A stretch of DNA of 58,160 nt, taken from positions 1-58,160 of the forward strand of contig SCNI01000023.1 in NCBI GenBank assembly GCA_005502775.1, read 5' to 3'. Under the pieces are notes generated by a model, which worked only from the letters and a program-made list of their open reading frames with translations, was not told the origin of the DNA and did no database searches. Shown here one piece after another: positions 1-58,160 of the stretch (position 1 is its first letter; each line of letters starts with the position of its first letter). Both the position numbers and the translations under genes were made by a program. This stretch comes from Microbacteriaceae bacterium 3FA27C10 (GTDB lineage: Bacteria > Actinomycetota > Actinomycetes > Actinomycetales > Microbacteriaceae).

Positions 1-239
1 GTCGTGGGCTTGGCCGGGGTGGTGGGCTTCTGGGCAGCCGCCGGCTTCTGGGGGGCTGCGGGCTTCTGGGCGGCCGCGGGCTTCTGGCCGGCCGCCGGCT
101 TCAGGGTGGCCGGACGCTTGGCAGGCTGCCGCGCCGGCGCGGCCGAGGAACCGCCCGCCCTGGCGGGCGCGCGCCGCGGTGTGCGTGCGGCGCCAGATGG
201 TGCTCCCCCGCTGTCTGGAGTGTCTGACTCTGAGCTCAC
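1..239 (-). CDS. Truncated Lys/Ala/Pro-rich basic protein, N-terminal part only
   Basis: Reading leftward from a GTG at 239, the frame stays open to the window edge (79 codons). It starts as a Ser/Gly/Ala-rich stretch and becomes a basic tail of QKPAA-type units (QKPAAAQ, QKPAAPQ and variants, about residues 48-75). The composition resembles the basic low-complexity tails of actinobacterial nucleoid proteins or disordered extensions of DNA/RNA enzymes; no folded domain is visible in the part present. The start is supported by a TAGGTT -10 box 6 bases upstream (246-251), which predicts a leaderless mRNA. The opposite strand reads as a GFWAAAGFW repeat, which I treat as an artefact. The function cannot be named without the missing C-terminus. 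Confidence 0.55.
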   Translation of the reverse strand, partial: MSSESDTPDSGGAPSGAARTPRRAPARAGGSSAAPARQPAKRPATLKPAAGQKPAAAQKPAAPQKPAAAQKPTTPAKPT

Positions 240-251
240 CGCACCAACCTA
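240..251 (-). promoter_or_regulatory. Leaderless -10 box for the truncated basic protein
   Basis: TAGGTT (251 to 246) followed by 6 bases and then the GTG start at 239. No -35 of consensus type is evident. Confidence 0.45.
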
Positions 252-406
252 TCAATCCCTCATCTGCCCCGCACGAGCTCCGCCGCGCGCACACGAAGCA
301 CTCAGTCTGACACCTTCCGGGGCCGTCGACCGCATCCCGAAACAGAAACGACACAGACCGGCTCGCTGCGACGAGAGTCCTCCACAGGGGGCCGGTCGAG
401 GCGAAG

Positions 407-415
407 TTATCCACA
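407..415 (+). promoter_or_regulatory. Perfect DnaA-box match
   Basis: TTATCCACA, the consensus DnaA box, lies in the intergenic stretch 240-468; a weaker 7/9 match (TCCTCCACA) is about 30 bases upstream. One strong box alone does not make an origin. It could titrate DnaA, regulate the small gene that starts at 469, or be chance. Nothing else recognisable lies in this intergenic stretch. Confidence 0.4.
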
Positions 416-468
416 TGCTGGGCGCCGGGCCCCGGGATGAGGCGTGTTCGTCGGTGGTGGGGTTTTGG

Positions 469-783
469 ATGTCGGGTATGGCAAGCAGTCACATCACACA
501 TCACGAAACCGAATCCGACGCCTACCCCGTGCCGCTGCGCCTCGACCGACGCGATGCGCCGCAGAGCTACCGGCTGAGGAACGTGAGCGAGGAGCCCCTG
601 CGCGGGCTCTCGTTCACGCTGCTCGGCAGCGGGCTCATGCGGGCGACCGCGCCGCTGCTGCTCGTGCCGGGGCAGGAGATCCGGCTGCACATCCGCGGTT
701 CGTCGCTGCCGCGCTCGGCGGTGCTCATCATCCGCTGGTTCCGGCCCAACGGAGACGAATACCTGTGGCGGGTGAGCTTCTGA
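469..783 (+). CDS. Small hypothetical protein (104 aa)
   Basis: I do not recognise a family. From the ATG at 469 the product has a polar N-terminus (about residues 1-35) and then alternating hydrophobic residues that suggest a small beta-sandwich (SFTLLGSGL, LLLVPGQEIRLHIRG, VLIIRWFRP). It has no signal peptide or membrane segment. The open frame extends upstream to position 4, but that part is antisense to the basic protein and has biased low-complexity translation, so I start at 469 after a G-rich stretch; an ATG at 478 is the alternative. It converges with the XRE regulator, whose stop is 9 bases away. Confidence 0.55.
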   Translation: MSGMASSHITHHETESDAYPVPLRLDRRDAPQSYRLRNVSEEPLRGLSFTLLGSGLMRATAPLLLVPGQEIRLHIRGSSLPRSAVLIIRWFRPNGDEYLWRVSF

Positions 784-792
784 TGAACGGGC

Positions 793-1098
793 TCAGGAGC
801 CGCCGGCGGCCTCGCGTGCCCGGATCAGGTCGGCCACCGTGATCTTGTGCGGCCGGTCGGGCAGCATGTCCGCGGTCATGCCGTCGAGCAGCACGGCCGG
901 ATTCACGTTGAGGGCCCCGGCGATGCGGAGGATGGTGTGCAGCGAGGGGTTCGCCTGACCACGCTCGATCTTGCCGAGATTGGTGAAATGCAGGCCGGCG
1001 AGCTCGGCCAGTTCCATCTGGTTGATCGCGAACTTCTGCCGCTCGTCACGGATGCGGGCGCCGAGCAGGCGGGCCGCTTCCGAATTGACAGAACTCAC
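793..1098 (-). CDS. XRE-family helix-turn-helix regulator
   Basis: A 101-aa protein with a Cro/C1-type HTH at about residues 12-68 (INQMELAELAGLHFTNLGKIERGQANPSL), matching the usual turn and recognition helix of XRE regulators. The short C-terminus (about 70-101) has no sensor domain, so it probably binds DNA as a small dimer or cooperates with another protein. The GTG start at 1098 is the only sensible one in frame. A near-consensus -10 (TAGTCA) sits 6 bases upstream. Its targets are unknown; the neighbours are a hypothetical gene and the ATP-grasp operon. Confidence 0.82.
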   Translation of the reverse strand: MSSVNSEAARLLGARIRDERQKFAINQMELAELAGLHFTNLGKIERGQANPSLHTILRIAGALNVNPAVLLDGMTADMLPDRPHKITVADLIRAREAAGGS

Positions 1099-1171
1099 GC
1101 CTCATGACTACCGGCCCGAAGCAAACGCGACCAGAGCGCTCGATACGCATGCGTTCAGACCATTCGACAGG

Positions 1172-3694
1172 TCAGAGGCCCTCGCGCTCCACCATCGGCA
1201 GGGCCACGCGGGTGACCACCGTGTCGAGCACGGCCCAGGCGAGCCGACGGTGCCACGGCAGGTGCCCGGTGTGCACGGCGGTGTACTCCAGCTCGGGTTC
1301 TCCGCCCCGGTTGCGCTTGAACTCCGCCACGCCGCTCGAGGCGTGCAGCTCGACACCGGCATCGTGGGCCGTGCGGGCGATGACGTAGCTCAGGATGCGG
1401 TACAGACCGGCCTCGCGCGAGAGCGCGGTGTCGTAGCCGACCACCGGTGCGGCGAGAAGCCCGTGGGCCACGGCGTAGCCGATGACGGCGTCGATGCGGC
1501 CGCGCCCGGCAGCATCCGGATCGCCGAGGACGGACTCCTCGTCGCGCTCGATCAGCAGGAAACGGAGGAACCCGCTGCGCTGGGCGGCGCCGATGAACTG
1601 CGGCGTGTAGCGCGGGTTCAGCCGGGAGTACTTGTCGGTGTAGAGCAGGCGGTAGAGCTCGGCGATGCGGGCGCGGGTCGGCGCATCCGACATGCCGGTG
1701 GTGGGGTCGACGGCGGCGGGGCGCACCGTGTAGCCCGAGCTCTCGAGCAGGGCGCGGTCGCGGCGAACATCGCGGAGCGACAGCCATTCGGTGCCGCGCG
1801 TGTCGGTGAACAGCACGCTCCGCGAGGGGATGAGCCGGTAGCCCGCGCGCCGCAGCACGGCGGGGAGCGCGGAGCCGTGAGCGTGCACGCTGCGCCAGCC
1901 GATGGCGAGGCGCGGATGCCGGCGACTGAGCTCGCCAGTGAGGCTCGCGACCTCGGCCTCGTCGAGTTCGGGCAGGAGGTTGGTGGAGACCAGGGCGTTG
2001 CCGATGAGCGCGATGTCGTCGACGCGGCCCGCCTGGAGCACCCGCTCGAGCGCGGCCACGGCGCCGCGGGCGAGCAGACGGGCCGGGCGGGACTGCAGCT
2101 CGCCGATCTCCTCCCGGGCGTAGTGCACGTAGTGGGTGAGCGGCGAGACGACGTAGCTGGCGGGTTCGGCCCCGGGCACTCGGCTGCCGTGGCGACTCGG
2201 GAGCGTGAGCGGCAGGAGGTGGCCGGCGACGGGGATCGTTGCCAGCTCCACGTCGATGTTGGGTGCGAGCGCGCGGGTACCGCCCTCCGCCGCGCTGAGC
2301 ACGGCCAGCCGGGCGGCCCACTCGCCGCTCGCAGGCTCGGCCGCGCGCGCGGACGAGGACTGCTCGCCGGCGCGCGAACTCGGGGACCGTTCGCCGGCAG
2401 GCGGCGCGGGCAGCGGCTCGCCGTTCCACTCGATGTCGTGGGTGGAGGCGGCCAGCAGGGGAATGCGGGCCGTTCGCGCCGTCGCGCCTTGCACGGCCAG
2501 GGAGCGGAGGAGTGCGGTCACGCGGATGCGGTCGCCGGGCGGGCGGAGGGCATCCGGAAAGCGGAGCTGCGCGACGAAGCGGCGGGCATCCGACGGCCGG
2601 CGGATGCCCGCCGGCGCGTAGAGGGCGTGCGGCAGAGCGAGCCGCGCGGCGCGGCGGCTCGGCGTCGCGGCGGGCCGGCCGGAGAACGCGGCGGCCAGGC
2701 CATCGCCCGGGCCGAACAGGTGCAGCCCGCTCGTCGCGCGCGGATTGCATTCGAGCACGTGCACGCGGGGAGGCGCGGAGGCATCCGGAGCGCCCAGCAG
2801 CAGATCGAGCCCGAAGAGGCCGGTCACGCCGAGGTGCCCGGCCAGGCGCTCGGCGACGGCGCGCGCCTCGCCGACCTCGGGCCGCGACTCGTCGAGACGC
2901 TCGAAGGCGACGGCGGCTCCGGTGCCTGCGCGCCACACCGGGCGATACGCGGCGAACGCAGTGAGCTGTCCGGCGACCGCCACGACGCTCACGCAGAACT
3001 CGCCACCGGTGAGCTCGCGCTGCACGAGCCACGGATGCTCGGGCGACACTCCGGCGACCGTGGGCAGCGGCTCGCCCGCAGCCACCCGCACGGTGCGCGA
3101 GCCGAACCGCGAGTACGCGGGCTTCAGAACCACCGCGGGCGCGGTCGCGCCCCGGCGCGCCGCCGCCCGCCTCCACGCGATGGCCGACGACACCACCGCG
3201 GTCTGCGGATGCGCGATGCCGAGCTCCCCGAGCAGGCGCGCGAACGCCGCCTTGTCGTGCAGCACCCGCAGGGTGTCGAGGGGTGGCGCGAACAGGCGTT
3301 CAGCGAGGAAGCGCAGATCCGGGGAGGGATCCCGGAACCGATCTGCGGCGCTCACGCCACCGGAGGGGCCGCCTGCGATCGCCGGATCGGCCGCGCCGGA
3401 GGCGGCCCCGGCCGATCCCACCGCCGCCGCGAGCCAGAACGTCTCCTCGCAGCTCGGAACCACCAGCGAGGCCGCATGCCGTCGGGCGATCTGCTGCACC
3501 GCAGCCGCGAACTCCCACGGGCGGAACCGCGCCGACGGCACCCGGTAGGCCGCGCCCACCGCCGCCGACGCCGCCGTGAGGTTCGGCTGGCTGTCGGCCA
3601 CGACCACGAACGCGCCCTCCTCGGCGAAGCGCCGCGCCAGATCGGCCGTGACCGGGGCCCGGCCGCCCGTCAGCAGCACCGCCCTCGCGCTCAC
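1172..3694 (-). CDS. ATP-grasp ligase fused to a C-terminal GNAT-like domain
   Basis: An 840-aa two-part protein. About residues 1-330 form an ATP-grasp enzyme: nucleotide-fold start (RAVLLTGG), ATP-binding lysine (VVLKPAYSRFG), the VQRELTGGEF strand, and the metal-binding LECNPRATSGLHLF. About residues 340-530 are a linker with a low-complexity Ser/Ala/Glu patch. The C-terminal third (about 550-840) resembles GNAT/FemAB-like acyltransferases (RLLYTDKYSRLNPRYTPQFI, then YRILSYVIARTA). ATP-grasp enzymes form amide or ester bonds through acyl-phosphates, and GNAT proteins transfer acyl groups, so a small-molecule or peptide modification role is likely but the substrate is unknown. The GTG start overlaps the stop of the upstream SRPBCC gene as GTGA and follows a GAGGGG ribosome site; longer starts are unlikely. 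Confidence 0.75.
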   Translation of the reverse strand: MSARAVLLTGGRAPVTADLARRFAEEGAFVVVADSQPNLTAASAAVGAAYRVPSARFRPWEFAAAVQQIARRHAASLVVPSCEETFWLAAAVGSAGAASGAADPAIAGGPSGGVSAADRFRDPSPDLRFLAERLFAPPLDTLRVLHDKAAFARLLGELGIAHPQTAVVSSAIAWRRAAARRGATAPAVVLKPAYSRFGSRTVRVAAGEPLPTVAGVSPEHPWLVQRELTGGEFCVSVVAVAGQLTAFAAYRPVWRAGTGAAVAFERLDESRPEVGEARAVAERLAGHLGVTGLFGLDLLLGAPDASAPPRVHVLECNPRATSGLHLFGPGDGLAAAFSGRPAATPSRRAARLALPHALYAPAGIRRPSDARRFVAQLRFPDALRPPGDRIRVTALLRSLAVQGATARTARIPLLAASTHDIEWNGEPLPAPPAGERSPSSRAGEQSSSARAAEPASGEWAARLAVLSAAEGGTRALAPNIDVELATIPVAGHLLPLTLPSRHGSRVPGAEPASYVVSPLTHYVHYAREEIGELQSRPARLLARGAVAALERVLQAGRVDDIALIGNALVSTNLLPELDEAEVASLTGELSRRHPRLAIGWRSVHAHGSALPAVLRRAGYRLIPSRSVLFTDTRGTEWLSLRDVRRDRALLESSGYTVRPAAVDPTTGMSDAPTRARIAELYRLLYTDKYSRLNPRYTPQFIGAAQRSGFLRFLLIERDEESVLGDPDAAGRGRIDAVIGYAVAHGLLAAPVVGYDTALSREAGLYRILSYVIARTAHDAGVELHASSGVAEFKRNRGGEPELEYTAVHTGHLPWHRRLAWAVLDTVVTRVALPMVEREGL

Positions 3695-4179
3695 GCCCCC
3701 TCGGCCACTCTCACGCACTCGGCGAGCGAGCGGCGCATGTACACCAGCCAGATCGGCCCGATCAGAGCCCGCACCACGAAGCGCCGCCCGCGCAGCGGCC
3801 GGAAGCCGTAGCTCCACCGGATGCGCGACCCGTCACCCGTGGGCTCGTAGCGCCAGTGCGCCTCGGCGTCCGACACGAGGTGCGCGAGCAGCTTCGTGAA
3901 GGCGGTGACCCGGTAGTCGAACACGCCCACCGCATCCGGAGTCGCCGGCGGCTCGTAGCGCAGGATCTCCTCCTGGAACCGGCCGCCGTCGGAGAGATGC
4001 ACGAGGCGCCGCTCCCCCGGTCCCGTCCACGGCCCGGTCTCGTCGGAGATGCGCGTGACCGCGGGCAGCACGAGGAAGCCACGGAACAGCGTGCTGTCGT
4101 CGCGCGGCACCACCCGATCGAAGGCGACGCGCGCCGAGACGCTCGCGAGGGCATCCGCACTGAACTCCACCAGCTCCAT
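3691..4179 (-). CDS. SRPBCC (START/Bet v1-like) ligand-binding protein
   Basis: A 162-aa protein with the SRPBCC pattern: an N-terminal strand and helix, a basket of beta strands (GERRLVHLSDGG, FQEEILRYEPP, FDYRVTAF), the strand RIRWSYGFRP, and a long C-terminal helix. The fold binds hydrophobic ligands and occurs in polyketide cyclases and lipid-transfer proteins. The ATG at 4179 has TACGGT 6 bases upstream (4191-4186), predicting a leaderless mRNA. It is the first gene of a two-gene operon and is coupled by GTGA to the ATP-grasp/GNAT gene, so the two probably act on the same compound. Which compound cannot be read from the sequence. Confidence 0.75.
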   Translation of the reverse strand: MELVEFSADALASVSARVAFDRVVPRDDSTLFRGFLVLPAVTRISDETGPWTGPGERRLVHLSDGGRFQEEILRYEPPATPDAVGVFDYRVTAFTKLLAHLVSDAEAHWRYEPTGDGSRIRWSYGFRPLRGRRFVVRALIGPIWLVYMRRSLAECVRVAEGA

Positions 4180-4191
4180 GCGCCCACCGTA
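4180..4191 (-). promoter_or_regulatory. Leaderless -10 box for the SRPBCC/ATP-grasp operon
   Basis: TACGGT (4191-4186) plus a 6-base spacer directly before the ATG at 4179. Confidence 0.5.
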
Positions 4192-4218
4192 ACGCGCCTC
4201 TCCCCGCCGCGCGCCCCC

Positions 4219-4230
4219 TACTCTGGAGCC
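4219..4230 (+). promoter_or_regulatory. Leaderless -10 box for the 96-aa hypothetical gene
   Basis: TACTCT (4219-4224) plus 6 bases before the ATG at 4231. It lies back-to-back with the SRPBCC promoter, 27 bases apart. Confidence 0.5.
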
Positions 4231-4521
4231 ATGCCCTCGTATCGCGTGACCATGATCGTCGGAACCCTCGAACTGGGCGTGCGGCCCGAGGAGGTGCTCC
4301 CCACCCTGAGCGGGGCCATCGCCGAGTTCACCACCGTGGAGTCCTCCGATCTCGCCGTCGTGGCCGGATCGCCGCGCGTGACCGTGCGCTTCACCGCCGA
4401 CACCGACGAAGCCGCGTTCCTCATCGCCGAACAGGGCATCGACGGCACCCGGGTGTCGGTGGAGCCGATCGCCTGGCAGGTCACCCGCATGGTCCACGGC
4501 CGCTGGGAGCCTCTGGCCTAA
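4231..4521 (+). CDS. Hypothetical protein (96 aa)
   Basis: I do not recognise a family. The product reads as a compact alpha/beta protein: a strand (RVTMIVGTLELG), a helix around residues 17-30, a strand with VTVRFTADTDEAAF, and a closing strand near WQVTRMVHG. It has no signal peptide, cysteine cluster or membrane segment. The name could be DUF-like for actinobacteria, but I cannot assign it. It is expressed from its own divergent promoter beside the SRPBCC operon, and its stop overlaps by 4 bases the stop of the convergent nuclease/helicase gene. Confidence 0.6.
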   Translation: MPSYRVTMIVGTLELGVRPEEVLPTLSGAIAEFTTVESSDLAVVAGSPRVTVRFTADTDEAAFLIAEQGIDGTRVSVEPIAWQVTRMVHGRWEPLA

Positions 4522-7500
4522 GCCGCTCCGGCCCCCGGGTGCGCGTCGCGGGTGAACCGCAGAAACGCCGAGAGCGTGGCCAGATCGTCGGGGTTCGTGG
4601 GCAGATGCTCGGTGAGCCGTGGTGAGTACACCAGATGGGCGGCCCATTTCGCCCGCGAGACCGCCACGTTGAGCCGGTTCTTCATGAGCAGGAATCCGAT
4701 GCCGCGCGGCACGTCGACGGCGGCCGAGGCGGCCAGCGACACGATCGCCACGGCGGCCTCCCGACCCTGGAACTTGTCGACCGTGCCCACCGGCACCCCG
4801 TCGAGCCCCGCCGCGAGCAGCGCCGCCCGGATGCGTTCCACCTGCGCGTTGTAGGGGGCCACCACGATGACGTCCGAGGCCACCGTCGGCCGCGCGGCAC
4901 CGGACTCGCCCGGGTCGTGCCACGCGCGGCCCAGCACGGCGCGCACGAGTTCCACCACCCGCTCGGCCTCCTCCGGCGACTGGGTCGAGTTGCCCCGGTG
5001 CTCGACCGGGTGCAGGTGCAGCCCAGGCGGAACCCCCTGGAGGGACCGCGCCGTCGTCTCGGGCAGGCGCGCCCGCAACTCGCCCTCGTAGGAGAGCTCG
5101 CTCACCGGGGCGCAGACCGCCGGGTGCATCCGCCAGCTCTCCCCGAGGAAGTAGCCGCGCTCGGCCGGCAGCACGTCGTGCCCCGCGGTGAGCCAGCCGA
5201 GCGCCGAGGTGTCGACGGGCTCCGGATGCGTGCCCAGCGTCACCTGGGGAAGCTGCTGCGGATCGCCGAGCAGCAGCAGATTGCGCGCCGCCACGCTCAC
5301 GGCGACCGTGTTGGCGAGCGAGTACTGGCCGGCCTCGTCGATCACGAGCAGGTCGAGCTGCCGCCGGCCCACCCGCGCGGAGTTCGTGAAGTCCCACGCG
5401 GTGCCGCCCACCACCACCGACTCGCCGTTCTCTCGCCCGGCCGTGAGGAACGCACCCAGGCGCTCCTTGCGCAGCACGGTGAACCCCGCGTCGGGCGAGT
5501 CGCTCGCCTTGCCCACCCGGCGGGCCTCGACGCCGGCCGCCACGATCGCCTCGAGCATGTTCTCGACCACGGCGTGCGACTGCGCCACGACGCCGACGTT
5601 CCAGCCGTGCCGGTTGACCAGCTCGGCCACCACGCGCGCACCCGTGTAGGTCTTTCCGGTGCCCGGCGGCCCCTGCACGGCGAGGTAGGAGTCGTCGAGC
5701 GCGAGCAGCGAGTCGCGGATGGCGTCGATCGGCCCGCGCACGCCGTCGGCCACGCGTGCCAACGGCATCCCGTCACGCCGCCGGGGCGCGCCGCGGCGCA
5801 GGATGTCGACGGCCGGGTCGGCCGGAAAAGAGGGAAGGGCCCCGACCAGGCTCTGCCCCCACTCCAGGATCGCGGCCTGCAGCGAAGCGGTCTTGGGGGG
5901 TGCGGCCGGGGCGACCGCCACGGGAAGCGCCGCATAGGGAGTGCCGGCCATCGGCAGCCGTTCCTCGAAGACGTACTGCGTGAGGCCCGTCGGCAGCACC
6001 CGCACCTCGTCGAGCCGGGTGCGGTCGTGCGCCACACGGTCGCTCGCGCGGCTGCGCGGTGCAGACCACGGATGCGGCGGGTCGTAGACGAAGTACCGCC
6101 CGCTGCTGCCCTCCTCGAGCCGGCTGCCCGGCGCGAGTTCGCCGCGCAGCCGCACCTCCCGGCGGTCGCTCCGCTGGCCCGCGCTGCGGTACCACTCGCG
6201 ATCGACCACGGCGGCCTCGACGGTGAGCACGTCGCGGGTGTCGGCCCAGTCCTCGAGCGGCTGCTCGAGCCGGGCGTAGTGCTCCCACCAGAACGACTTG
6301 TCCTCGCGCCGGTGGTAGTCGATCGCCGCGGCCGCGAGGGCGAGCGCGGTCTCGTCGTCGGTGCGGTCGGCCGGGGGCACCTGCTCGATCCGCTCGAGCA
6401 GGGCGCGGTGCACGTGGCTCGGCTCGAAGCCGTCGAGCGCCGTCACCTCCTCGTCGCCGACGCCCTGGGCACCCTCGTCGCCGGAACCGGCGCCATCGCC
6501 GGCGCCCGGCGCCACCCCGCGCTCCACCGCCAGCGCCAGCAGCCAGTCGCGCAGCCGGAGCGTCGAGACGCAGTCGTATTCGTTGTAGTCGGCGATCTCG
6601 CTCAACCGCTGCCGGGCTTCGGTCTCGGCGACCGCATCCGTTCTGCCGCGCTCGCGCAGTTCGACGTAGCGGGCGTACTCGACGATGGAGTCGGCCGCGT
6701 TCGTGACCGCGCTGTCGCGCAGCAGGGAACCCATGTAGAGGGGCTCGAGCTTCTTCAGGCTGTACGACGGGCTGCTCACCCGGATGCTCTGCTTCACCAC
6801 CGGGTAGAGGTCGACGAGGACGCCCCGGCGCAGCAGTTCGTCGAGCTGCTCCTCGCCCACGCCGTGCCGGGCGCAGAGCGACTGCAGGTGCGCACGCTCG
6901 TAGTTGGCGTAGTGGTAGACGTGCATGCGCGGATGATCGCGCAGGCGGGTCGTGGCGTAGTCGAGGAAGGCCCGCAGCGCCTCGCGCTCCTCGGCGTGGT
7001 CGTGCGCCCAGAACGGGCGGAAGAGAGTGCCCCCGGGCACGGCCGGGTCGTGCTCGACGACGCCGAAGAGGTAGTCGAGTCCCCAGTCGGGGCCGCCGCC
7101 CTCCGTGTAGAGAGGGTCGCCCTCGAAGTCGAAGAAGATGTCGCCCGGGTCGGGCACGGGCAGGGCCGCGAGCGGGGCCGTGTCGAACACCCGGTGACGG
7201 GGTGCGCCCGCCGGGGCGAGCTGCATGTGCGCCTGGTCGCGGAGACCGGCCAGCGTGGTCTCGCCGATGCCGGGCACGGGGCCGAGCGAGGAGGCCAGTT
7301 CGTCGATGGTGCTGATGCCGGCGTCGAGCATCCGCTGCCGCTGGGTGAGGCGCAGGCCCGCGACGAGCAGCAGGTCACGGTGCGCGGCGACCTCGGGACT
7401 GCAGATGTCGCAGCGGCCGCAGGCCGTGTAGCGGGGGTCTCCCCACTGGACCGGAGCGACCGACGCGCCCACCCGCTCGTCGAGCAGCGCCTCGAGCCGC

Positions 7501-8213
7501 TGCCGCCGGTCGAGGAACACCGGCAGCACGTCACGCAGCAGGTGGCTCGAGGTGCTCCCGTCGCCCAGCAGCAGGTGCACCTGCGGACCGAGGGGTACGC
7601 CGAGGCGCTCGAGCTGCTCGGCGTAGGCGGCGAGCTGCAGCAGCGCCGTGATCTTCGCGTGGCGCGCGAGCTTGGTGTCGTAGACCTCGTACCGGGGCGG
7701 CTCGGCGAAGGCCGGGGCGGCTTCATGGCCGGATGCACGGCCGGATGCGGCTGCCCGCGCGGACCGGGCGGCGCCATCCGGCTCCCGCGCATCCGCCCGC
7801 ACCAGGAAGTCGGCGAAGCCGAGGAAGCGGCCGTCGAAGAAGGTGCCCTGGAAGACCACGTCGGCCCCCGCGCGCAGGGCCGCCGCCGTGAGCTCCTGCT
7901 GTGCCCGCAGCTCCGCGGGCACCGTGCGCGCGGGCCGCTCGATCTCGGCCACCCCGGCGGCACGGCTGCCGTCGAAGACGCCGAACTCGGCGCGGAACCG
8001 CTCGAGGGTGCGCAGCTCGTGGGCGTCGCCGAACCGGGCCGTGCGCTCGAGCATCTGGTCGACGGGCTGATCGGGCAGCTCCACCCGGCCGAGCTTGGCG
8101 TCGAGCCGGCGCACGAGGGCGAACTCGCAGTCCGCCGCGGCGGTGAGATCGGTGGCGCTGTAGAGCACCGTCGGGTCGCCGAGGCCGCCGACCGTGCTCT
8201 CGGTGACGATCAT
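4518..8213 (-). CDS. TM0106-type RecB-like nuclease fused to superfamily 1 helicase
   Basis: A 1231-aa protein. N-terminal part (about 1-290): Cas4/RecB-like PDDEXK nuclease with the core VYDTKLARHAK followed by QLAAYAEQLERLG, and a cysteine cluster CGRCDIC suggesting an iron-sulfur site. Middle (about 350-560): an RNase H-like exonuclease region beginning IFFDFEGDPL. C-terminal third: SF1 helicase with Walker A QGPPGTGKT, Walker B VIDEAGQ, motif III GDPQQLPQV, motif V DKFQGREAAV and motif VI NVAVSRAK. This matches the Dna2-like TM0106 family. It probably processes DNA or RNA-DNA ends in repair; some relatives serve in phage defence, but no partner genes are adjacent. The ATG has an AGGAGG site 6 bases upstream. 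Confidence 0.88.
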   Translation of the reverse strand: MIVTESTVGGLGDPTVLYSATDLTAAADCEFALVRRLDAKLGRVELPDQPVDQMLERTARFGDAHELRTLERFRAEFGVFDGSRAAGVAEIERPARTVPAELRAQQELTAAALRAGADVVFQGTFFDGRFLGFADFLVRADAREPDGAARSARAAASGRASGHEAAPAFAEPPRYEVYDTKLARHAKITALLQLAAYAEQLERLGVPLGPQVHLLLGDGSTSSHLLRDVLPVFLDRRQRLEALLDERVGASVAPVQWGDPRYTACGRCDICSPEVAAHRDLLLVAGLRLTQRQRMLDAGISTIDELASSLGPVPGIGETTLAGLRDQAHMQLAPAGAPRHRVFDTAPLAALPVPDPGDIFFDFEGDPLYTEGGGPDWGLDYLFGVVEHDPAVPGGTLFRPFWAHDHAEEREALRAFLDYATTRLRDHPRMHVYHYANYERAHLQSLCARHGVGEEQLDELLRRGVLVDLYPVVKQSIRVSSPSYSLKKLEPLYMGSLLRDSAVTNAADSIVEYARYVELRERGRTDAVAETEARQRLSEIADYNEYDCVSTLRLRDWLLALAVERGVAPGAGDGAGSGDEGAQGVGDEEVTALDGFEPSHVHRALLERIEQVPPADRTDDETALALAAAAIDYHRREDKSFWWEHYARLEQPLEDWADTRDVLTVEAAVVDREWYRSAGQRSDRREVRLRGELAPGSRLEEGSSGRYFVYDPPHPWSAPRSRASDRVAHDRTRLDEVRVLPTGLTQYVFEERLPMAGTPYAALPVAVAPAAPPKTASLQAAILEWGQSLVGALPSFPADPAVDILRRGAPRRRDGMPLARVADGVRGPIDAIRDSLLALDDSYLAVQGPPGTGKTYTGARVVAELVNRHGWNVGVVAQSHAVVENMLEAIVAAGVEARRVGKASDSPDAGFTVLRKERLGAFLTAGRENGESVVVGGTAWDFTNSARVGRRQLDLLVIDEAGQYSLANTVAVSVAARNLLLLGDPQQLPQVTLGTHPEPVDTSALGWLTAGHDVLPAERGYFLGESWRMHPAVCAPVSELSYEGELRARLPETTARSLQGVPPGLHLHPVEHRGNSTQSPEEAERVVELVRAVLGRAWHDPGESGAARPTVASDVIVVAPYNAQVERIRAALLAAGLDGVPVGTVDKFQGREAAVAIVSLAASAAVDVPRGIGFLLMKNRLNVAVSRAKWAAHLVYSPRLTEHLPTNPDDLATLSAFLRFTRDAHPGAGAA

Positions 8214-8270
8214 GCGGCCTCCTCTGCTCGCCGGTGGACGCCCTCAGGGTATCCGGCGCCGCCGACACGG

Positions 8271-8282
8271 TAGCGTTAGCAC
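8271..8282 (+). promoter_or_regulatory. Leaderless -10 box for tetR-1
   Basis: TAGCGT (8271-8276) with a 6-base spacer before the ATG at 8283. Confidence 0.5.
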
Positions 8283-8885
8283 ATGGCCCGACCCCGCCGC
8301 TTCGACGAACAGCAGCTGCTGGACTGCGCCCAGGAGTCCTTCTGGGTGCATGGCTACGACCGCGCCTCGGTGGAGGACATCTCGCTCGCCTCGGGCGTCG
8401 GCAACGGCAGCATCTACGCCGCCTACGGCAGCAAGCTCGGGCTGTTCCTCGCCGTGTTCACCCGCTACTGCGAGGGCCGGGTGCAGCTCGTCGACGGCGT
8501 CATCCGCTCGCACCGCGGCAGCTTCGAAGAAGCGGTGGCGAACTACCTCGACGAGATCGTGGCCGACTGCACCTCGCACGCCGATCTGCGCGGCTGCCTC
8601 ATGCTCAACAGCATGGGCGAGCTCGCCGCCCGTTTCCCCGAGGTCGTGACCATCAGCAACCGCACGGTCGCGGCGATGGAGGGCATCGTGAGCGAGCGCG
8701 TGGCCGGGGCCGTGGCCGCGGGCGAGCTCGAGCTCGACGCCGACGAGGTCGAGCCGCTCGGCTCGCACATCGTGCTCGTGTCGCAAGGTCTCATCCAGCT
8801 CAGCCGCATCGGCGTGCCCATCGAACGTCTCCGAGCGATCGCCTCGACGTCGAGCCGGCTCACCGCGCTGCTCACGGCCGCCTGA
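8283..8885 (+). CDS. TetR-family regulator 1
   Basis: A 200-aa TetR repressor. The N-terminal HTH covers about residues 8-55 (LLDCAQESFWVHGYDRAS, then DISLASGVGNGSIYAAYGSK), with the usual conserved aromatic-Lys end of the recognition helix. The C-terminal region (about 75-200) is the ligand/dimer domain and includes LRGCLMLNSMGEL, as in TetR proteins of the YxaF/AcrR_C type. It is divergent from the nuclease gene (69 bases apart). The next gene in the same direction is an MFS exporter 188 bases downstream, its most likely target. Confidence 0.88.
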   Translation: MARPRRFDEQQLLDCAQESFWVHGYDRASVEDISLASGVGNGSIYAAYGSKLGLFLAVFTRYCEGRVQLVDGVIRSHRGSFEEAVANYLDEIVADCTSHADLRGCLMLNSMGELAARFPEVVTISNRTVAAMEGIVSERVAGAVAAGELELDADEVEPLGSHIVLVSQGLIQLSRIGVPIERLRAIASTSSRLTALLTAA

Positions 8886-8986
8886 ATCGCCCCGCTCCGG
8901 GTCGTCCCGGCGGGAACACCGCTGCACTTGCAACAGATCGAGTAGGGCCGGCGAACCCTGCCGAGTAGCCTTCAGGCTGAGGCCAG

Positions 8987-9034
8987 CGACGTCCCGGGCT
9001 CCCACCGCCGCCGCGGCCGGGACCCGGGACGTCG
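8987..9034. terminator. Perfect 12-bp inverted repeat between tetR-1 and the MFS gene
   Basis: CGACGTCCCGGG (8987-8998) and its exact complement CCCGGGACGTCG (9023-9034) are separated by 24 bases. It may be the terminator of tetR-1, or an operator or attenuator for the MFS gene that starts 40 bases later. No U-run follows, which is usual in this GC range. Otherwise 8886-9073 shows nothing. Confidence 0.5.
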
Positions 9035-9073
9035 TCGTTCGAGGCGGGGCCTCCGCAGACGAAAGGACGGCAG

Positions 9074-10288
9074 ATGGCGCTCCCCGCCGTGCGGCACGGG
9101 GCCGGGTTCTGGATCGTCGCCGCCACCTTCCTGCTGGTGATGGCGTACTCCACGGTGCCGACGCCCCTCTACCCGCTCTACCAGCAGCGCGACGGGTTCT
9201 CCTCGGTGACGATCACCGTGATCTTCGCGGCCTACGCGGTGGGCGTCATCGTGAGCCTGTATCTCGCGGGGCACGTGAGCGACTGGCTCGGCCGCCGCCG
9301 GGTGCTGCTCGTCGCGGTGCTCGTCTCCGCGCTGGCCGCCGTGATGTTCCTGCTCTGGACGGAGGTGCCTGGGCTCATCCTGGCGCGGTTCGTCGACGGG
9401 GTCTCCATCGGCGTGCTGACCGCCACGGCCACCGCGCACCTCACCGAGCTGCGCGCCACCGCGCGGCCCTCCGAGAACCGCATCGTCGCCGCCTCGGTCG
9501 CGGGCGCGGCGAACCTCGGCGGTCTCGCTCTCGGCCCGCTCATCGGCGGGATGTTCGCCGAGTTCCTGCCCGACCCGCTGCGGCTGCCGCACCAGGTCTT
9601 CCTCGTCGTGTTCCTGCTGGCGGCGGTGCTGCTGCTCCTGGTGCCCGAGACGGTGACGGCGACCGATCCGCTCCCCCGCTACCGGCCCCAGCGCCTCTCG
9701 GTGCCGGCCACGGCCCGGCGGCCCTTCCTCCTCGCCGCCTTCGGGGCGTTCTCGGCGTTCTCGGTGCTCGGGCTGTTCACCTCACTCGCCCCGACCTTCC
9801 TGATCGCGACCTTCGACGCGCCCGACCGTCTGCTCGCGGGCGCGACGACGTTCTCGGTGTTCGGAGCCGCCGCGGCCGGCCAGCTCCTGCTCGCGGCGCT
9901 GAAGCTGCGAACCCAGCTGCTCATCGCCGCCCTGGGCTGCGGTGCGGGGCTGGCGCTGGTGGCGGCCGGTGCGCTGGTGCCGCTGCTGGCCGTGTTCATC
10001 GTCGGCGGGATCGGCGCCGGCCTCGGCGTCGGCCTGCTCTTCAAGAGCGCCCTCGCCACGGCGACACGACTGGCCGAACCGGGCCGCACGGGCGCGACCC
10101 TCGCTCTGATGTTCCTCATCGCCTACGCCGGGCTCGCCATCCCGTCGCTGCTGGTGGGCGTCTTCCTGCAGTTCATCCCGCCCACCACCGTGCTGCTCGC
10201 CTTCGCGGCCCTCGTGCTCGTGGCCACCGTCTCCGCCGCCGCCCTGATGCGCCGAGCCGCCGCGCGACCGCCAGCCGAAAGGGGCTAG
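9074..10288 (+). CDS. MFS transporter (12-TM, drug-efflux type)
   Basis: A 404-aa inner-membrane protein with about 12 hydrophobic segments. The loop after TM2 carries MFS motif A (GHVSDWLGRRR). The first helix has YSTVPTPLYPLY, often seen in actinobacterial MFS efflux proteins, and the final segment ends in a short basic tail (RRAAARPPAERG). Family members export small toxic compounds by proton antiport. The start at 9074 follows AAAGGACGG. It is downstream of tetR-1 and its stop overlaps the stop of convergent tetR-2. The substrate is unknown. Confidence 0.88.
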   Translation: MALPAVRHGAGFWIVAATFLLVMAYSTVPTPLYPLYQQRDGFSSVTITVIFAAYAVGVIVSLYLAGHVSDWLGRRRVLLVAVLVSALAAVMFLLWTEVPGLILARFVDGVSIGVLTATATAHLTELRATARPSENRIVAASVAGAANLGGLALGPLIGGMFAEFLPDPLRLPHQVFLVVFLLAAVLLLLVPETVTATDPLPRYRPQRLSVPATARRPFLLAAFGAFSAFSVLGLFTSLAPTFLIATFDAPDRLLAGATTFSVFGAAAAGQLLLAALKLRTQLLIAALGCGAGLALVAAGALVPLLAVFIVGGIGAGLGVGLLFKSALATATRLAEPGRTGATLALMFLIAYAGLAIPSLLVGVFLQFIPPTTVLLAFAALVLVATVSAAALMRRAAARPPAERG

Positions 10289-10959
10289 GCGCCGACCGGG
10301 GCCGCCTGAGCCGGCGCGGAGGCCGCGGAACCCAGCCCGACGGCGGGCAGCATGACGTGGTCGATCATCGCGAGGAGGAACTCGCGGTCGACCGGCTTCT
10401 TCAGGATGAGCGTGCGGTAGGCCGCCATCGCGGGTGTGACGAGCGAGAGCGTCTCCACGTCGATGTCGCTCGCGATCTCGCCTCGTTCCATCGCCCGGCG
10501 GAGGAACAGGCGGTTCACCTCGGCGCGCGGCCGGATGATGGCGTCGTTGATCGCGTCGGAGAGCTCCGGCGACCGGGAGATCATCGACATCACTCCCGCC
10601 ATGATCTGCAGCTTGCGCTCGCCGTCCTCGATCGAGGCCGGCTTGATCATGGCGACGAGATCGCCGCGCAGAGTTCCGGTGTCGGGCACCACGTCGTACT
10701 GACCTCGCTTCATGCAGGCGACGGCATCCACCACCAGTTCGCCCTTCGAGGCCCACCGCCGGTAGAGGGTGCCTTTGCCCGCCTTCGCGCGCGCGGCCAC
10801 CATGTCGATGGTCATGCCGTCGTAGCCCGACTCGGCGAGCACCTCGAGGGCGGCTTCGAGAATCTCGGGGTCGCGGGAGTGGTCGCGCTTGCGGCCGAGC
10901 TTCGGGGAGCTCTCCGACTCGAGCTCGGAATCGGGGCCGGAGAGGTCGAGCTGCGTCAT
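10285..10959 (-). CDS. TetR-family regulator 2
   Basis: A 224-aa TetR repressor from the ATG at 10959 (AAGGAG 9 bases upstream); a GTG at 10977 in frame is the alternative but would overlap the ribosome site. The HTH lies at about residues 30-75 (ILEAALEVLAESGYDG, then MVAARAKAGKGTLYRRWASK). The C-terminal part fits the TetR_C type of proteins that begin with a charged disordered N-terminus. It is divergent from the DHA2-type exporter at 11087, whose promoter carries a palindrome suitable for a TetR dimer. A TACAAT box at 11010-11005 is its likely own -10. Confidence 0.88.
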   Translation of the reverse strand: MTQLDLSGPDSELESESSPKLGRKRDHSRDPEILEAALEVLAESGYDGMTIDMVAARAKAGKGTLYRRWASKGELVVDAVACMKRGQYDVVPDTGTLRGDLVAMIKPASIEDGERKLQIMAGVMSMISRSPELSDAINDAIIRPRAEVNRLFLRRAMERGEIASDIDVETLSLVTPAMAAYRTLILKKPVDREFLLAMIDHVMLPAVGLGSAASAPAQAAPVGA

Positions 10960-11045
10960 TGCGGCGATCTCCTTCACTTGTGGGTTATCTGGTCGGGCAT
11001 CACCATTGTATCCTCGAGAAACAGCACGTCGCCGTTCTGGAACTC

Positions 11046-11079
11046 ACTGTATCCGAAACTACTCAGTACCGTATATAGT
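11046..11079 (+). promoter_or_regulatory. Probable TetR operator over the -10 box of the DHA2 exporter
   Basis: An imperfect inverted repeat with two 15-base arms (11046-11060 and 11065-11079; 11 of 15 positions match) and a 4-base centre. The arms share ACT-n-TAT-n-CG-nn-ACT. The right arm contains the TATAGT -10 box (11074-11079), only 7 bases before the ATG at 11087, so a bound repressor would block a leaderless promoter. TetR-2, divergent and 128 bases away, is the obvious binder. Confidence 0.6.
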
Positions 11080-11086
11080 GTTCCTC

Positions 11087-12616
11087 ATGACCCAGACTTC
11101 TCCCGCGTCGACCGACGCCGCCCCCACGGGGGCCTCCTCCCGTCGCTGGTGGACACTCACCACCGTCGCCCTCGCCCAGCTCATGGTGGTGCTCGACGCC
11201 ACGGTCGTGAACATCGCGCTGCCGGCCGCCCAGGCCGACCTCGGCTTCTCCGACGGCGACCGCCAGTGGATCATCACGGCCTACTCGCTCGCCTTCGGCA
11301 GCCTGCTCCTGCTCGGTGGACGCCTCTCCGACCTGATCGGCCGCAAGCGCGCCTTCATCATCGGCCTCGTCGGCTTCGCCGTGGCCTCCGCGCTCGGGGG
11401 CGCCGCCGACAGCTTCGGCACGCTGGTGGCCGCCCGCGCCTTGCAGGGAGCCTTCGGCGCCCTGCTCGCACCCACCGCCCTCGCGGTGCTCACCACCACC
11501 TTCACCATCCCGAAGGAACGCGCCCGCGCCTTCGGCGTGTTCGGCGCGATCGCCGGCGCCGGTGGCGCCGTCGGCCTCCTGCTCGGCGGCTTCCTGACCG
11601 AAGACCTGAACTGGCGCTGGAACCTCTACATCAACGTCTTCATCGCCGTGATCGCCATCATCGGCGCCGTCATCTTCGTCACCACCCCGAAGCGGGTCGG
11701 CCCGCGGCCGAAGCTCGACGTGCCCGGCACCCTGCTCGTCTCGGGTGCCCTGTTCTCGCTGGTCTACGGCTTCTCGAACGCCGAGACCGACGGCTGGGGA
11801 TCGCCGCTGACCTGGGGCTTCCTGACGGCGGCGGGCGTTCTGCTCGTGGCGTTCGTGCTCTGGCAGCGCCGCGCGGCGCATCCGCTGCTCCCGCTCTCGA
11901 TCGTGCTCGACCGCAACCGCGGCGCCGCCTACAGCTCCGTGCTGATCGCCGGCGCCGGGATGTTCGGCATCTTCCTCTTCGTGACCTACTACCTGCAGGC
12001 CTCGCTGCACTACTCGCCCATCCAGACGGGCCTGTCGTTCCTGCCGATGATCGGCATGCTCGTGCTCGCGGCGCAGCTGTCGACGAACATCTTCGTGCCG
12101 CGCTTCGGGCCGAAGATCATGGTGCCGTTCGGCATGCTGCTCGCGATGACCGGCATGATCTACCTCACCCACCTGAACATCGACAGCAGCTACGCGGCCG
12201 ACATCCTGCCGCCGCTGATGATCCTCGGCTTCGGCATGGGCTCGATCATGCCGGCGTCGATGCAGACCGCGACCCTCGGCGTCGACCGCCAGTTCGCGGG
12301 CGTCGCCTCGGCCATGGTGAACACCAGCCAGCAGGTCGGCGGCTCGATCGGGACGGCGCTGCTCAACACCCTCGCGGCGACCGCGCTCACCGACTTCATC
12401 GCCTCGAACCAGCCCACCACCCCGCAGGTGCTGTCGGATGCCGCCATCCACAGCTACTCGACCGCCTACTGGTGGGGCGCCGCGTTCTTCGCCTTCGGCG
12501 CGGTGATGTCGGCCCTGCTGTTCCGTCGTCGCGGGCAGGGCGTCTCGCTGCACAACCCGGGTGGCGACGCTCCGGCGAACGCCGCCGCGCCGGCCGAGCC
12601 GGTGGTCGCGCACTAG
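11087..12616 (+). CDS. DHA2-family (EmrB/QacA-type) multidrug MFS transporter
   Basis: A 509-aa membrane protein with 14 predicted membrane helices. Diagnostic motifs: LDATVVNIALP in TM1 (motif D1), GGRLSDLIGRKRAF after TM2 (motif A), and the glycine-rich GAIAGAGGAVGLLLGGFL in TM5 (motif C), typical of proton-drug antiporters. The ATG at 11087 is preferred because TATAGT lies 7 bases upstream and no ribosome site is present, which indicates leaderless translation. An upstream extension of the frame is not supported. It is probably repressed by TetR-2 and induced by a toxic hydrophobic compound. Confidence 0.9.
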   Translation: MTQTSPASTDAAPTGASSRRWWTLTTVALAQLMVVLDATVVNIALPAAQADLGFSDGDRQWIITAYSLAFGSLLLLGGRLSDLIGRKRAFIIGLVGFAVASALGGAADSFGTLVAARALQGAFGALLAPTALAVLTTTFTIPKERARAFGVFGAIAGAGGAVGLLLGGFLTEDLNWRWNLYINVFIAVIAIIGAVIFVTTPKRVGPRPKLDVPGTLLVSGALFSLVYGFSNAETDGWGSPLTWGFLTAAGVLLVAFVLWQRRAAHPLLPLSIVLDRNRGAAYSSVLIAGAGMFGIFLFVTYYLQASLHYSPIQTGLSFLPMIGMLVLAAQLSTNIFVPRFGPKIMVPFGMLLAMTGMIYLTHLNIDSSYAADILPPLMILGFGMGSIMPASMQTATLGVDRQFAGVASAMVNTSQQVGGSIGTALLNTLAATALTDFIASNQPTTPQVLSDAAIHSYSTAYWWGAAFFAFGAVMSALLFRRRGQGVSLHNPGGDAPANAAAPAEPVVAH

Positions 12617-12628
12617 GCACCGCGCAAG

Positions 12629-12687
12629 CCGACGGAGTTCGGGCCCGGCAGTCGGAGACGACGGATGCCGGGCCCGAACTGCGTCGG
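12629..12687. terminator. Large palindrome between convergent genes (22-bp arms, 15-base loop)
   Basis: The left arm is 12629-12650 and the right arm 12666-12687, with one mismatch; arms centre on TTCGGGCCCGG. It lies between the DHA2 exporter and the convergent PhzF gene and probably terminates both. The loop length (15) equals that of the two related palindromes at 27419 and 34782, although the arm sequence differs. The rest of the gap (12688-12782) has short direct repeats of a GCAGCGGCC / CCCTTCGG type and no gene. Confidence 0.65.
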
Positions 12688-12782
12688 CTCCTCCGTCGTT
12701 CTGGCGCAGCGGCCCTTCGGTACTGCTGCGCCCGGCCCAGCAGCCCTTCGGCGCAGCGGCCTCCAGGCTCCTGCGTCCGGGC

Positions 12783-13541
12783 TCAGGGCAGCGAGAGCTC
12801 CTGTGCCGGGGACCAGACCGTGCGGCCGCCCACCTGCACGGTCTCGTCGCCGAGGAACCGGGTGTAGAGCCGCGAGCCCGCCCCCTGGTCGATGGCGAGG
12901 TCTCGGCCGAGCAACGCGGTGATGCGCACCGCGGCAGCGCCCGTGGCTTCGTCCTCCACGATGCCGAGCGCCGGTGCGAACATGCGCGACCGGATGCGCC
13001 CGGCCGCCTCGTCGATCCAGGCCCAGGCGTATTCGTGCTCGCCTGTGAACGACTCCGCCTCGAGCGCCCCGACCACCGCGGGCGAGTCGAGCTCGTGCCA
13101 GGTGAACTCCGGAGCCCAGGACGCGCGCCCGGTGATCCAGGTGAGCTCGCCGTCGTAGCGCACGGCGACGTCGCCGGCCGGCACACTCAGCGTCGTGACC
13201 GGCAACCCCTGCTGCGCGAGCCACCACGAGGTGCCGACGCTCGGATGCCCGGCGAAAGGCAGCTCGCGCGCCGGCGTGAAGATGCGGATGCGCGCCACAC
13301 GCCCGACGCCCGATCGCTCGTCCGCGCCGTGCGGGCGGCTGTCCCGTTCGAGCAGTTCGTCGACGAACACCGTCTCGCTGAAGCCGAGGGCGGTGGCGAT
13401 CTCCTGCTCACGGCCGAGTGTCTCTGCGCTGGAACGCACCAGTCCGAGCGGATTGCCGAAGGCGCCTTCGGCATCGGTGAACACGGAGACGACGTCGACG
13501 GGAAGGGAGAGCATCTCCCGATTCTGGGCCCACACCCTCAC
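12783..13541 (-). CDS. PhzF-family isomerase-like protein
   Basis: A 252-aa protein of the PhzF/diaminopimelate-epimerase fold. Visible signatures are VFTDAEGAFGNPLG near the N-terminus, the first-half motif ARELPFAGHPSVGTSWWL, and the second-half EDEATGAAAV that mirrors the GxGxxxRGAE-type turn. Family members isomerise small acids; PhzF itself acts in phenazine synthesis, but no phenazine genes are here, so the substrate is unknown. The GTG at 13541 gives the full frame; an internal ATG at 13514 is also possible and would bring the motif to the usual distance from the start. Confidence 0.82.
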   Translation of the reverse strand: MRVWAQNREMLSLPVDVVSVFTDAEGAFGNPLGLVRSSAETLGREQEIATALGFSETVFVDELLERDSRPHGADERSGVGRVARIRIFTPARELPFAGHPSVGTSWWLAQQGLPVTTLSVPAGDVAVRYDGELTWITGRASWAPEFTWHELDSPAVVGALEAESFTGEHEYAWAWIDEAAGRIRSRMFAPALGIVEDEATGAAAVRITALLGRDLAIDQGAGSRLYTRFLGDETVQVGGRTVWSPAQELSLP

Positions 13542-13590
13542 CGTCTCAAGCCGCCAGTCCGCACCCGGTGGCCTGCTCGTGCGGCTGCCC

Positions 13591-14031
13591 TCAGCCGCGG
13601 ATGGCGACGCTCGGCGAGATGGCCGTCCAGCTCGGTCCCACGGTCATGTACTCGGTGTGCAGCCACACCCGCTGACCCGTCTGGGCGATCTCGAGCGTGG
13701 AGCCGTAGCGCCCGAAGTGATCGGCGTCGGCACAGCTCGCGACGGTCTCGGCGCCCTCGGCGATGAAACAGATCTCGTTGTCGGCCGTGGCACCGGCCCA
13801 GTAGTCGATCCCCTCGTAGCTGACGAGCATCCGCACCGAAGAGGGCAGGATGGCGGGGTCGACCCCCGCGATCGCGGGCGGCAGGTGTCCGCTGGCCAGC
13901 AGTGTTCCCTGGTCGAGGTGCGCGAGCTTCGTGTACGCGTCGACCGGATGCGTCGCGCATCCGGCGAGACCGATCGTCGCGGCGATCATCAGTGCAGTCG
14001 ACCCCGTGACGGCGGCGGCTCGCGAACGCAT
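13591..14031 (-). CDS. Putative lipoprotein (146 aa)
   Basis: I do not recognise a family. The N-terminus is a lipoprotein signal: basic MRSR, a hydrophobic core, and the lipobox LAGC at about residues 22-25, so the mature protein would be lipid-anchored on the outer face of the membrane. The mature part (about 120 aa) is probably beta-rich and has two further cysteines (EICFI and VASCAD) that could form a disulfide. The ATG at 14031 follows GAAGGG 5 bases upstream. It is 49 bases downstream of... the gene order puts it before the PhzF gene in the same direction, so they may be co-transcribed, though no functional link is apparent. Confidence 0.72.
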   Translation of the reverse strand: MRSRAAAVTGSTALMIAATIGLAGCATHPVDAYTKLAHLDQGTLLASGHLPPAIAGVDPAILPSSVRMLVSYEGIDYWAGATADNEICFIAEGAETVASCADADHFGRYGSTLEIAQTGQRVWLHTEYMTVGPSWTAISPSVAIRG

Positions 14032-14160
14032 GTGACCCTTCCGATGAATGCCTGTTGCGGCATATCTTCTCCGCCTTCGACGATAGGGCATGAAAATGAC
14101 CGTCGGCTCCGAGCGAGGGGCGCCGCCCCGGCCGTCGCCCACAGGTGGTTGGATGGAGGG

Positions 14161-15435
14161 ATGGCCGACAGCACGACGTACATCGACGACTTCGCCGCGT
14201 TCATCCGGGCCTCGCCCTCCTCGTATCACGCGGCCGCCGAGACGGGCCGCCGCCTCGCAGCCGCCGGATTCGGGACGCTCGACGAGACCGCGGCCTGGCC
14301 CGCCGGACCCGGTCGCCACCACGTGGTGCGCGACGGCGCCGTCATCGCGTGGATCGTGCCCGAGGGAGCGGATGCGCTCACCCCCTTCCGCATTCTCGGC
14401 GCTCATACCGACTCCCCCGGCTTCAAGCTCAAGCCCAAGCCCACCACCGGTTCGAACGGCTGGCTGCAGGCCGGCGTCGAGGTCTACGGCGGTCCGCTGC
14501 TGAACTCCTGGCTCGACCGCGAGCTCGAACTCGCCGGCCGGATCGTGACCCGCGACGGAGCGCAGCACCTCGTGCGAACCGGGCCGTTCCTGCGGATCCC
14601 GCAGCTGGCCGTGCACCTCGACCGCGAGGCCAACTCCGGCCTCACCCTCGACCGGCAGCGGCACACGGCGCCCGTGTTCGGGGTCGGCGAGGTGTCGCAG
14701 ACCGACCTCGTGGGCATCCTCGCGGCCCTCGCCGGGCTCGACGCGGCCGAGGTGGCGGGCTACGACCTCCTCACCGCCGACACCAACCCGCCGGCGCGCT
14801 TCGGGCTCGACGACGCCCTCTTCGCGGCGGGCCGGATGGACAACCTCACCTCCGTGCACGCGGGCCTCACCGCCCTGCTCGGCACGACCGCCGACGCCGG
14901 GCACATCTCGGTGTTCGCCGCCTTCGACCACGAGGAACTCGGCTCCGAATCGCGCTCCGGCGCGAGCGGACCGTTCCTCGCCGACGTTCTCGCGCGCATC
15001 TCTTCGGGCCTCGGCGCCGGACTCGAAGAGCGGGCGCGGGCGATCTCGGCGTCGTGGTGCCTCTCCTCGGACGCCGGGCACGCCGTGCACCCGAACTACC
15101 CCGAGCGGCACGACCCGGCGAACCACCCGGTCGCAGGCGGCGGGCCGCTGCTCAAGATCAACGCGAACCAGCGGTATGCGACGGATGCGCCCGGTGCGGC
15201 CCTCTGGAGCCGGCTCTGCGCAGAGGCCGGGGTCGACTACCAGGAGTTCGTGTCGAACAACACGGTTCCCTGCGGCTCGACCATCGGGCCGCTCACCGCG
15301 ACGCGGATCGGCATCCGCACGATCGACGTCGGCGCCCCGCTGCTGTCGATGCACTCGGCACGCGAGCTCGCCCACGTCGACGACCTCGTGGCCCTGTCGG
15401 CGGCGATCGGCGCGTTCTTCGGCCCGCGCGCCTGA
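14161..15435 (+). CDS. M18-family zinc aminopeptidase
   Basis: A 424-aa cytoplasmic aminopeptidase with the metal ligands in order: GAHTDSPGFKLKPKP (His, Asp), GRMDNLTS (bridging Asp), FDHEELGSESRSGA (catalytic and metal-binding Glu pair), and the C-terminal LSMHSARELAHVDD (His). The long SSDAGHAVHPNYPERHDP segment is typical of the family. Such enzymes form large dodecamers that remove acidic or neutral N-terminal residues from peptides. Length is normal. The ATG is preceded by TTGGAT and GGAGGG, so either a weak leaderless -10 or a very close ribosome site is used. Confidence 0.93.
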   Translation: MADSTTYIDDFAAFIRASPSSYHAAAETGRRLAAAGFGTLDETAAWPAGPGRHHVVRDGAVIAWIVPEGADALTPFRILGAHTDSPGFKLKPKPTTGSNGWLQAGVEVYGGPLLNSWLDRELELAGRIVTRDGAQHLVRTGPFLRIPQLAVHLDREANSGLTLDRQRHTAPVFGVGEVSQTDLVGILAALAGLDAAEVAGYDLLTADTNPPARFGLDDALFAAGRMDNLTSVHAGLTALLGTTADAGHISVFAAFDHEELGSESRSGASGPFLADVLARISSGLGAGLEERARAISASWCLSSDAGHAVHPNYPERHDPANHPVAGGGPLLKINANQRYATDAPGAALWSRLCAEAGVDYQEFVSNNTVPCGSTIGPLTATRIGIRTIDVGAPLLSMHSARELAHVDDLVALSAAIGAFFGPRA

Positions 15436-15508
15436 GAAGACGTTCAGACTCCGCGCGCGCAGGCCACCCCGGGTGACAGCCCCCGGGCGGGCGCGCGACA
15501 ATGGCAGG

Positions 15509-16207
15509 ATGGCCGCCTCCGCCGATCCTCCCGTCCGTGTGCTCGTCGTCGAAGACGACCAGGAGCTCGGGCCTCTGCTGCAGCGGGGCCTCGAGGACGA
15601 GGGCTACACGGTCGACTGGGTGCTCGACGGCACCTCGGCGCTCATCGCCGAGCGCGCCGCGGACTACGACCTCGCGGTGCTCGACGTGATGCTGCCCGGC
15701 ATGTCGGGCTTCGAGCTCTGCCGCCGCTTGCGAGGCAGCCGGCCGGGAATGCTCGTGCTCATGCTCACCGCCCGCGACGCCGTCGACGACCGCGTGCGCG
15801 GCCTCGACTCGGGCGCCGACGACTATCTCGTCAAGCCCTTCGCCTTCACCGAGCTCACCGCGCGGCTGCACGCGCTGCGCCGCCGCCGGGAGACCCTCTC
15901 GAGCAGCCCACGCATCGAGGTGGGCAATCTCGTGATCGAGAACCACGACCGCGTGGTGAGGGCCGGCGGCCGCGTGGTCGCGCTCAGCCCGAAGGAGTTC
16001 GCGGTGCTCCGGCTGCTGGCGCAGAACGCCGGGGAGACGGTGGGGCGCGACGTCATCCTCGCCGAGATCTGGGGAACCGTGCCGCACAGCGATGCGAACA
16101 TCGTCGACCAGTACATCAGCTACCTGCGCCGCAAGCTGGAGCCCGTCGCCGCCGGGGTCAGCCTCGTCACCGTGCGGGGCGTGGGGTTCGAGTTGACTCC
16201 CGGATGA
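15509..16207 (+). CDS. OmpR-family response regulator
   Basis: A 232-aa two-component regulator. The receiver domain (about residues 9-120) has the acidic pair EDD, the phosphorylation Asp59 in AVLDVMLPGMSG, the Thr in LMLTARD, and Lys in YLVKPFAF. The winged-helix output domain (about 135-230) ends in the DNA-binding signature SYLRRKLEP...TVRGVGFEL. The ATG at 15509 has GACAAT 6 bases upstream, near the leaderless pattern. The stop overlaps the start of the kinase gene (ATGA), so the two are translationally coupled. Confidence 0.95.
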   Translation: MAASADPPVRVLVVEDDQELGPLLQRGLEDEGYTVDWVLDGTSALIAERAADYDLAVLDVMLPGMSGFELCRRLRGSRPGMLVLMLTARDAVDDRVRGLDSGADDYLVKPFAFTELTARLHALRRRRETLSSSPRIEVGNLVIENHDRVVRAGGRVVALSPKEFAVLRLLAQNAGETVGRDVILAEIWGTVPHSDANIVDQYISYLRRKLEPVAAGVSLVTVRGVGFELTPG

Positions 16208-17601
16208 GGGCTGCGCTCGACCGCTTGTCGATCCGCGCCCGGATCACCATCGGAACCGTGCTGCTCGCCGGGTTGTTCTTCGGCGGCGCGGGCTTCGTGG
16301 TGCGGCATCAGGTGGAGGGCATCCTGAACGACGACGCCGTCGAACTGCTGCAGAGCGATGCCGCGCCGTTCGAGACCGCCGTGCAACGGGAGCCGGGCGA
16401 CCCCCTCGACAGCCCCGGCGAAGGACAGCTCGTGGCCGTGATCGACGCGAGTGGCGTCATCCGCGCCTCCACTCTGCCCGCGGACGTGTCGGCCGCGTTC
16501 GGCAGCCTGGATCTCGGCTCCCGCGCGGCGCAGAAGCTCGAGACCCCCTCGGCCGACTACCTCGTGCTGGTCGAGACGGTCGACACCGCGGGCGGACGGT
16601 GGACGATCGTGTCCGCCCGCAACCACGACGCCTCCGGGGTCGTGCTCGACCGGCTCACCGCGGGTCTCGTCATCGGCCTCGGCGCACTCATCCTGCTCTT
16701 CGGCGTGATGTCGTGGCTGCTCACGGGAGCCGCGCTGCGCCCCGTCTCGCGGCTGCGGCGGAGTGCCGACGCGATCGTCGCCTCCGGCTCGTCCGAGTTG
16801 CTGCCGGTGGGGCCCGCCCGCGACGAGATCACCGAACTGGCCACCACCCTCAACCACCTCATCGCCGATCTGCGCGCCTCCGCAGCCCGGGAGCGGCAGA
16901 TGGTGTCGGATGCGAGCCACGAGCTCCGAACGCCCCTCGCCGTGCTGCAGGCCCAGCTCGAACTGCTGCGCACGAGCGAACACCGCGATCTCGAGAGCGA
17001 CGTCCGGGCGGCGGAGCGCGCGGCGGCCCGCCTGGCGCACCTCGTGGCCGATCTCCTGGAGCTCTCGCGGCTGGAGGCGCAGACGGGCGGCACCGCGACT
17101 CCGGTGCACGAGCTGGTCGCCGAGGCCGGAGACGCCATCGACCGCGCCCGGCTGCAGGCTGCCGGAGAGGAGGTGGCGATCGACTTCGCCGTTCCGCCGG
17201 CGGAGGCGACGGATGCCGGAACCGTGACGATGCCCGCCATGCTCTACGGACGTGTGCTCGACAACCTGCTCTCGAACGCCCTCACGGCCGTGGGCGGTGC
17301 AGGGCGGATCACGCTCTCGATCGAGGTGGCCGCCGCTCCGGACGGACAGCCCGGACTCGTCACCGTCGTGGCCGACAGCGGCGCCGGCATCGCCGCCGAG
17401 TTCCTCCCGCACGCGTTCGACCGCTTCTCCCAGGAGGACAGCGCACGCGCCGGCGGCCAGGGCGCCGGGCTCGGACTCGCCATCGTCGCGGCCGCGGTGG
17501 AGGCCGCCGGCGGCTCGGCCGCCATCCGGAACTCCGACGACGCGGGGGCGATCGTTTCGATCACGATTCCGATCGGTCAGAAGCCGCTCCCATCTCTCTG
17601 A
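16204..17601 (+). CDS. Membrane sensor histidine kinase
   Basis: A 465-aa kinase cognate to the preceding regulator (ATGA overlap). TM1 at about residues 13-35, an extracytoplasmic sensor of about 115 residues, TM2 at about 155-178, then a HAMP linker (RPVSRLRRSADAI). The phospho-accepting His239 is in SDASHELRTPL. The ATPase domain has the N box DNLLSNAL, G1 DSGAGI, F box FDRFSQ and G2 GAGLGLAIV. The signal is unknown; the undecaprenyl-phosphate recycling gene follows 98 bases later, which hints at cell-wall stress, but this is only context. Confidence 0.94.
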   Translation: MRAALDRLSIRARITIGTVLLAGLFFGGAGFVVRHQVEGILNDDAVELLQSDAAPFETAVQREPGDPLDSPGEGQLVAVIDASGVIRASTLPADVSAAFGSLDLGSRAAQKLETPSADYLVLVETVDTAGGRWTIVSARNHDASGVVLDRLTAGLVIGLGALILLFGVMSWLLTGAALRPVSRLRRSADAIVASGSSELLPVGPARDEITELATTLNHLIADLRASAARERQMVSDASHELRTPLAVLQAQLELLRTSEHRDLESDVRAAERAAARLAHLVADLLELSRLEAQTGGTATPVHELVAEAGDAIDRARLQAAGEEVAIDFAVPPAEATDAGTVTMPAMLYGRVLDNLLSNALTAVGGAGRITLSIEVAAAPDGQPGLVTVVADSGAGIAAEFLPHAFDRFSQEDSARAGGQGAGLGLAIVAAAVEAAGGSAAIRNSDDAGAIVSITIPIGQKPLPSL

Positions 17602-17699
17602 CAGAGCTCACAGGATGCCCGGTGCGGGTCGCGCGCGGTCGATAGCGTGGGGCGGGCTCCCGCCGTGACCGACCACAGAGAGTAGAGATCCCGCGACGC

Positions 17700-18545
17700 A
17701 TGGACTACGTCAACGCCATCATCCTCGGCTTCGTGCAGGGGCTCACCGAGTTCCTCCCCGTCTCCTCCAGCGCGCACGTGCGCATCGTCGGCGAGCTGCT
17801 GGGCACCGGAGCCGACCCCGGGGCGGCCTTCACGGCCATCACGCAGCTGGGCACCGAGGCGGCGGTGATCATCTACTTCTGGCGCGACCTGACGCACATC
17901 ATCGGGCGCTGGTTCCTGGCGCTGTTCGGGCGCATCCCGCGGAACGACCCACAGGCGCGGCTGGGCTGGTTCATCATCCTCGGCTCAGTGCCCATCGTGC
18001 TGCTGGGCCTGATCTTCCAGACCACCATCGAATCGGTGTTCCGCTCCCTCTGGATCATCGCGGTCACCCTCATCGTCTTCGGCATCCTGCTCGGCGTCGC
18101 GGATGCGGTGGGCGCCAAGACGCGCCGGCTTCGGCAGCTCACCGTGCCGCACGCCGTGATCTTCGGACTCGCCCAGTCGCTCGCGCTCATCCCTGGCGTC
18201 TCCCGTTCGGGCGGCACGATCACGGCGGGGCTGTTCCTCGGCTACGAGCGGAAGGCGGCAGCACGGTACTCCTTCCTCCTGGCGATTCCGGCCGTGCTGG
18301 GCAGCGGCTTCTACGAGCTGTACAAGGTGCTCACACACCACTGCGCTGACGTCTGTACGCCCGAGGTGTTCTCGATCGGCCAGACGGCGCTGGCCACCGG
18401 GGTGGCGTTCCTGGTGGGCCTCGTCGTGATCGCGGTGTTCATGCGCTACATCTCCAGGGGCAGCTTCTTGCCCTTTGTGATCTACCGGATCGTGCTCGGC
18501 GTGACGCTCATAGTGCTGCTGTCGCTCGGGGTGCTGCAGGCCTGA
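17700..18545 (+). CDS. uppP: Undecaprenyl-diphosphate phosphatase
   Basis: A 281-aa membrane enzyme of the UppP/BacA family that dephosphorylates undecaprenyl diphosphate to recycle the lipid carrier for peptidoglycan and wall polymers; overexpression gives bacitracin resistance. The two active-site segments are visible: [14 protein letters not shown] (Glu17 and the Ser run) and [12 protein letters not shown] (catalytic Arg region). About eight membrane helices are predicted, and length is standard. A TAGCGT box near 17643 suggests its own promoter with a leader of roughly 45 bases downstream of the kinase gene. Confidence 0.96.
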
Positions 18546-18615
18546 GCGGAGAGCGCCGGCCGGTGGGGCGAGCGCCGTCCTGTGCACCCCGGCTTGCGCG
18601 CCCGGAGTCGGCGCC

Positions 18616-18628
18616 TAGGCTGGAAGCG
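18616..18628 (+). promoter_or_regulatory. Leaderless -10 box for the DUF1992 gene
   Basis: TAGGCT (18616-18621) with a 7-base spacer before the GTG at 18629. Confidence 0.5.
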
Positions 18629-19267
18629 GTGAGTGGACGACGCAAGACGAGCGACCCGCGGCTGAACGTCGCGCGGTACCGCCTGGACGGCTCGACGCCG
18701 AAGGACGCGGACCCGCGGGGCGCATCCGGAGCCGCTGCGGGTGACGACGACACCGACGCCGCCGGCCGGATCACGATGGATCAGCGCACGCAGTTCGTGG
18801 AGATCCAGATCCAGCAGGCCATGCGGCGCGGCGACTTCGACGATCTGCCGGGGGCGGGCAAGCCGCTCCGCGGCCTCGGCGGCAGCTACGACCCCGACTG
18901 GTGGATCCGCCAGAAGATCGAACGCGAGAACCTCACCGGTCTCGGCCCGCCGGCCCTGACGCTGCGCACCGAGAACGCGAGCCTCGACGAGCGGCTCGAC
19001 GCGCTGCACTCCGAGCCCCAGGTGCGCGAGGTGCTCGACGACTTCAACCGCCGGGTGATCGAAGCCCGCCGGCAGCTGCAGGGCGGCCCGCCCGTCGTGA
19101 CGCCCGTGCGCGACGTCGACGCCGAACTCGAACGCTGGCGTTCGCGCCGCGCCGACCGCCGCCGCGCCGCCGAGGCCGAGCGCGACCGCGAGGCCGCGGT
19201 CCGGACCGCGATGACCTGGCGCGAGCGCCGCCGCGCCCGCCGAGCACGTGGGGCCGAACGCGACTAG
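18629..19267 (+). CDS. DUF1992 (J-domain-associated) protein
   Basis: A 212-aa cytoplasmic protein with the DUF1992 core at about residues 55-125: FVEIQIQQAMRRGDFDDLPG, then GKPLRGLGG, and DPDWWIRQKIERENL. The C-terminal 70 residues are a highly charged Arg/Ala helix. Relatives are annotated as DnaJ-homologue subfamily C member 28-like; the cellular role is unknown. The GTG at 18629 is chosen because TAGGCT lies 7 bases upstream; a longer frame from 18563 reads through that promoter. It converges with the acyltransferase gene. Confidence 0.85.
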   Translation: MSGRRKTSDPRLNVARYRLDGSTPKDADPRGASGAAAGDDDTDAAGRITMDQRTQFVEIQIQQAMRRGDFDDLPGAGKPLRGLGGSYDPDWWIRQKIERENLTGLGPPALTLRTENASLDERLDALHSEPQVREVLDDFNRRVIEARRQLQGGPPVVTPVRDVDAELERWRSRRADRRRAAEAERDREAAVRTAMTWRERRRARRARGAERD

Positions 19268-19286
19268 CCGTGCAGCCGGCCGGGCC

Positions 19287-21485
19287 CTACATCAGGCCCT
19301 GCGCCTGGAACTCCCACTGGATGGCCGGGGCGATGTGCGCCGAGTACTGCGGCGTCATGTGCACCTGGTCGAACTTCGTCGGCAGGGTTCCCGCGAAGGC
19401 GGGGCACACGCCGTTGTAGCAGCTGAACGCGAGGGAGCTCACCTGGTGGTCTCCCGTGGCGGAGGCCGCCGCGGTCGACTTCTGGAAGTCCTGCCACGCG
19501 CCGTCGACGGGCATGTTGCAGTCCTGCGGGCTCGACACCGGGGAATAGCACTGCCCGAGGTTCGCGCCGAGCGGCGGCGGGTCGAGGTAGACGATGCGGC
19601 CGGGCGCGTTGTACTTCGCCGTCTCCGCGAAGGTGGAGGCCACGATCTGCGCCGCGTTGAGCGGCTGGTTGCTGCCCGCCACCTTGCCGAGCGCGAAGGC
19701 GTTCGACACCACGACGAGCTGCGGCTGGTCGCCCGCGATGCGCGCGGCGATGTCGGCCTTGCGCTGCTGGCAGACGTCCATGACGCCGGCCCCGTCGTTC
19801 TGGATGAGCACGTCGGTGAAGCGGCAGCCGTAGAGCCCCACGGTGGTGATCTTCCACTGCCCGCCGCTCGCCTCGGCCATGGCCTTGAAGGCGGGGGCGT
19901 AGGCGAGCGCGGTGGAGTCGCCCACGAGGTACATCTGGTGCGGGGCGTTGCCGCTCCCCCAGGTGCAGTGCCCGAAGTCGGGATCGCGGTTCACGTCGAA
20001 ACAGCCGCTCGCCGGGTTGTCGCTCGACCCGTGCGAGATGGCGTCGTCCATCGACGGCGAGAGGTTGCCGGGCCACGCCGTCGCGCCCGCCGCATTGCCG
20101 AGGTCCAGCTGCAGCTGGTCCTCGGGGTTCACCGCGGCCGCCGGGTCGCCCGCCACCGGCGCCGCCGGAAGCGCGGGCCCGGCGTACGGCACCCCGCCTC
20201 GCAGGGACAGCTGCGCCGTGATGACCACCGCCACCACGATCACCACGAGCCCGAGCGACGACAGGATGAACTGCGCCCCGAACTTGTCGCGCCAGTCGGC
20301 CCACGCCGTGCTGCGCGCCTCGCGATCGAGGAACTTCTGCAGCCACGGCGAGCGATGCAGCGGCTGCTCGATCAAGAAGTACGACACGAGCGAGAGCGCG
20401 AGCGTGAGGCCCAGGATGAGCAGAGTCACCGTCTGCGTCTGCGCGGGCAGCAGCATGAGCAGGAAGACCAGCACCGGGAAGTGCCAGAGGTAGAGCGAGT
20501 ACGAGATGTCGCCGAAGAACCGCGCCACCGGATTCACGAGCGGGAACAGATAGCGCTGCGTTCCGCCGATGCCGCCCGCGATGACGAGCGCCGTGGCCAC
20601 GACGGGCAGCGCTGCGCCGGGCCCAGGGAAGGCGAGGGAGCCGGTGCCGGTGGGGCCGAGGACGAAGAACGAGCCCACGATCCCGGCGAGGCCCAGCCAG
20701 CCCGCGAGGAAGCGGACGGCCGTGGGCAGCTTCGCGAGCAGCGGTGCGGCCGCCGCGAGCAGCGCCCCGAGACCGAGCTCCCAGGCTCGGGTGAGCGTGG
20801 AGAAGTACGCCACCGCGGGCGCGGAGGCCGTCTGGCTCAGCGCGAAGGCGAAGGAGGCCGCCACGAGAACGGCGGCCAGAGCGCCGACGATCAGCCGACG
20901 GCGGCCGGATGCGCGGGTCACCCGCGCGACCACCAGCACGATCACGAGCACCAGCGCCGGCCAGACGAGGTAGAACTGCTCCTCGACCGACAGCGACCAG
21001 AAGTGCTGCAGCGGCGAAACGGCATCGCCGGCGGTGAAGTAGTCCGTGCCCTCGGCCGCGTAGTGCCAGTTCGACACGAAGAAGAAGGAGTAGACCGCGT
21101 CCCACCAGGTTGAGAGCGCTCTCGGGCGGTTGAAGAGAAAGTACGCGGCCACCGAGGTGGCGGCCAGCACGGTGACGGCGGCGGGCAGGATGCGGCGCAT
21201 CCGCCGGGCGTAGAAGCGGCGGAACGAGATGCTGCCGGTGTGCTCGAGGTCGCGCAGGAGCAGCCCGGTGATGAGGAAGCCGGAGATCACGAAGAACACG
21301 TCGACGCCCGCGAACGCGCCCGACGGCCAGGCGAGCACGTGGTTGAGGATGACGGCCACCACGGCGAGGGCGCGCAGGCCCTGGATGTCGGCACGGGGAG
21401 CAGGGCGCTCGGGTGCGGCAGGCGTTCCGGGTGCGGCGGAGCCCTCGGGCTCGGCCGGCTCGGTGGTCTGGGTCGTGAGGCTCAC
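19287..21485 (-). CDS. Acyltransferase-3 membrane protein with SGNH domain (OafA-like)
   Basis: A 732-aa protein that probably O-acylates a surface glycan. After about 30 disordered residues there is an acyltransferase-3 domain of about ten membrane helices (about 35-400) starting IQGLRALAVVAVILNHV, with the signature HFWSLSVEEQFYLVWPAL. A periplasmic SGNH hydrolase-like domain follows (about 480-732), with block I LVGDSTALAY, block III Asn in VVVSNAF, and block V DQVHMTPQYS (Asp and His). In known two-domain examples the membrane part passes acyl groups from the cytosol to the SGNH domain, which transfers them. The GTG at 21485 has AGGAG 5 bases upstream; the open frame extends much farther but is not coding. 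Confidence 0.9.
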   Translation of the reverse strand: MSLTTQTTEPAEPEGSAAPGTPAAPERPAPRADIQGLRALAVVAVILNHVLAWPSGAFAGVDVFFVISGFLITGLLLRDLEHTGSISFRRFYARRMRRILPAAVTVLAATSVAAYFLFNRPRALSTWWDAVYSFFFVSNWHYAAEGTDYFTAGDAVSPLQHFWSLSVEEQFYLVWPALVLVIVLVVARVTRASGRRRLIVGALAAVLVAASFAFALSQTASAPAVAYFSTLTRAWELGLGALLAAAAPLLAKLPTAVRFLAGWLGLAGIVGSFFVLGPTGTGSLAFPGPGAALPVVATALVIAGGIGGTQRYLFPLVNPVARFFGDISYSLYLWHFPVLVFLLMLLPAQTQTVTLLILGLTLALSLVSYFLIEQPLHRSPWLQKFLDREARSTAWADWRDKFGAQFILSSLGLVVIVVAVVITAQLSLRGGVPYAGPALPAAPVAGDPAAAVNPEDQLQLDLGNAAGATAWPGNLSPSMDDAISHGSSDNPASGCFDVNRDPDFGHCTWGSGNAPHQMYLVGDSTALAYAPAFKAMAEASGGQWKITTVGLYGCRFTDVLIQNDGAGVMDVCQQRKADIAARIAGDQPQLVVVSNAFALGKVAGSNQPLNAAQIVASTFAETAKYNAPGRIVYLDPPPLGANLGQCYSPVSSPQDCNMPVDGAWQDFQKSTAAASATGDHQVSSLAFSCYNGVCPAFAGTLPTKFDQVHMTPQYSAHIAPAIQWEFQAQGLM

Positions 21486-21622
21486 GGTGCTCCTGGGTGT
21501 TCTCGAGCCCGGCGCCCTCGGGTATCCGGCGCAGTCGCCCGGCGCCTTCGCAACGCGGAATTCGCCTCGCGAGCCTATCGTGCCCGCGGGCCCTGCTGGC
21601 GCATCCGCACCCGGGCAGCCGG

Positions 21623-21628
21623 TAGAAT
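21623..21628 (+). promoter_or_regulatory. Possible -10 box for nhaA
   Basis: TAGAAT about 90 bases before the ATG of nhaA; no convincing -35. The rest of 21486-21719 shows nothing recognisable. Confidence 0.3.
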
Positions 21629-21719
21629 CGCCGAGGAGCGCCGGGAAGTCTGGTCGGCGGCGGCCGGGTCGGCCGTCTCGCGACGAACGGGCGCTCGGCC
21701 CGAGACAGGGCAGGCGCAC

Positions 21720-22961
<1,242 letters not shown>

Positions 22962-23096
22962 GCGCCGAACGCCCACACCGGCCCCGGATGCCGCTTCGAG
23001 GTCGCGCTTTGTGCGCTCCTGGGCGCCTGTCAGAGCATCTTGCGCGACCCCGCGCGCAGGAAGGAATGTGAGGGTGACGGCGTGGGAGGAGCGGAG

Positions 23097-23109
23097 TACC
23101 CTGGCCCGC
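23097..23109 (+). promoter_or_regulatory. Leaderless -10 box for the DUF2277 gene
   Basis: TACCCT (23097-23102) with a 7-base spacer before the ATG at 23110. Confidence 0.5.
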
Positions 23110-23382
23110 ATGTGCCGAAGCATCCACACCCTCCACAACTTCGAGCCCGCCGCGAGCGACGACGAAGTGCACGCCGCCGCCCTGCAGTACGTGCGCAAGA
23201 TCAGCGGAACCACGAAGCCCTCGAAGGCCAACACCGAGGCCTTCGACCGGGCCGTCGCCGAGATCGCGCACATCACCCATCACCTGCTGGAAGACCTCGT
23301 GAGCGCGGCTCCCCCGAAGAACCGCGAGGTGGAGGCCGAGAAGGCGAAGGAACGCTCGGCGAAGCGCTTCGCGACCGCCTGA
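23110..23382 (+). CDS. DUF2277 family protein (90 aa)
   Basis: A small protein that matches DUF2277 from its first residue: MCRSIHTLHNFEP, AALQYVRKISGTTKPSKAN, and the basic end KAKERSAKRFATA. The family is widespread in actinobacteria, and no function is established. The conserved Cys at position 2 could be a metal or redox site. The ATG at 23110 is chosen because it begins the conserved MCR motif and has TACCCT 7 bases upstream. It converges with the CYTH-CHAD gene. Confidence 0.85.
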   Translation: MCRSIHTLHNFEPAASDDEVHAAALQYVRKISGTTKPSKANTEAFDRAVAEIAHITHHLLEDLVSAAPPKNREVEAEKAKERSAKRFATA

Positions 23383-23399
23383 CGAGCCCGGCCCGCGGC

Positions 23400-24998
23400 T
23401 CAGAGCGCGCGGCGCAGGTCCCGGCGGGCGTCGTCGGCGAGGGCGAGGGCGCGGCGCGCCTGGTCGAGCGAGCGCTGGTAGAGCACTCCATAGGTGAAGG
23501 AGCCCTCCCCCGCCGCCTCGGCGCGCCGGGAGGTCAGCAGCACGAACTCGGCGAACAGGGAGGCGTCACGGTGCCAGCCCAGCGCATCCTGGAGCTCTTC
23601 GGCCACGTCGCCCAGCCGCTCGGTGCTCTCGCCCAGCACTCCCGCCGCGCCGGCGGTGGAGAATTCGGCCGCGTAGCGCAGGCGGCGCGCCGCCTTGCGC
23701 GACGCGTGCAGCTCGCCTGCGGTGGTGGCCGCAGCGACGGCATCGGGGCCGAACACACGCTCGGCCTCATGCGCTTTCACGGCTCGCGTGACGGCGCGGC
23801 GCCCGGCGCGCTTGACCGCGCTGCGCGCCTCCGCGCGCGGCTTCCCGGCGGAGGCGGACGAGGCGGTCTGCTGCGCGACGAACTCCTCCAGCGCGTCGAG
23901 GAGCCGGAAGTACGGCGCCTGCGAGAGCACGGCGACGAGCTTCGCGTGCGCCTCGTCGTGCTCGGCGCGGGTGTCGTCGACCAGGCGGCGGCGGGCATCC
24001 GGGTCGTCGACGCCGCGATCGGCCCGCAGCTCGTCGAGCGCGTGCGCCGCCCAGTCGGCGCGCACCTCGAGGTCGCGTGCCTCGCCGAGAACGACACCGA
24101 ATCTCGAGAGCTCGTCGCGCAGCTCGTCGACCTGCGCGGGCTCGAACAGCCGGCGATGGCTCGCGAGGGCGCCCCGCAGCCGCCGCACGACCGTGCGCAG
24201 GCGGTGCACCGCGTCGGGAGCGTCGCGCCGCACCTCCGGGTCGAGCTCGATCAGCTCCGCGACGAGCTCGGCGATGCCGGCGCTCACCACTGCGGCGGCC
24301 GTGGACCCGGCCGGAGCGGCGGCGGACGGAGCCGGCGGGTGGCCGAGGCCGGTGCGGCCCATCGCCTGCGCGAGCTTCGAGACGCTGGGCGAGAGCGTGG
24401 CGCCCGCGGCCAGCAGGCGCTCCTCCACGGCGTCCAGCAGCGCCGAGCGGCCCTTCTTCGTGTCAGGCGCAGCCGGGCCGAGCTCGGCCTCCCACTCGCG
24501 CCAGAGGCGCAGGGTGCCCTCGCGCGCATCCGTCGCCCGCACGAGGTCGTCGGCGATCTCCACGACGACGGCGGCGGCGGCGTCACGCAGCTCGGTCACT
24601 CGGCGCGTGGTCACGATGCGGGCCAGCGGTGTGAGCGGGCGATCGCGCACGTACACCCGCACCGCGTCGAGCACGTCGGCCGGCACGCCCGCCTCGGACC
24701 CGGAGCCGGCCTCGTCTCCCGTCTGCAGCGGCCACTGCAGCTCTCGCCGCCCCTCGGCGGCGGGCAGCTTGATGTGCCATCCCTCGTCGTGGCCGCCGGC
24801 ACGGCGGCGCAGGGCGATGCGGTTCGCGGCGAGAGCGCCGCCCGCGGTGTCGAAGTAGACGGCCTCGAGCTCCACCGGCGCCAATCCCACCACGGCCGTG
24901 ATGCCCCCGCCCGGTTCGAGTCCTTCGAAGCCCGGGAGGGAGGCGCTGTCGCCCACCGAGTACTTGCGTTCGATCTCGATCTGTTCGGCGTGGGCCAT
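23400..24998 (-). CDS. CYTH-CHAD domain protein
   Basis: A 532-aa cytoplasmic protein. The N-terminal CYTH domain (about residues 1-210) starts with the diagnostic EIERKYSV and contributes the charged tunnel of triphosphate-binding enzymes (ALRRRAGG, WHIKLP, VVVEIADD). The C-terminal CHAD domain (about 260-530) is alpha-helical with conserved His and Arg (DAVHRLRTVVRRLRGAL). CYTH enzymes hydrolyse or use triphosphates and CHAD domains bind inorganic polyphosphate, so this protein probably acts on or associates with polyphosphate. The ATG has CGGAGAC just upstream. Confidence 0.9.
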   Translation of the reverse strand: MAHAEQIEIERKYSVGDSASLPGFEGLEPGGGITAVVGLAPVELEAVYFDTAGGALAANRIALRRRAGGHDEGWHIKLPAAEGRRELQWPLQTGDEAGSGSEAGVPADVLDAVRVYVRDRPLTPLARIVTTRRVTELRDAAAAVVVEIADDLVRATDAREGTLRLWREWEAELGPAAPDTKKGRSALLDAVEERLLAAGATLSPSVSKLAQAMGRTGLGHPPAPSAAAPAGSTAAAVVSAGIAELVAELIELDPEVRRDAPDAVHRLRTVVRRLRGALASHRRLFEPAQVDELRDELSRFGVVLGEARDLEVRADWAAHALDELRADRGVDDPDARRRLVDDTRAEHDEAHAKLVAVLSQAPYFRLLDALEEFVAQQTASSASAGKPRAEARSAVKRAGRRAVTRAVKAHEAERVFGPDAVAAATTAGELHASRKAARRLRYAAEFSTAGAAGVLGESTERLGDVAEELQDALGWHRDASLFAEFVLLTSRRAEAAGEGSFTYGVLYQRSLDQARRALALADDARRDLRRAL

Positions 24999-25066
24999 CG
25001 TCTCCGGTCTCCTCTTTCACGGCGCGTTCCCCGACGGCGGCGGGGATTCGGGAGCACACTGACTCT

Positions 25067-25990
25067 GTGCCGGTCCCTACTCTCATTCTGGTCACCCATC
25101 CGGTCGTCGGCACCACCGACGGGCGAACGGATGACGACCACGAGGCGCGCTCCCAGCCCGGCTTCGTGCTCGCCGATGCCGCGCTGCCGCAGCTGAGCGT
25201 GCTCGATCTCGGCGTCACCCGTGGCGACGGCGTGTTCGAGACCGTGATGGTCTCCGAGGGCCGGGCACCCGCGATCGACGCCCATCTCGGGCGCTTCGCC
25301 TCCTCGGCGGCGCTGCTCGACCTGCCCCGGCCCGATCTCGACGTCTGGCGCCGGGCGGTGCTCGCCGCGATCGACGCGCATCCGCCGGCTCCGGTGCTCG
25401 CCGTGAAGCTCGTGCTGACGCGCGGCATCGAGAGCGGGGCACCCGGCGCCGGCGTACCGACCGCCTGGGTGGCGGCCCAAGCGGCCCGCGACTTCACACT
25501 GCAGCGGGAGAACGGAATCCGGGTGGTGACTCTGGACCGCGGTTACCGGCACGACGTGGCCGCGACCTCGCCGTGGCTGCTGCAGGGCGCCAAGACACTC
25601 TCCTACGCCATCAACGCGGCGGCGCTCCGCGAGGCGGCCCGGCGCGGCGCCGACGACGTGATCTTCACGAGCTCCGACGGCTTCGTGCTCGAAGCGCCCA
25701 CGGCGAGCGTGCTGCTGCGCGAGGGCAACCGGTTCTCGACCCCGGCTCCCGAACTCGGCATCCTTCCGGGCACCACCCAGCGTCGCGTCTTCGAGTTCCT
25801 GAAGGTCTACGGCTACGAGACCGATGCGGTGCGGCTGCGCGCGAGCGAACTCGGCCGGGCCGACGCCCTCTGGCTGCTCTCGAGCGTTCGCCAGGCGGTG
25901 GCGGTGGTGGAGCTCGACGGCTCGGCCGTGGGCTTCGATCGCGAGCTCACGGCGCAGCTCAACGAGCACCTCGCCGCGAGCGGCCGCTAG
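25067..25990 (+). CDS. pabC: Class IV PLP enzyme, probable aminodeoxychorismate lyase
   Basis: A 307-aa fold-type IV pyridoxal-phosphate enzyme. Landmarks are LGVTRGDGVFETV at the N-terminus, the catalytic Lys in QGAKTLSYAINAAALREA, and the phosphate-binding FVLEAPTASVLL followed by ILPGTTQRRVFE. The sequence context favours aminodeoxychorismate lyase, which releases 4-aminobenzoate for folate, over branched-chain aminotransferase, but the two are similar. The GTG at 25067 follows GGGAG 12 bases upstream; CACACT 6 bases before it is a weak leaderless -10. It is divergent from the CYTH-CHAD gene. Confidence 0.8.
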   Translation: MPVPTLILVTHPVVGTTDGRTDDDHEARSQPGFVLADAALPQLSVLDLGVTRGDGVFETVMVSEGRAPAIDAHLGRFASSAALLDLPRPDLDVWRRAVLAAIDAHPPAPVLAVKLVLTRGIESGAPGAGVPTAWVAAQAARDFTLQRENGIRVVTLDRGYRHDVAATSPWLLQGAKTLSYAINAAALREAARRGADDVIFTSSDGFVLEAPTASVLLREGNRFSTPAPELGILPGTTQRRVFEFLKVYGYETDAVRLRASELGRADALWLLSSVRQAVAVVELDGSAVGFDRELTAQLNEHLAASGR

Positions 25991-26053
25991 TCGAAGACTG
26001 CCGGCCGCCGCCCGCCGCTGACAGCCGCAGAGCGTCCGGATGCGCGGCGCGGC

Positions 26054-26440
26054 TCAGGCCGTCGCGCCGAGCGGCACCGTGGTGCGCCCCACGTTGTCAC
26101 CCACCCACTGCACGAGCGGGATGAGCAGCGCCGCGAGCTCCTGCCCGAGCGCCGTGAGCGAATAGTCGACCCGCGGCGGCACCGTGCCCATCGACTCCCG
26201 CAGCACGAAGCCGTCGCTCTCGAGCTGCCGGAGCGTCTGCGCGAGCATCTTCTCGCTGATGCCCTCCACGTAGCGATGCAGCTCACCCCAGCGCATCGAG
26301 TCGCGCGAGAGCGCGACGAGCACGAGAACGCCCCACTTGCTCGTGACGTGGTCGAGCACCACCCGGCTCGGGCAGTTCGACGAGAACGGGGTGGTCGCCG
26401 GTGGCTCGGACCGGATGGCGGCCCAGATGCTTTCGCTCAT
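26054..26440 (-). CDS. HxlR/DUF24 redox-type regulator (QorR-like)
   Basis: A 128-aa winged-helix protein of the HxlR family: VLDHVTSKWGVLVLVAL, RWGELHRYVEGISEKMLAQTLRQLE, and the wing DGFVLRESMGTVPPRVDYSLT. A single Cys23 precedes helix 1, the position used as redox sensor in QorR, YodB and similar members, which lose DNA binding when oxidised by quinones or diamide. It is divergent from a QorB-like reductase, 113 bases away, as in the characterised qorR/qor2 arrangement of corynebacteria. A TAAGTT box 6 bases upstream suggests leaderless translation. Confidence 0.88.
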   Translation of the reverse strand: MSESIWAAIRSEPPATTPFSSNCPSRVVLDHVTSKWGVLVLVALSRDSMRWGELHRYVEGISEKMLAQTLRQLESDGFVLRESMGTVPPRVDYSLTALGQELAALLIPLVQWVGDNVGRTTVPLGATA

Positions 26441-26464
26441 CCCACTAACTTACCAAAAAGTGGG
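26441..26464. promoter_or_regulatory. Candidate operator of the HxlR regulator and leaderless -10 of its gene
   Basis: A perfect inverted repeat CCCACT-N12-AGTGGG (26441-26446 and 26459-26464) sits directly before the start of the regulator and covers its TAAGTT -10 box (26452-26447). HxlR dimers bind such spaced repeats. It would allow autoregulation and control of the divergent quinone reductase. Confidence 0.5.
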
Positions 26465-26553
26465 TACCCGCTGTCGGGAAGTAAAGCGGATGCACTCGGG
26501 TTCCACTCTTCGAACGGCCCGCGAGCGCGGGTCGCGGAAAGGGATCAGAACTC

Positions 26554-27408
26554 ATGACCATCGTCGTCACCGGAGCCACCGGCCACCTGGGCCGCCTCGC
26601 CGTCGACCACCTGCTCGCCCGCGGCGTTCCCGCATCCGGAATCGTGGCCGCCGGCCGCAACCCCGAGAAGCTCGCCGCCCTCGCCGAGCTCGGCGTCGGC
26701 ACCGCCGTCATCGACTTCACCGACCCGGCCTCGCTCGACGCCGCCTTCGACGGCGCCGAGTCGGTCGTGCTCGTCTCCGGTAGCGACGTGGGCCAGCGTG
26801 CCCCCCAGCACGCCAACGTCATCGACGCCGCGAAGCGCGCCGGCGTCGCGCACCTCGTCTACACGAGCGCGCCGAAGGCCACCGACACCGCGCTCATCCT
26901 CGCGCCGGAGCACAAGGCCACTGAGGAGGCCATCGCCGCCTCGGGTCTGCCCGCCACCATCCTCCGCAACGGCTGGTACCACGAGAACTACGCGCAGGCC
27001 GCGGCCCAGGCCGCCGCGACGGGCGTCTACCTGGCCTCCACCGGCGAGGGCCGGGTCGCCAGCGCGGCACGCTCCGACTACGCCGAGGCCATCGCCGCGG
27101 TGCTCACGAGCGAGGGCCACCTCGGTTCCGTCTACGAGCTCTCGGGCGACAGCGCGTGGAACGGCGACGACTTCGCCGCCGCGGCCACCGAGGCGTTCGG
27201 CCGCGAGGTCGTGTTCCAGTCGGTTTCCCCCGAGGAGCACTTCGCCGTGCTCACCGGCGCCGGACTCGACGAGGGCACCGCCGGCTTCGTTGTGGCACTC
27301 GACGGCAACATCCGCGACGGCCTCCTCGGCGAGACCTCGGGCGAGCTCACGGCCCTGATCGGCCACCCCACCCTCCCCCTCGTGGACTACCTCCGCAGCA
27401 CCAAGTAG
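26554..27408 (+). CDS. QorB-like NAD(P)H quinone oxidoreductase (NmrA-type SDR)
   Basis: A 284-aa atypical short-chain dehydrogenase. The Rossmann motif GATGHLGRLAVDHLL is at residues 7-21. The pattern VYTSAPKATDTALILAPEHKAT and ILRNGWYHENY matches the QorB/NmrA-like group, in which the classical YxxxK pair is replaced. QorB enzymes reduce quinones with NADPH. The start has GGAAAGG upstream. It is divergent from the HxlR regulator and therefore probably induced by quinone or oxidative stress. It converges with the MOSC gene across the palindrome at 27419. Confidence 0.85.
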   Translation: MTIVVTGATGHLGRLAVDHLLARGVPASGIVAAGRNPEKLAALAELGVGTAVIDFTDPASLDAAFDGAESVVLVSGSDVGQRAPQHANVIDAAKRAGVAHLVYTSAPKATDTALILAPEHKATEEAIAASGLPATILRNGWYHENYAQAAAQAAATGVYLASTGEGRVASAARSDYAEAIAAVLTSEGHLGSVYELSGDSAWNGDDFAAAATEAFGREVVFQSVSPEEHFAVLTGAGLDEGTAGFVVALDGNIRDGLLGETSGELTALIGHPTLPLVDYLRSTK

Positions 27409-27418
27409 CCGCCGCCAC

Positions 27419-27475
27419 CGAGAAGTCGCGTTCGGCCCCTAAAACAGGCGCGAAGGGGCCGAATGCGACTTCTCG
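27419..27475. repeat. 57-base palindromic repeat, copy 1 (bidirectional terminator)
   Basis: Arms 27419-27439 and 27455-27475 (21 bases each; one non-identity that still allows a G-U pair) flank a 15-base loop. The arm consensus is CGAGAAGTCGC-n3-CGGCCCC. Copy 2 is at 34782. It lies between the convergent QorB-like and MOSC genes and should terminate both; the right arm and loop are translated as the last residues of the MOSC protein. Confidence 0.75.
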
Positions 27476-28020
27476 ACGGAGGATTCGGTGCGGGCGAGGG
27501 GAACGCCGGCGCGGAGCAGGGCGGGGCCCAGGCGCAGGCGGCCGTCGGTCAGGGGCTCGCTGCGCACGCCGCCCCGGCCGCGCAGGGCCTTGTGCGCACC
27601 CTCGGCGAGCACCACGTTCATCCAGCCGCAGGGGTTCGCGGGTCGGTGCCCTTGGAAGAGCACCGGCCCCCACCCCGCGTCGAGGCTGAAGGGCTCTCCA
27701 CGCAGGGCGTCGACGTCGGCGCCGCGCAGCAGGATGTTGCGGCGGGCCGCCGCGGGATCGAGCGGATGCTCCACCCCGAGCACCGAGCGCACGTGGTCGA
27801 GCGATTCCGCGGCCATCACCGTCACCGCCGCCGTGGTGTGGGCTCCGCGGCCGAAGTAGCGGTCGCCCACGATGCCGAGGTGCGCCCGCAGCTCCACCTC
27901 GATGCGCGACTCGGGCTCGCCGTCGGGCAGCCGAAGCGGACCGTCGGCGGGGCGACCGTCGTAGCGGTGCAGCGGCGACACCAGCAGATGCACGATCTCG
28001 ACCGGCTGCTCGTACTCCAT
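27439..28020 (-). CDS. MOSC-domain protein
   Basis: A 193-aa cytoplasmic MOSC protein. The domain spans about residues 1-175: VEIVHLLVSPLHRYDGRP at the start, GIVGDRYFG, RRNILLRGADVDALRGEPFSL and the key cysteine in RPANPCGW. MOSC proteins carry or transfer sulfur, often with molybdenum cofactor; some detoxify N-hydroxylated bases. The last about 13 residues (EKSHSAPSRLF) come from the palindromic repeat and are probably not functional. The ATG at 28020 has TAGCGT 6 bases upstream (leaderless). Confidence 0.85.
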   Translation of the reverse strand: MEYEQPVEIVHLLVSPLHRYDGRPADGPLRLPDGEPESRIEVELRAHLGIVGDRYFGRGAHTTAAVTVMAAESLDHVRSVLGVEHPLDPAAARRNILLRGADVDALRGEPFSLDAGWGPVLFQGHRPANPCGWMNVVLAEGAHKALRGRGGVRSEPLTDGRLRLGPALLRAGVPLARTESSVEKSHSAPSRLF

Positions 28021-28032
28021 GCCACCACGCTA
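28021..28032 (-). promoter_or_regulatory. Leaderless -10 box for the MOSC gene
   Basis: TAGCGT (28032-28027) plus 6 bases before the ATG at 28020. Confidence 0.5.
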
Positions 28033-28122
28033 GCCCACGGATGCGCGGGGCCGGCGGAAGCGCAGCACCGGCGCAGGGGCAGGCGCGACCGGATGCGCAA
28101 CCCCGCCGTCGCAGAGACCCCG

Positions 28123-28881
28123 CTACCGCTGGTGGTCGGCCTCGGCGTGCCGGATGGCGGCGTCCGAGGTGGCCGAGTCGAGCTCGTCGAGCCGGGCGGC
28201 CAGGTAGCCGGGCGAGGTCGGAAGACGCACGGTCACGCCGGCGTAGCTCTCGACGGCCAGCTCGCCCGTCGCATCCGTGACCTCGAGCACGTGGCCGCCG
28301 ATCAGCCCCGTCTCGTCGACGAAGTGGACATGCACGCCCGCCACGCTGATGCCCTGGAAGACGCGCGGGGCGAAGAAGCCGATCAGGGTGCCGGTGACGT
28401 CGGTGACGACGTTCTCGCGCTGGTCGCGGACGGCTTCGGCGAGCGGGAGGTAGGGCTTCGTCTGGCGTTTGGCCTCACGCAGGCTGACGCTGCCGAAGCG
28501 GCCGTCGAAGCGCAGCGCCTGGAACAGGTTCGCGGTGTGCACGCGGGAGTGGAGCTCGTCGACGATCGCGGCGAGCGAGGGGGCCGCCTCGAGCGGGGCG
28601 GAGGTCTCGGGGGCGAAGTCGGCCACCTCGGCGAAGGCGAGCGAGTCGTCCGGCTCGAGCGCCGTCATCCGGCCGTCGCCGTGGAAGAGCCGGAACACGC
28701 CGTCGACGAGCACCATCTCGCCGTCCATGTGGTCGCCGCAACCGAGGCCGAGGGTTCCGGCGGCGGCGATCTGCCGCACGGCGAACTCGCCGTCGAACAG
28801 ACCCGCGACGAGGGCATCGACGGTGGAGAACTGGGTGACGACCTTCTCGGCGCGGTGGTTCATCCCGTGGATTCGGCTCAT
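28123..28881 (-). CDS. budA: Alpha-acetolactate decarboxylase
   Basis: A 252-aa enzyme that converts (S)-2-acetolactate to acetoin, an overflow product. Signatures: LGLGCGDHMDGEMVLVDG at about residues 46-62, TLIGFFAPRVFQGISVAG, and the zinc-binding HVHFVDETGLIGGHVLEV. Length is normal and there is no signal peptide. No acetolactate synthase lies beside it, so the substrate would come from branched-chain amino acid synthesis. The start at 28881 gives six extra residues before a second ATG. It is divergent from the hypothetical gene at 28932. Confidence 0.92.
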   Translation of the reverse strand: MSRIHGMNHRAEKVVTQFSTVDALVAGLFDGEFAVRQIAAAGTLGLGCGDHMDGEMVLVDGVFRLFHGDGRMTALEPDDSLAFAEVADFAPETSAPLEAAPSLAAIVDELHSRVHTANLFQALRFDGRFGSVSLREAKRQTKPYLPLAEAVRDQRENVVTDVTGTLIGFFAPRVFQGISVAGVHVHFVDETGLIGGHVLEVTDATGELAVESYAGVTVRLPTSPGYLAARLDELDSATSDAAIRHAEADHQR

Positions 28882-28931
28882 GAGTCGCCATTCTCCCGCA
28901 CTTGTCCAGCAGAACGCAGCAGAGTAGGAGC

Positions 28932-29753
28932 ATGGCCACTCGACTCGACCGCAACATCGACCGCCTGCTGAGCGTGCACCGGCCGGCCGTGCTCGCGCAC
29001 CTGCGCAGTATCCGCCGCCTGCATCCGGAGGCGTCGCCCGAGGAGCTGCTCGTGATCCTCGAACGCCGCTACGTCTCCGCCGTCACCACGGGAGGTGCCG
29101 CGGTGGGCGCGAGCGCGATGCTCCCCTTCGTGGGCACCGGTATCTCGCTCGGCCTCAGTGCCGTGGAGACGGCCGGGTTCCTCGAGACCACGGCCCTCTT
29201 CGCGCAGTCGATCACCGAGGTGCACGGCATCGCCGTGAACGACCCCGACCGTGCCCGCGCGCTCGTGATGACCCTGCTGATGGGCAAGGCCGGCAGCGAC
29301 CTGCTGCGGCAGATCGCGGGGCAGGCCACCGGCGGCGTCTCGCGCAACGCCTACTGGGGTCAGGTGGTGACGAGCGGTCTCCCGCAGTTCGTCGTGGGCC
29401 CCATCGCCGACCAGGTGAAGCGGGTCTTCGTGCGCCAGTTCGCCGTGGGGCAGGGCGCGAACGCCATCGGGCGCGCCATTCCCTTCGGCATCGGGGCCGC
29501 CATCGGCGGCGTCGGCAACCTCCTGCTCGGGCGGACGGTCATCCAGAGTGCGCGCACCGCGTTCGGGCCGCCCCCGTTCACCTTCCCTGCCGAGCTCGCC
29601 ATCACGGTGAAGGTGCCGAAGGCCGTCGACCCCACGGAGCCGAAGACCGGGATCGCGCGGTTGCTGCCGGCCCGCAAGGCGCGCAAGACCATCACGGAGG
29701 CGCCGGGCCCGCGGGGCCGGAGCATGACCGAGGAACCCGACATCCGCATCTGA
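28932..29753 (+). CDS. Hypothetical protein with glycine-rich hydrophobic segments (273 aa)
   Basis: I do not recognise a characterised family with certainty; the layout recalls EcsC-like proteins. After a basic helix (about residues 1-45) come two glycine-rich hydrophobic hairpins, GGAAVGASAMLPFVGTGISL (about 57-76) and AIPFGIGAAIGGVGNLLLG (about 190-208), with a helical region between. The C-terminus (about 230-273) is basic and Pro-rich. It may associate with membranes. CAGAGT lies 6 bases before the ATG, a weak leaderless match, and AGGAG lies 1 base before it. Confidence 0.6.
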   Translation: MATRLDRNIDRLLSVHRPAVLAHLRSIRRLHPEASPEELLVILERRYVSAVTTGGAAVGASAMLPFVGTGISLGLSAVETAGFLETTALFAQSITEVHGIAVNDPDRARALVMTLLMGKAGSDLLRQIAGQATGGVSRNAYWGQVVTSGLPQFVVGPIADQVKRVFVRQFAVGQGANAIGRAIPFGIGAAIGGVGNLLLGRTVIQSARTAFGPPPFTFPAELAITVKVPKAVDPTEPKTGIARLLPARKARKTITEAPGPRGRSMTEEPDIRI

Positions 29754-29778
29754 ATCGGCCGAATTCACAGCCACCTGC

Positions 29779-29784
29779 TACCCT
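29779..29784 (+). promoter_or_regulatory. Possible -10 box for the mini sortase substrate
   Basis: TACCCT about 63 bases before the ATG at 29847; GAGGGGG provides the ribosome site. Confidence 0.3.
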
Positions 29785-29846
29785 GGAGGCTCAAACGGGG
29801 TGTTTCACACGCGAATTGTCGAGTCGAGAACGGTGAGGGGGATGTC

Positions 29847-30104
29847 ATGAGGCGTCGAACGATCTCTGCCGTCTCCGGCTTCGCAGCGATCCTCGCGGTG
29901 GCTGTTCTGAGCGTCTTCGGCGCCTCGGCCGCCGCCTTCGCCGGCACCAACGCCGACGACTCGAGCGGAGAGCCCGTGCTGGCGCAGACGGGCTACGACT
30001 TCACGCCGATGCTCGTCACCGCTGCCGTCTTCCTGCTCATCGCCGGCATCACGGTGATCGTGGCGAAGTACGTGCTGAGCCGCTCAGGCGCGGGCCAGAA
30101 CTGA
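29847..30104 (+). CDS. Miniature LAxTG cell-wall-anchored protein (85 aa)
   Basis: The product has all parts of a sortase substrate in miniature: a signal peptide (basic MRRR, hydrophobic core, cleavage near AFA at residue 32), a mature exposed stretch of only about 16 residues, the sorting signal LAQTG (45-49), a membrane helix (about 54-73) and a short basic tail. Class E sortases of high-GC actinobacteria use LAxTG. The M28 peptidase in this window carries LAATG, which supports the reading. The exposed part (GTNADDSS, then GEPV) is acidic and probably too short for a domain. Function unknown. Confidence 0.72.
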   Translation: MRRRTISAVSGFAAILAVAVLSVFGASAAAFAGTNADDSSGEPVLAQTGYDFTPMLVTAAVFLLIAGITVIVAKYVLSRSGAGQN

Positions 30105-30123
30105 TCCGGCGGCGCTGACCGAA

Positions 30124-30137
30124 CCGGCTGAAGCCGG
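30124..30137. terminator. Short hairpin between convergent genes
   Basis: CCGGC-tgaa-GCCGG, 20 bases after the mini sortase substrate and 4 bases before the stop of the convergent transferase gene. Short stem, so weak evidence. Confidence 0.3.
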
Positions 30138-30140
30138 CGC

Positions 30141-31469
30141 TCAGGCGCTGCGCAACGCCGTGAGGCCGGCCGCGACGCGTTCGGACTCCTGCCGTGCCGC
30201 CGTCATGTCCGCCTCGGCGAGCAGCGACTCGATCGCGCCGCGGAACCGCCGCGTCGCCGCCCCGGGACGCGTGTCGCCGAAGTAGTGCGTGACCCAGCGC
30301 CCGAGCCGCACACCGGCGGCGGAGTCGCGCTCGAGCTCGTCGAGCCGGGCGAGGACCTGCGGGGCATCGGCGGCGCCCAGCCACGCGCAGTCGGAGAGGA
30401 AGCCGGTGGTGTCGATGCGGGCATCCGGATGCTCGGGGCGCGTCACCAGCATCGGCGCGGCGGTGGCGAGCCGGTCGTAGACGGCGGGGGCGATGTCGAC
30501 GATCGCGAGCTCGGCGGTGGCGATCGCCTGCCGCCGGTGCGCATCGGGGCCTGCGCCGAGCCGATGACCGGCCGCCGGGTCGCGCTCCGCGGCCGCGGCC
30601 ACGAGGGCGATGATCTCGCGGTGGGCCGCCGTGTGGGCCTGCTCCGCCACGGTGTGGGTCTGCGCTCCGCGATCGGCCGCGCCACCCGCCTGCGGTTCCG
30701 GCCAGTAGACGAGGCGGTGCGCCGGCGAGGCGAGCACCGCGCGCGCGATCGCCACGCCGTGCGTCGCCACCGAGCCGAGGTGGGCGGCATCCGGCTCGCC
30801 CGCACCTGTCGGGGCATAGAGCACGGTCGTGCGGCCGGCATCCTCTGACGCACGGTCATCGAGGTGGTCGGGGTGAGCGGGCGGCAGCGAGCCGAGCTGA
30901 TCGAGCTGGGGGCGGCCGATGCGGGTGGCCCGGGTGGCGTCGAAGCCCCAGACCTCGCGCTCGAGCCGGGCCGCTGCGGCGTCCCCGGCCACGAGCACCG
31001 CGTCGTAGCTCTTCACCTGGTTCGGGCTCGCACCCTCACCCTCCCCGGGGTCGAGGTGCACGTGCCAGCGCCCGCCGTGCGCGAGCATCCCGAAAGTCTC
31101 GGCACCGTGCTCGAGGTGCAGCACCACCCGCAGCGGCTGCTCGGCGAGGAATGCCTCGAGCGACCCGGTTTCGGAGAGCTCGGCGACCGGCAGCGGGCAC
31201 TCCTCGAGCAGGATGCTCGTGGTGGCGGCATCCCGGCTGAGCACCACGAGCGGATGCGTCTTCGCGAGTTCCGCGAGCGGTCCGTACCACCAGCGCAGCC
31301 GCGCGAGCGCGAGCGGGCCTCCGCCGAGGTGCACGCCGATCTCGAACCGGCGGGGCGGGAGAACGGCGCGGAAGGCGAGCTGCTGCGCGAGCCGCGCCCG
31401 CAGCCGGCGGGCGGCGGCGCTTTCGCGGACAGCGCGCAGACCCTGCCTCATGTCGTCTGCCGTCCCCAC
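30141..31469 (-). CDS. CDP-glycerol glycerophosphotransferase-like (TagF-type) protein
   Basis: A 442-aa protein whose second half resembles TagB/TagF enzymes of wall teichoic acid: TTVLYAPTGAG (the usual ILYAPTWEG), a helix, then the acidic ATAELAIVDIAPAVYDRL site. The N-terminal half is a Rossmann-like sugar-transferase fold (HPLVVLSRD, YDAVLVAGD). It has no membrane segment, and several catalytic residues of true TagF are weak, so it may transfer another polyol phosphate or be a divergent relative. The GTG at 31469 has TAGCCT 6 bases upstream (leaderless). Its context with wall-anchored proteins suits an envelope role. Confidence 0.55.
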   Translation of the reverse strand: MGTADDMRQGLRAVRESAAARRLRARLAQQLAFRAVLPPRRFEIGVHLGGGPLALARLRWWYGPLAELAKTHPLVVLSRDAATTSILLEECPLPVAELSETGSLEAFLAEQPLRVVLHLEHGAETFGMLAHGGRWHVHLDPGEGEGASPNQVKSYDAVLVAGDAAAARLEREVWGFDATRATRIGRPQLDQLGSLPPAHPDHLDDRASEDAGRTTVLYAPTGAGEPDAAHLGSVATHGVAIARAVLASPAHRLVYWPEPQAGGAADRGAQTHTVAEQAHTAAHREIIALVAAAAERDPAAGHRLGAGPDAHRRQAIATAELAIVDIAPAVYDRLATAAPMLVTRPEHPDARIDTTGFLSDCAWLGAADAPQVLARLDELERDSAAGVRLGRWVTHYFGDTRPGAATRRFRGAIESLLAEADMTAARQESERVAAGLTALRSA

Positions 31470-31481
31470 GGATCCAGGCTA
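31470..31481 (-). promoter_or_regulatory. Leaderless -10 box for the TagF-like gene
   Basis: TAGCCT (31481-31476) plus 6 bases before the GTG at 31469. Confidence 0.5.
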
Positions 31482-31597
31482 ATCATCCAGCCCGGCCGCT
31501 CTGCCCGGAACCGCACGGCGGCCCTCCTTCTTTAGGCAATCGTGACCTTCGTCAGCTGTCGATCAGGCTTCCGGAGTGGGCGGTCCCGTCTCAACGA

Positions 31598-31633
31598 ACG
31601 AGGAGCGACCCCGGAACCGGAGTCGCTCCTCGT
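31598..31633 (-). terminator. Rho-independent-type terminator of the HtrA gene
   Basis: ACGAGGAGCGAC and its complement GTCGCTCCTCGT form a near-perfect stem extended by CCGG/CCGG pairs around a small AA loop, 22 bases after the HtrA stop codon. One of the clearest terminators in the window. Confidence 0.75.
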
Positions 31634-31655
31634 CGTGTTCGACGCCGTGCGCGGA

Positions 31656-33404
31656 TCAGCCCGCGAGCTGCCCCAGGGTGACGTCGACGGTCTTCGACGA
31701 TCCCCCGCGGGTGTAGGTGATCTTCGCGGTCGAGCCGGCGGCCTGGGTGCGCACGAGAGCGGTCAGGTCGATCGAGTCGGTGACGGGCAGACCGTTGAAC
31801 TCGGTCACCACGTCGCCGGCCTGCAGACCCGCCTTCTCGGCGGCGCCGCCACTCGTGACGGAGTTGATCAGCGCGCCGGCCGTGGTGCTGTTCGCCTGCG
31901 AGGAGGCGTCGCCCACCGTCGCCCCGAGCAGGCCGTGGGTGGCCGAGCCGGTGGCGATGATCTCGTCGGTGACGCGCTTCACGAAGTTGGCCGGGATGGA
32001 GAAGCCCACGCCGATGCTGCCGGACTGCGACCCGCTGCTGCTCGAGGATCCCGCGCTCGCGATGGCCACGTTGATGCCGATCAGCTTGCCGGAGGAGTCG
32101 AGCAGCGCGCCGCCCGAGTTGCCGGGGTTGATGGCCGCGTCGGTCTGGATGACCGAGAGCGAGATCGACGACTGAGCGGTCGAGGGCGTCTGCTGGGTCT
32201 GACCCGGGATGTCGAAGTTCCAGAAGTTGTTTCCGCCGCCGTCGGGGTTGCTGGGCGCCGGGGTGGCCTCGGACTTCGGGGCGGCCGACGACGCCACCGT
32301 GATGCTGCGGTTGAGCGCGCTCACGATGCCGTTGGTCACGGTGCCGGAGAGACCGAGCGGAGCGCCGATGGCGATCGCGACGTCGCCCACGTTGAGCTTG
32401 GCGGAGTCGCCGAACTCGATGGGCGTGAGACCTGAGGCGTCGGTCAGCTTGATCACGGCGAGGTCGGCCACCGGGTCGGTGCCGACGACGGTGGCGTCGT
32501 AGAGCTTGCCGTCGTTGGACTGCACCTTGATCGAGGGCGAGCCCGTGGCGCCGTCGAGCGTCACCACATGGGTGTTGGTGACGACGTAGCCGTCGGCGGT
32601 GAGGACGACGCCCGAACCGGTGCCGGCCGACTGCGAGGAGCTGTCGCTCACCGAGATCGTGACGACCGAGGGAGAGGCCTTCGCGGCGACCGCGGTGATG
32701 AGGTTCGCGTTGTCGGGGTTGTTGACCGTGATGCTGGTGGGGCCCGACGCGCTCGTGCTGCTCGATCCGCCGTTCTGGCTCACCGCCCAGGCCGTGACGC
32801 CCGCTCCGGATGCTCCGCCGATGAGCGCGCCGATCGCGAGCGCCGCGATGAGGGCCACTCCGCCGCGGCGCTTCTTGGCCGGGGCCGCCGGGGTCTGCTG
32901 GGCATAGGCGCCCGAAGCCGCGTACATGGCTGAGTTGAAGTTCGGGTCGGGGACGGCGCCGTAGGGAGGAGTGCCCGCCGGCGGTGTGCCGAAGGCGCCG
33001 TTGCCGTAGTTGGGGGTGTGCGCCACCTGACCGTAGGGGGCGGTGGGCTGCGTCTGGGCCTGACCGTAGGGCGCCGGTGCCGCGGGAGCGTTCAGCTGCG
33101 GCTGCACTGCCGTGGGCTGCGCTGCCGTGGGCTGGTTCGCGGTCGGGTGCGGGAACGCCGGCGTCGCGGGGGCCGCGGCGGCGGGAGCAGGGGCCGGAGT
33201 GGGGGCTGAGGTCGCCGGTGTGCCCGGCCCGGGAATGACCTCGGTGGACTGCGCATCGGCGACGGGAGCGGCTGGGGCTGCGGGGGTCGGCGCGACCGCG
33301 CCGGACGGCGTGGTCTCGGGTGCGGACTCCGAGGACTGGGCGTCGTGCTGTGCGCCCGCGTTGTCGGCCGGAATGCCGTCGTGGTTCTCGGTGCTGTCTG
33401 ACAT
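31656..33404 (-). CDS. HtrA/DegP-type membrane serine protease with PDZ domain
   Basis: A 582-aa protein with a cytoplasmic Pro/Ala/Gln-rich tail (about residues 1-180; repeats such as QPTAAQPTAVQP), one membrane helix after KKRRGG (about 185-207), an extracytoplasmic trypsin-like protease (about 225-465) and a C-terminal PDZ domain (about 480-582). The triad is visible: His in VVTNTHVV, Asp in DPVADLAVIKL, Ser in NPGNSGGALLD. Such proteases cut misfolded envelope proteins. The long tail before the membrane is usual for actinobacterial members. The ATG at 33404 follows GGAAGGAG; the frame extends upstream but that part is not coding. Confidence 0.93.
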   Translation of the reverse strand: MSDSTENHDGIPADNAGAQHDAQSSESAPETTPSGAVAPTPAAPAAPVADAQSTEVIPGPGTPATSAPTPAPAPAAAAPATPAFPHPTANQPTAAQPTAVQPQLNAPAAPAPYGQAQTQPTAPYGQVAHTPNYGNGAFGTPPAGTPPYGAVPDPNFNSAMYAASGAYAQQTPAAPAKKRRGGVALIAALAIGALIGGASGAGVTAWAVSQNGGSSSTSASGPTSITVNNPDNANLITAVAAKASPSVVTISVSDSSSQSAGTGSGVVLTADGYVVTNTHVVTLDGATGSPSIKVQSNDGKLYDATVVGTDPVADLAVIKLTDASGLTPIEFGDSAKLNVGDVAIAIGAPLGLSGTVTNGIVSALNRSITVASSAAPKSEATPAPSNPDGGGNNFWNFDIPGQTQQTPSTAQSSISLSVIQTDAAINPGNSGGALLDSSGKLIGINVAIASAGSSSSSGSQSGSIGVGFSIPANFVKRVTDEIIATGSATHGLLGATVGDASSQANSTTAGALINSVTSGGAAEKAGLQAGDVVTEFNGLPVTDSIDLTALVRTQAAGSTAKITYTRGGSSKTVDVTLGQLAG

Positions 33405-33531
33405 GTGGTGCTCCTTCCAAGCACTCGCAAGCATCCTCACCGAAGCTGAGGGTTCTCTATGGACGGGCTGTACGCAGACTGCCGTCTCGTTATGGCGATC
33501 CTTCGAGTCTCTCCACCGCACCGCCACGCAC

Positions 33532-33537
33532 TAAGTT
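33532..33537 (+). promoter_or_regulatory. Probable -10 box of the aminotransferase gene
   Basis: TAAGTT about 30 bases before the ATG at 33567, giving a leader of about 22 bases that holds the GAAGGA ribosome site. Confidence 0.35.
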
Positions 33538-33566
33538 GGAAAGCGGACGCAAACATGAAGGACAGA

Positions 33567-34763
33567 ATGACGATCAGCGGTTCCTGGCAGCGCACGGCAC
33601 GCGGGGCGGGCCTCCTGGCACCCGACGGACGCATCGCCTCCACCATCTTCGCCGAGATGAGCGCCCTCGCCCAGAGCACGGGCGCCATCAACCTCGGCCA
33701 GGGCTTCCCCGACGAGGACGGCCCCGCCGAGGTGCTCGACGCCGCGCGCCGGGCCATCGCCGACGGCGTGAACCAATACCCGCCGGGCCTCGGGATGCCG
33801 GTGCTGCGCACCGCGATCGCCGCCCACCAGCGGCGCTTCTACGGCCTCGCCGTGGATGCCGACCGCGAGGTGCTGGTGACCGCCGGAGCCACCGAGGCGC
33901 TCGCGGCCACCATCCTCGCGCTCGTCGACGACGGCGACGAGGTGGTCACGCTCGAGCCGTTCTACGACGCCTACGGCGGACTGATCTCGCTCGCTCGCGG
34001 CATCCACAAGACCGTGCCGCTGCACCGGCCCGATTTCCAGCCCGACCTCGACGAGCTGCGGGCGGCCGTGACCGACCGCACCAAGCTCATCCTGATCAAC
34101 AACCCGCACAACCCCACGGGGTCGGTGCTCCCCCGCGAGACGCTCGAACTCATCGTGGAGCTCGCCCACGAGCACGACGCCATCATCGTGACCGACGAGG
34201 TCTACGAGCACCTCACCTTCGACACGCCGCACATCCCGGTGGCCACGCTGCCGGGCGCACGCGAACGCACCGTCACCATCTCCTCGGCCGGCAAGACCTT
34301 CAGCACCACCGGGTGGAAGATCGGCTGGCTGGTGTCGACCCCCGAGCTCGTGACCGCGATCCTCGCGGTGAAGCAGTTCCTCACCTTCGTGAACGGCGCA
34401 CCGTTCCAGCCCGCGGTCGCCGTGGGGCTCGCGCTGCCCGATTCGTTCTTCACCGGCATCGCCGACACACTACGGGCCAAACGCGATCTGCTCTCGCAGG
34501 GCCTGGCGAAGGCGGGCTTCGACGTGAGCCCCTCGCGGGGAACCTACTTCGTGGTGGCGGATGCCGCCCCGCTCGGCTACGCGGATGCATCGACGCTGTG
34601 CCGCGAACTGCCCTCGCTCGCCGGGGTGGTGGGCGTGCCGATCAGCGCCTTCTGCCACGAGGAGCACGCGCACGAGTACGCGAGCCTCGTGCGCTTCGCC
34701 TTCTGCAAGAAGGTCGACGTGCTCGAGCGCGCCGCAGCCCAACTGGCCCGCCTCGGCCGCTAG
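33567..34763 (+). CDS. Class I/II PLP aminotransferase
   Basis: A 398-aa fold-type I aminotransferase: substrate region AINLGQGFPDEDGP, TAGATEALAATILALVDDGDEV, the conserved NNPHNPTGSVLP, DEVYEHLTF, and the catalytic Lys in TISSAGKTFSTTGWKIGW. The sequence is of the kind annotated as methionine/kynurenine aminotransferase or MalY-like (GQGFP start, SAGKTFS), so it probably acts on aromatic or sulfur amino acids, or on N-succinyl-diaminopimelate; the exact substrate is open. The ATG at 33567 is preferred to the one at 33555 because GAAGGA lies 6 bases upstream. It converges with the nitrilase gene. Confidence 0.88.
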   Translation: MTISGSWQRTARGAGLLAPDGRIASTIFAEMSALAQSTGAINLGQGFPDEDGPAEVLDAARRAIADGVNQYPPGLGMPVLRTAIAAHQRRFYGLAVDADREVLVTAGATEALAATILALVDDGDEVVTLEPFYDAYGGLISLARGIHKTVPLHRPDFQPDLDELRAAVTDRTKLILINNPHNPTGSVLPRETLELIVELAHEHDAIIVTDEVYEHLTFDTPHIPVATLPGARERTVTISSAGKTFSTTGWKIGWLVSTPELVTAILAVKQFLTFVNGAPFQPAVAVGLALPDSFFTGIADTLRAKRDLLSQGLAKAGFDVSPSRGTYFVVADAAPLGYADASTLCRELPSLAGVVGVPISAFCHEEHAHEYASLVRFAFCKKVDVLERAAAQLARLGR

Positions 34764-34781
34764 CGCGCCTCGTCTCCGCGT

Positions 34782-34838
34782 CGAGAAGTCGCAAACGGCC
34801 CCTTCGGCGGTGCTTTGGGGGCCGATTGCGACTGGTCG
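34782..34838. repeat. 57-base palindromic repeat, copy 2 (bidirectional terminator)
   Basis: Arms 34782-34802 and 34818-34838 (18 of 21 positions pair) flank a 15-base loop. The arm sequence matches copy 1 at 27419 (CGAGAAGTCGC-n3-CGGCCCC). It again lies between convergent genes, here the aminotransferase and the nitrilase. The three changes in the right arm suggest decay. Confidence 0.7.
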
Positions 34839-34853
34839 ATCGAGGGCCGAGCG

Positions 34854-35747
34854 CTAGCGGGGCTCGCGCGGCTCGACGGTGAAGCGGCGCAGGGCGAGGG
34901 CGGGGTTGACGCGGCGCACCTCGTCGATGCGGCGCGGGTCGATCCAGGCCACCGCCACGTCTTCACGCTCGCCGAGCGAGGCGATCGTGACCCCCATCGG
35001 GTCGACCACGAGACTCGCGCCCACGCCGATCGGCGGGGTCTGGTCGGCCGCCGCGACGTAGATGGTGTTCTCCAGCGCCCGCGCGGTCACGAGTGAGCGC
35101 CAGTGATGCTCCTTGAGCGGCCCGCGCACCCACTCCGCGGGCACGGCCACGAGATCGGCCCCCGCGTCGACGAGCCGGCGCGACACCTCCGGGAATCGGA
35201 TGTCGTAACAGGTCTGCATGCCGACGGTCACGCCCTCGATCGAGAAGGTCTGCGGCTCGGCGATGTCGCCCGCCTCCACCCACTCGCTCTCGTGCGCCCC
35301 GAAGGCGTCGTAGAGGTGCAGCTTGCTGTACGTCGCGACGACGCCGTCGACGGGCGACACCGCGACGAGCAGGTTCGAGAAGCGCCGCTCATCGCGTGCC
35401 CGGGCCACGAGCCCCGCGATGATGTGCACGTCGAGCTCGGCGGCGAGACCCGAGAGCACGGTCACGAACGGCCCGTCGAGCGGCTCGGCGTTCTGCACGA
35501 GCGCCTCCCCCAGCGGGTCGACGAAGTACGAGGAGTACTCCGGGAACACCACGAGCGAGGCACCGCGCACCGCGGCCTGACGACTCAGGCGTGCGATGGT
35601 CTCGAGGTTCGCAGCCTTGTCGGCGCCCGGCGAGAACTGCGCCACCGCCACGCCGAAACCGAGCCCCGTCTCGCCGTCGAGCATCTCGCCCTGCACGATC
35701 TCGGACGGCTCGGTGGGCAGGATCTCGCCGTGCACGACGCCGGTCAC
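34854..35747 (-). CDS. Carbon-nitrogen hydrolase (nitrilase superfamily)
   Basis: A 297-aa enzyme with the nitrilase triad: Glu in VFPEYSSYF, Lys in YSKLHLYDAFG, and Cys in MQTCYDIRFPE. The sequence is of the omega-amidase/Nit type, which hydrolyse amides rather than nitriles; the substrate is not visible. The GTG at 35747 overlaps the stop of the alcohol dehydrogenase gene (GTGA), which indicates translational coupling. Another GTG at 35738 is possible. It ends just after the palindrome that separates it from the aminotransferase. Confidence 0.88.
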   Translation of the reverse strand: MTGVVHGEILPTEPSEIVQGEMLDGETGLGFGVAVAQFSPGADKAANLETIARLSRQAAVRGASLVVFPEYSSYFVDPLGEALVQNAEPLDGPFVTVLSGLAAELDVHIIAGLVARARDERRFSNLLVAVSPVDGVVATYSKLHLYDAFGAHESEWVEAGDIAEPQTFSIEGVTVGMQTCYDIRFPEVSRRLVDAGADLVAVPAEWVRGPLKEHHWRSLVTARALENTIYVAAADQTPPIGVGASLVVDPMGVTIASLGEREDVAVAWIDPRRIDEVRRVNPALALRRFTVEPREPR

Positions 35748-36781
35748 GAGAGCACCGCCATCGCCTTGACGGCCCGGCGTTCGTCCATCGCCTTGTAGCC
35801 CTCGGCCAGGTTCTCGAAGTCGAGCTGCAGGTCGAACACCCGGCCCGGTTCGATCGAGCCGTCGAGCACCTCGGTGAGGAGATCGGGGATGTACCGGCGC
35901 ACGGGCGCGATGCCGCCGGAGAGCCCGACGTTGTTCGAGAACGCGATGCCCACGGGCAGCTGCACGCCGTGCGGAACCCCCACGAAGCCCACCCGGGAAC
36001 CGGGGCGGGCGATGGCGAAGGCGGTGTTCATCGACTCGCCGGTGCCCACGCACTCGAGGGTCGCATCCGCCCCGATGCCGCCAGTGAGCTCGACGACCGC
36101 GACCACTGCATCCTCGCCCCGCTCCTCGACGATGTCGGTGGCGCCGAACTGCACGGCCAGCGCCTGGCGGTCGGCATGCCGGCTGAGGGCGATGATGCGC
36201 TCGGCCCCGAGCCGCCGGGCGGCGAGCACACCGCTGAGGCCCACGGCGCCGTCGCCGATGACGGCCACGACCGAGCCGGGCACGACGCCCGCGCCGAGCG
36301 CGGCGTGGTGGCCCGTTCCGCAGACGTCGGTGAGGGCGAGCAGGTGCGGGAGGAGGGCGTCGGTGGGACGGCCGCCCGGCACCGCCACGAGGGTGCCGTC
36401 GGCGTAGGGAACGCGCACGAACTCCCCCTGGCCGCCGTCGATGCCGCGCGAACCCCAGAAGCCGCCGTGGATGCACGAGGTGGGCACGCCGTTCAGGCAG
36501 TGCACACAGGTGCCGTCGTTGAAGGTGAAGGGGGCGATGACGAAGTCGCCCACCGAGAGCGAGCCGACGTCGGTGCCGATGGCCTCGACCACGCCCACGA
36601 ACTCGTGGCCGATGCGCGCACCGGCCGGATGCGGGGTCAGGCCGCGGTAGCGCCACAGATCGGACCCGCAGACGCAGGTGGCCACCACCCGCACCACCGC
36701 ATCGGTCGAGGCCTGGATCTCGGGATCGGGGACGTCCTCGATCGACACCGAGAACGCGTCGTTGAACACCACTGCTCGCAT
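35744..36781 (-). CDS. Zinc-dependent alcohol dehydrogenase (MDR family)
   Basis: A 345-aa medium-chain dehydrogenase. Catalytic zinc ligands: Cys in CVCGSDLWRYRG, His-Glu in GARIGHEFVGVVE, and Cys in ALTDVCGTG. The structural zinc site is reduced: CVHCLNG and TSCIHGG give three of four cysteines in an unusual spacing. The NAD(P) site is VIGDGAVGLSGVLAARRLGA. The substrate is unknown. TAGAGT lies 6 bases before the ATG at 36781, so this gene and the coupled nitrilase should be transcribed separately from the P450 operon, although only 55 bases follow the P450 stop. Confidence 0.88.
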   Translation of the reverse strand: MRAVVFNDAFSVSIEDVPDPEIQASTDAVVRVVATCVCGSDLWRYRGLTPHPAGARIGHEFVGVVEAIGTDVGSLSVGDFVIAPFTFNDGTCVHCLNGVPTSCIHGGFWGSRGIDGGQGEFVRVPYADGTLVAVPGGRPTDALLPHLLALTDVCGTGHHAALGAGVVPGSVVAVIGDGAVGLSGVLAARRLGAERIIALSRHADRQALAVQFGATDIVEERGEDAVVAVVELTGGIGADATLECVGTGESMNTAFAIARPGSRVGFVGVPHGVQLPVGIAFSNNVGLSGGIAPVRRYIPDLLTEVLDGSIEPGRVFDLQLDFENLAEGYKAMDERRAVKAMAVLS

Positions 36782-36793
36782 TCTCCGACTCTA
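36782..36793 (-). promoter_or_regulatory. Leaderless -10 box for the alcohol dehydrogenase/nitrilase pair
   Basis: TAGAGT (36793-36788) plus 6 bases before the ATG at 36781. Confidence 0.5.
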
Positions 36794-36836
36794 CCGGGAT
36801 GGCCTGAGAGCGGCAGGGGCGGCAGGGATCAGTGCG

Positions 36837-38039
36837 TCAGGAGCGTTCGAGCACGAGCCGCGAGTAGCCCGGGATGAGGGTTCCGCGCTGAGCGCGCCGC
36901 TCCACGATCGCGAGCGGTGCGGCGGCCGCCGCGTCGAGCACCGCCCCGAGCGTGGTGCCGATCTGCGCCATCGCCAACGGGGCACCGAGGCAGAAGTGGG
37001 CGCCCGCCCCGAACCAGAGCTGCTTGAGCGAGGCGGCCGGATTGGCGACGGGGTCGAAGGCGCCGGCCGCGCGATCGGCGAGGAAGGTGGCGAGCACCAC
37101 GCGGTCACCCGGCCCCACCGCGACTCCGCCGATGCGCGCGGGCGCGGCGACGCTGCGCAGCATGACCGGCGACGGCGTGGTGACGCGCAGGCCCTCGGCG
37201 ATCGCCGCGGCCTCGCCGCTGCGATCACGGGCGAGCACGCCCAGCCAGCCGGTGTCGTGCAGGATCGCGAGCATCCGCGGCAGGTACGACACGAGCGTCT
37301 CGGTGCCGGTGAGCACGAAGGCGCCCACCGCGCCCATCGCCTCCTGCTCGGAGAGGCCGAGTTCGCGCATCCGCGCCGGCACCGTGCGGGCGGGCACACC
37401 GTCGTCGCGGTAGGCCGCGCGGGCGTGCGTGGTGAGCTCGTCGAGCACGGCGCGGGCGCGGCGCACCTGCGGCTCGGTGAACCGGGGGCGCGACAGCCGC
37501 ACATAGCCCGTGACGGCCGAGACCCGGGCGAAGAGCCCGGCGTCGACGACGTCGTGGTCGAGCCCCACGAGACGGCTGATCACCCGGCCGGCGAAGTCGC
37601 GCACCTCGGCCACCGCGTCCACCCGCTCCCCGGCGAGCAAGCGCTCGGTGAGCCGGGCGGCGGCTCCGCCGAGGGTCTCGGCGGTCAGGGCGTTCACGAA
37701 GGCCGGCGCGAAGAGCGGGCCCAGGCGGCGGCGCAGGGCGAGATGGTCGACGCCCTCCATGTTGAGCAGCACCGAGGGGCCGAGCACCGGGGTCCAGAGG
37801 TCTGCGGGCGAGCCCGGGCCGGTCTTGGTGAAGCGTGCGGTGTCGAGCAGAACGCTGCGCACGAGCTCAGCCTCGGTCACCACCACACCCACGCGCGGCA
37901 CCCGAAGCACCGGCCGCCGGATGCGCGACAGCAGAGGGTAGACGAACGGATGCGCGGCGCGCTGCACCCGCTCCTCCCAGCGGCGCTCTGCGCCCGGCCG
38001 GGTCTGCGCGGCTGCGGCGGCGGTCGCGGCGGCGCTCAC
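36837..38039 (-). CDS. Cytochrome P450
   Basis: A 400-aa soluble P450. The heme-ligand signature is FGAGAHFCLGAPLA with the thiolate Cys350; the ExxR motif is EGLR in IAEGLRVTTPS; and the I-helix oxygen site reads LTGTETLVSY, with Glu-Thr in place of the common Asp/Glu-Thr after AG. The N-terminus lacks a membrane anchor, so it needs a ferredoxin or similar partner encoded elsewhere. It is the last gene of the adenylate-forming/SDR/KAS III operon; its GTG start overlaps the KAS III stop as GTGA. It probably hydroxylates or desaturates the operon product. Substrate unknown. Confidence 0.93.
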   Translation of the reverse strand: MSAAATAAAAAQTRPGAERRWEERVQRAAHPFVYPLLSRIRRPVLRVPRVGVVVTEAELVRSVLLDTARFTKTGPGSPADLWTPVLGPSVLLNMEGVDHLALRRRLGPLFAPAFVNALTAETLGGAAARLTERLLAGERVDAVAEVRDFAGRVISRLVGLDHDVVDAGLFARVSAVTGYVRLSRPRFTEPQVRRARAVLDELTTHARAAYRDDGVPARTVPARMRELGLSEQEAMGAVGAFVLTGTETLVSYLPRMLAILHDTGWLGVLARDRSGEAAAIAEGLRVTTPSPVMLRSVAAPARIGGVAVGPGDRVVLATFLADRAAGAFDPVANPAASLKQLWFGAGAHFCLGAPLAMAQIGTTLGAVLDAAAAAPLAIVERRAQRGTLIPGYSRLVLERS

Positions 38040-39229
38040 AGCCGCACCACCATTACGCCGAGCGAGATGCCGCCGGCGAGCCCCACGAGCGCCACCAGGC
38101 TGCCGTCGCGCACGAGACCGCGCTCCCTCGCCAGCTGCAGCTGCAGCGGCAACGTCGCCGAGGCGAGGTTGCCGTGCTCGGCCACCGTGAGCACCGACTT
38201 GGCCGGGTCGACACCCAGCGCCTCGAGGATGGTCTCGTGGGCGGCGACGGCCACCTGATGCACGGCGACGAGGTCGAGCTCGGCCATCCGGAGCCCGAGT
38301 TCGGCGAGCAGCTCGTCGACCAGGCCCACGCCGAGCTCGGCGAAAGCGCGCTGCAGGGCGGCGCCGTCCATGTCGAAGTAGCTGCCGCCCTCGGCGTGCG
38401 GGTTCACGGAGCCGCCGGTGGGGAGCGTGCCGACGGGCCAGTGCGTCGAGTGGGCCACGAAGCGGCTGCCGAGGATGCCGGGGGCCGAAGCTGCGGCACC
38501 GCCCGAGGCGCCCGGACCAGCGGAGTCGGCCGGACCGGCGGAATCGGCCGGACCCTCGGAGGCGCCCTCACCCGTGCGCTCGAGCACGACCGCGGCTCCC
38601 CCGTCGCTCATCGTGTAGCCGGCGAAGGAGCGCAGGAACTGCCCGCGGCTCTCGAGCCGCCAGCGCACCGCGTGCGAGGGCTGCTCGCCGCTCACGACGA
38701 GCACGCGGTGGTGCTGCCCGGTGGCGATCAGGGCGTCCGCGACCTGCATCGCGTTGAGCACGCTGTTGCAGGCGTTCTTGACGTCCATCACCGGGCAGTC
38801 GAGGCCGAGCTTGGCGGCGACGATGTGGCTCGTGGCGGGCTCGATCATGTCCTGGCTGGCGGAGGCGAAGAGCAGCAGGTCGACGGGCCCCGGCGTGGCC
38901 GCCAGGGCGCGGCGTCCGGCCGCGACGGCGAGATCGGAGGTCTGCCAGCCCTCGGGCCGCAGGTGCACGGCTTCGACTCCGGTGAGACGGCCGACGAGCC
39001 CGGTGGGCAGCTCGAGCCCTGGATTCTCGCGGCGCAGGCGCTCTTCGGTCTCGGCCGCGGTGCGGATCGTCGGCGGCAGGAAGGTGGCGACCGCCGCGAT
39101 GCGCACCTGCGGGCCGGGCCGTAGCCGCAGGGCGCGCTCGGGGGCCGGCGTCGCCGAGGCGTGCGACGCCGTGGCCTCGGCGCCGGCGCCGACACCGGCG
39201 ACGAGCGACGGCGCACCCGGCGCGGTCAC
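38036..39229 (-). CDS. 3-oxoacyl-ACP synthase III (KAS III/OleA-like) condensing enzyme
   Basis: A 397-aa thiolase-fold enzyme with the complete KAS III triad: Cys154 (VKNACNSVLNAM), His324 (VAVHQVAVAAH) and Asn354 (EHGNLASATLP). It joins acyl thioesters by Claisen condensation. Two oddities: an extra 40 residues at the N-terminus and a low-complexity insert of Ala/Gly/Ser/Pro/Asp repeats (about 222-250, PADSAG twice), both likely disordered. It differs from housekeeping FabH, and its operon partners suggest a special lipid or natural product. The GTG start overlaps the SDR stop (GTGA). OleA-like head-to-head condensation is possible but not proven. Confidence 0.88.
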   Translation of the reverse strand: MTAPGAPSLVAGVGAGAEATASHASATPAPERALRLRPGPQVRIAAVATFLPPTIRTAAETEERLRRENPGLELPTGLVGRLTGVEAVHLRPEGWQTSDLAVAAGRRALAATPGPVDLLLFASASQDMIEPATSHIVAAKLGLDCPVMDVKNACNSVLNAMQVADALIATGQHHRVLVVSGEQPSHAVRWRLESRGQFLRSFAGYTMSDGGAAVVLERTGEGASEGPADSAGPADSAGPGASGGAAASAPGILGSRFVAHSTHWPVGTLPTGGSVNPHAEGGSYFDMDGAALQRAFAELGVGLVDELLAELGLRMAELDLVAVHQVAVAAHETILEALGVDPAKSVLTVAEHGNLASATLPLQLQLARERGLVRDGSLVALVGLAGGISLGVMVVRL

Positions 39230-40320
39230 GGGCGCATCCCGTCGCGCTCGGCACGGGCGCGGGCGCCGTCGAGCGTACGCGCGAATCGCTCCAGTCCCTC
39301 CGCCATCGGCACGAGGGGCTCGCCGAGCAGCTCGCGGCAGCGCTCGGCGTCGAAGGTCTTGGCGAAGGCGTACACGATCACCGAGTATCGCGTGATCGGC
39401 GGCTCACCGCGACGTCGCAGCACTCTCCACACCCCTTCGACGAGCGTGGCCGCGGCGAGCGCCGTGCGACGCGAGACCGTGCGCTGCGGCACGGGGACCC
39501 CGGCACGGTCGAGGAGTGCGAACACCGCTCGCTGCAGGTCCACGGGCTCGCCATTGGTCACCGCCAGGGTCGTGCGGGCCGCGCGGGGCTCGGTGAGCGC
39601 GCGCACGAGGTACTCCACGAGGGTGTCGATGTAGACCAGGTCGGAGAGCACCGGCCCTCCCGCGCGCGGCGCCCGGAACCTCGGCAGACGGCCCCGTTCG
39701 GCGGCGGCGGCGATGCGCGGGAACAGCGTCGTGTCCCCCGGCCCGAACACCGCCCGGGGCCGCAGGATCACCCATTCTCCCGGATAGCCGCGCACCAGGT
39801 GCTCGGCGGCGTGCTTCGAGGCTGCGTACTCGCTCACGAAGCGGCGCGGCACGCGCTCGTCGTCGCGGAGGGCGAGCTGGTCGCGCGCCCGGGAGAGAAC
39901 GGATGCGGTCGACACGAACACGAGGCGGGGCCGGCAGCCGGGCGCGAAGCTCCGCGCGTACTCCAGCACCGCCCGGGTCGTGCCCACGTTGTCGCGCTCG
40001 AACTCGGCCCGGGTGCCCCAGGGCGAACTGCGCGCCGCCGCGTGCACGATCACCTCGGGCCGGAACGACTCGTGCTCCCCGGCACGAGTCAGCCCGCGGA
40101 GCCGTTCGGCGGCGTCGGGCGCGGCGAGGTCGACCCGGCGATACGCCGCCACCGCCGCGCTCCCTTCGGCGACCGCACCCCGCGATCCCGCACCCGGCAC
40201 ACCGGCATCGACATGCCGGCGCCCGACGCCCAGCACCGCGAAGCCCGGGTCGTCGGCGAGCCGGCGCAGCAGCGCCCCTCCCACGAAACCCGAGGCCCCC
40301 GTCACGAGAACCCTCACCAC
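39226..40320 (-). CDS. Extended SDR, NAD-dependent epimerase / OleD-like reductase
   Basis: A 364-aa extended short-chain dehydrogenase. The Rossmann motif is VTGASGFVGGALLRRL (residues 6-21), and catalytic residues are Ser138/140 (FVSTAS) and Tyr165-Lys169 (SEYAASK). The segment VHAAARSSPWGTRAEFERDNV resembles 3-beta-hydroxysteroid dehydrogenase and OleD proteins rather than sugar epimerases. The likely role is to reduce the beta-keto product of the condensing enzyme. The GTG at 40320 has GGAGAT 4-5 bases upstream. The stop overlaps the KAS III start. Gap to the adenylate-forming gene: 85 bases, with nothing visible in it. Confidence 0.88.
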   Translation of the reverse strand: MVRVLVTGASGFVGGALLRRLADDPGFAVLGVGRRHVDAGVPGAGSRGAVAEGSAAVAAYRRVDLAAPDAAERLRGLTRAGEHESFRPEVIVHAAARSSPWGTRAEFERDNVGTTRAVLEYARSFAPGCRPRLVFVSTASVLSRARDQLALRDDERVPRRFVSEYAASKHAAEHLVRGYPGEWVILRPRAVFGPGDTTLFPRIAAAAERGRLPRFRAPRAGGPVLSDLVYIDTLVEYLVRALTEPRAARTTLAVTNGEPVDLQRAVFALLDRAGVPVPQRTVSRRTALAAATLVEGVWRVLRRRGEPPITRYSVIVYAFAKTFDAERCRELLGEPLVPMAEGLERFARTLDGARARAERDGMRP

Positions 40321-40405
40321 GCCGATCTCCCGCTCCCCCGGCCCGCGAGGCCGCCGCACGGGCGCAGGGCCGTGACCGCCTGCGCACCCGGGCGGGCACC
40401 CGCCC

Positions 40406-41830
40406 TCACGAGGCATCCTCGCGCACGATGCGGCGCACCTTCTCGGCCGGGAGCGGCGGCACCCAGGGCACGAGCTCGACGGGAGCCGCGCATCCGTAGC
40501 TCTCGAAGAGGGCGGCGAGCGCCGCCGTCACCCGGGCACCGGCGTCCCGGTCCGGGTCGGCGAGCGCCACCTGCAGGCGGAGGCCCGTCTGGCGGATGCG
40601 CCAGTCGGCGAACCCGCCGGACTCGACGGCCATCGCGCGGCGCACGGCATCGGGGAACACCTCGACCACCCGCAGGCCATCGGTCGAGGGCAGGTGGAGC
40701 ACCGCGTCCGCCCGACCGTCGACGGCCGCGATCACCACGGTCACCCGCCCGCAGGCGCACCGCTCCGGGGCTGCCGTATCGACGCGCAGCACGTCGTCGA
40801 GCCGGTAGCGCGCGATGATCTGGGTGCGCCGGTCGAAGTCGGTGACCACGGGCGTGAAGCGCGTGCGGCCCTCTCCGGGAGCGGCACCCAGCCACTCGCG
40901 TTCGACGTGCACCGACTCCTCGTTGAGATGCAGGGCGCCCTGCTCGCAGCTGATGCCGAGCAGCCCCTCGGTGGCCTGGTAGACCTGCCGGGGCTCGCTG
41001 CCCCAGGCCCGGCGCACCCGCTCGGCCGTGGCCGGCTCGAGCACCTCCGCCACCGAGATCACGAGGCGCGGCGCCACACTCCGCTCCCCGCGCAGGGCCC
41101 TCACGGCGAGCGCATCGAGCACCGAGGGCGGCGCCACGAGCACCTCCGGTCCCCGTCCCTCCTCCCTCGCCGCCACGAGCCGTTCGACGTGCGCCTCCAG
41201 CGGCTCCGTCAGGTCGAAGAACGCGAAGCGGATGCGCGAACTCGCGACCGACTCGTAGAGGTTGCCGCCCGCGCGCAGGAAGAAGGCGATCCCGAGCGGC
41301 GGCCGCCACGGCATCAGCACCTGACGGAGCGACGCCCCGTCGAGGACGCGACCGAGGATGGTGCCGGCCCACAGCATCCGTTCCCGTGGGCTCACGAGGA
41401 ACACCCCGCGCCGCCCCGAGGTTCCGCTCGACAGCCCCACCGTGAGGTCGCCGCCGAGCACCGGGCGGAAGTCCCGGGTGCGTTCCGCCTCGAGCGCAAC
41501 CCCGAGGGCGTCGGCGAGGCGCACGCCCCGGGTGTTGAGCCCGTCGAAGTGCTCGAGCAGCACGCTCTTGTCGATCACGGGCAGCGCGGCGAGTGACGGC
41601 GCGCGTGCACCGGGCGCCGGCGCGACGATCGCCCCGGGTCCCGCGGCGGCCCCGGGGGCCCCGCCTCGGTAGTAGGGCGCACGCGCGATGCGCCGCAGGA
41701 ACGAGCGGATGCGCCGCGCCTGCCACGCCTCGAAGCGTGCGCGCGAGCGGAACCGCAGCCCCCATCTCGCACGAACGAACCGGGCGAGCAGCACGGCCAC
41801 GAGTGCGCGATCCGTCATCGACCGTCTCAC
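40406..41830 (-). CDS. Adenylate-forming enzyme, F390-synthetase-related (TIGR02304-like)
   Basis: A 474-aa member of the AMP-forming acyl ligase superfamily, in the branch of phenylacetate-CoA ligase/coenzyme F390 synthetase. Phosphate loop LSSGTSGRRG (about residues 133-142), the YQATEG motif (284-289), and YRLDD (342-346) followed by CACG. The wording LPVIDKSVLLEHFDGLN, FFLRAGGNLYE and SVAEVLEP is as I remember it from the TIGR02304 family of unknown function, which often sits beside KAS III and epimerase genes. It probably activates the hydroxy acid made by its neighbours, for ester or lactone formation. The GTG at 41830 is chosen because TATCCT lies 6 bases upstream; an ATG at 41818 is the alternative. 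Confidence 0.85.
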   Translation of the reverse strand: MRRSMTDRALVAVLLARFVRARWGLRFRSRARFEAWQARRIRSFLRRIARAPYYRGGAPGAAAGPGAIVAPAPGARAPSLAALPVIDKSVLLEHFDGLNTRGVRLADALGVALEAERTRDFRPVLGGDLTVGLSSGTSGRRGVFLVSPRERMLWAGTILGRVLDGASLRQVLMPWRPPLGIAFFLRAGGNLYESVASSRIRFAFFDLTEPLEAHVERLVAAREEGRGPEVLVAPPSVLDALAVRALRGERSVAPRLVISVAEVLEPATAERVRRAWGSEPRQVYQATEGLLGISCEQGALHLNEESVHVEREWLGAAPGEGRTRFTPVVTDFDRRTQIIARYRLDDVLRVDTAAPERCACGRVTVVIAAVDGRADAVLHLPSTDGLRVVEVFPDAVRRAMAVESGGFADWRIRQTGLRLQVALADPDRDAGARVTAALAALFESYGCAAPVELVPWVPPLPAEKVRRIVREDAS

Positions 41831-41842
41831 CCGGCCAGGATA
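41831..41842 (-). promoter_or_regulatory. Leaderless -10 box of the adenylate/SDR/KAS III/P450 operon
   Basis: TATCCT (41842-41837) plus 6 bases before the GTG at 41830. No ribosome site precedes the GTG, in line with a leaderless start. Confidence 0.5.
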
Positions 41843-41900
41843 CGCGGAGCCGCGCCGCGCGGCAGGCCGGAGCACCGTCCCGCCGCCGACCGGCGACTCG

Positions 41901-41912
41901 TAGACTGCTCGC
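41901..41912 (+). promoter_or_regulatory. Leaderless -10 box of the GAP-family gene
   Basis: TAGACT (41901-41906) plus 6 bases before the ATG at 41913, 58 bases from the divergent operon's -10. Confidence 0.5.
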
Positions 41913-42668
41913 ATGGCGGGAATCATCGGGCACATCCTTCCGCTCGCCCTGGGTGTGGCGCTGAGTTCCGTGCCCATCATCGTGATGGTGCTCATCCTGC
42001 TCTCCCCGCGTGGCCGCGCCTCGAGCATCACCTACCTGATCGGTGCCGCCGTCGGGATGCTCGCACTCACCATGCTCTTCACGGCCGGTGCGAGCCTGCT
42101 TCCTCCTCCTCCACCTTCGCAGAAGAGCCCGCTGTTCGCGGTGATCGAGATCACGCTCGGGGTGGGGCTCCTCGTGCTGGCGGTTGTGCGCTGGCGTCGC
42201 AGCCGGCAGCCCCGGGCCCGCGGCGAGGTGCTCGCCACGGAGGACATCCCGGCCGACATCGACGACATCGACCTGGCAACGCTCGCCACGTCTTCCACGA
42301 GCCCCGCCCGCACCACCCCGAAGTGGATGACCCGGGTCACCACCCTCGGCCCCGCCCCGTCGCTCGGGGTGGGTTTCGTGCTCATGCTGCGGCCGAAGAA
42401 CCTTCTGCTCACCATCGCCGCAGGCGTCGCCATCGGCGCCGGCAACCCGACTCTCAGCGAGGCGGCCATCGCGATCGTGATCTACGTCGTGCTCGGCATC
42501 TCCACCTTGGCCGCTCCGATCATCGTGGCCGTGGCGAACCCGACCCGGATGCGCAAGCCGCTCGAGGAGACCCGCCTCTGGATCGAGGGCAACAGTGCCA
42601 CGGTCACCACCGTCGTGGTGCTCATGCTGGGTACCGTCATCATCGGCTCCGGTCTGCAGCGCTTCTGA
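41913..42668 (+). CDS. GAP-family (Sap/LysE-like) membrane protein, probable lipid exporter
   Basis: A 251-aa integral membrane protein with about six helices arranged as 3+3 around a cytoplasmic loop of charged residues (about 95-145). It opens with LPLALGVALSSVPIIVMVLIL and has FVLMLRPKNLLLTIAAG in the second half, the pattern of the GAP family. Mycobacterial Gap and Sap help bring glycopeptidolipids and sulfolipids to the cell surface. It is divergent from the condensing-enzyme operon by 82 bases, so it may export that operon's product. The start is backed by TAGACT 6 bases upstream. Confidence 0.8.
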   Translation: MAGIIGHILPLALGVALSSVPIIVMVLILLSPRGRASSITYLIGAAVGMLALTMLFTAGASLLPPPPPSQKSPLFAVIEITLGVGLLVLAVVRWRRSRQPRARGEVLATEDIPADIDDIDLATLATSSTSPARTTPKWMTRVTTLGPAPSLGVGFVLMLRPKNLLLTIAAGVAIGAGNPTLSEAAIAIVIYVVLGISTLAAPIIVAVANPTRMRKPLEETRLWIEGNSATVTTVVVLMLGTVIIGSGLQRF

Positions 42669-42705
42669 GGTCGCGGCCCGGTCCGCACGGTCCCGTGCCG
42701 CGACC
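42669..42705. terminator. Bidirectional terminator between the GAP and beta-amylase genes
   Basis: GGTCGCGGC (42669-42677) and GCCGCGACC (42697-42705) form a perfect 9-bp stem; the 19-base loop contains a nested CACGG/CCGTG hairpin. It fills the gap between two convergent stops. Confidence 0.65.
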
Positions 42706-42711
42706 CCCACC

Positions 42712-44262
42712 TCAGCGGTAGTCGCGCAGGAACCGCTCGAACTCGTACTGGCCTGTGCCGCCCGAGGTGACGTCGCCGATGCGCAGCACGGTCAATCCCG
42801 CGTAGCGGGCGCCCGCACGCTCGAAGGCGTCGCGGATGTGCGACCACCCCACCCCCGTGGCCGAGCCCGAGCTGCCGAGGTTGCCGGCGAGCGCGTTCTC
42901 GCCCTTGAGTGTGACGTGCGCCTTTGCTGCCGCGTCGGCCACCCACCCCACGAGCGAGGCGGCGTCGGAGTAGGCGTGGGCTGTGCCGTCCCATTCCCGC
43001 CCGTTCGGCATCTCGAGCGCCGTGAAGTGCAGCACCACGTGGTGCTTGGGCGATAGGCCGCCGTCGCCGTTCACCTCGAGATCGTGCGCGAGATTCAGGA
43101 TGCCGTCGTAGCCGTGGTCGGTCGATGTGCCGTTGTAGTCCTGGTCGGTGTGCACCAGGCCCGCCGCGATCTCGGGAACCCGCTGCATCGGGCTCGTCGT
43201 CATGGTCTGCCAGTGCACCCCGGGGACCTTGAATCCGAGCGGCACCGTGGCGAACGCCCCGTCGAAGGCCCCGATGGCCTGCTGCATGACCTCACGGCCG
43301 TGGAGCAGCAGGCTCTCGCTGTACCAGCGGGTGAAGTCGCGCCCGTAGGTAATGGATCGGTAGGAGCCCGAGGTGATGAAGAGCTCGTGGTCGGTGGGCG
43401 GCGAGATGCGGCTGTAGACCAGGCCCGGGATGCCCCACGCCGTCGCCACTCCGGCGACCGACCCGTACTTCGCCACCGCCCAGTCGGCGAAGGCCTGCAC
43501 GGCGGCCGGCGTGTAGCTCTGGAACGTTCCGCGGTTGGGGTACCCGGCCGGGTCTCCGGGCACGGAGCGGTCGTGGGAGGCGTAGGAGGGGAAGCGCAGC
43601 TCCCCGGCCGGACCCAGGCCGATGGTGATCTCGGGGAACCGGCTGGGGTAGTCGGTGGTCCCGCTCGAATAGTGGTCTTCGAAGGCGTTCATCAGGTCAC
43701 GCATGTCGCGCAGGGTGCGCTCGTTGCCGATGCCCCACGGCGACGGCGCCTCGCGGTCGTCGTTACCGTACTCGCTCCGGTAGAAGTTCTCGACCGGCTG
43801 GCTCGAGCACCACCCCGCGACACCGCAGATCTGGAAGGGCTCCCAGACGAACGCCGGCACCGGGATGTTGCAGGTGTCGCCGACGTTGCCGCCGCACTGG
43901 TGGAACGACATCATCGGCACGACGTCGAGCCCGGCCGCGGTGATCGCACCGAAGACCTTGTCGTAGTAGGCCCAGTCGAAGGCGCCCCGCTCGGGCTCGG
44001 CCTTGCCCCACCACACGTCGACGGCCACCGCGTCGACGCCCTGCGCATCCGCCGTCGCGAGCGACGCCGTGAACGCCCGCCACTGCGGCCCGGCCGAGGC
44101 CCAGTCGTCGATCCAGAGCGGGGCCATCACGTTGACAGACTCGGCCGCGTGGGAGCTGGCCTGGGCAGGGGGCGCCGCCGCCGGAGCGGCGACGAGGGCG
44201 GTGACGGCGAGGGCGGCGGCTCCGAGAGCGAGCCCGAGACGGGAGGGGTTCCGGTAAGACAT
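42712..44262 (-). CDS. Secreted glycoside hydrolase family 14 beta-amylase
   Basis: A 516-aa enzyme that releases maltose from starch ends. A signal peptide occupies about residues 1-38, and the GH14 domain follows: VDVWWGKAEP, the hallmark MSFHQCGGNVGD, catalytic acid Glu221 in GLGPAGELRFPSY, and catalytic base Glu417 in HFTALEMPNG. The distance between the two (196) is close to the 194 of the plant enzyme. No starch-binding domain follows. The ATG at 44262 has TAGCGT 6 bases upstream, so it is leaderless and separate from the M28 gene that ends 50 bases before it. GH14 is mainly a plant and Bacillus family. Confidence 0.92.
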   Translation of the reverse strand: MSYRNPSRLGLALGAAALAVTALVAAPAAAPPAQASSHAAESVNVMAPLWIDDWASAGPQWRAFTASLATADAQGVDAVAVDVWWGKAEPERGAFDWAYYDKVFGAITAAGLDVVPMMSFHQCGGNVGDTCNIPVPAFVWEPFQICGVAGWCSSQPVENFYRSEYGNDDREAPSPWGIGNERTLRDMRDLMNAFEDHYSSGTTDYPSRFPEITIGLGPAGELRFPSYASHDRSVPGDPAGYPNRGTFQSYTPAAVQAFADWAVAKYGSVAGVATAWGIPGLVYSRISPPTDHELFITSGSYRSITYGRDFTRWYSESLLLHGREVMQQAIGAFDGAFATVPLGFKVPGVHWQTMTTSPMQRVPEIAAGLVHTDQDYNGTSTDHGYDGILNLAHDLEVNGDGGLSPKHHVVLHFTALEMPNGREWDGTAHAYSDAASLVGWVADAAAKAHVTLKGENALAGNLGSSGSATGVGWSHIRDAFERAGARYAGLTVLRIGDVTSGGTGQYEFERFLRDYR

Positions 44263-44274
44263 CCCCACACGCTA
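44263..44274 (-). promoter_or_regulatory. Leaderless -10 box of the beta-amylase gene
   Basis: TAGCGT (44274-44269) plus 6 bases before the ATG at 44262. Confidence 0.5.
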
Positions 44275-44312
44275 GGTTCGCGGTGCCGCCGCCCCGGATG
44301 AGTACTTTCTGC

Positions 44313-45965
44313 CTACCGGCCGGACTGCTCTCGGGTGCGCTTGCGCACCACGGCGAGCGTGACGCCCAGGCCCAGCACGAGCATCCCGAGCGGCAGCATC
44401 GGAAGGGCGCCCTCGGCACCCGTCGCCGCCAGCTGGGGCTCCGCGGCCGCTGCCGGCACGACGGCCGGCGCCGACGGGCCCGGACCGGCCGGCGGCAGCA
44501 CGCCGTTGATGGCCGAGGTGTCGTTCGCGAGCGACGCCGTCACCGAGGAGATGGCCCCGATCATGATGCCGAGCGCCTCGGGGTTGATGTTCGAGATGTC
44601 GTCACCGGCCGTGTGGTAGTTCGGGTCGGGCGTGATGCCCGGCCCGCCGGTGCCGCCGAACAGCGCGGCCTGCTCGGGGGTCTTCTCGTCGTCGGCGCCG
44701 GTGAACAGGCCGGAGGCGGCGATGCCGTTGGCGATGAACGCGTCGTAGTCGCTGCGGCCGTCGAACGCGGTGTCGATCCACGGCTGCCCGCTGGCGTCGA
44801 AGTAGTCGGTGAACGCCTGCTCGGTGGCCACCGAGCCCGCGGGCACCTCGACCGGCGCCGGGTAGGTGGACTCGTTCGCGTCGTAGACGCTGATCACGCA
44901 GTTCGGCGAAGCCACCATGTCGAAGTTGAGATAGGTGGCGATCTGGTCGAGCTCGGCCGGGTCGTTCTCGACGAGGTCGTCGACGTAGTAGCTCGAGCCG
45001 ACCAGGCCCACTTCCTCGGCTCCCCACCAGGCGAAGCGCACCTGGTTGTTCAGCGGGCCCGAGGCGGCCAGTTGCACGGCCGTCTCGAGGATGGCCGCCG
45101 TTCCGCTGCCGTTGTCGTTGATGCCGGGGCCCTCGGGCACCGAGTCGAGGTGCGCGCCGAGCATCACGGTGTTGTCGGTGCGCCCCGTGCTCGTCTCGGC
45201 GATGATGTTGAAGGTGTCGACCGTCGTGGTGGTCTCCTGCAGCTGCAGATCGACGGGAACCGGGTTCGAGGCTGCCAGCTCGGCGAGGATCGCCTGTCCC
45301 TCGGCCTGCGTGATGCCCACCGTCGGCACGAACTCGGGCAGCTGCTCGCCGAGCGTGCCGTTGAGCGGTCCGTCTTCGTTGTTGTAGACCAGCAGCGCGA
45401 CGGCGCCCGCCTCGGCGGCCGCGAGCGACTTGTCGGCGAAGGCGCAGGCGCCGCGGCTGACCACGGCGACCAGGCCGGTGGCGTCGACGCCGCCCCACTC
45501 CGCCGCCGTGCATCCGGTCGTGGTGGCCGGCACGACGACGGAGGCGCCGACGATGCCGGCCGCGTCCGTGGCCGTCGTGCCCTCCATCGGGATGCGGTCG
45601 CCGGCCGGGTTCGCGAGGTCGGTCGTGCTGCCGAGCAGCGTGATCGAGAACTGGTCGATCGACTGGGTGGTGGCCTGGAAGGGCTGGCGCACGGGGGTGT
45701 ACCCGGCCGCCGTCAGCACCTGCTCGACGTACTCCCCGCTGGCCTCGTAGCCCGGCGTGCCGATGGCGCGATTCCCGCCGTTCGCGTCGGCGATGTCCTG
45801 CAGAGCCTGCAGGTGCGCGGTGACGCCGGCAACGGTGACCCGCGACTCGAGGTCGTCGGGATCGACGGCGAAGGCCGCGGCGGGCGAGCCGAAGCCCACG
45901 ACTCCCGCGATCAGCACCCCCGCTCCGATTCCGATGGCTGCCGGTCGGCGGTGGCGTGATGTCAC
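44313..45965 (-). CDS. Secreted M28 zinc peptidase with LAxTG wall anchor
   Basis: A 550-aa exported aminopeptidase. Signal peptide at about residues 1-31 (ending SPAAAFA); a PA domain inserted at about 120-220 (GLVAVVSRGACAFADKS); M28 zinc ligands His and Asp in GAHLDSVPEGPGINDNGSG, the Glu pair in WWGAEEVGLVGS, Asp in NFDMVASPN and His in NYHTAGDDIS. The C-terminus has the sorting signal LAATG (about 512-516), a membrane helix and a basic tail RKRTRE, so it should be fixed to the wall by a class E-type sortase. The GTG at 45965 follows GGGGAG 6 bases upstream. A TACTCT -10 at 46007-46002 is covered by a hairpin sequence. Confidence 0.92.
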   Translation of the reverse strand: MTSRHRRPAAIGIGAGVLIAGVVGFGSPAAAFAVDPDDLESRVTVAGVTAHLQALQDIADANGGNRAIGTPGYEASGEYVEQVLTAAGYTPVRQPFQATTQSIDQFSITLLGSTTDLANPAGDRIPMEGTTATDAAGIVGASVVVPATTTGCTAAEWGGVDATGLVAVVSRGACAFADKSLAAAEAGAVALLVYNNEDGPLNGTLGEQLPEFVPTVGITQAEGQAILAELAASNPVPVDLQLQETTTTVDTFNIIAETSTGRTDNTVMLGAHLDSVPEGPGINDNGSGTAAILETAVQLAASGPLNNQVRFAWWGAEEVGLVGSSYYVDDLVENDPAELDQIATYLNFDMVASPNCVISVYDANESTYPAPVEVPAGSVATEQAFTDYFDASGQPWIDTAFDGRSDYDAFIANGIAASGLFTGADDEKTPEQAALFGGTGGPGITPDPNYHTAGDDISNINPEALGIMIGAISSVTASLANDTSAINGVLPPAGPGPSAPAVVPAAAAEPQLAATGAEGALPMLPLGMLVLGLGVTLAVVRKRTREQSGR

Positions 45966-45999
45966 GTGGATCTCCCCTGGTTCGCGTGAACGATTCCCC

Positions 46000-46028
46000 G
46001 AAGAGTACCCCCGTTCAGGGGGATCTTC
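46000..46028. promoter_or_regulatory. Inverted repeat over the M28 peptidase promoter
   Basis: GAAGA-n3-CCCCC-gttca-GGGGG-n1-TCTTC. The left half contains the complement of the TACTCT -10 box of the M28 gene, so this is more likely an operator than an RNA hairpin. The regulator is unknown. Confidence 0.45.
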
Positions 46029-46068
46029 GCAAGGGGTAACACGATCGAAACACAACAGCTGTCGAGCG

Positions 46069-46078
46069 GTTCGCGAAC
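46069..46078. promoter_or_regulatory. Perfect palindrome GTTCGCGAAC in the divergent promoter region
   Basis: A 10-base perfect palindrome, with related half-sites TTCGCG (about 45981) and TCGCGAAC (about 46127), between the divergent M28 and DUF1684 genes. Possible operator of a dimeric regulator. The rest of 45966-46195 holds a weak TTGCTC-N17-TATTGC promoter for the DUF1684 gene (46113-46141). Confidence 0.35.
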
Positions 46079-46195
46079 GGCTGCGGCGGTGCAGAAAGGC
46101 ACAAAACCGCGATTGCTCGACACAAATCGCGAACATATTGCGCTCTGTGACGAACAGGCTGGGCAGGAGACCCGCGACGCGCGAGGATCGCCGTC

Positions 46196-47035
46196 ATGAC
46201 CCTCGCATCGACCACGCATCCTGCGCCCACCACCCCTGCCGACTTCGTCACCGCCTGGACCACCTGGCACGACGCCCTCGAGTCGGCACGCCGTGAGCCG
46301 CACAGCTTCCTCGCCCTGACGGGCATCCATTTCCTGACGGATGCGCCGCAGCGGTTCGCGGATGCGCCGGGCAGCTGGACGACGGGCGAGAACGGACCCG
46401 TCGTCGAGCTCGCCGACGGCGAGAGCCTCGTGGTCGACCGCGACGAGGTGACCGGACGGCACGTCTTCGGCGTCATCCCCGAGCGGGTGCGGCTGCGCGC
46501 AGGCTTCGGCGACGCCGTCGTGGAGCTGTCCAAGCGGGGCGGCCAGGACCTGCTGCGGCCGCTGCATCCGGAGAACCCGCTCCGCACCGGCTATCAGGGC
46601 ACACCGGCGTTCGCCCCCGACCCGCGCTGGGTGGTCGAGGGCGCGTTCGTGCCCTGGGCCGAGCCGCGGGAGCTGCGCATCGACGCCGCCGTCGACGGCA
46701 TCGTGCACACGCACTCCTCCCCTGGTGTCGTGGCGTTCGCCATCGACGGCCAGGAGCTGTCGCTCATCGTGTTCGACGCCGGCGGCCCGACGGGGTCGCT
46801 GTTCACGGTCTTCACCGACGCCACGAGCGGCATCACCACCTACCCGGCCAGCCGCACCCTGCACGGCATCCAGTTGGGCCCCGACGGCCGCGTGGTGCTG
46901 GACTTCACCCGCGTGAGCAACCTGCAGTGCGCCTACACACCGTTCGCACCGTGCCCGCTCGCGCCCCCGGAGAACCGGCTCCCGGTGGCGATCGAGGCGG
47001 GCGAGCAGATCCCGCACGGAGAGCTGCGCGGCTGA
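46196..47035 (+). CDS. DUF1684 family protein
   Basis: A 279-aa cytoplasmic protein with the DUF1684 end signature LQCAYTPFAPCPLAPPENRLPVAIEAGE (split here as LQCAYTPFAPCPL and PPENRLPVAIEAGE) and the upstream VTVF/SGITTYPASRTLH region. Two conserved cysteines lie in the CAYTPFAPC loop. No function is established for the family; a small-molecule binding or hydrolase role has been suggested only by fold. The ATG has GAGGA 8 bases upstream. It is divergent from the M28 peptidase and converges with the MocR regulator. Confidence 0.85.
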   Translation: MTLASTTHPAPTTPADFVTAWTTWHDALESARREPHSFLALTGIHFLTDAPQRFADAPGSWTTGENGPVVELADGESLVVDRDEVTGRHVFGVIPERVRLRAGFGDAVVELSKRGGQDLLRPLHPENPLRTGYQGTPAFAPDPRWVVEGAFVPWAEPRELRIDAAVDGIVHTHSSPGVVAFAIDGQELSLIVFDAGGPTGSLFTVFTDATSGITTYPASRTLHGIQLGPDGRVVLDFTRVSNLQCAYTPFAPCPLAPPENRLPVAIEAGEQIPHGELRG

Positions 47036-47058
47036 TCGCGATCGCTGACCGGCACCAC

Positions 47059-47073
47059 CGGCCCGCAGGGCCG
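47059..47073. terminator. Hairpin between DUF1684 and mocR genes
   Basis: CGGCCC-gca-GGGCCG, a perfect 6-bp stem with a 3-base loop between two convergent stops. Confidence 0.5.
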
Positions 47074-47087
47074 ACGACCCCCGCGCA

Positions 47088-48461
47088 TCAGTCGAAGTAC
47101 TCCCGCATGGCGCCCTTCGCGGCCACGACGATCCAGCCGGCGAGCTGCTCGAGCGCAGCCGGGTCATCGGGCAGCTGGAGGGGCGACACGCGGATGAGCG
47201 GGGTCTCGGGGGCCGTCACGAACGACTTGCTGCCCGGGCCCACCGAGATGCCCTTGGAGGCCAGGCCCACCACCGCATCCGTCTCGTTCGCGACCTCCAC
47301 CCACACCACGATGCTCTCGGCACCCGAGCGCACGACCACACCGCGCTCCTCCAGCGCCGCCACGAGCGCCGCCTTGCGCGCACGGTAGATCTCCCGGGCC
47401 CGCGCGACCACCTCGTCGGTCTCCGCGTCGTCGATGAGATACGCCAGGGTGTTCTGCAGGATGCGGCTGTTGGAGCCGACACCATGACTGCGCAGCCGGA
47501 TGCTCCGCTCGACCAGTTCGGAGCTGCCGCCGAGCACCGAGGTGCGCACGTCGATGCCGTAGGCCTTGCAGTAGCTGCGCACGCGGAGCACCCGCTGCGC
47601 CAGCTCAGCGCCGAGGGTCGGCGGCTCCCCAGCCGAGAGCGGGCCGATCGAGTCGTCCTCGATCACCCAGACGCCCTCGTGCTCGGCGAGCACGGCCGCG
47701 AGCTCGCGAGCGCGCTCCGGGGAGAGCACGTGGCTCAGGGCGAAGGGGGCGCCCGGCTGCACGACGAACGCCACCGCGCCGCGCTCGAGCGCTGCCCGCA
47801 GAGAGGCCGGGGTCGGGCCGTCCGCATCGGACTCGACGCCGATCGGGGCGAGCTCGAGGTCGCGGAGCGTGTCGAGGAAGCCGGGGCTGAGGGGCTCGTC
47901 GACCGCCACGAGCGACCCGGGCTTCGCCGCGGCCGCGGTGGCGAGCAGGATGGCCTCGGTGCCGCCGCCGGCGGTCGCCCAGGAGGCCGGCGGAAACGGC
48001 CAGGTGCCCGCCACCGCGCCCCGCAGGCGCTCGGTCATGAAGTCGCGGCCGAAGACGTTGAGGCCCTCGACGGTGAGGCTGTCGAGCACCGCCGCCCGCA
48101 GATCGGGCTGCAGGCCGATGTCGGGCGCTCCGCTCTGCAGATCGATCTCCGACCAGGAGCGGAACGGCGCGCTCGCCGGGCGATGGACGTCGGGGAGGTT
48201 CACGATCGTTCCTCCGCGGCGGTGCGTCTCGATCAGGCCGAGGTCGCGGAGGTGGTTCCACGCGGCCAGCACCGTGCCGACGCTGACCTCGGCGGCCGTC
48301 GACAGGCGGCGGATCGTGGGCAGCTGACTGCCCGGCGGCAGCTCGCCGGAGCGGATGAGCGCCTCGAGGCCGGCTCCGAGCTCCTGCGCGGTGCGGCCCG
48401 GGATGCGTTCGGTGAGCCACTCCGACGTCACGGCCTCACTGGTGCTGGTTGACCCTGCCAT
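47088..48461 (-). CDS. MocR-type regulator (GntR HTH fused to aminotransferase fold)
   Basis: A 457-aa chimeric regulator. The N-terminal GntR winged helix (about residues 20-90) reads SGELPPGSQLPTIRRLSTAAE, VGTVLAAWNHLRDLGLIETH. The C-terminal part (about 110-450) is a class I aminotransferase fold with WVIEDDSIGP and the PLP Lys in RSYCKAYGIDVRTSVLGG. MocR proteins sense PLP, amino acids or amines. The ATG has GAGGAG 8 bases upstream. It sits at the end of the monooxygenase/ABC operon in the same direction, 122 bases after it, and may control it or only itself. Confidence 0.9.
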   Translation of the reverse strand: MAGSTSTSEAVTSEWLTERIPGRTAQELGAGLEALIRSGELPPGSQLPTIRRLSTAAEVSVGTVLAAWNHLRDLGLIETHRRGGTIVNLPDVHRPASAPFRSWSEIDLQSGAPDIGLQPDLRAAVLDSLTVEGLNVFGRDFMTERLRGAVAGTWPFPPASWATAGGGTEAILLATAAAAKPGSLVAVDEPLSPGFLDTLRDLELAPIGVESDADGPTPASLRAALERGAVAFVVQPGAPFALSHVLSPERARELAAVLAEHEGVWVIEDDSIGPLSAGEPPTLGAELAQRVLRVRSYCKAYGIDVRTSVLGGSSELVERSIRLRSHGVGSNSRILQNTLAYLIDDAETDEVVARAREIYRARKAALVAALEERGVVVRSGAESIVVWVEVANETDAVVGLASKGISVGPGSKSFVTAPETPLIRVSPLQLPDDPAALEQLAGWIVVAAKGAMREYFD

Positions 48462-48476
48462 CGCTCGTGCTCCTCA

Positions 48477-48492
48477 TTGTGTTGTCACACAA
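48477..48492. promoter_or_regulatory. Palindrome at the start of mocR transcription
   Basis: TTGTGT-N4-ACACAA, a perfect 6-bp inverted repeat just downstream of a TATCGT -10 box (48498-48493, minus strand) and upstream of the mocR ribosome site. It covers the expected transcription start, so autoregulation is likely. Confidence 0.5.
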
Positions 48493-48583
48493 ACGATAGC
48501 CCAGCGGAACAAATCTCCGGATTGTGCGGTCAACCGACCGTCACCGACGGCCGGCCGGCCGGATGCTCATCCCTGCACCGCGC

Positions 48584-50341
48584 TCAAGCCTGCGACGCCT
48601 CGAGGGTTCGCGTGCCGACCGGGCCGCCCACCGTGGACACCCGGCCGTAGACCACGTCGAGCACGGCTCCGGCGTCGAAGCCCTGCTCGGCGTCGAGACC
48701 CGCTCCCGTTCCGTGCCAGGCCACGTGGTGGTCGGGCCGCACGATCACGTAGTCGGCGCCGTACAGCCGGCGCACCTCCGGCTCGGTGAGGTGCACGACG
48801 TCGAGCGGAACGGAGCGCTCCTGCGCCGCCGCCCGGAACTCCGCGACCGCACTCGCGTCGTCGGTCAGCACCAGCAGCACGGGATGGCTGCCCAGGCGCC
48901 CGTAGAGCGTCACGCCCTGGGCTTCGATCGCTCCGTTGGGGGCGCGGTGACCCGGCCGGGCGTCGTCGGTGTAGACATCCGGCGTCCACGGGCGGTCGGT
49001 GTCGGCCTGGCCCCGGTCGTACACCACCACCGAGGAGGCGTCGTAGCGCTCGTCGAAGACGACGCCCAGCGCGAAAGCGAAGTCGCGGGCGAGGATGCGG
49101 CCGATCTCGGCGCGGCGCGCGGCGGCCTCGGGGCTGGTGTCGGCGTCATCCGGAACCCCGACGGCCCGGATCTCGGCCAGCGCCTCGTCGTTCGCGATGG
49201 CGCGGGCCAGCGCGTGGTCGGCGACGCGCCCGTTGTGGGTGCGGCGCTCCTCGTCGTAGGAGCGCAGCAGCGTCTCGCCGCCGAAGCCCTGAAGCACGGC
49301 GGCGAGCTTCCAGCCGAGGTTCGCCACGTCGCCGAAGCCCTCGGAGAGGTTGCCGCCGGGCGTGCGCACGTGCGCCGCGTCGCCGACGAGGGCCACCCGT
49401 CCGCGAACGAACTCGTCGGCGATGCGGGTGCTCTTGTAGTAGCCGGTGAGACTCACGATCTGGAGGTCCGCCTCGAAGCCGAAGCCGCGGCGGGCGAGGG
49501 CGATGAGCTCCTCGTGGCTCGGCACGTAGTCGACCGGGTACGGCCCGGCGTATGCCCGCCAGTCGGTCTCGTTCAGGGCCGAGATGAAGCCGGAGTAGTG
49601 ATCGTTGAAGACGATGTTGCTCGCACTCGGCGCGGGCCCGAGCTCGGGCGGCACTCCCCCGACGGTGCGCACGACGAAGCGCCAGTAGCGCTCGGTGGCG
49701 TACTCGCCGGAGCGCGCGATGCCGGCCAGCTGACGCACGGTGCTCTTCGAACCGTCGGCGCCCACCACGTACGAGGAACGGATGCGGCGCCGCTCGCCGG
49801 TCGTGCCGTGGACCACCGTGGTGACCACGCCGTCCGCGTGCTGCTCGAGCTCCTCCACCCGCCAGCCGGCTGCCACGGGCACCCCGAGCTCGGCGAGCCG
49901 GTCGAGGAACACCTTCTGGAAGACGGTCTGCGGGCGGCGCACCCCGTCCTCGCGGGAGACGGGGCTGCCCGGCCCGCGGGAGAAGGCATCCGGAGCCTTG
50001 CCGCCCAGCTCGTGGCCCACCACGCTCGTGACGAGCACGTTGCCCTTGTTCCACTCCGGCGGCACCGTCCAGCTGTCACGGATGCGCTCCGCGACGCCCC
50101 AGGTGCGGAAGATCTCGACCGTGCGGGCGCTCACGCCCGCGGCCCCGGCACGCACGAGGGTGGCCTCGGTCGCGAGGTCGACCACCGCCACCCCGACGCC
50201 GTGGCGCTGCAGCTCGAGCGCGGTGCCGAGTCCAGAGGGGCCGGCGCCCACGATCAGCACCTCGACCTCGTCGGGCGGGGTCTGCTGCGGGAAGGGGACG
50301 AGCTCGACCCAGGCCCGGTCGGCGGCGATGGTGTGTGACAT
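48584..50341 (-). CDS. FAD-dependent aromatic monooxygenase (phenol hydroxylase type)
   Basis: A 585-aa flavoprotein hydroxylase. FAD-binding GxGxxG is VLIVGAGPSGLGTALELQRHG (about residues 30-48, split: LIVGAGPSGLGTALEL), the DG motif is VVGADGSKSTVRQLAG, and GD is VALVGDAAHVRTPGG. The C-terminal thioredoxin-like domain (about 490-585) is typical of the PheA/TfdB/MhpA group, which hydroxylate phenols with NADPH and oxygen. The ATG at 50341 follows GAGGGAG 7 bases upstream; an earlier in-frame start at 50386 is less likely. It is the last gene of the ABC/monooxygenase operon. Confidence 0.9.
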   Translation of the reverse strand: MSHTIAADRAWVELVPFPQQTPPDEVEVLIVGAGPSGLGTALELQRHGVGVAVVDLATEATLVRAGAAGVSARTVEIFRTWGVAERIRDSWTVPPEWNKGNVLVTSVVGHELGGKAPDAFSRGPGSPVSREDGVRRPQTVFQKVFLDRLAELGVPVAAGWRVEELEQHADGVVTTVVHGTTGERRRIRSSYVVGADGSKSTVRQLAGIARSGEYATERYWRFVVRTVGGVPPELGPAPSASNIVFNDHYSGFISALNETDWRAYAGPYPVDYVPSHEELIALARRGFGFEADLQIVSLTGYYKSTRIADEFVRGRVALVGDAAHVRTPGGNLSEGFGDVANLGWKLAAVLQGFGGETLLRSYDEERRTHNGRVADHALARAIANDEALAEIRAVGVPDDADTSPEAAARRAEIGRILARDFAFALGVVFDERYDASSVVVYDRGQADTDRPWTPDVYTDDARPGHRAPNGAIEAQGVTLYGRLGSHPVLLVLTDDASAVAEFRAAAQERSVPLDVVHLTEPEVRRLYGADYVIVRPDHHVAWHGTGAGLDAEQGFDAGAVLDVVYGRVSTVGGPVGTRTLEASQA

Positions 50342-50409
50342 GGTGTTCTCCCTCGGTGGCGTGGTACTCGTCGGGTCAGGGTGCATGGGGGGGTGTAGGG
50401 GCTGTGCGG

Positions 50410-51753
50410 TCAGGCGCCCGCGAACGCATCGGCTGGCGCCGGCAGTGCGGCGCCGAGCCCGAGGTTCTCGCGGAGCGTGCCGTACTCGTAGTCGCGGCGG
50501 AAGCGGCCGCGGTCCTGCAGCTCGGCCACGACTCCGTCGACGAAGGCCTCGAGACCGCTCGGCTGCACGTCGATGTTGATGGTGAAGCCATCGGCGGCGT
50601 CTTGGTCGACCCAGTGCTCGATGTCGTCGGCCACCTGCTCGGGGGTGCCGATGAGCACGCGCTGCCCGCCGGACAGGTTGTTGAACAGCAGCTGCCGGAT
50701 CGTGAGCCCGCGGGCCTTCGCATCGGCGACGAGCTGGTGCCGGCGCACGGTCTGGTGCGAGCTGCTTGCCTCGCCGTCGAGCTGCTCGTAGGGCAGCTCG
50801 CCGTCGAGCGGGTACGGCGTGACGTCGAACTCCAGGTAGTCGGAGAGCTCCTGCACGAGCGGGCCGAGCTCGAGCAGGGCGTCGAGATCGGCCTTGCGCC
50901 GGAGGGCGGCCTCCTCGGTGTCGCCGAGGATGACGTAGAGCCCGGGCAGCACGAGCAGTTCGTCGCGCCGACGGCCGTTCGCCTCGGCGAGGCCCTTCAC
51001 CTCGTCGGAGAAGGCCCGGCTGAGGTCCAGCCGCCGCTGCGAGGTGAAGAGCGCGTCGGCCCAGCGGGCACCGAACTCCTTGCTCGCCCGCGAGGTGCCG
51101 GCCTGGAACAGCACCGGCCGTCGGCCCCGGTAGCCGCCGACCAGCGGGAGCACCCCGGCGCCACGGAAGTGCTCGCCCCGGATGTCGACCGGGCGCGTGA
51201 GTTCCTCGTCGATGTAGACGTCGGCGTCGGCGTCGCCGACCACCGCCTCGGGCGGCAGCGAGCGCCAGAAGGCGTCGACGATCGACACGAACTCGTCGGC
51301 GGCGCGGTACCGCGTCTCCGCGTCGAGCACCTCCTCCTTGCCGAGGGCCCGCAGGGTGTTGGGTTCCTGGCTGGTGATGATGTTCCAGGCCGCGCGGCCG
51401 TGGCTCACGTGGTCGAGCGAAGAGATCTGCCGGGCCAGCAGGAACGGGTTGCCGTGGATGGCGGGATTCGTCGATGCGAGGCCGATGTGGCTCGTCTCCC
51501 GGGCGAGCGCGGCGAGCAGCACGGTCGGGTCGAGGCCGCGCCAGGGACGGTCACGACCCGTCTTGTCGAGCCCTCCCAGGCGGTCGGCGATGAAGATCGC
51601 GTCGAAACGGCCGCGCTCGGCGAGCTTCGCGATCGAGGCGAAGTAGTCGATGCCGTCGATCCAGTCGCTCGTGGCCGGCACGGTCTTCCAGGCCGCGTCG
51701 TGCCGGCCCGTGGACTGCAGGTTGAGGGTGAGGCGGATCTGCTTGGTGGTCAT
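50410..51753 (-). CDS. FMN-dependent monooxygenase, NtaA/SnaA/DszA type
   Basis: A 447-aa luciferase-like monooxygenase of the nitrilotriacetate monooxygenase subfamily: GRFDAIFIADRLGG, TSHIGLASTNPAIHGNPFLLARQISSLDHVSHGRAAWNI (key parts TSHIGLAST and HGRAAWNIITS), FQAGTSRASKEFGARWADALF. These enzymes use reduced FMN supplied by a separate reductase and attack C-N or C-S bonds or ring carbons. No reductase gene lies in the window. It follows the ABC transporter genes by 47 bases and precedes the FAD hydroxylase by 69. Substrate unknown. Confidence 0.92.
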   Translation of the reverse strand: MTTKQIRLTLNLQSTGRHDAAWKTVPATSDWIDGIDYFASIAKLAERGRFDAIFIADRLGGLDKTGRDRPWRGLDPTVLLAALARETSHIGLASTNPAIHGNPFLLARQISSLDHVSHGRAAWNIITSQEPNTLRALGKEEVLDAETRYRAADEFVSIVDAFWRSLPPEAVVGDADADVYIDEELTRPVDIRGEHFRGAGVLPLVGGYRGRRPVLFQAGTSRASKEFGARWADALFTSQRRLDLSRAFSDEVKGLAEANGRRRDELLVLPGLYVILGDTEEAALRRKADLDALLELGPLVQELSDYLEFDVTPYPLDGELPYEQLDGEASSSHQTVRRHQLVADAKARGLTIRQLLFNNLSGGQRVLIGTPEQVADDIEHWVDQDAADGFTINIDVQPSGLEAFVDGVVAELQDRGRFRRDYEYGTLRENLGLGAALPAPADAFAGA

Positions 51754-51799
51754 GGTGGTTCTCTCTTCTCGAAGACGATGACGGGATGCGCGGCGCGGC

Positions 51800-52660
51800 T
51801 CAGCCGGCCGGGTGCAGCTCGTCGCGCAGCTCGTTCCGCCGCACCCGGTCGATGGAGCCGGCGGAGAGCGTCGGCGCCGAGCCGACGAGCAGTCGGGTGT
51901 AGGGATGTTCGGGCGCGTTGACGATCTGGGCCGTCGCGCCCGACTCGACCAGCTGCCCGCGGTAGAGCACGAGCGTGCGCTCGGTGACGCCCGCCACCGA
52001 GCCGAGGTCGTGCGAGATGAACAGCAGGGCGACCTGCGAGGAACGCAGCCGGGCCAGCAGTTCGAGGATCTTGACCCGGTTCGCCGAGTCCAGCGCGCTC
52101 ACCGGTTCGTCGAGGATGAGCAGCCGCGGTTTCGTGATCAGGGCGCGGGCGATCGCCACCCGCTGCCGCTGACCGCCCGAGAGCTCGGCGGGGAAGCGCC
52201 CGGCCAGCGCGGGGTCGAGCTGCACCTCCTCGAACTCGCGGCGCACGGCATCCCGGATCTCGGCGCGGCCGAGCACCCCCTGCAGCAACAGCGGCTCGGC
52301 GACCGAATGGCCGACGGTGAGATCCTGGTCGAGGCTGCGCTGCGGATCCTGGAACACGTACTGCACGAGGCCGGTGCGCCGGTGCGCCCGGAGCTCGCGG
52401 GCGGAGAGGCCGGTGACCTCGCGGCCGGCCACCCGCACCGACGATCCGGCGGCCGGGCGCACCAGCCCGAGCACGGAACGGGCGATCGTCGACTTGCCCG
52501 ACCCGGTCTCGCCGATCACCCCGACGGCCTCGCCCGGCGCGATCTCGAACGACACCTCGTCGATGACCCGCTTGCGCGACCGTCCGCGGCCGAAGTCGAC
52601 GTTCAGGCCGGCCACGGCGAGCGCGGGGGCGCGTTCGCCCGTCTCGGTGATCTCAGGCAT
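51800..52660 (-). CDS. ABC transporter ATPase (DppF/OppF type)
   Basis: A 286-aa ATP-binding subunit: Walker A GETGSGKST, Q loop YVFQDPQRSL, signature LSGGQRQRVAIARAL, Walker B LLILDEPVSALD, and switch His in LFISHDL. The C-terminus (EHPYTRLLVGSAP) has the Opp/Dpp-type tail. It overlaps the preceding ATPase gene by 8 bases. Together with the other ATPase, the two permeases and the binding protein it makes a complete peptide/opine/nickel-type importer. Confidence 0.95.
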   Translation of the reverse strand: MPEITETGERAPALAVAGLNVDFGRGRSRKRVIDEVSFEIAPGEAVGVIGETGSGKSTIARSVLGLVRPAAGSSVRVAGREVTGLSARELRAHRRTGLVQYVFQDPQRSLDQDLTVGHSVAEPLLLQGVLGRAEIRDAVRREFEEVQLDPALAGRFPAELSGGQRQRVAIARALITKPRLLILDEPVSALDSANRVKILELLARLRSSQVALLFISHDLGSVAGVTERTLVLYRGQLVESGATAQIVNAPEHPYTRLLVGSAPTLSAGSIDRVRRNELRDELHPAG

Positions 52661-53528
52661 AGTCCAGCTCCTCCTCGCGCAGCTCCGGCAGGGCCGCCGG
52701 GGAGTCGAGGTAGCGCTCGAGGCCGTACTGCTCGTGCTCGGCGATCAGCAGCCGGGAGTACTCGTGCTGCGGGGCGTACAGGATGTCGCGGGTCGCGCCC
52801 TGCTCCAGCACCGCTCCGTCTTTCATCACCAGCACCTCGTCGCAGAGCTGCGCCACCACGGCGAGGTCGTGCGAGACCACGATGAGCGCGAGGCCGGTGC
52901 GCGCGCGCAGGCTCGCGAGGAGATCGAGGATCTCGGCCTGCACCGTCACGTCGAGCGCGGTCGTGGCCTCGTCGGCGATGAGCACGTCGGGCTCGAGCGC
53001 GATGGCGGAGGCGATCAGCACGCGCTGGAGCATGCCGCCCGAGAGCTCGTGCGGGTACTGCCGGTAGACGGCCTCGGGGTCGCGCAGGTGCACCGCCTCG
53101 AAGAGCTCGAGGGTGCCGCGCCGGGCTTCGGCACGGCTCTGGCCCTTCTTCACCCGGAGCACCTCCTGCACCTGCTTGCCGACCCGGATGGAGGGGTTGA
53201 GGTAGGAGGCCGGGTCTTGGAAGACCGCCGAGATGGAGGTGCCGCGCAGTCCCGTCCACTGCTTGGGGGTGAGGGCGGCGGCGTTGTGCCCGAGCAGCTC
53301 GATCGTGCCGCCCGAGACCTCGATGTGCTGGGGCAGCAGTCCGAGCACGGCCCGGCAGGTGAGGCTCTTGCCGCTGCCCGACTCGCCGACGATGCCCACC
53401 ACTCCCCCGCGGCGCAGCGTGAAGCTCACGCCGTGCACGAGCTCGTTGTCGGCGAGGTCGTCGTGGATCGTCACCTCGTTCAGTTCGAGGACGACGTCGC
53501 CGAGGGGGCCGGTGCTCGTGGAGGTCAT
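52653..53528 (-). CDS. ABC transporter ATPase (DppD/OppD type)
   Basis: A 291-aa ATP-binding subunit: Walker [10 protein letters not shown], signature [16 protein letters not shown], Walker [13 protein letters not shown], and switch His in IVVSHDL. The signature LSGGM in place of LSGGQ is common in DppD-like subunits. It ends in [11 protein letters not shown]. Its ATG overlaps the stop of the permease gene (ATGA), so translation is coupled. Confidence 0.95.
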
Positions 53529-54430
53529 GCGTGCTCCTTGCTCGGGGTGAGGGAATAGCCGGAGGCGGCGAGCCGCCGGGCGCGGTTGGCCTTGGCCGCC
53601 TTCGCGCCGACCAGCGATCGGCCCGACTCGCCCGCCGCATCCCGGATCGCGTCAGCCAACAGGTTGAACGCGAGCACGGTGACGAGGATGAGCGCGGTCG
53701 GGAACAGGGGCGCGTACGGCTGCTGCGGCAGGTAGCCGAGGTCGGAGGCGAGGATGCCGCCCCAGGTCGGAGTGGGCGGCTGGACGCCGATGCCGAGGAA
53801 CTGGAGGCTCGAGATGACGACGAGACCCACGCCGAGGGTGGTCGCGAGCGAGATGGCGATGGGCGGGAGCACCTTCGACCAGACGTGCGTGCGCACGATC
53901 CAGCCGGTGGTGGCTCCGGCGAGCACCGCCGCCTCGACGTACTGCGAGCGGGCGACGGACAGGGTCGCGCTCCGGGCCACCCGGTAGAAGAGGGGCGAGA
54001 CCAGCAGCCCCACCGCGATCATCGCCTGCACCATGCCGTTGCCGAGGAGCGCGGTCATCGCGACGGCGAACACGAGGAACGGGAGGGCGATGAAGGTGTC
54101 GACCACCCGGAGCGAGATCCACTCGAAGACGGCGGTGGCGTAGACCGAGAGGATGCCCGGGATGGCGCCCACCACGAGCGCGATGCCGGCGACGAGCACG
54201 GTGCTCGCCACGCTGAGGGGCGCCCCGGCGAGGATGCGGCTGAGCACGTCGCGGCCGAGGTAGTCGGTGCCGAACCAGTGGGCCGCCGAGGGGGCCGCCA
54301 GGTTCTGCGCGGTGTTCTCGAGCGGGTCGTAGGGCGCCAGCAACGGGCCGAACACCGTGATGAACGCGATGAACGCGAGCATCACGAGCGCGATCCGGGC
54401 GCTGGGCAGCTTGAGGACGGTCTTGATCAC
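53525..54430 (-). CDS. ABC transporter permease (DppC/OppC type)
   Basis: A 301-aa permease with an N-terminal membrane helix, the OppC-type periplasmic segment HWFGTDYLGRDVLSRILAGA, and about five further helices. The cytoplasmic coupling loop is EAAVLAGATTGWIVRTHVW, the EAA motif that contacts the ATPases. The C-terminal 40 residues are a basic tail. It lies 4 bases after the other permease gene. Confidence 0.94.
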   Translation of the reverse strand: MIKTVLKLPSARIALVMLAFIAFITVFGPLLAPYDPLENTAQNLAAPSAAHWFGTDYLGRDVLSRILAGAPLSVASTVLVAGIALVVGAIPGILSVYATAVFEWISLRVVDTFIALPFLVFAVAMTALLGNGMVQAMIAVGLLVSPLFYRVARSATLSVARSQYVEAAVLAGATTGWIVRTHVWSKVLPPIAISLATTLGVGLVVISSLQFLGIGVQPPTPTWGGILASDLGYLPQQPYAPLFPTALILVTVLAFNLLADAIRDAAGESGRSLVGAKAAKANRARRLAASGYSLTPSKEHA

Positions 54431-54434
54431 GGGC

Positions 54435-55472
54435 TCAGACTCCTCTCGAGGCCGACGGGATCAGCCGGTTGTGGGCCACGTTCACGATCAGGTTGAACAC
54501 GACCACGAGCACGATCGAGATCACGAGCACCGCCTGCACGGAGGGCACGTCGCCGGTGACCGCCGACTGGGCGGCGAAGGTGCCGTAGCCGGAGAGGCCG
54601 AAGATGGACTCGATCAGCACGGCGCCGCCGAGGAGGGCGGGGAACTTCAGCCCCAGCACCGACAGCGCGGGGCCGACGCCGTTGCGGAGCACGTGGCCGA
54701 AGAAGATGCGCTGCGGTCCGAGCCCGCGCACCTGCGCCCCGGTGACGTAGTTCTCGCGGTAGGCCGAGACGAGGCCCGTGCGCAGCTGGCGCGCGACATC
54801 CGACACGGTGTCGAAGCTGAGGGCGACGGCCGGGAGGATGAGGTGGCTGAACCACGGCCAGAATCCCAGCTGGATCGGCACGAAGCCCACCGCCGGCAGC
54901 CAGCGCAGCCCGACCGCGAACACGGCGATGAGCGCGATGCCCACCACGAAGGGCGGGAGCACCGAGAACACGGTGGTGCCGGTCGTGATGGCCCGGTCGA
55001 TCCAGCGGGTGTGGAACTGCGCGGCCAGCACCCCGAACAGGAAGCCGAAGATCACGCCGATCACGAGCGCGAGGCCCGCCACCGAGAGGCTCACCACGGC
55101 GCGGTCGCCGAGAAGCGTCGCCACCGGCACCCCGTTGGCCCAGCTGTTGCCGAAGCTGCCGCGGAAGAGCTGGCCGAGCCAGTCGGCGTACTGAACGAAG
55201 AACGGCCGGTCGAGCCCGAACTGCTGGTTGAGGGCCGCCACCGCCTCGGGTGTCGCCGCGTCGCCGAGCTGCAGGGCGGCGGGGCTGCGGCCGCTGAGGG
55301 CGCCGAGCAGGAAGGTGAAGAAGGTGCCGAGGAAGAACACCGGCACGAAGATGCTGATCGGCCGGGCGATCGAGAGGAGCACACGCCGCACCCGGTGGCC
55401 GGCGCCGCCCCCCGTGCGGGGGATCGCACCGGTGGCGATCCCCCGCACGGACACGGCTGCGGATGCGGTCAT
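54435..55472 (-). CDS. ABC transporter permease (DppB/OppB type)
   Basis: A 345-aa permease of about six helices: TM1 at about residues 35-58, the long OppB extracellular region with LNQQFGLDRPFFVQYADWL (19 residues) and LFRGSFGNSW, and the EAA-like coupling loop RTGLVSAYRENYVTGAQVRG. It is 2 bases after the binding-protein gene and 4 before the second permease. Length is slightly above the usual 310-330 because of a 25-residue N-terminal extension. Confidence 0.94.
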   Translation of the reverse strand: MTASAAVSVRGIATGAIPRTGGGAGHRVRRVLLSIARPISIFVPVFFLGTFFTFLLGALSGRSPAALQLGDAATPEAVAALNQQFGLDRPFFVQYADWLGQLFRGSFGNSWANGVPVATLLGDRAVVSLSVAGLALVIGVIFGFLFGVLAAQFHTRWIDRAITTGTTVFSVLPPFVVGIALIAVFAVGLRWLPAVGFVPIQLGFWPWFSHLILPAVALSFDTVSDVARQLRTGLVSAYRENYVTGAQVRGLGPQRIFFGHVLRNGVGPALSVLGLKFPALLGGAVLIESIFGLSGYGTFAAQSAVTGDVPSVQAVLVISIVLVVVFNLIVNVAHNRLIPSASRGV

Positions 55473-55474
55473 CG

Positions 55475-57043
55475 TCAGTTGCCGCCGATGGTGACGCCGG
55501 TCCAGTCGATGAAGCCGTCGACCTTGGGCAGGTCGGAGATGTTCGTCGCCAGCGCCAGCGGCGTGGCGTAGGTGTAGAGCGACACCGTGCTGCCCGTCTG
55601 GTAGCCGAGCTTCGCGGCGGCCTGGAGGTTGGCCTCGTAGTCGGGCGAGTCGGTCGGCGTCGAGCGGGCCGTCGAGAGCGCGGCCGAGAACTCCGGCGAC
55701 ACGTTCGGCGAGCTCAGGTTCAGCACGCCGAGGCTGTCGTACTGGTCGGAGAGACCCTGCACCGCGGAGTCGCGGCCCACCCAGCCGTAGAGCGAGGCCG
55801 GGAAGGTCTTGCTGAAGTAGCCCTTACTCCAGGTGCTGATGTCGGAGACCTGGATGGTGGTCGTGATGCCGACGTCGGCGAGCTGGGACTGCAGCACCTC
55901 GGCCACCTTGTCGAAGCCGTTGACGTTGAGGGCCTGGAGCTCGAAGGAGATGTCGCCGGGCTTGATGCCCGCGTCGGCGAGGATCTGCTTCGCCTTCGCC
56001 GGGTCGTAGCTGAACTCACCGGTCAGCGACTGCACGAAGTCGGGGTGCCCCTGCGGGAACGGCTGGCCGTTGGCCTCGCCCTGACCGAAGGCCAGCTGCT
56101 GGATGAACTGATCCGGGTTCACCGCGTAGCGGATCGCCTGCACCACGGCCGGGTTGTCGAACGGCGCCTTGTTCTCGTTGAGGCTCAGGAAGTTCGAGCC
56201 CCAGAGCCGGTCGGTTCCGCTCAGCACCTTGAGGCCGGCCTGGTTGGCCGCGTCGATCTGCGCGGGCGAGAGCACGGCGAAGTTGGCGACGCCGGACTGC
56301 AGCGCCGGAATGACGGTGTCCGGGCTCACCCCGAAGTTGATACGGATCGTGTCGATGTGGATGTTGGCCGCGTTCCAGTAGCCGTCCCACTTCTTCAGGG
56401 TGATGTGGTCGTTCGGCACGAGCTCCTGCACGATGAAGGGTCCGGCGCCCACGGGGCCGCTCGCGTTGAACGCGGTGGCGTCCTTCTGCACGGCCGTGGG
56501 GCTGGGGAGCTCCCCCGTCTTCTCTGCGAGGAGGTAGGGGATCTGGTAGTCGGGCTGCTTGAGATCCAGACGCACCGTGAGGTCGTCGACCACCACGGCC
56601 TCCTTCACGTCGGCGTAGGAGGCCTTCAGGGCCGAGTTGGTCTGCGAGAAGATGCGGTCGATGTTGAACTTCACGGCCGCCGCGTTCACCGGGGTGCCGT
56701 CCTGGAAGGTCAGGCCGGGCTTCAGCGACACCGTGACGGAGTCGCCCGCGTCGTTGTACTTGTAGCCGCTCGCGAGACCCGGCACGATGTCGTGGTTCTC
56801 GTCGAGGGTGAACAGCGAGGCGTAGATCGGGGTGGTGAGGTAGGTGCCGGCGGTGCCGCCGATGACCAGCGGATCCCAGTTCACCGGCGAGCTGGTGTAG
56901 GCCCAGGTGATGGTTCCGCCCTCGGTCGAGCCGCTGGTACCGGCGGCGCTGCTGTCGGGGGCGCAGCCCGTGAGCGCCACGGCGGCGAGGGCGGCCGTGG
57001 CCAGAAGGGCCAGGCCTCGCGATGCGAGCGTGATGGTGTTCAT
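55475..57043 (-). CDS. ABC transporter substrate-binding lipoprotein (SBP family 5)
   Basis: A 522-aa extracellular solute-binding lipoprotein. Lipobox LTGC at about residues 23-26. Family 5 markers: TITWAYTSSPVNWDP, VSLKPGLTFQDGTPVNAAAV, VGAGPFIVQELVPND and AIRYAVNPDQFIQ. It resembles the KPN_01854-type binding proteins that I remember occurring with luciferase-like monooxygenases; this needs a profile search. It is the first gene of the seven-gene operon. The ATG at 57043 follows AGGAG 5 bases upstream; the longer frame is not supported. Confidence 0.92.
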   Translation of the reverse strand: MNTITLASRGLALLATAALAAVALTGCAPDSSAAGTSGSTEGGTITWAYTSSPVNWDPLVIGGTAGTYLTTPIYASLFTLDENHDIVPGLASGYKYNDAGDSVTVSLKPGLTFQDGTPVNAAAVKFNIDRIFSQTNSALKASYADVKEAVVVDDLTVRLDLKQPDYQIPYLLAEKTGELPSPTAVQKDATAFNASGPVGAGPFIVQELVPNDHITLKKWDGYWNAANIHIDTIRINFGVSPDTVIPALQSGVANFAVLSPAQIDAANQAGLKVLSGTDRLWGSNFLSLNENKAPFDNPAVVQAIRYAVNPDQFIQQLAFGQGEANGQPFPQGHPDFVQSLTGEFSYDPAKAKQILADAGIKPGDISFELQALNVNGFDKVAEVLQSQLADVGITTTIQVSDISTWSKGYFSKTFPASLYGWVGRDSAVQGLSDQYDSLGVLNLSSPNVSPEFSAALSTARSTPTDSPDYEANLQAAAKLGYQTGSTVSLYTYATPLALATNISDLPKVDGFIDWTGVTIGGN

Positions 57044-57237
57044 GGGACTCCTGAGATGAAGGGATGCGACCAGCCGGGTGGCCGGTGAAAGCGATGCTGA
57101 CACAAGGCCCCATCGCCCTGGATTTTGTTACGAAGCATGTCCCAGCTTTGCTACGTTTTGTTTCCCGAAAGCTCCAGAACAATGTCTGCGTCCCTATCGT
57201 CGGAGTCATCGCGCACCGACCCGAGGAGGCACCCACC
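57044..57237. promoter_or_regulatory. AT-rich divergent promoter region of the monooxygenase/ABC locus
   Basis: The 194-base gap is the least GC-rich stretch nearby. It has two TTTTGTT runs (57123-57129 and 57155-57161) and an imperfect inverted repeat GTTACGAAGC/GCTTTGCTAC (57127-57136 and 57145-57154, 7 of 10 pairs). A TATCGT box (57195-57200) may serve the rightward gene. I take it as the control region for both transcription units. Confidence 0.45.
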
Positions 57238-58160
57238 GTGACCGATTCCGCATCCGTGACACCCCGGCGGGGGCTGTCGCTCTTCCTGCAGACGCCGCCG
57301 GATGCGAGCCCGGGCCGGTCGTACGCGCAGGCCCTCGACGTGATCGAGCAGGCCGAGCGCATCGGCTACGAGGTGGCCTGGATCGCGGAGGCGCACTTCG
57401 CCCCGATCGGCCTCCCCTCCGCCCTGGCCTTCCTCGCGGCGGCGGCACAACGCACCCGGAGCATCCGTCTCGGCACGGCCGTCGTCCCCCTCGTCTTCGA
57501 CCACCCCTTGCGCCTGGCTGAGACCGCCGCCGTCACCGACTACCTGAGCGGCGGCCGGCTCGAGTTCGGGGTGGGCAAGAGCAACGGCCACGGCTTCTCG
57601 ACCTCGGCCTTCGCGGCGTTCCGGCTCTCGGAGGGCGACAAGGACACGCTCTACGCCGAGACCCTCGCCCAGCTGAAGCACGTCCTCGGGGGAACCATCG
57701 AGGGCGGCGAGAAGCCCTTGCACGTCTATCCGCCGCCGCAGGCCCTGCTTTCGCGGCTCTGGCAGGCCACGGCCACCCCGGCGAACGCGGAGGCCATCGG
57801 GCGCGCCGGAGACGGGCTGCTGCTGCACCGCCTGGCCTTCGAAGGCGAGACCGGCCCCGTGCAGTCGGCGCTCATCGACCGCTACCTCGACGCGTACACC
57901 GCCGACGCCGCGCCGCGTATCGGCGTCTCGCGATCGGTGCTGCCGGCGGCCTCCCGGGCCGAGGCCCTCGCTCTGATCGACGCCGACTTCGCCCGGAACC
58001 CGGTGCAGTACACCGGCTTCGGCGCGAGCTCGCCGCGCGAGTTCCTCGACCGCTCGAACGTCTACTACGGCACCGTCGAGGAGATCGCCGAGCGTCTCGG
58101 CGCAGACGAGGCGGTGGCCCGCTCCACCGACTACCTGTTCAGCATCCCGCTCCCCAACGG
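57238..58160 (+). CDS. Luciferase-like FMN monooxygenase, C-terminus cut by the window edge
   Basis: The frame is open from a GTG at 57238 (GAGGAGG 7-8 bases upstream) to the window end, 307 codons. It reads as a bacterial-luciferase-type TIM barrel: GLSLFLQTPP, AERIGYEVAWIAEAHF, RSIRLGTAVVPL, HPLRLAETAAVTDYLSGGRLEFGVGKSNGHG (key part SGGRLEFGVGKS), and NAEAIGRAGDGLLL. It looks like the KPN_01858-type monooxygenase group from memory. It is divergent from the ABC/monooxygenase operon by 194 bases and shares its control region. Probably near complete, since relatives are about 320-350 residues. Confidence 0.88.
   Translation, partial: MTDSASVTPRRGLSLFLQTPPDASPGRSYAQALDVIEQAERIGYEVAWIAEAHFAPIGLPSALAFLAAAAQRTRSIRLGTAVVPLVFDHPLRLAETAAVTDYLSGGRLEFGVGKSNGHGFSTSAFAAFRLSEGDKDTLYAETLAQLKHVLGGTIEGGEKPLHVYPPPQALLSRLWQATATPANAEAIGRAGDGLLLHRLAFEGETGPVQSALIDRYLDAYTADAAPRIGVSRSVLPAASRAEALALIDADFARNPVQYTGFGASSPREFLDRSNVYYGTVEEIAERLGADEAVARSTDYLFSIPLPN

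Follow-up and report, generated by a model that had tools for sequence, protein, structure and literature searches.

Gene content of the locus and its conservation in Herbiconiux

We analysed a stretch of 58,160 nucleotides (hereafter the window) from Microbacteriaceae bacterium 3FA27C10, in which four coupled minus-strand genes encode an adenylate-forming enzyme, an SDR, a KAS III and a cytochrome P450, with the gene for a membrane protein diverging from the ligase (Table 1). The SDR and KAS genes overlap by 4 nt, as do the KAS and P450 genes, and the ligase stop overlaps an upstream SDR ATG by 11 nt. This arrangement agrees with the original prediction of four coupled genes and a divergent GAP-family gene, except that the ligase starts at 41818 rather than 41830. 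Profile scores above the respective cut-offs likewise supported the predicted F390-synthetase-like AMP ligase, P450 and GAP-family protein (Table 1), and ACP_syn_III_C matched the cluster KAS at 67.8 bits (curated cut-off, 26.6). The P450 also carries a haem Cys motif and an acid-alcohol pair that place it within its family (FGAGAHFCLG and TGTET, which we take to be the haem motif and the I-helix motif, respectively). Two genes beyond those originally listed were added, namely an alcohol dehydrogenase (ADH) gene 55 bp downstream of the P450 and, in the same window, an ATP-grasp/GNAT fusion. Scans for promoters, terminators and tRNAs detected none. The bacterium carrying the cluster is plant-associated and came from soil.

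Table 1 Features of the cluster and its candidate partners in the window
Feature	Position	Strand	Evidence
TIGR02304 (F390-synthetase-related, PaaK-like) adenylate-forming enzyme	40406..41818	-	TIGR02304 350.9 bits (cut-off 251.9); AF2 model
Extended SDR, OleD-like, TIGR02304-cluster branch	39226..40320 (alternative ATG at 40416)	-	NF042422 145.5 bits (cut-off 580); SDR tree
OleA-type KAS III	38036..39229	-	Cys154, His324, Asn354, Glu130-Pro131; tree
Cytochrome P450	36837..38039	-	PF00067 26.3 bits (cut-off 22.8); sequence motifs, also in relatives; P450 tree
Zinc-dependent alcohol dehydrogenase (ADH), optional fifth gene	35744..36781	-	PF00107/PF08240
SfLAP (Gap/Sap-type) membrane protein, divergent from ligase	41913..42668	+	PF11139 138.8 bits (cut-off 35)
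ATP-grasp/GNAT fusion, proposed in-trans partner	1172..3694	-	42% identity over 847 columns to the Psychromicrobium in-cluster copy
SRPBCC (Polyketide_cyc2) protein, possible accessory	3691..4179	-	PF10604 39.8 bits

The ligase exceeded the TIGR02304 cut-off in all 16 Herbiconiux genomes and the cluster KAS was present in 13, while neighbourhood comparison, which had been proposed with the original prediction, found the gene order conserved. ADH lies beside the P450 in 12 of the 16 genomes and in G040, a related genome from a different genus, and is absent from the three genomes without the KAS and from G010. The flanking HtrA, aminotransferase, nitrilase, GH14 and M28 genes are likewise conserved in the genus, as would be expected if regional synteny alone held together genes that do not form one pathway. 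We regard this explanation as highly improbable, given the 4-nt gene overlaps and the retention of the KAS-P450-ligase linkage in related loci (types B and C, below) in which nitrilase, ADH and SfLAP neighbours were not found. Chance was excluded because the ligase occurs throughout the genus and other genera show the same KAS-P450-ligase association in different surroundings.

The ligase, P450, SfLAP and ATP-grasp/GNAT genes are retained in the three KAS-less Herbiconiux genomes, one of which also lacks the SDR. A complete oleA-oleBC-oleD set, sited elsewhere, was found in these three genomes only, and no full OleBC match was detected in the other 13. The KAS absence represents one event in one clade and thus counts as a single observation. 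Purifying selection was evident in this clade, with dN/dS values over three pairs of 0.066-0.123 for the P450 and 0.244-0.272 for the ligase, compared with 0.114-0.305 and 0.185-0.328, respectively, in three KAS-bearing pairs, where two of the P450 pairs rest on only 198 codons; the values for the clade ruled out decay of its cluster. That a full ole cluster occurs in precisely the KAS-less genomes amounts to a natural complementation, one that could be reproduced experimentally.

Affiliation of the KAS III, the ligase and the SDR

The complete KAS III triad of the original prediction was invariant across seven aligned KAS, and the suggested comparison with OleA and FabH assigned the enzyme to the OleA type by both tree and residues. 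Two trees were built, the first with 18 chosen canonical (TIGR02304-cluster) KAS, KAS from 12 ole loci and 8 rows of FabH type, the second leaving out two L222 rows. The cluster KAS was sister to OleA (41-row group, 99/97 in the second tree; 25-row clade, 100/99), and its clade was placed outside the ole-cluster clade. Glu130-Pro131 aligns with the Glu-Pro of Xanthomonas campestris OleA, in which Glu117 is essential, and Glu117-Pro is found in all but two aligned OleA proteins (PMC7064751). The Glu-Pro signature occurred in 25/25 rows of the cluster-KAS clade but was missing from all 18 KAS sampled from ordinary TIGR02304 clusters and from all 8 FabH-type rows; the NAC and HQV residues of OleA are present as well. 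The PRK09258 model (NF006720) gave 159.8 bits, below its cut-off of 285, which the ole-locus OleA of G004 surpassed (442.4 bits), and we therefore filed the enzyme as OleA-type rather than as OleA proper. In a plasmid collection we found five distant KAS matches; three of their regions were opened, one of which had a useful gene table.

The KAS might still act like a FabH/CerJ-type KAS III, through acyl transfer or malonyl condensation, yielding an ordinary tailored fatty acid or ester. Consistent with this, its best single PDB match by sequence is FabH (4ryb), and KAS III folds are alike, so that Foldseek did not separate OleA from FabH and structure comparison does not discriminate between them. 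However, tree placement and residues ruled out a FabH assignment, and the enzyme scored 108.6 bits against the fabH model TIGR00747 (cut-off 292.1), which the separate FabH-type KAS III of the genus passed in 4/8 rows, those checked. We thus consider FabH/CerJ-like activity improbable.

The AF2 model of the ligase (mean pLDDT 87) matched PaaK-like ligases best in the PDB (TM 0.5-0.6), including NatL2 and 2-hydroxyisobutyryl-CoA ligase. Its profile score upheld the predicted position on a branch other than OleC, and neither the window nor 16 type A loci gave a match to an OleC-like or OleBC ligase. In line with the predicted lack of OleB, this genome gave no match to the OleBC query at E ≤ 1e-20. 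The predicted likeness of the reductase to OleD was retained, but not its identity as OleD proper, given its score (Table 1) and its grouping with SDRs of TIGR02304 clusters rather than OleD in a tree of selected loci (type A, 8 and the window; type D, 13; canonical, 18; ole, 9). Across the 24 Actinomycetota genomes with a match, the best score was 445, short of the NF042422 cut-off, so the tree is the better test for OleD, and it did not place the SDR there either. In a tree from which eight type A rows, alternate canonical rows above L076 and short matches had been omitted, the ligases of types A, B and C and L063 grouped with support of 93/80, and the corresponding KAS grouped at 94/95, both below the starred level. 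With an OleA-type KAS, a non-OleC ligase, no OleBC match and a kept gene order, the locus is, as originally stated, not a standard ole cluster.

Related loci and a predicted hybrid lipid pathway

We further compared related loci, keeping the best 80 of at least 567 confirmed loci, with context examined in 18 of 22 other matching genomes in an order search and in 16 further contexts among 28 newly matched genomes in a class search. The type A, B and C loci that we read carried a TIGR02304 ligase and no OleC-like match, whereas 13 type D loci combined the same KAS and P450 with an OleC-like ligase and had no TIGR02304 match, indicating that the two ligases share one slot. The P450 tree did not include L045, L063, L268 and L269, and five type A loci as well as matches of >520 aa or <~300 aa were dropped from it. 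The KAS and P450 group with those of actinobacterial KAS-glycosyltransferase-P450-OleC-OleD clusters. Among the five proteins of those clusters, KAS and P450 have homologues at the Herbiconiux locus; OleC was not found in the window, and neither the window nor 16 type A loci gave a glycosyltransferase match. In ordinary TIGR02304 loci, a lactonase-like MBL protein was present in 71/72, ATP-grasp/GNAT matches in 54/72 and an OleBC match in 2/72, and no P450 match was found in 71/72. The Herbiconiux locus differs in its Glu-bearing KAS, and an MBL match was found neither in the window nor in the 16 type A loci. With a TIGR02304 ligase in the OleC slot and an SDR of TIGR02304-cluster type, it is therefore a hybrid.

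The original description of the locus as "undescribed" proved too strong, because clusters of OleA, glycosyltransferase, OleC, P450 and OleD, with which the KAS-P450 core is affiliated, had already been predicted in print. This content was predicted for Actinoplanes atraurantiacus, with a glycosylated hydroxy-beta-lactone as product (PMC7064751, section 11). The Actinoplanes enzyme, the closest in gene context, showed pNP-ester hydrolysis in cells; the purified protein, in short supply owing to precipitation, gave no Claisen product (PMC7064751).

On balance, we favour a hybrid lipid pathway of OleA-type condensation, reduction, TIGR02304 activation and P450 oxidation, the most likely product, judged from sequence, being an oxidised 2-alkyl-3-hydroxy acid activated by the ligase. 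The KAS would condense two acyl thioesters head to head, with Glu130 as base, to a 2-alkyl-3-oxo acid, which the SDR would reduce to the 2-alkyl-3-hydroxy acid. The ligase would then adenylate the carboxyl, the activation role of the OleC-like ligase in sister clusters, and the activated acid could close to a beta-lactone or be transferred to a polar partner, the ATP-grasp/GNAT fusion being the likely agent of such a transfer. The P450 would hydroxylate an alkyl chain, further oxidation by ADH may follow in most species, and SfLAP may help to move the product outward. Such export is a guess: SfLAP is one of four paralogues in this genome, and an SfLAP gene occupies an equivalent place in G040, but searches around the shared KAS-P450 core of type B, C and D loci gave no SfLAP match.

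Two fates of the activated acid were weighed. In the first, the TIGR02304 enzyme replaces OleC directly and an oxidised 2,3-dialkyl beta-lactone is formed, as proposed for the Actinoplanes cluster. The shared slot beside the same KAS and P450 and the lack of an OleBC match agree with this, and oleACD without oleB yields beta-lactones in Streptomyces toxytricini and Nocardia brasiliensis (PMC7064751). The usual company of TIGR02304, namely MBL and ATP-grasp/GNAT and rarely OleBC, and the retention of ATP-grasp/GNAT in Herbiconiux argue against it, making direct replacement a tentative proposal. In the second, the in-trans ATP-grasp/GNAT couples the adenylated acid to an amine or alcohol, giving an aminolipid or a mycolate-like surface lipid. 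ATP-grasp/GNAT was matched in 16/16 Herbiconiux genomes, forms part of the operon in Psychromicrobium and G812, and accompanies the ligase in other phyla. Conversely, it lies 33 kb from the P450 in the window and on contigs other than the ligase's in five genus genomes, was not matched near type B clusters, and has a role inferred from relatives. The window copy showed no Pfam domain at E ≤ 0.01, so its identity rests on relatives and on a PRK06849 score below cut-off. An SRPBCC gene overlaps the fusion gene by 4 nt and lies within ~1 kb of it in 12/16 genus genomes, with no match at the other four loci. We consider ATP-grasp/GNAT a likely partner from these associations, arguing at least as much for an amide or ester lipid as for a beta-lactone, and such a lipid is a serious possibility, if short of probable.

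Implications and comparison with known systems

A bolder and rather unlikely extension of the hybrid pathway is a mycolate-like 2-alkyl-3-hydroxy lipid, in which an OleA-type KAS would stand in place of a Pks13-type condensase, with P450 oxidation, TIGR02304 activation and a head joined by the in-trans ATP-grasp/GNAT, a new surface-lipid class merging two unrelated clusters. If true, the TIGR02304 enzymes of many phyla would be beta-hydroxy-acid ligases. These ligases belong to a conserved cluster in several phyla, and the Herbiconiux hybrid, by setting one in an OleC-like slot beside an OleA-type enzyme, indicates a testable substrate class for a widespread family. Our literature search on the TIGR02304 cluster found no characterisation and no mention of TIGR02304 or "F390 synthetase-related protein". 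The cluster may be a genome-mining blind spot; antiSMASH was used in the Herbiconiux pangenome paper, whose main text contains neither "beta-lactone" nor "P450".

The OleABCD olefin pathway shares with the Herbiconiux locus an OleA-type KAS and an OleD-like SDR, but differs by its OleBC and OleC-like proteins, for which no match was found in the genome and in the window, respectively. The oleACD clusters of lipstatin/nocardiolactone type, from S. toxytricini and N. brasiliensis, combine OleA, a reductase and a ligase without OleB; Herbiconiux differs in its P450, its ligase family and its one KAS. LstA/LstB, for comparison, form a heterodimer (PMC7064751). The TIGR02304 clusters (KAS-SDR-MBL-ligase with ATP-grasp and GNAT) of Pseudomonas, Paenibacillus, cyanobacteria and Acidobacteriota have a related ligase, SDR and ATP-grasp/GNAT, but their sampled KAS lack the Glu, nearly all have MBL and no P450 match, and in Herbiconiux ATP-grasp/GNAT is unlinked and MBL unmatched in the window and loci searched. 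The Actinoplanes atraurantiacus OleA-GT-OleC-P450-OleD cluster, with the same gene content as the type D relatives, has in common with Herbiconiux an OleA-type KAS, P450, reductase and AMP ligase without OleB. Against this cluster, to which it is likened by gene content rather than by the KAS tree, Herbiconiux has a TIGR02304 ligase in place of OleC, an SDR of another branch, and SfLAP and ADH alongside.

Gene content and conservation of the cluster

The five genes of the original prediction, a ligase, SDR, KAS III and P450 on the minus strand and a divergent SfLAP (Gap/Sap) gene, were all confirmed at their predicted positions in the window, which is contig C31 of a 4.0-Mb genome in 115 contigs. 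SDR/KAS and KAS/P450 overlap by 4 nt each, and ligase/SDR by 11 nt when the upstream SDR ATG is taken as start. The ligase, predicted to be F390-synthetase-like, exceeded the TIGR02304 cut-off (350.9 bits; curated cut-off, 251.9), and the SfLAP (138.8; cut-off, 35), P450 (26.3; 22.8) and KAS ACP_syn_III_C (67.8; 26.6) profiles also exceeded their cut-offs. The P450 carries monooxygenase residues. The KAS scored under the cut-offs of both PRK09258 (159.8 vs 285) and fabH (108.6 vs 292.1).

Among the matches listed, the closest ligases in named relatives were those of Herbiconiux species, and the TIGR02304 cut-off was exceeded in 16/16 genomes of this genus (the window genome and 15 others). The predicted gene order, SfLAP / ligase-SDR-KAS-P450, recurs on one stretch in 12/16; the cluster of G014 is split across two contig ends, while G003, G004 and G012 lack the cluster KAS and G003 also the SDR. 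In 12/16 genomes the P450 is followed by a zinc ADH; G003, G004, G010 and G012 have none at this place. Because flanking genes are likewise conserved, synteny within the genus is little proof in itself, and the evidence that counts comes from other genera. The same block is present in G040, a Microbacteriaceae genome of another genus. In the family sample, 12/299 genomes exceeded the TIGR02304 cut-off, 7 of the 12 being Herbiconiux. The GH14 gene adjoining the cluster had a match in each of the 15 Herbiconiux stretches examined and none in the G040 stretch. The P450 of G004 (L055) has an in-frame, alanine-rich insertion of ~60 residues that leaves the frame open.

Coordinates of features in the window and in other loci
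Feature	Location	Coordinates	Strand	Remark
ATP-grasp/GNAT fusion	window	1175-3685	minus	region matched by the Psychromicrobium fusion, 42% identity over 847 columns
ATP-grasp/GNAT with overlapping small SRPBCC gene	window	1172-4179		gene pair
GH14 (beta-amylase family) gene	window	42712-44268		265 bits
SDR match	G008, contig C4	127222-128289		two pieces, one in-frame TGA; assembly error or real break
Rieske-domain gene	L087, Pseudomonas protegens TIGR02304 cluster	12644-14602		after the GNAT gene; perhaps a P450 counterpart

Affinities of the KAS, P450, ligase and SDR

In a 67-row tree, the KAS of the Herbiconiux-type loci (type A) and of three other arrangements around the same KAS/P450 core (types B, C and D) fell into a single clade (25 rows, 100/99) whose sister group is OleA (joint group of 41 rows, 99/97) and which is separate from the KAS of TIGR02304 clusters. 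This clade was also separate from FabH-type rows, in line with the prediction that the KAS is not a housekeeping FabH. A Glu-Pro pair, reported in PMC7064751 for all but two of the OleA proteins aligned there, occurred in 25/25 rows of the type A-D clade and in the OleA rows, in 0/18 canonical TIGR02304-cluster KAS and in 0/8 FabH-type rows; NAC at the nucleophile and HQV likewise follow the OleA pattern. The fabH cut-off was reached by all 4 FabH-type rows checked (of 8), and that of PRK09258 by the OleA of G004. Since the cluster KAS reaches neither, its best PDB sequence match is a FabH, and Foldseek with its model (pLDDT 78) ranks FabH and OleA together, we call it OleA-type rather than OleA. 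Two order members with 8-9 Mb genomes (L268, L269) have a KAS that branches first on the OleA side, carries the NACNS motif of the type A-D clade and adjoins an OleBC fusion. Extra FabH-type KAS III proteins above the fabH cut-off lie outside the cluster in G001 and G005 (L171, L172).

The Herbiconiux-type KAS profile matched 23/396 order genomes (E<=1e-60) and 33/394 class genomes (E<=1e-55). Gene context, examined in 18 of the 22 other matching order genomes, was type D in 13 (KAS-GT2-P450-OleC-like ligase; SDR match in 10/13), type B in two (TIGR02304 ligase-SDR-GT21-...-KAS-P450), an OleBC fusion in two and type C in one (ligase-ATP-grasp/GNAT-KAS-P450-SDR, resembling Psychromicrobium silvestre L073). 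No TIGR02304 match (E<=1e-6) was found in 16 further class-set contexts, which comprised KAS-GT-P450-OleC-SDR (L296, L298-L302), KAS-GT-OleC-P450-SDR (L306, L307), the same five genes with a second GT (L308), KAS, GT, OleC and P450 with no SDR match (L310), KAS-GT-OleC with no P450 match (L295, L297), OleBC-like pieces (L303, L305) and KAS alone (L304, L309). TIGR02304 and OleC-like ligases were mutually exclusive in the KAS/P450 loci examined.

A named-genome search gave 567 confirmed TIGR02304 loci, of which the best 80 were used (8 Herbiconiux and 72 others, the latter from Pseudomonas, Paenibacillus, cyanobacteria, Acidobacteriota and others among the matches listed). Within these 72, matches were found to MBL in 71, SDR in 70, KAS III in 65, ATP-grasp or GNAT in 54, OleBC in 2 and P450 in 1 (Psychromicrobium). 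The MBL protein is similar to AHL lactonases, with scores under their cut-offs. The reading frame holding the L087 Rieske domain had matches in 24/71 canonical loci (best 80 of 567).

P450s of types A, B and C and three Microbacteriaceae type D rows formed one group (18 rows, 98/98), which itself lies amid the P450s of type D; L307, L308 and L310 have distant P450s outside it. The SDR had been predicted to be OleD-like, a description that had to be loosened: it scored 145.5 with the OleD model (cut-off, 580), and types A and B group with TIGR02304-cluster SDRs (17 rows, 100/100), apart from the ole-cluster OleDs, which form a third group. The six canonical SDRs in the 17-row group come from Acidobacteriota, Verrucomicrobiota, Gemmatimonadota and Undibacterium, and the two type B SDRs are closer to these than to the type A SDRs (94/82). 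The node uniting this group with the remaining 12 canonical rows has low support (83/45). Type C SDRs fall among those of type D (15 rows, 100/99), and ligases of types A, B and C group with L063 (93/80, below the starred level). From these tree affinities, the Herbiconiux locus therefore reads as a hybrid that combines KAS and P450 from KAS/P450 clusters with ligase and SDR from TIGR02304 clusters, and type C as an intermediate form between both parents.

KAS absence and the ole locus

In a KAS III census (PF08541), the cluster KAS was present in 13/16 Herbiconiux genomes, and a 358-aa OleA occurred only in the three without it (G003, G004 and G012), where it sits in a complete oleA-oleBC-oleD locus. 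Full-length OleBC was likewise confined to these three; G006 has a partial match (32%, residues 38-302 of an 895-residue query). G003 has OleD only, with no SDR orthologue. The KAS-less genomes form one clade (100/100; G010 beside, 93/92), and a single event is therefore indicated. Their P450 and ligase are still under purifying selection, and ATP-grasp/GNAT is retained. KAS absence and ole presence could possibly be an unrelated coincidence; read most simply, OleA would supply the same kind of intermediate, together with OleD in the case of G003.

Proposed pathway and related systems

Head-to-head condensation by the KAS would be followed by reduction by the SDR and adenylation by the ligase, as suggested by residues, phylogeny and the slot that OleC-like ligases also occupy. 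The predicted structure of the ligase (pLDDT 87) has a PaaK-like fold, and its best structure matches (TM 0.5-0.6, <21% identity) include PaaK, NatL2, AjiA1 and 2-hydroxyisobutyryl-CoA ligase. The PaaK-like family activates acids for several nucleophiles, and the fold therefore cannot separate a lactone from an ester, amide or CoA ester.

The ATP-grasp/GNAT fusion is a further proposed pathway member, which we infer works with the ligase. The window copy scores 192 bits against PRK06849 (cut-off, 406), with no Pfam domain at E<=0.01, and is separated from the P450 by 33 kb and from the ligase by 37 kb. All 16/16 Herbiconiux genomes have a match, on the ligase contig about 37-93 kb away in ten others and on a different contig in five; SRPBCC lies within about 1 kb in 12/16. 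Among 71 named canonical loci (best 80 of 567), ATP-grasp relatives occur in 52 and GNAT relatives in 44.

SfLAP is a putative exporter by analogy; the genome has four paralogues, G040 has one at the same place, and a search around type B, C and D loci gave no SfLAP match. Overall, the original interpretation stands as to a KAS that is not FabH-type and a conserved gene order, is corrected as to the SDR branch, and is extended: the locus is an OleA-type lipid cluster with the ligase and reductase of a widespread cluster for which no characterisation was found in the literature. Such a cluster is unmentioned in the accessible text and term counts of the Herbiconiux pangenome paper. In the accessible text of PMC7064751, an Actinoplanes atraurantiacus cluster is listed as OleA, GT, OleC, P450 and OleD, the order of L306-L307, and its product is a glycosylated hydroxy-beta-lactone by prediction, not isolation.
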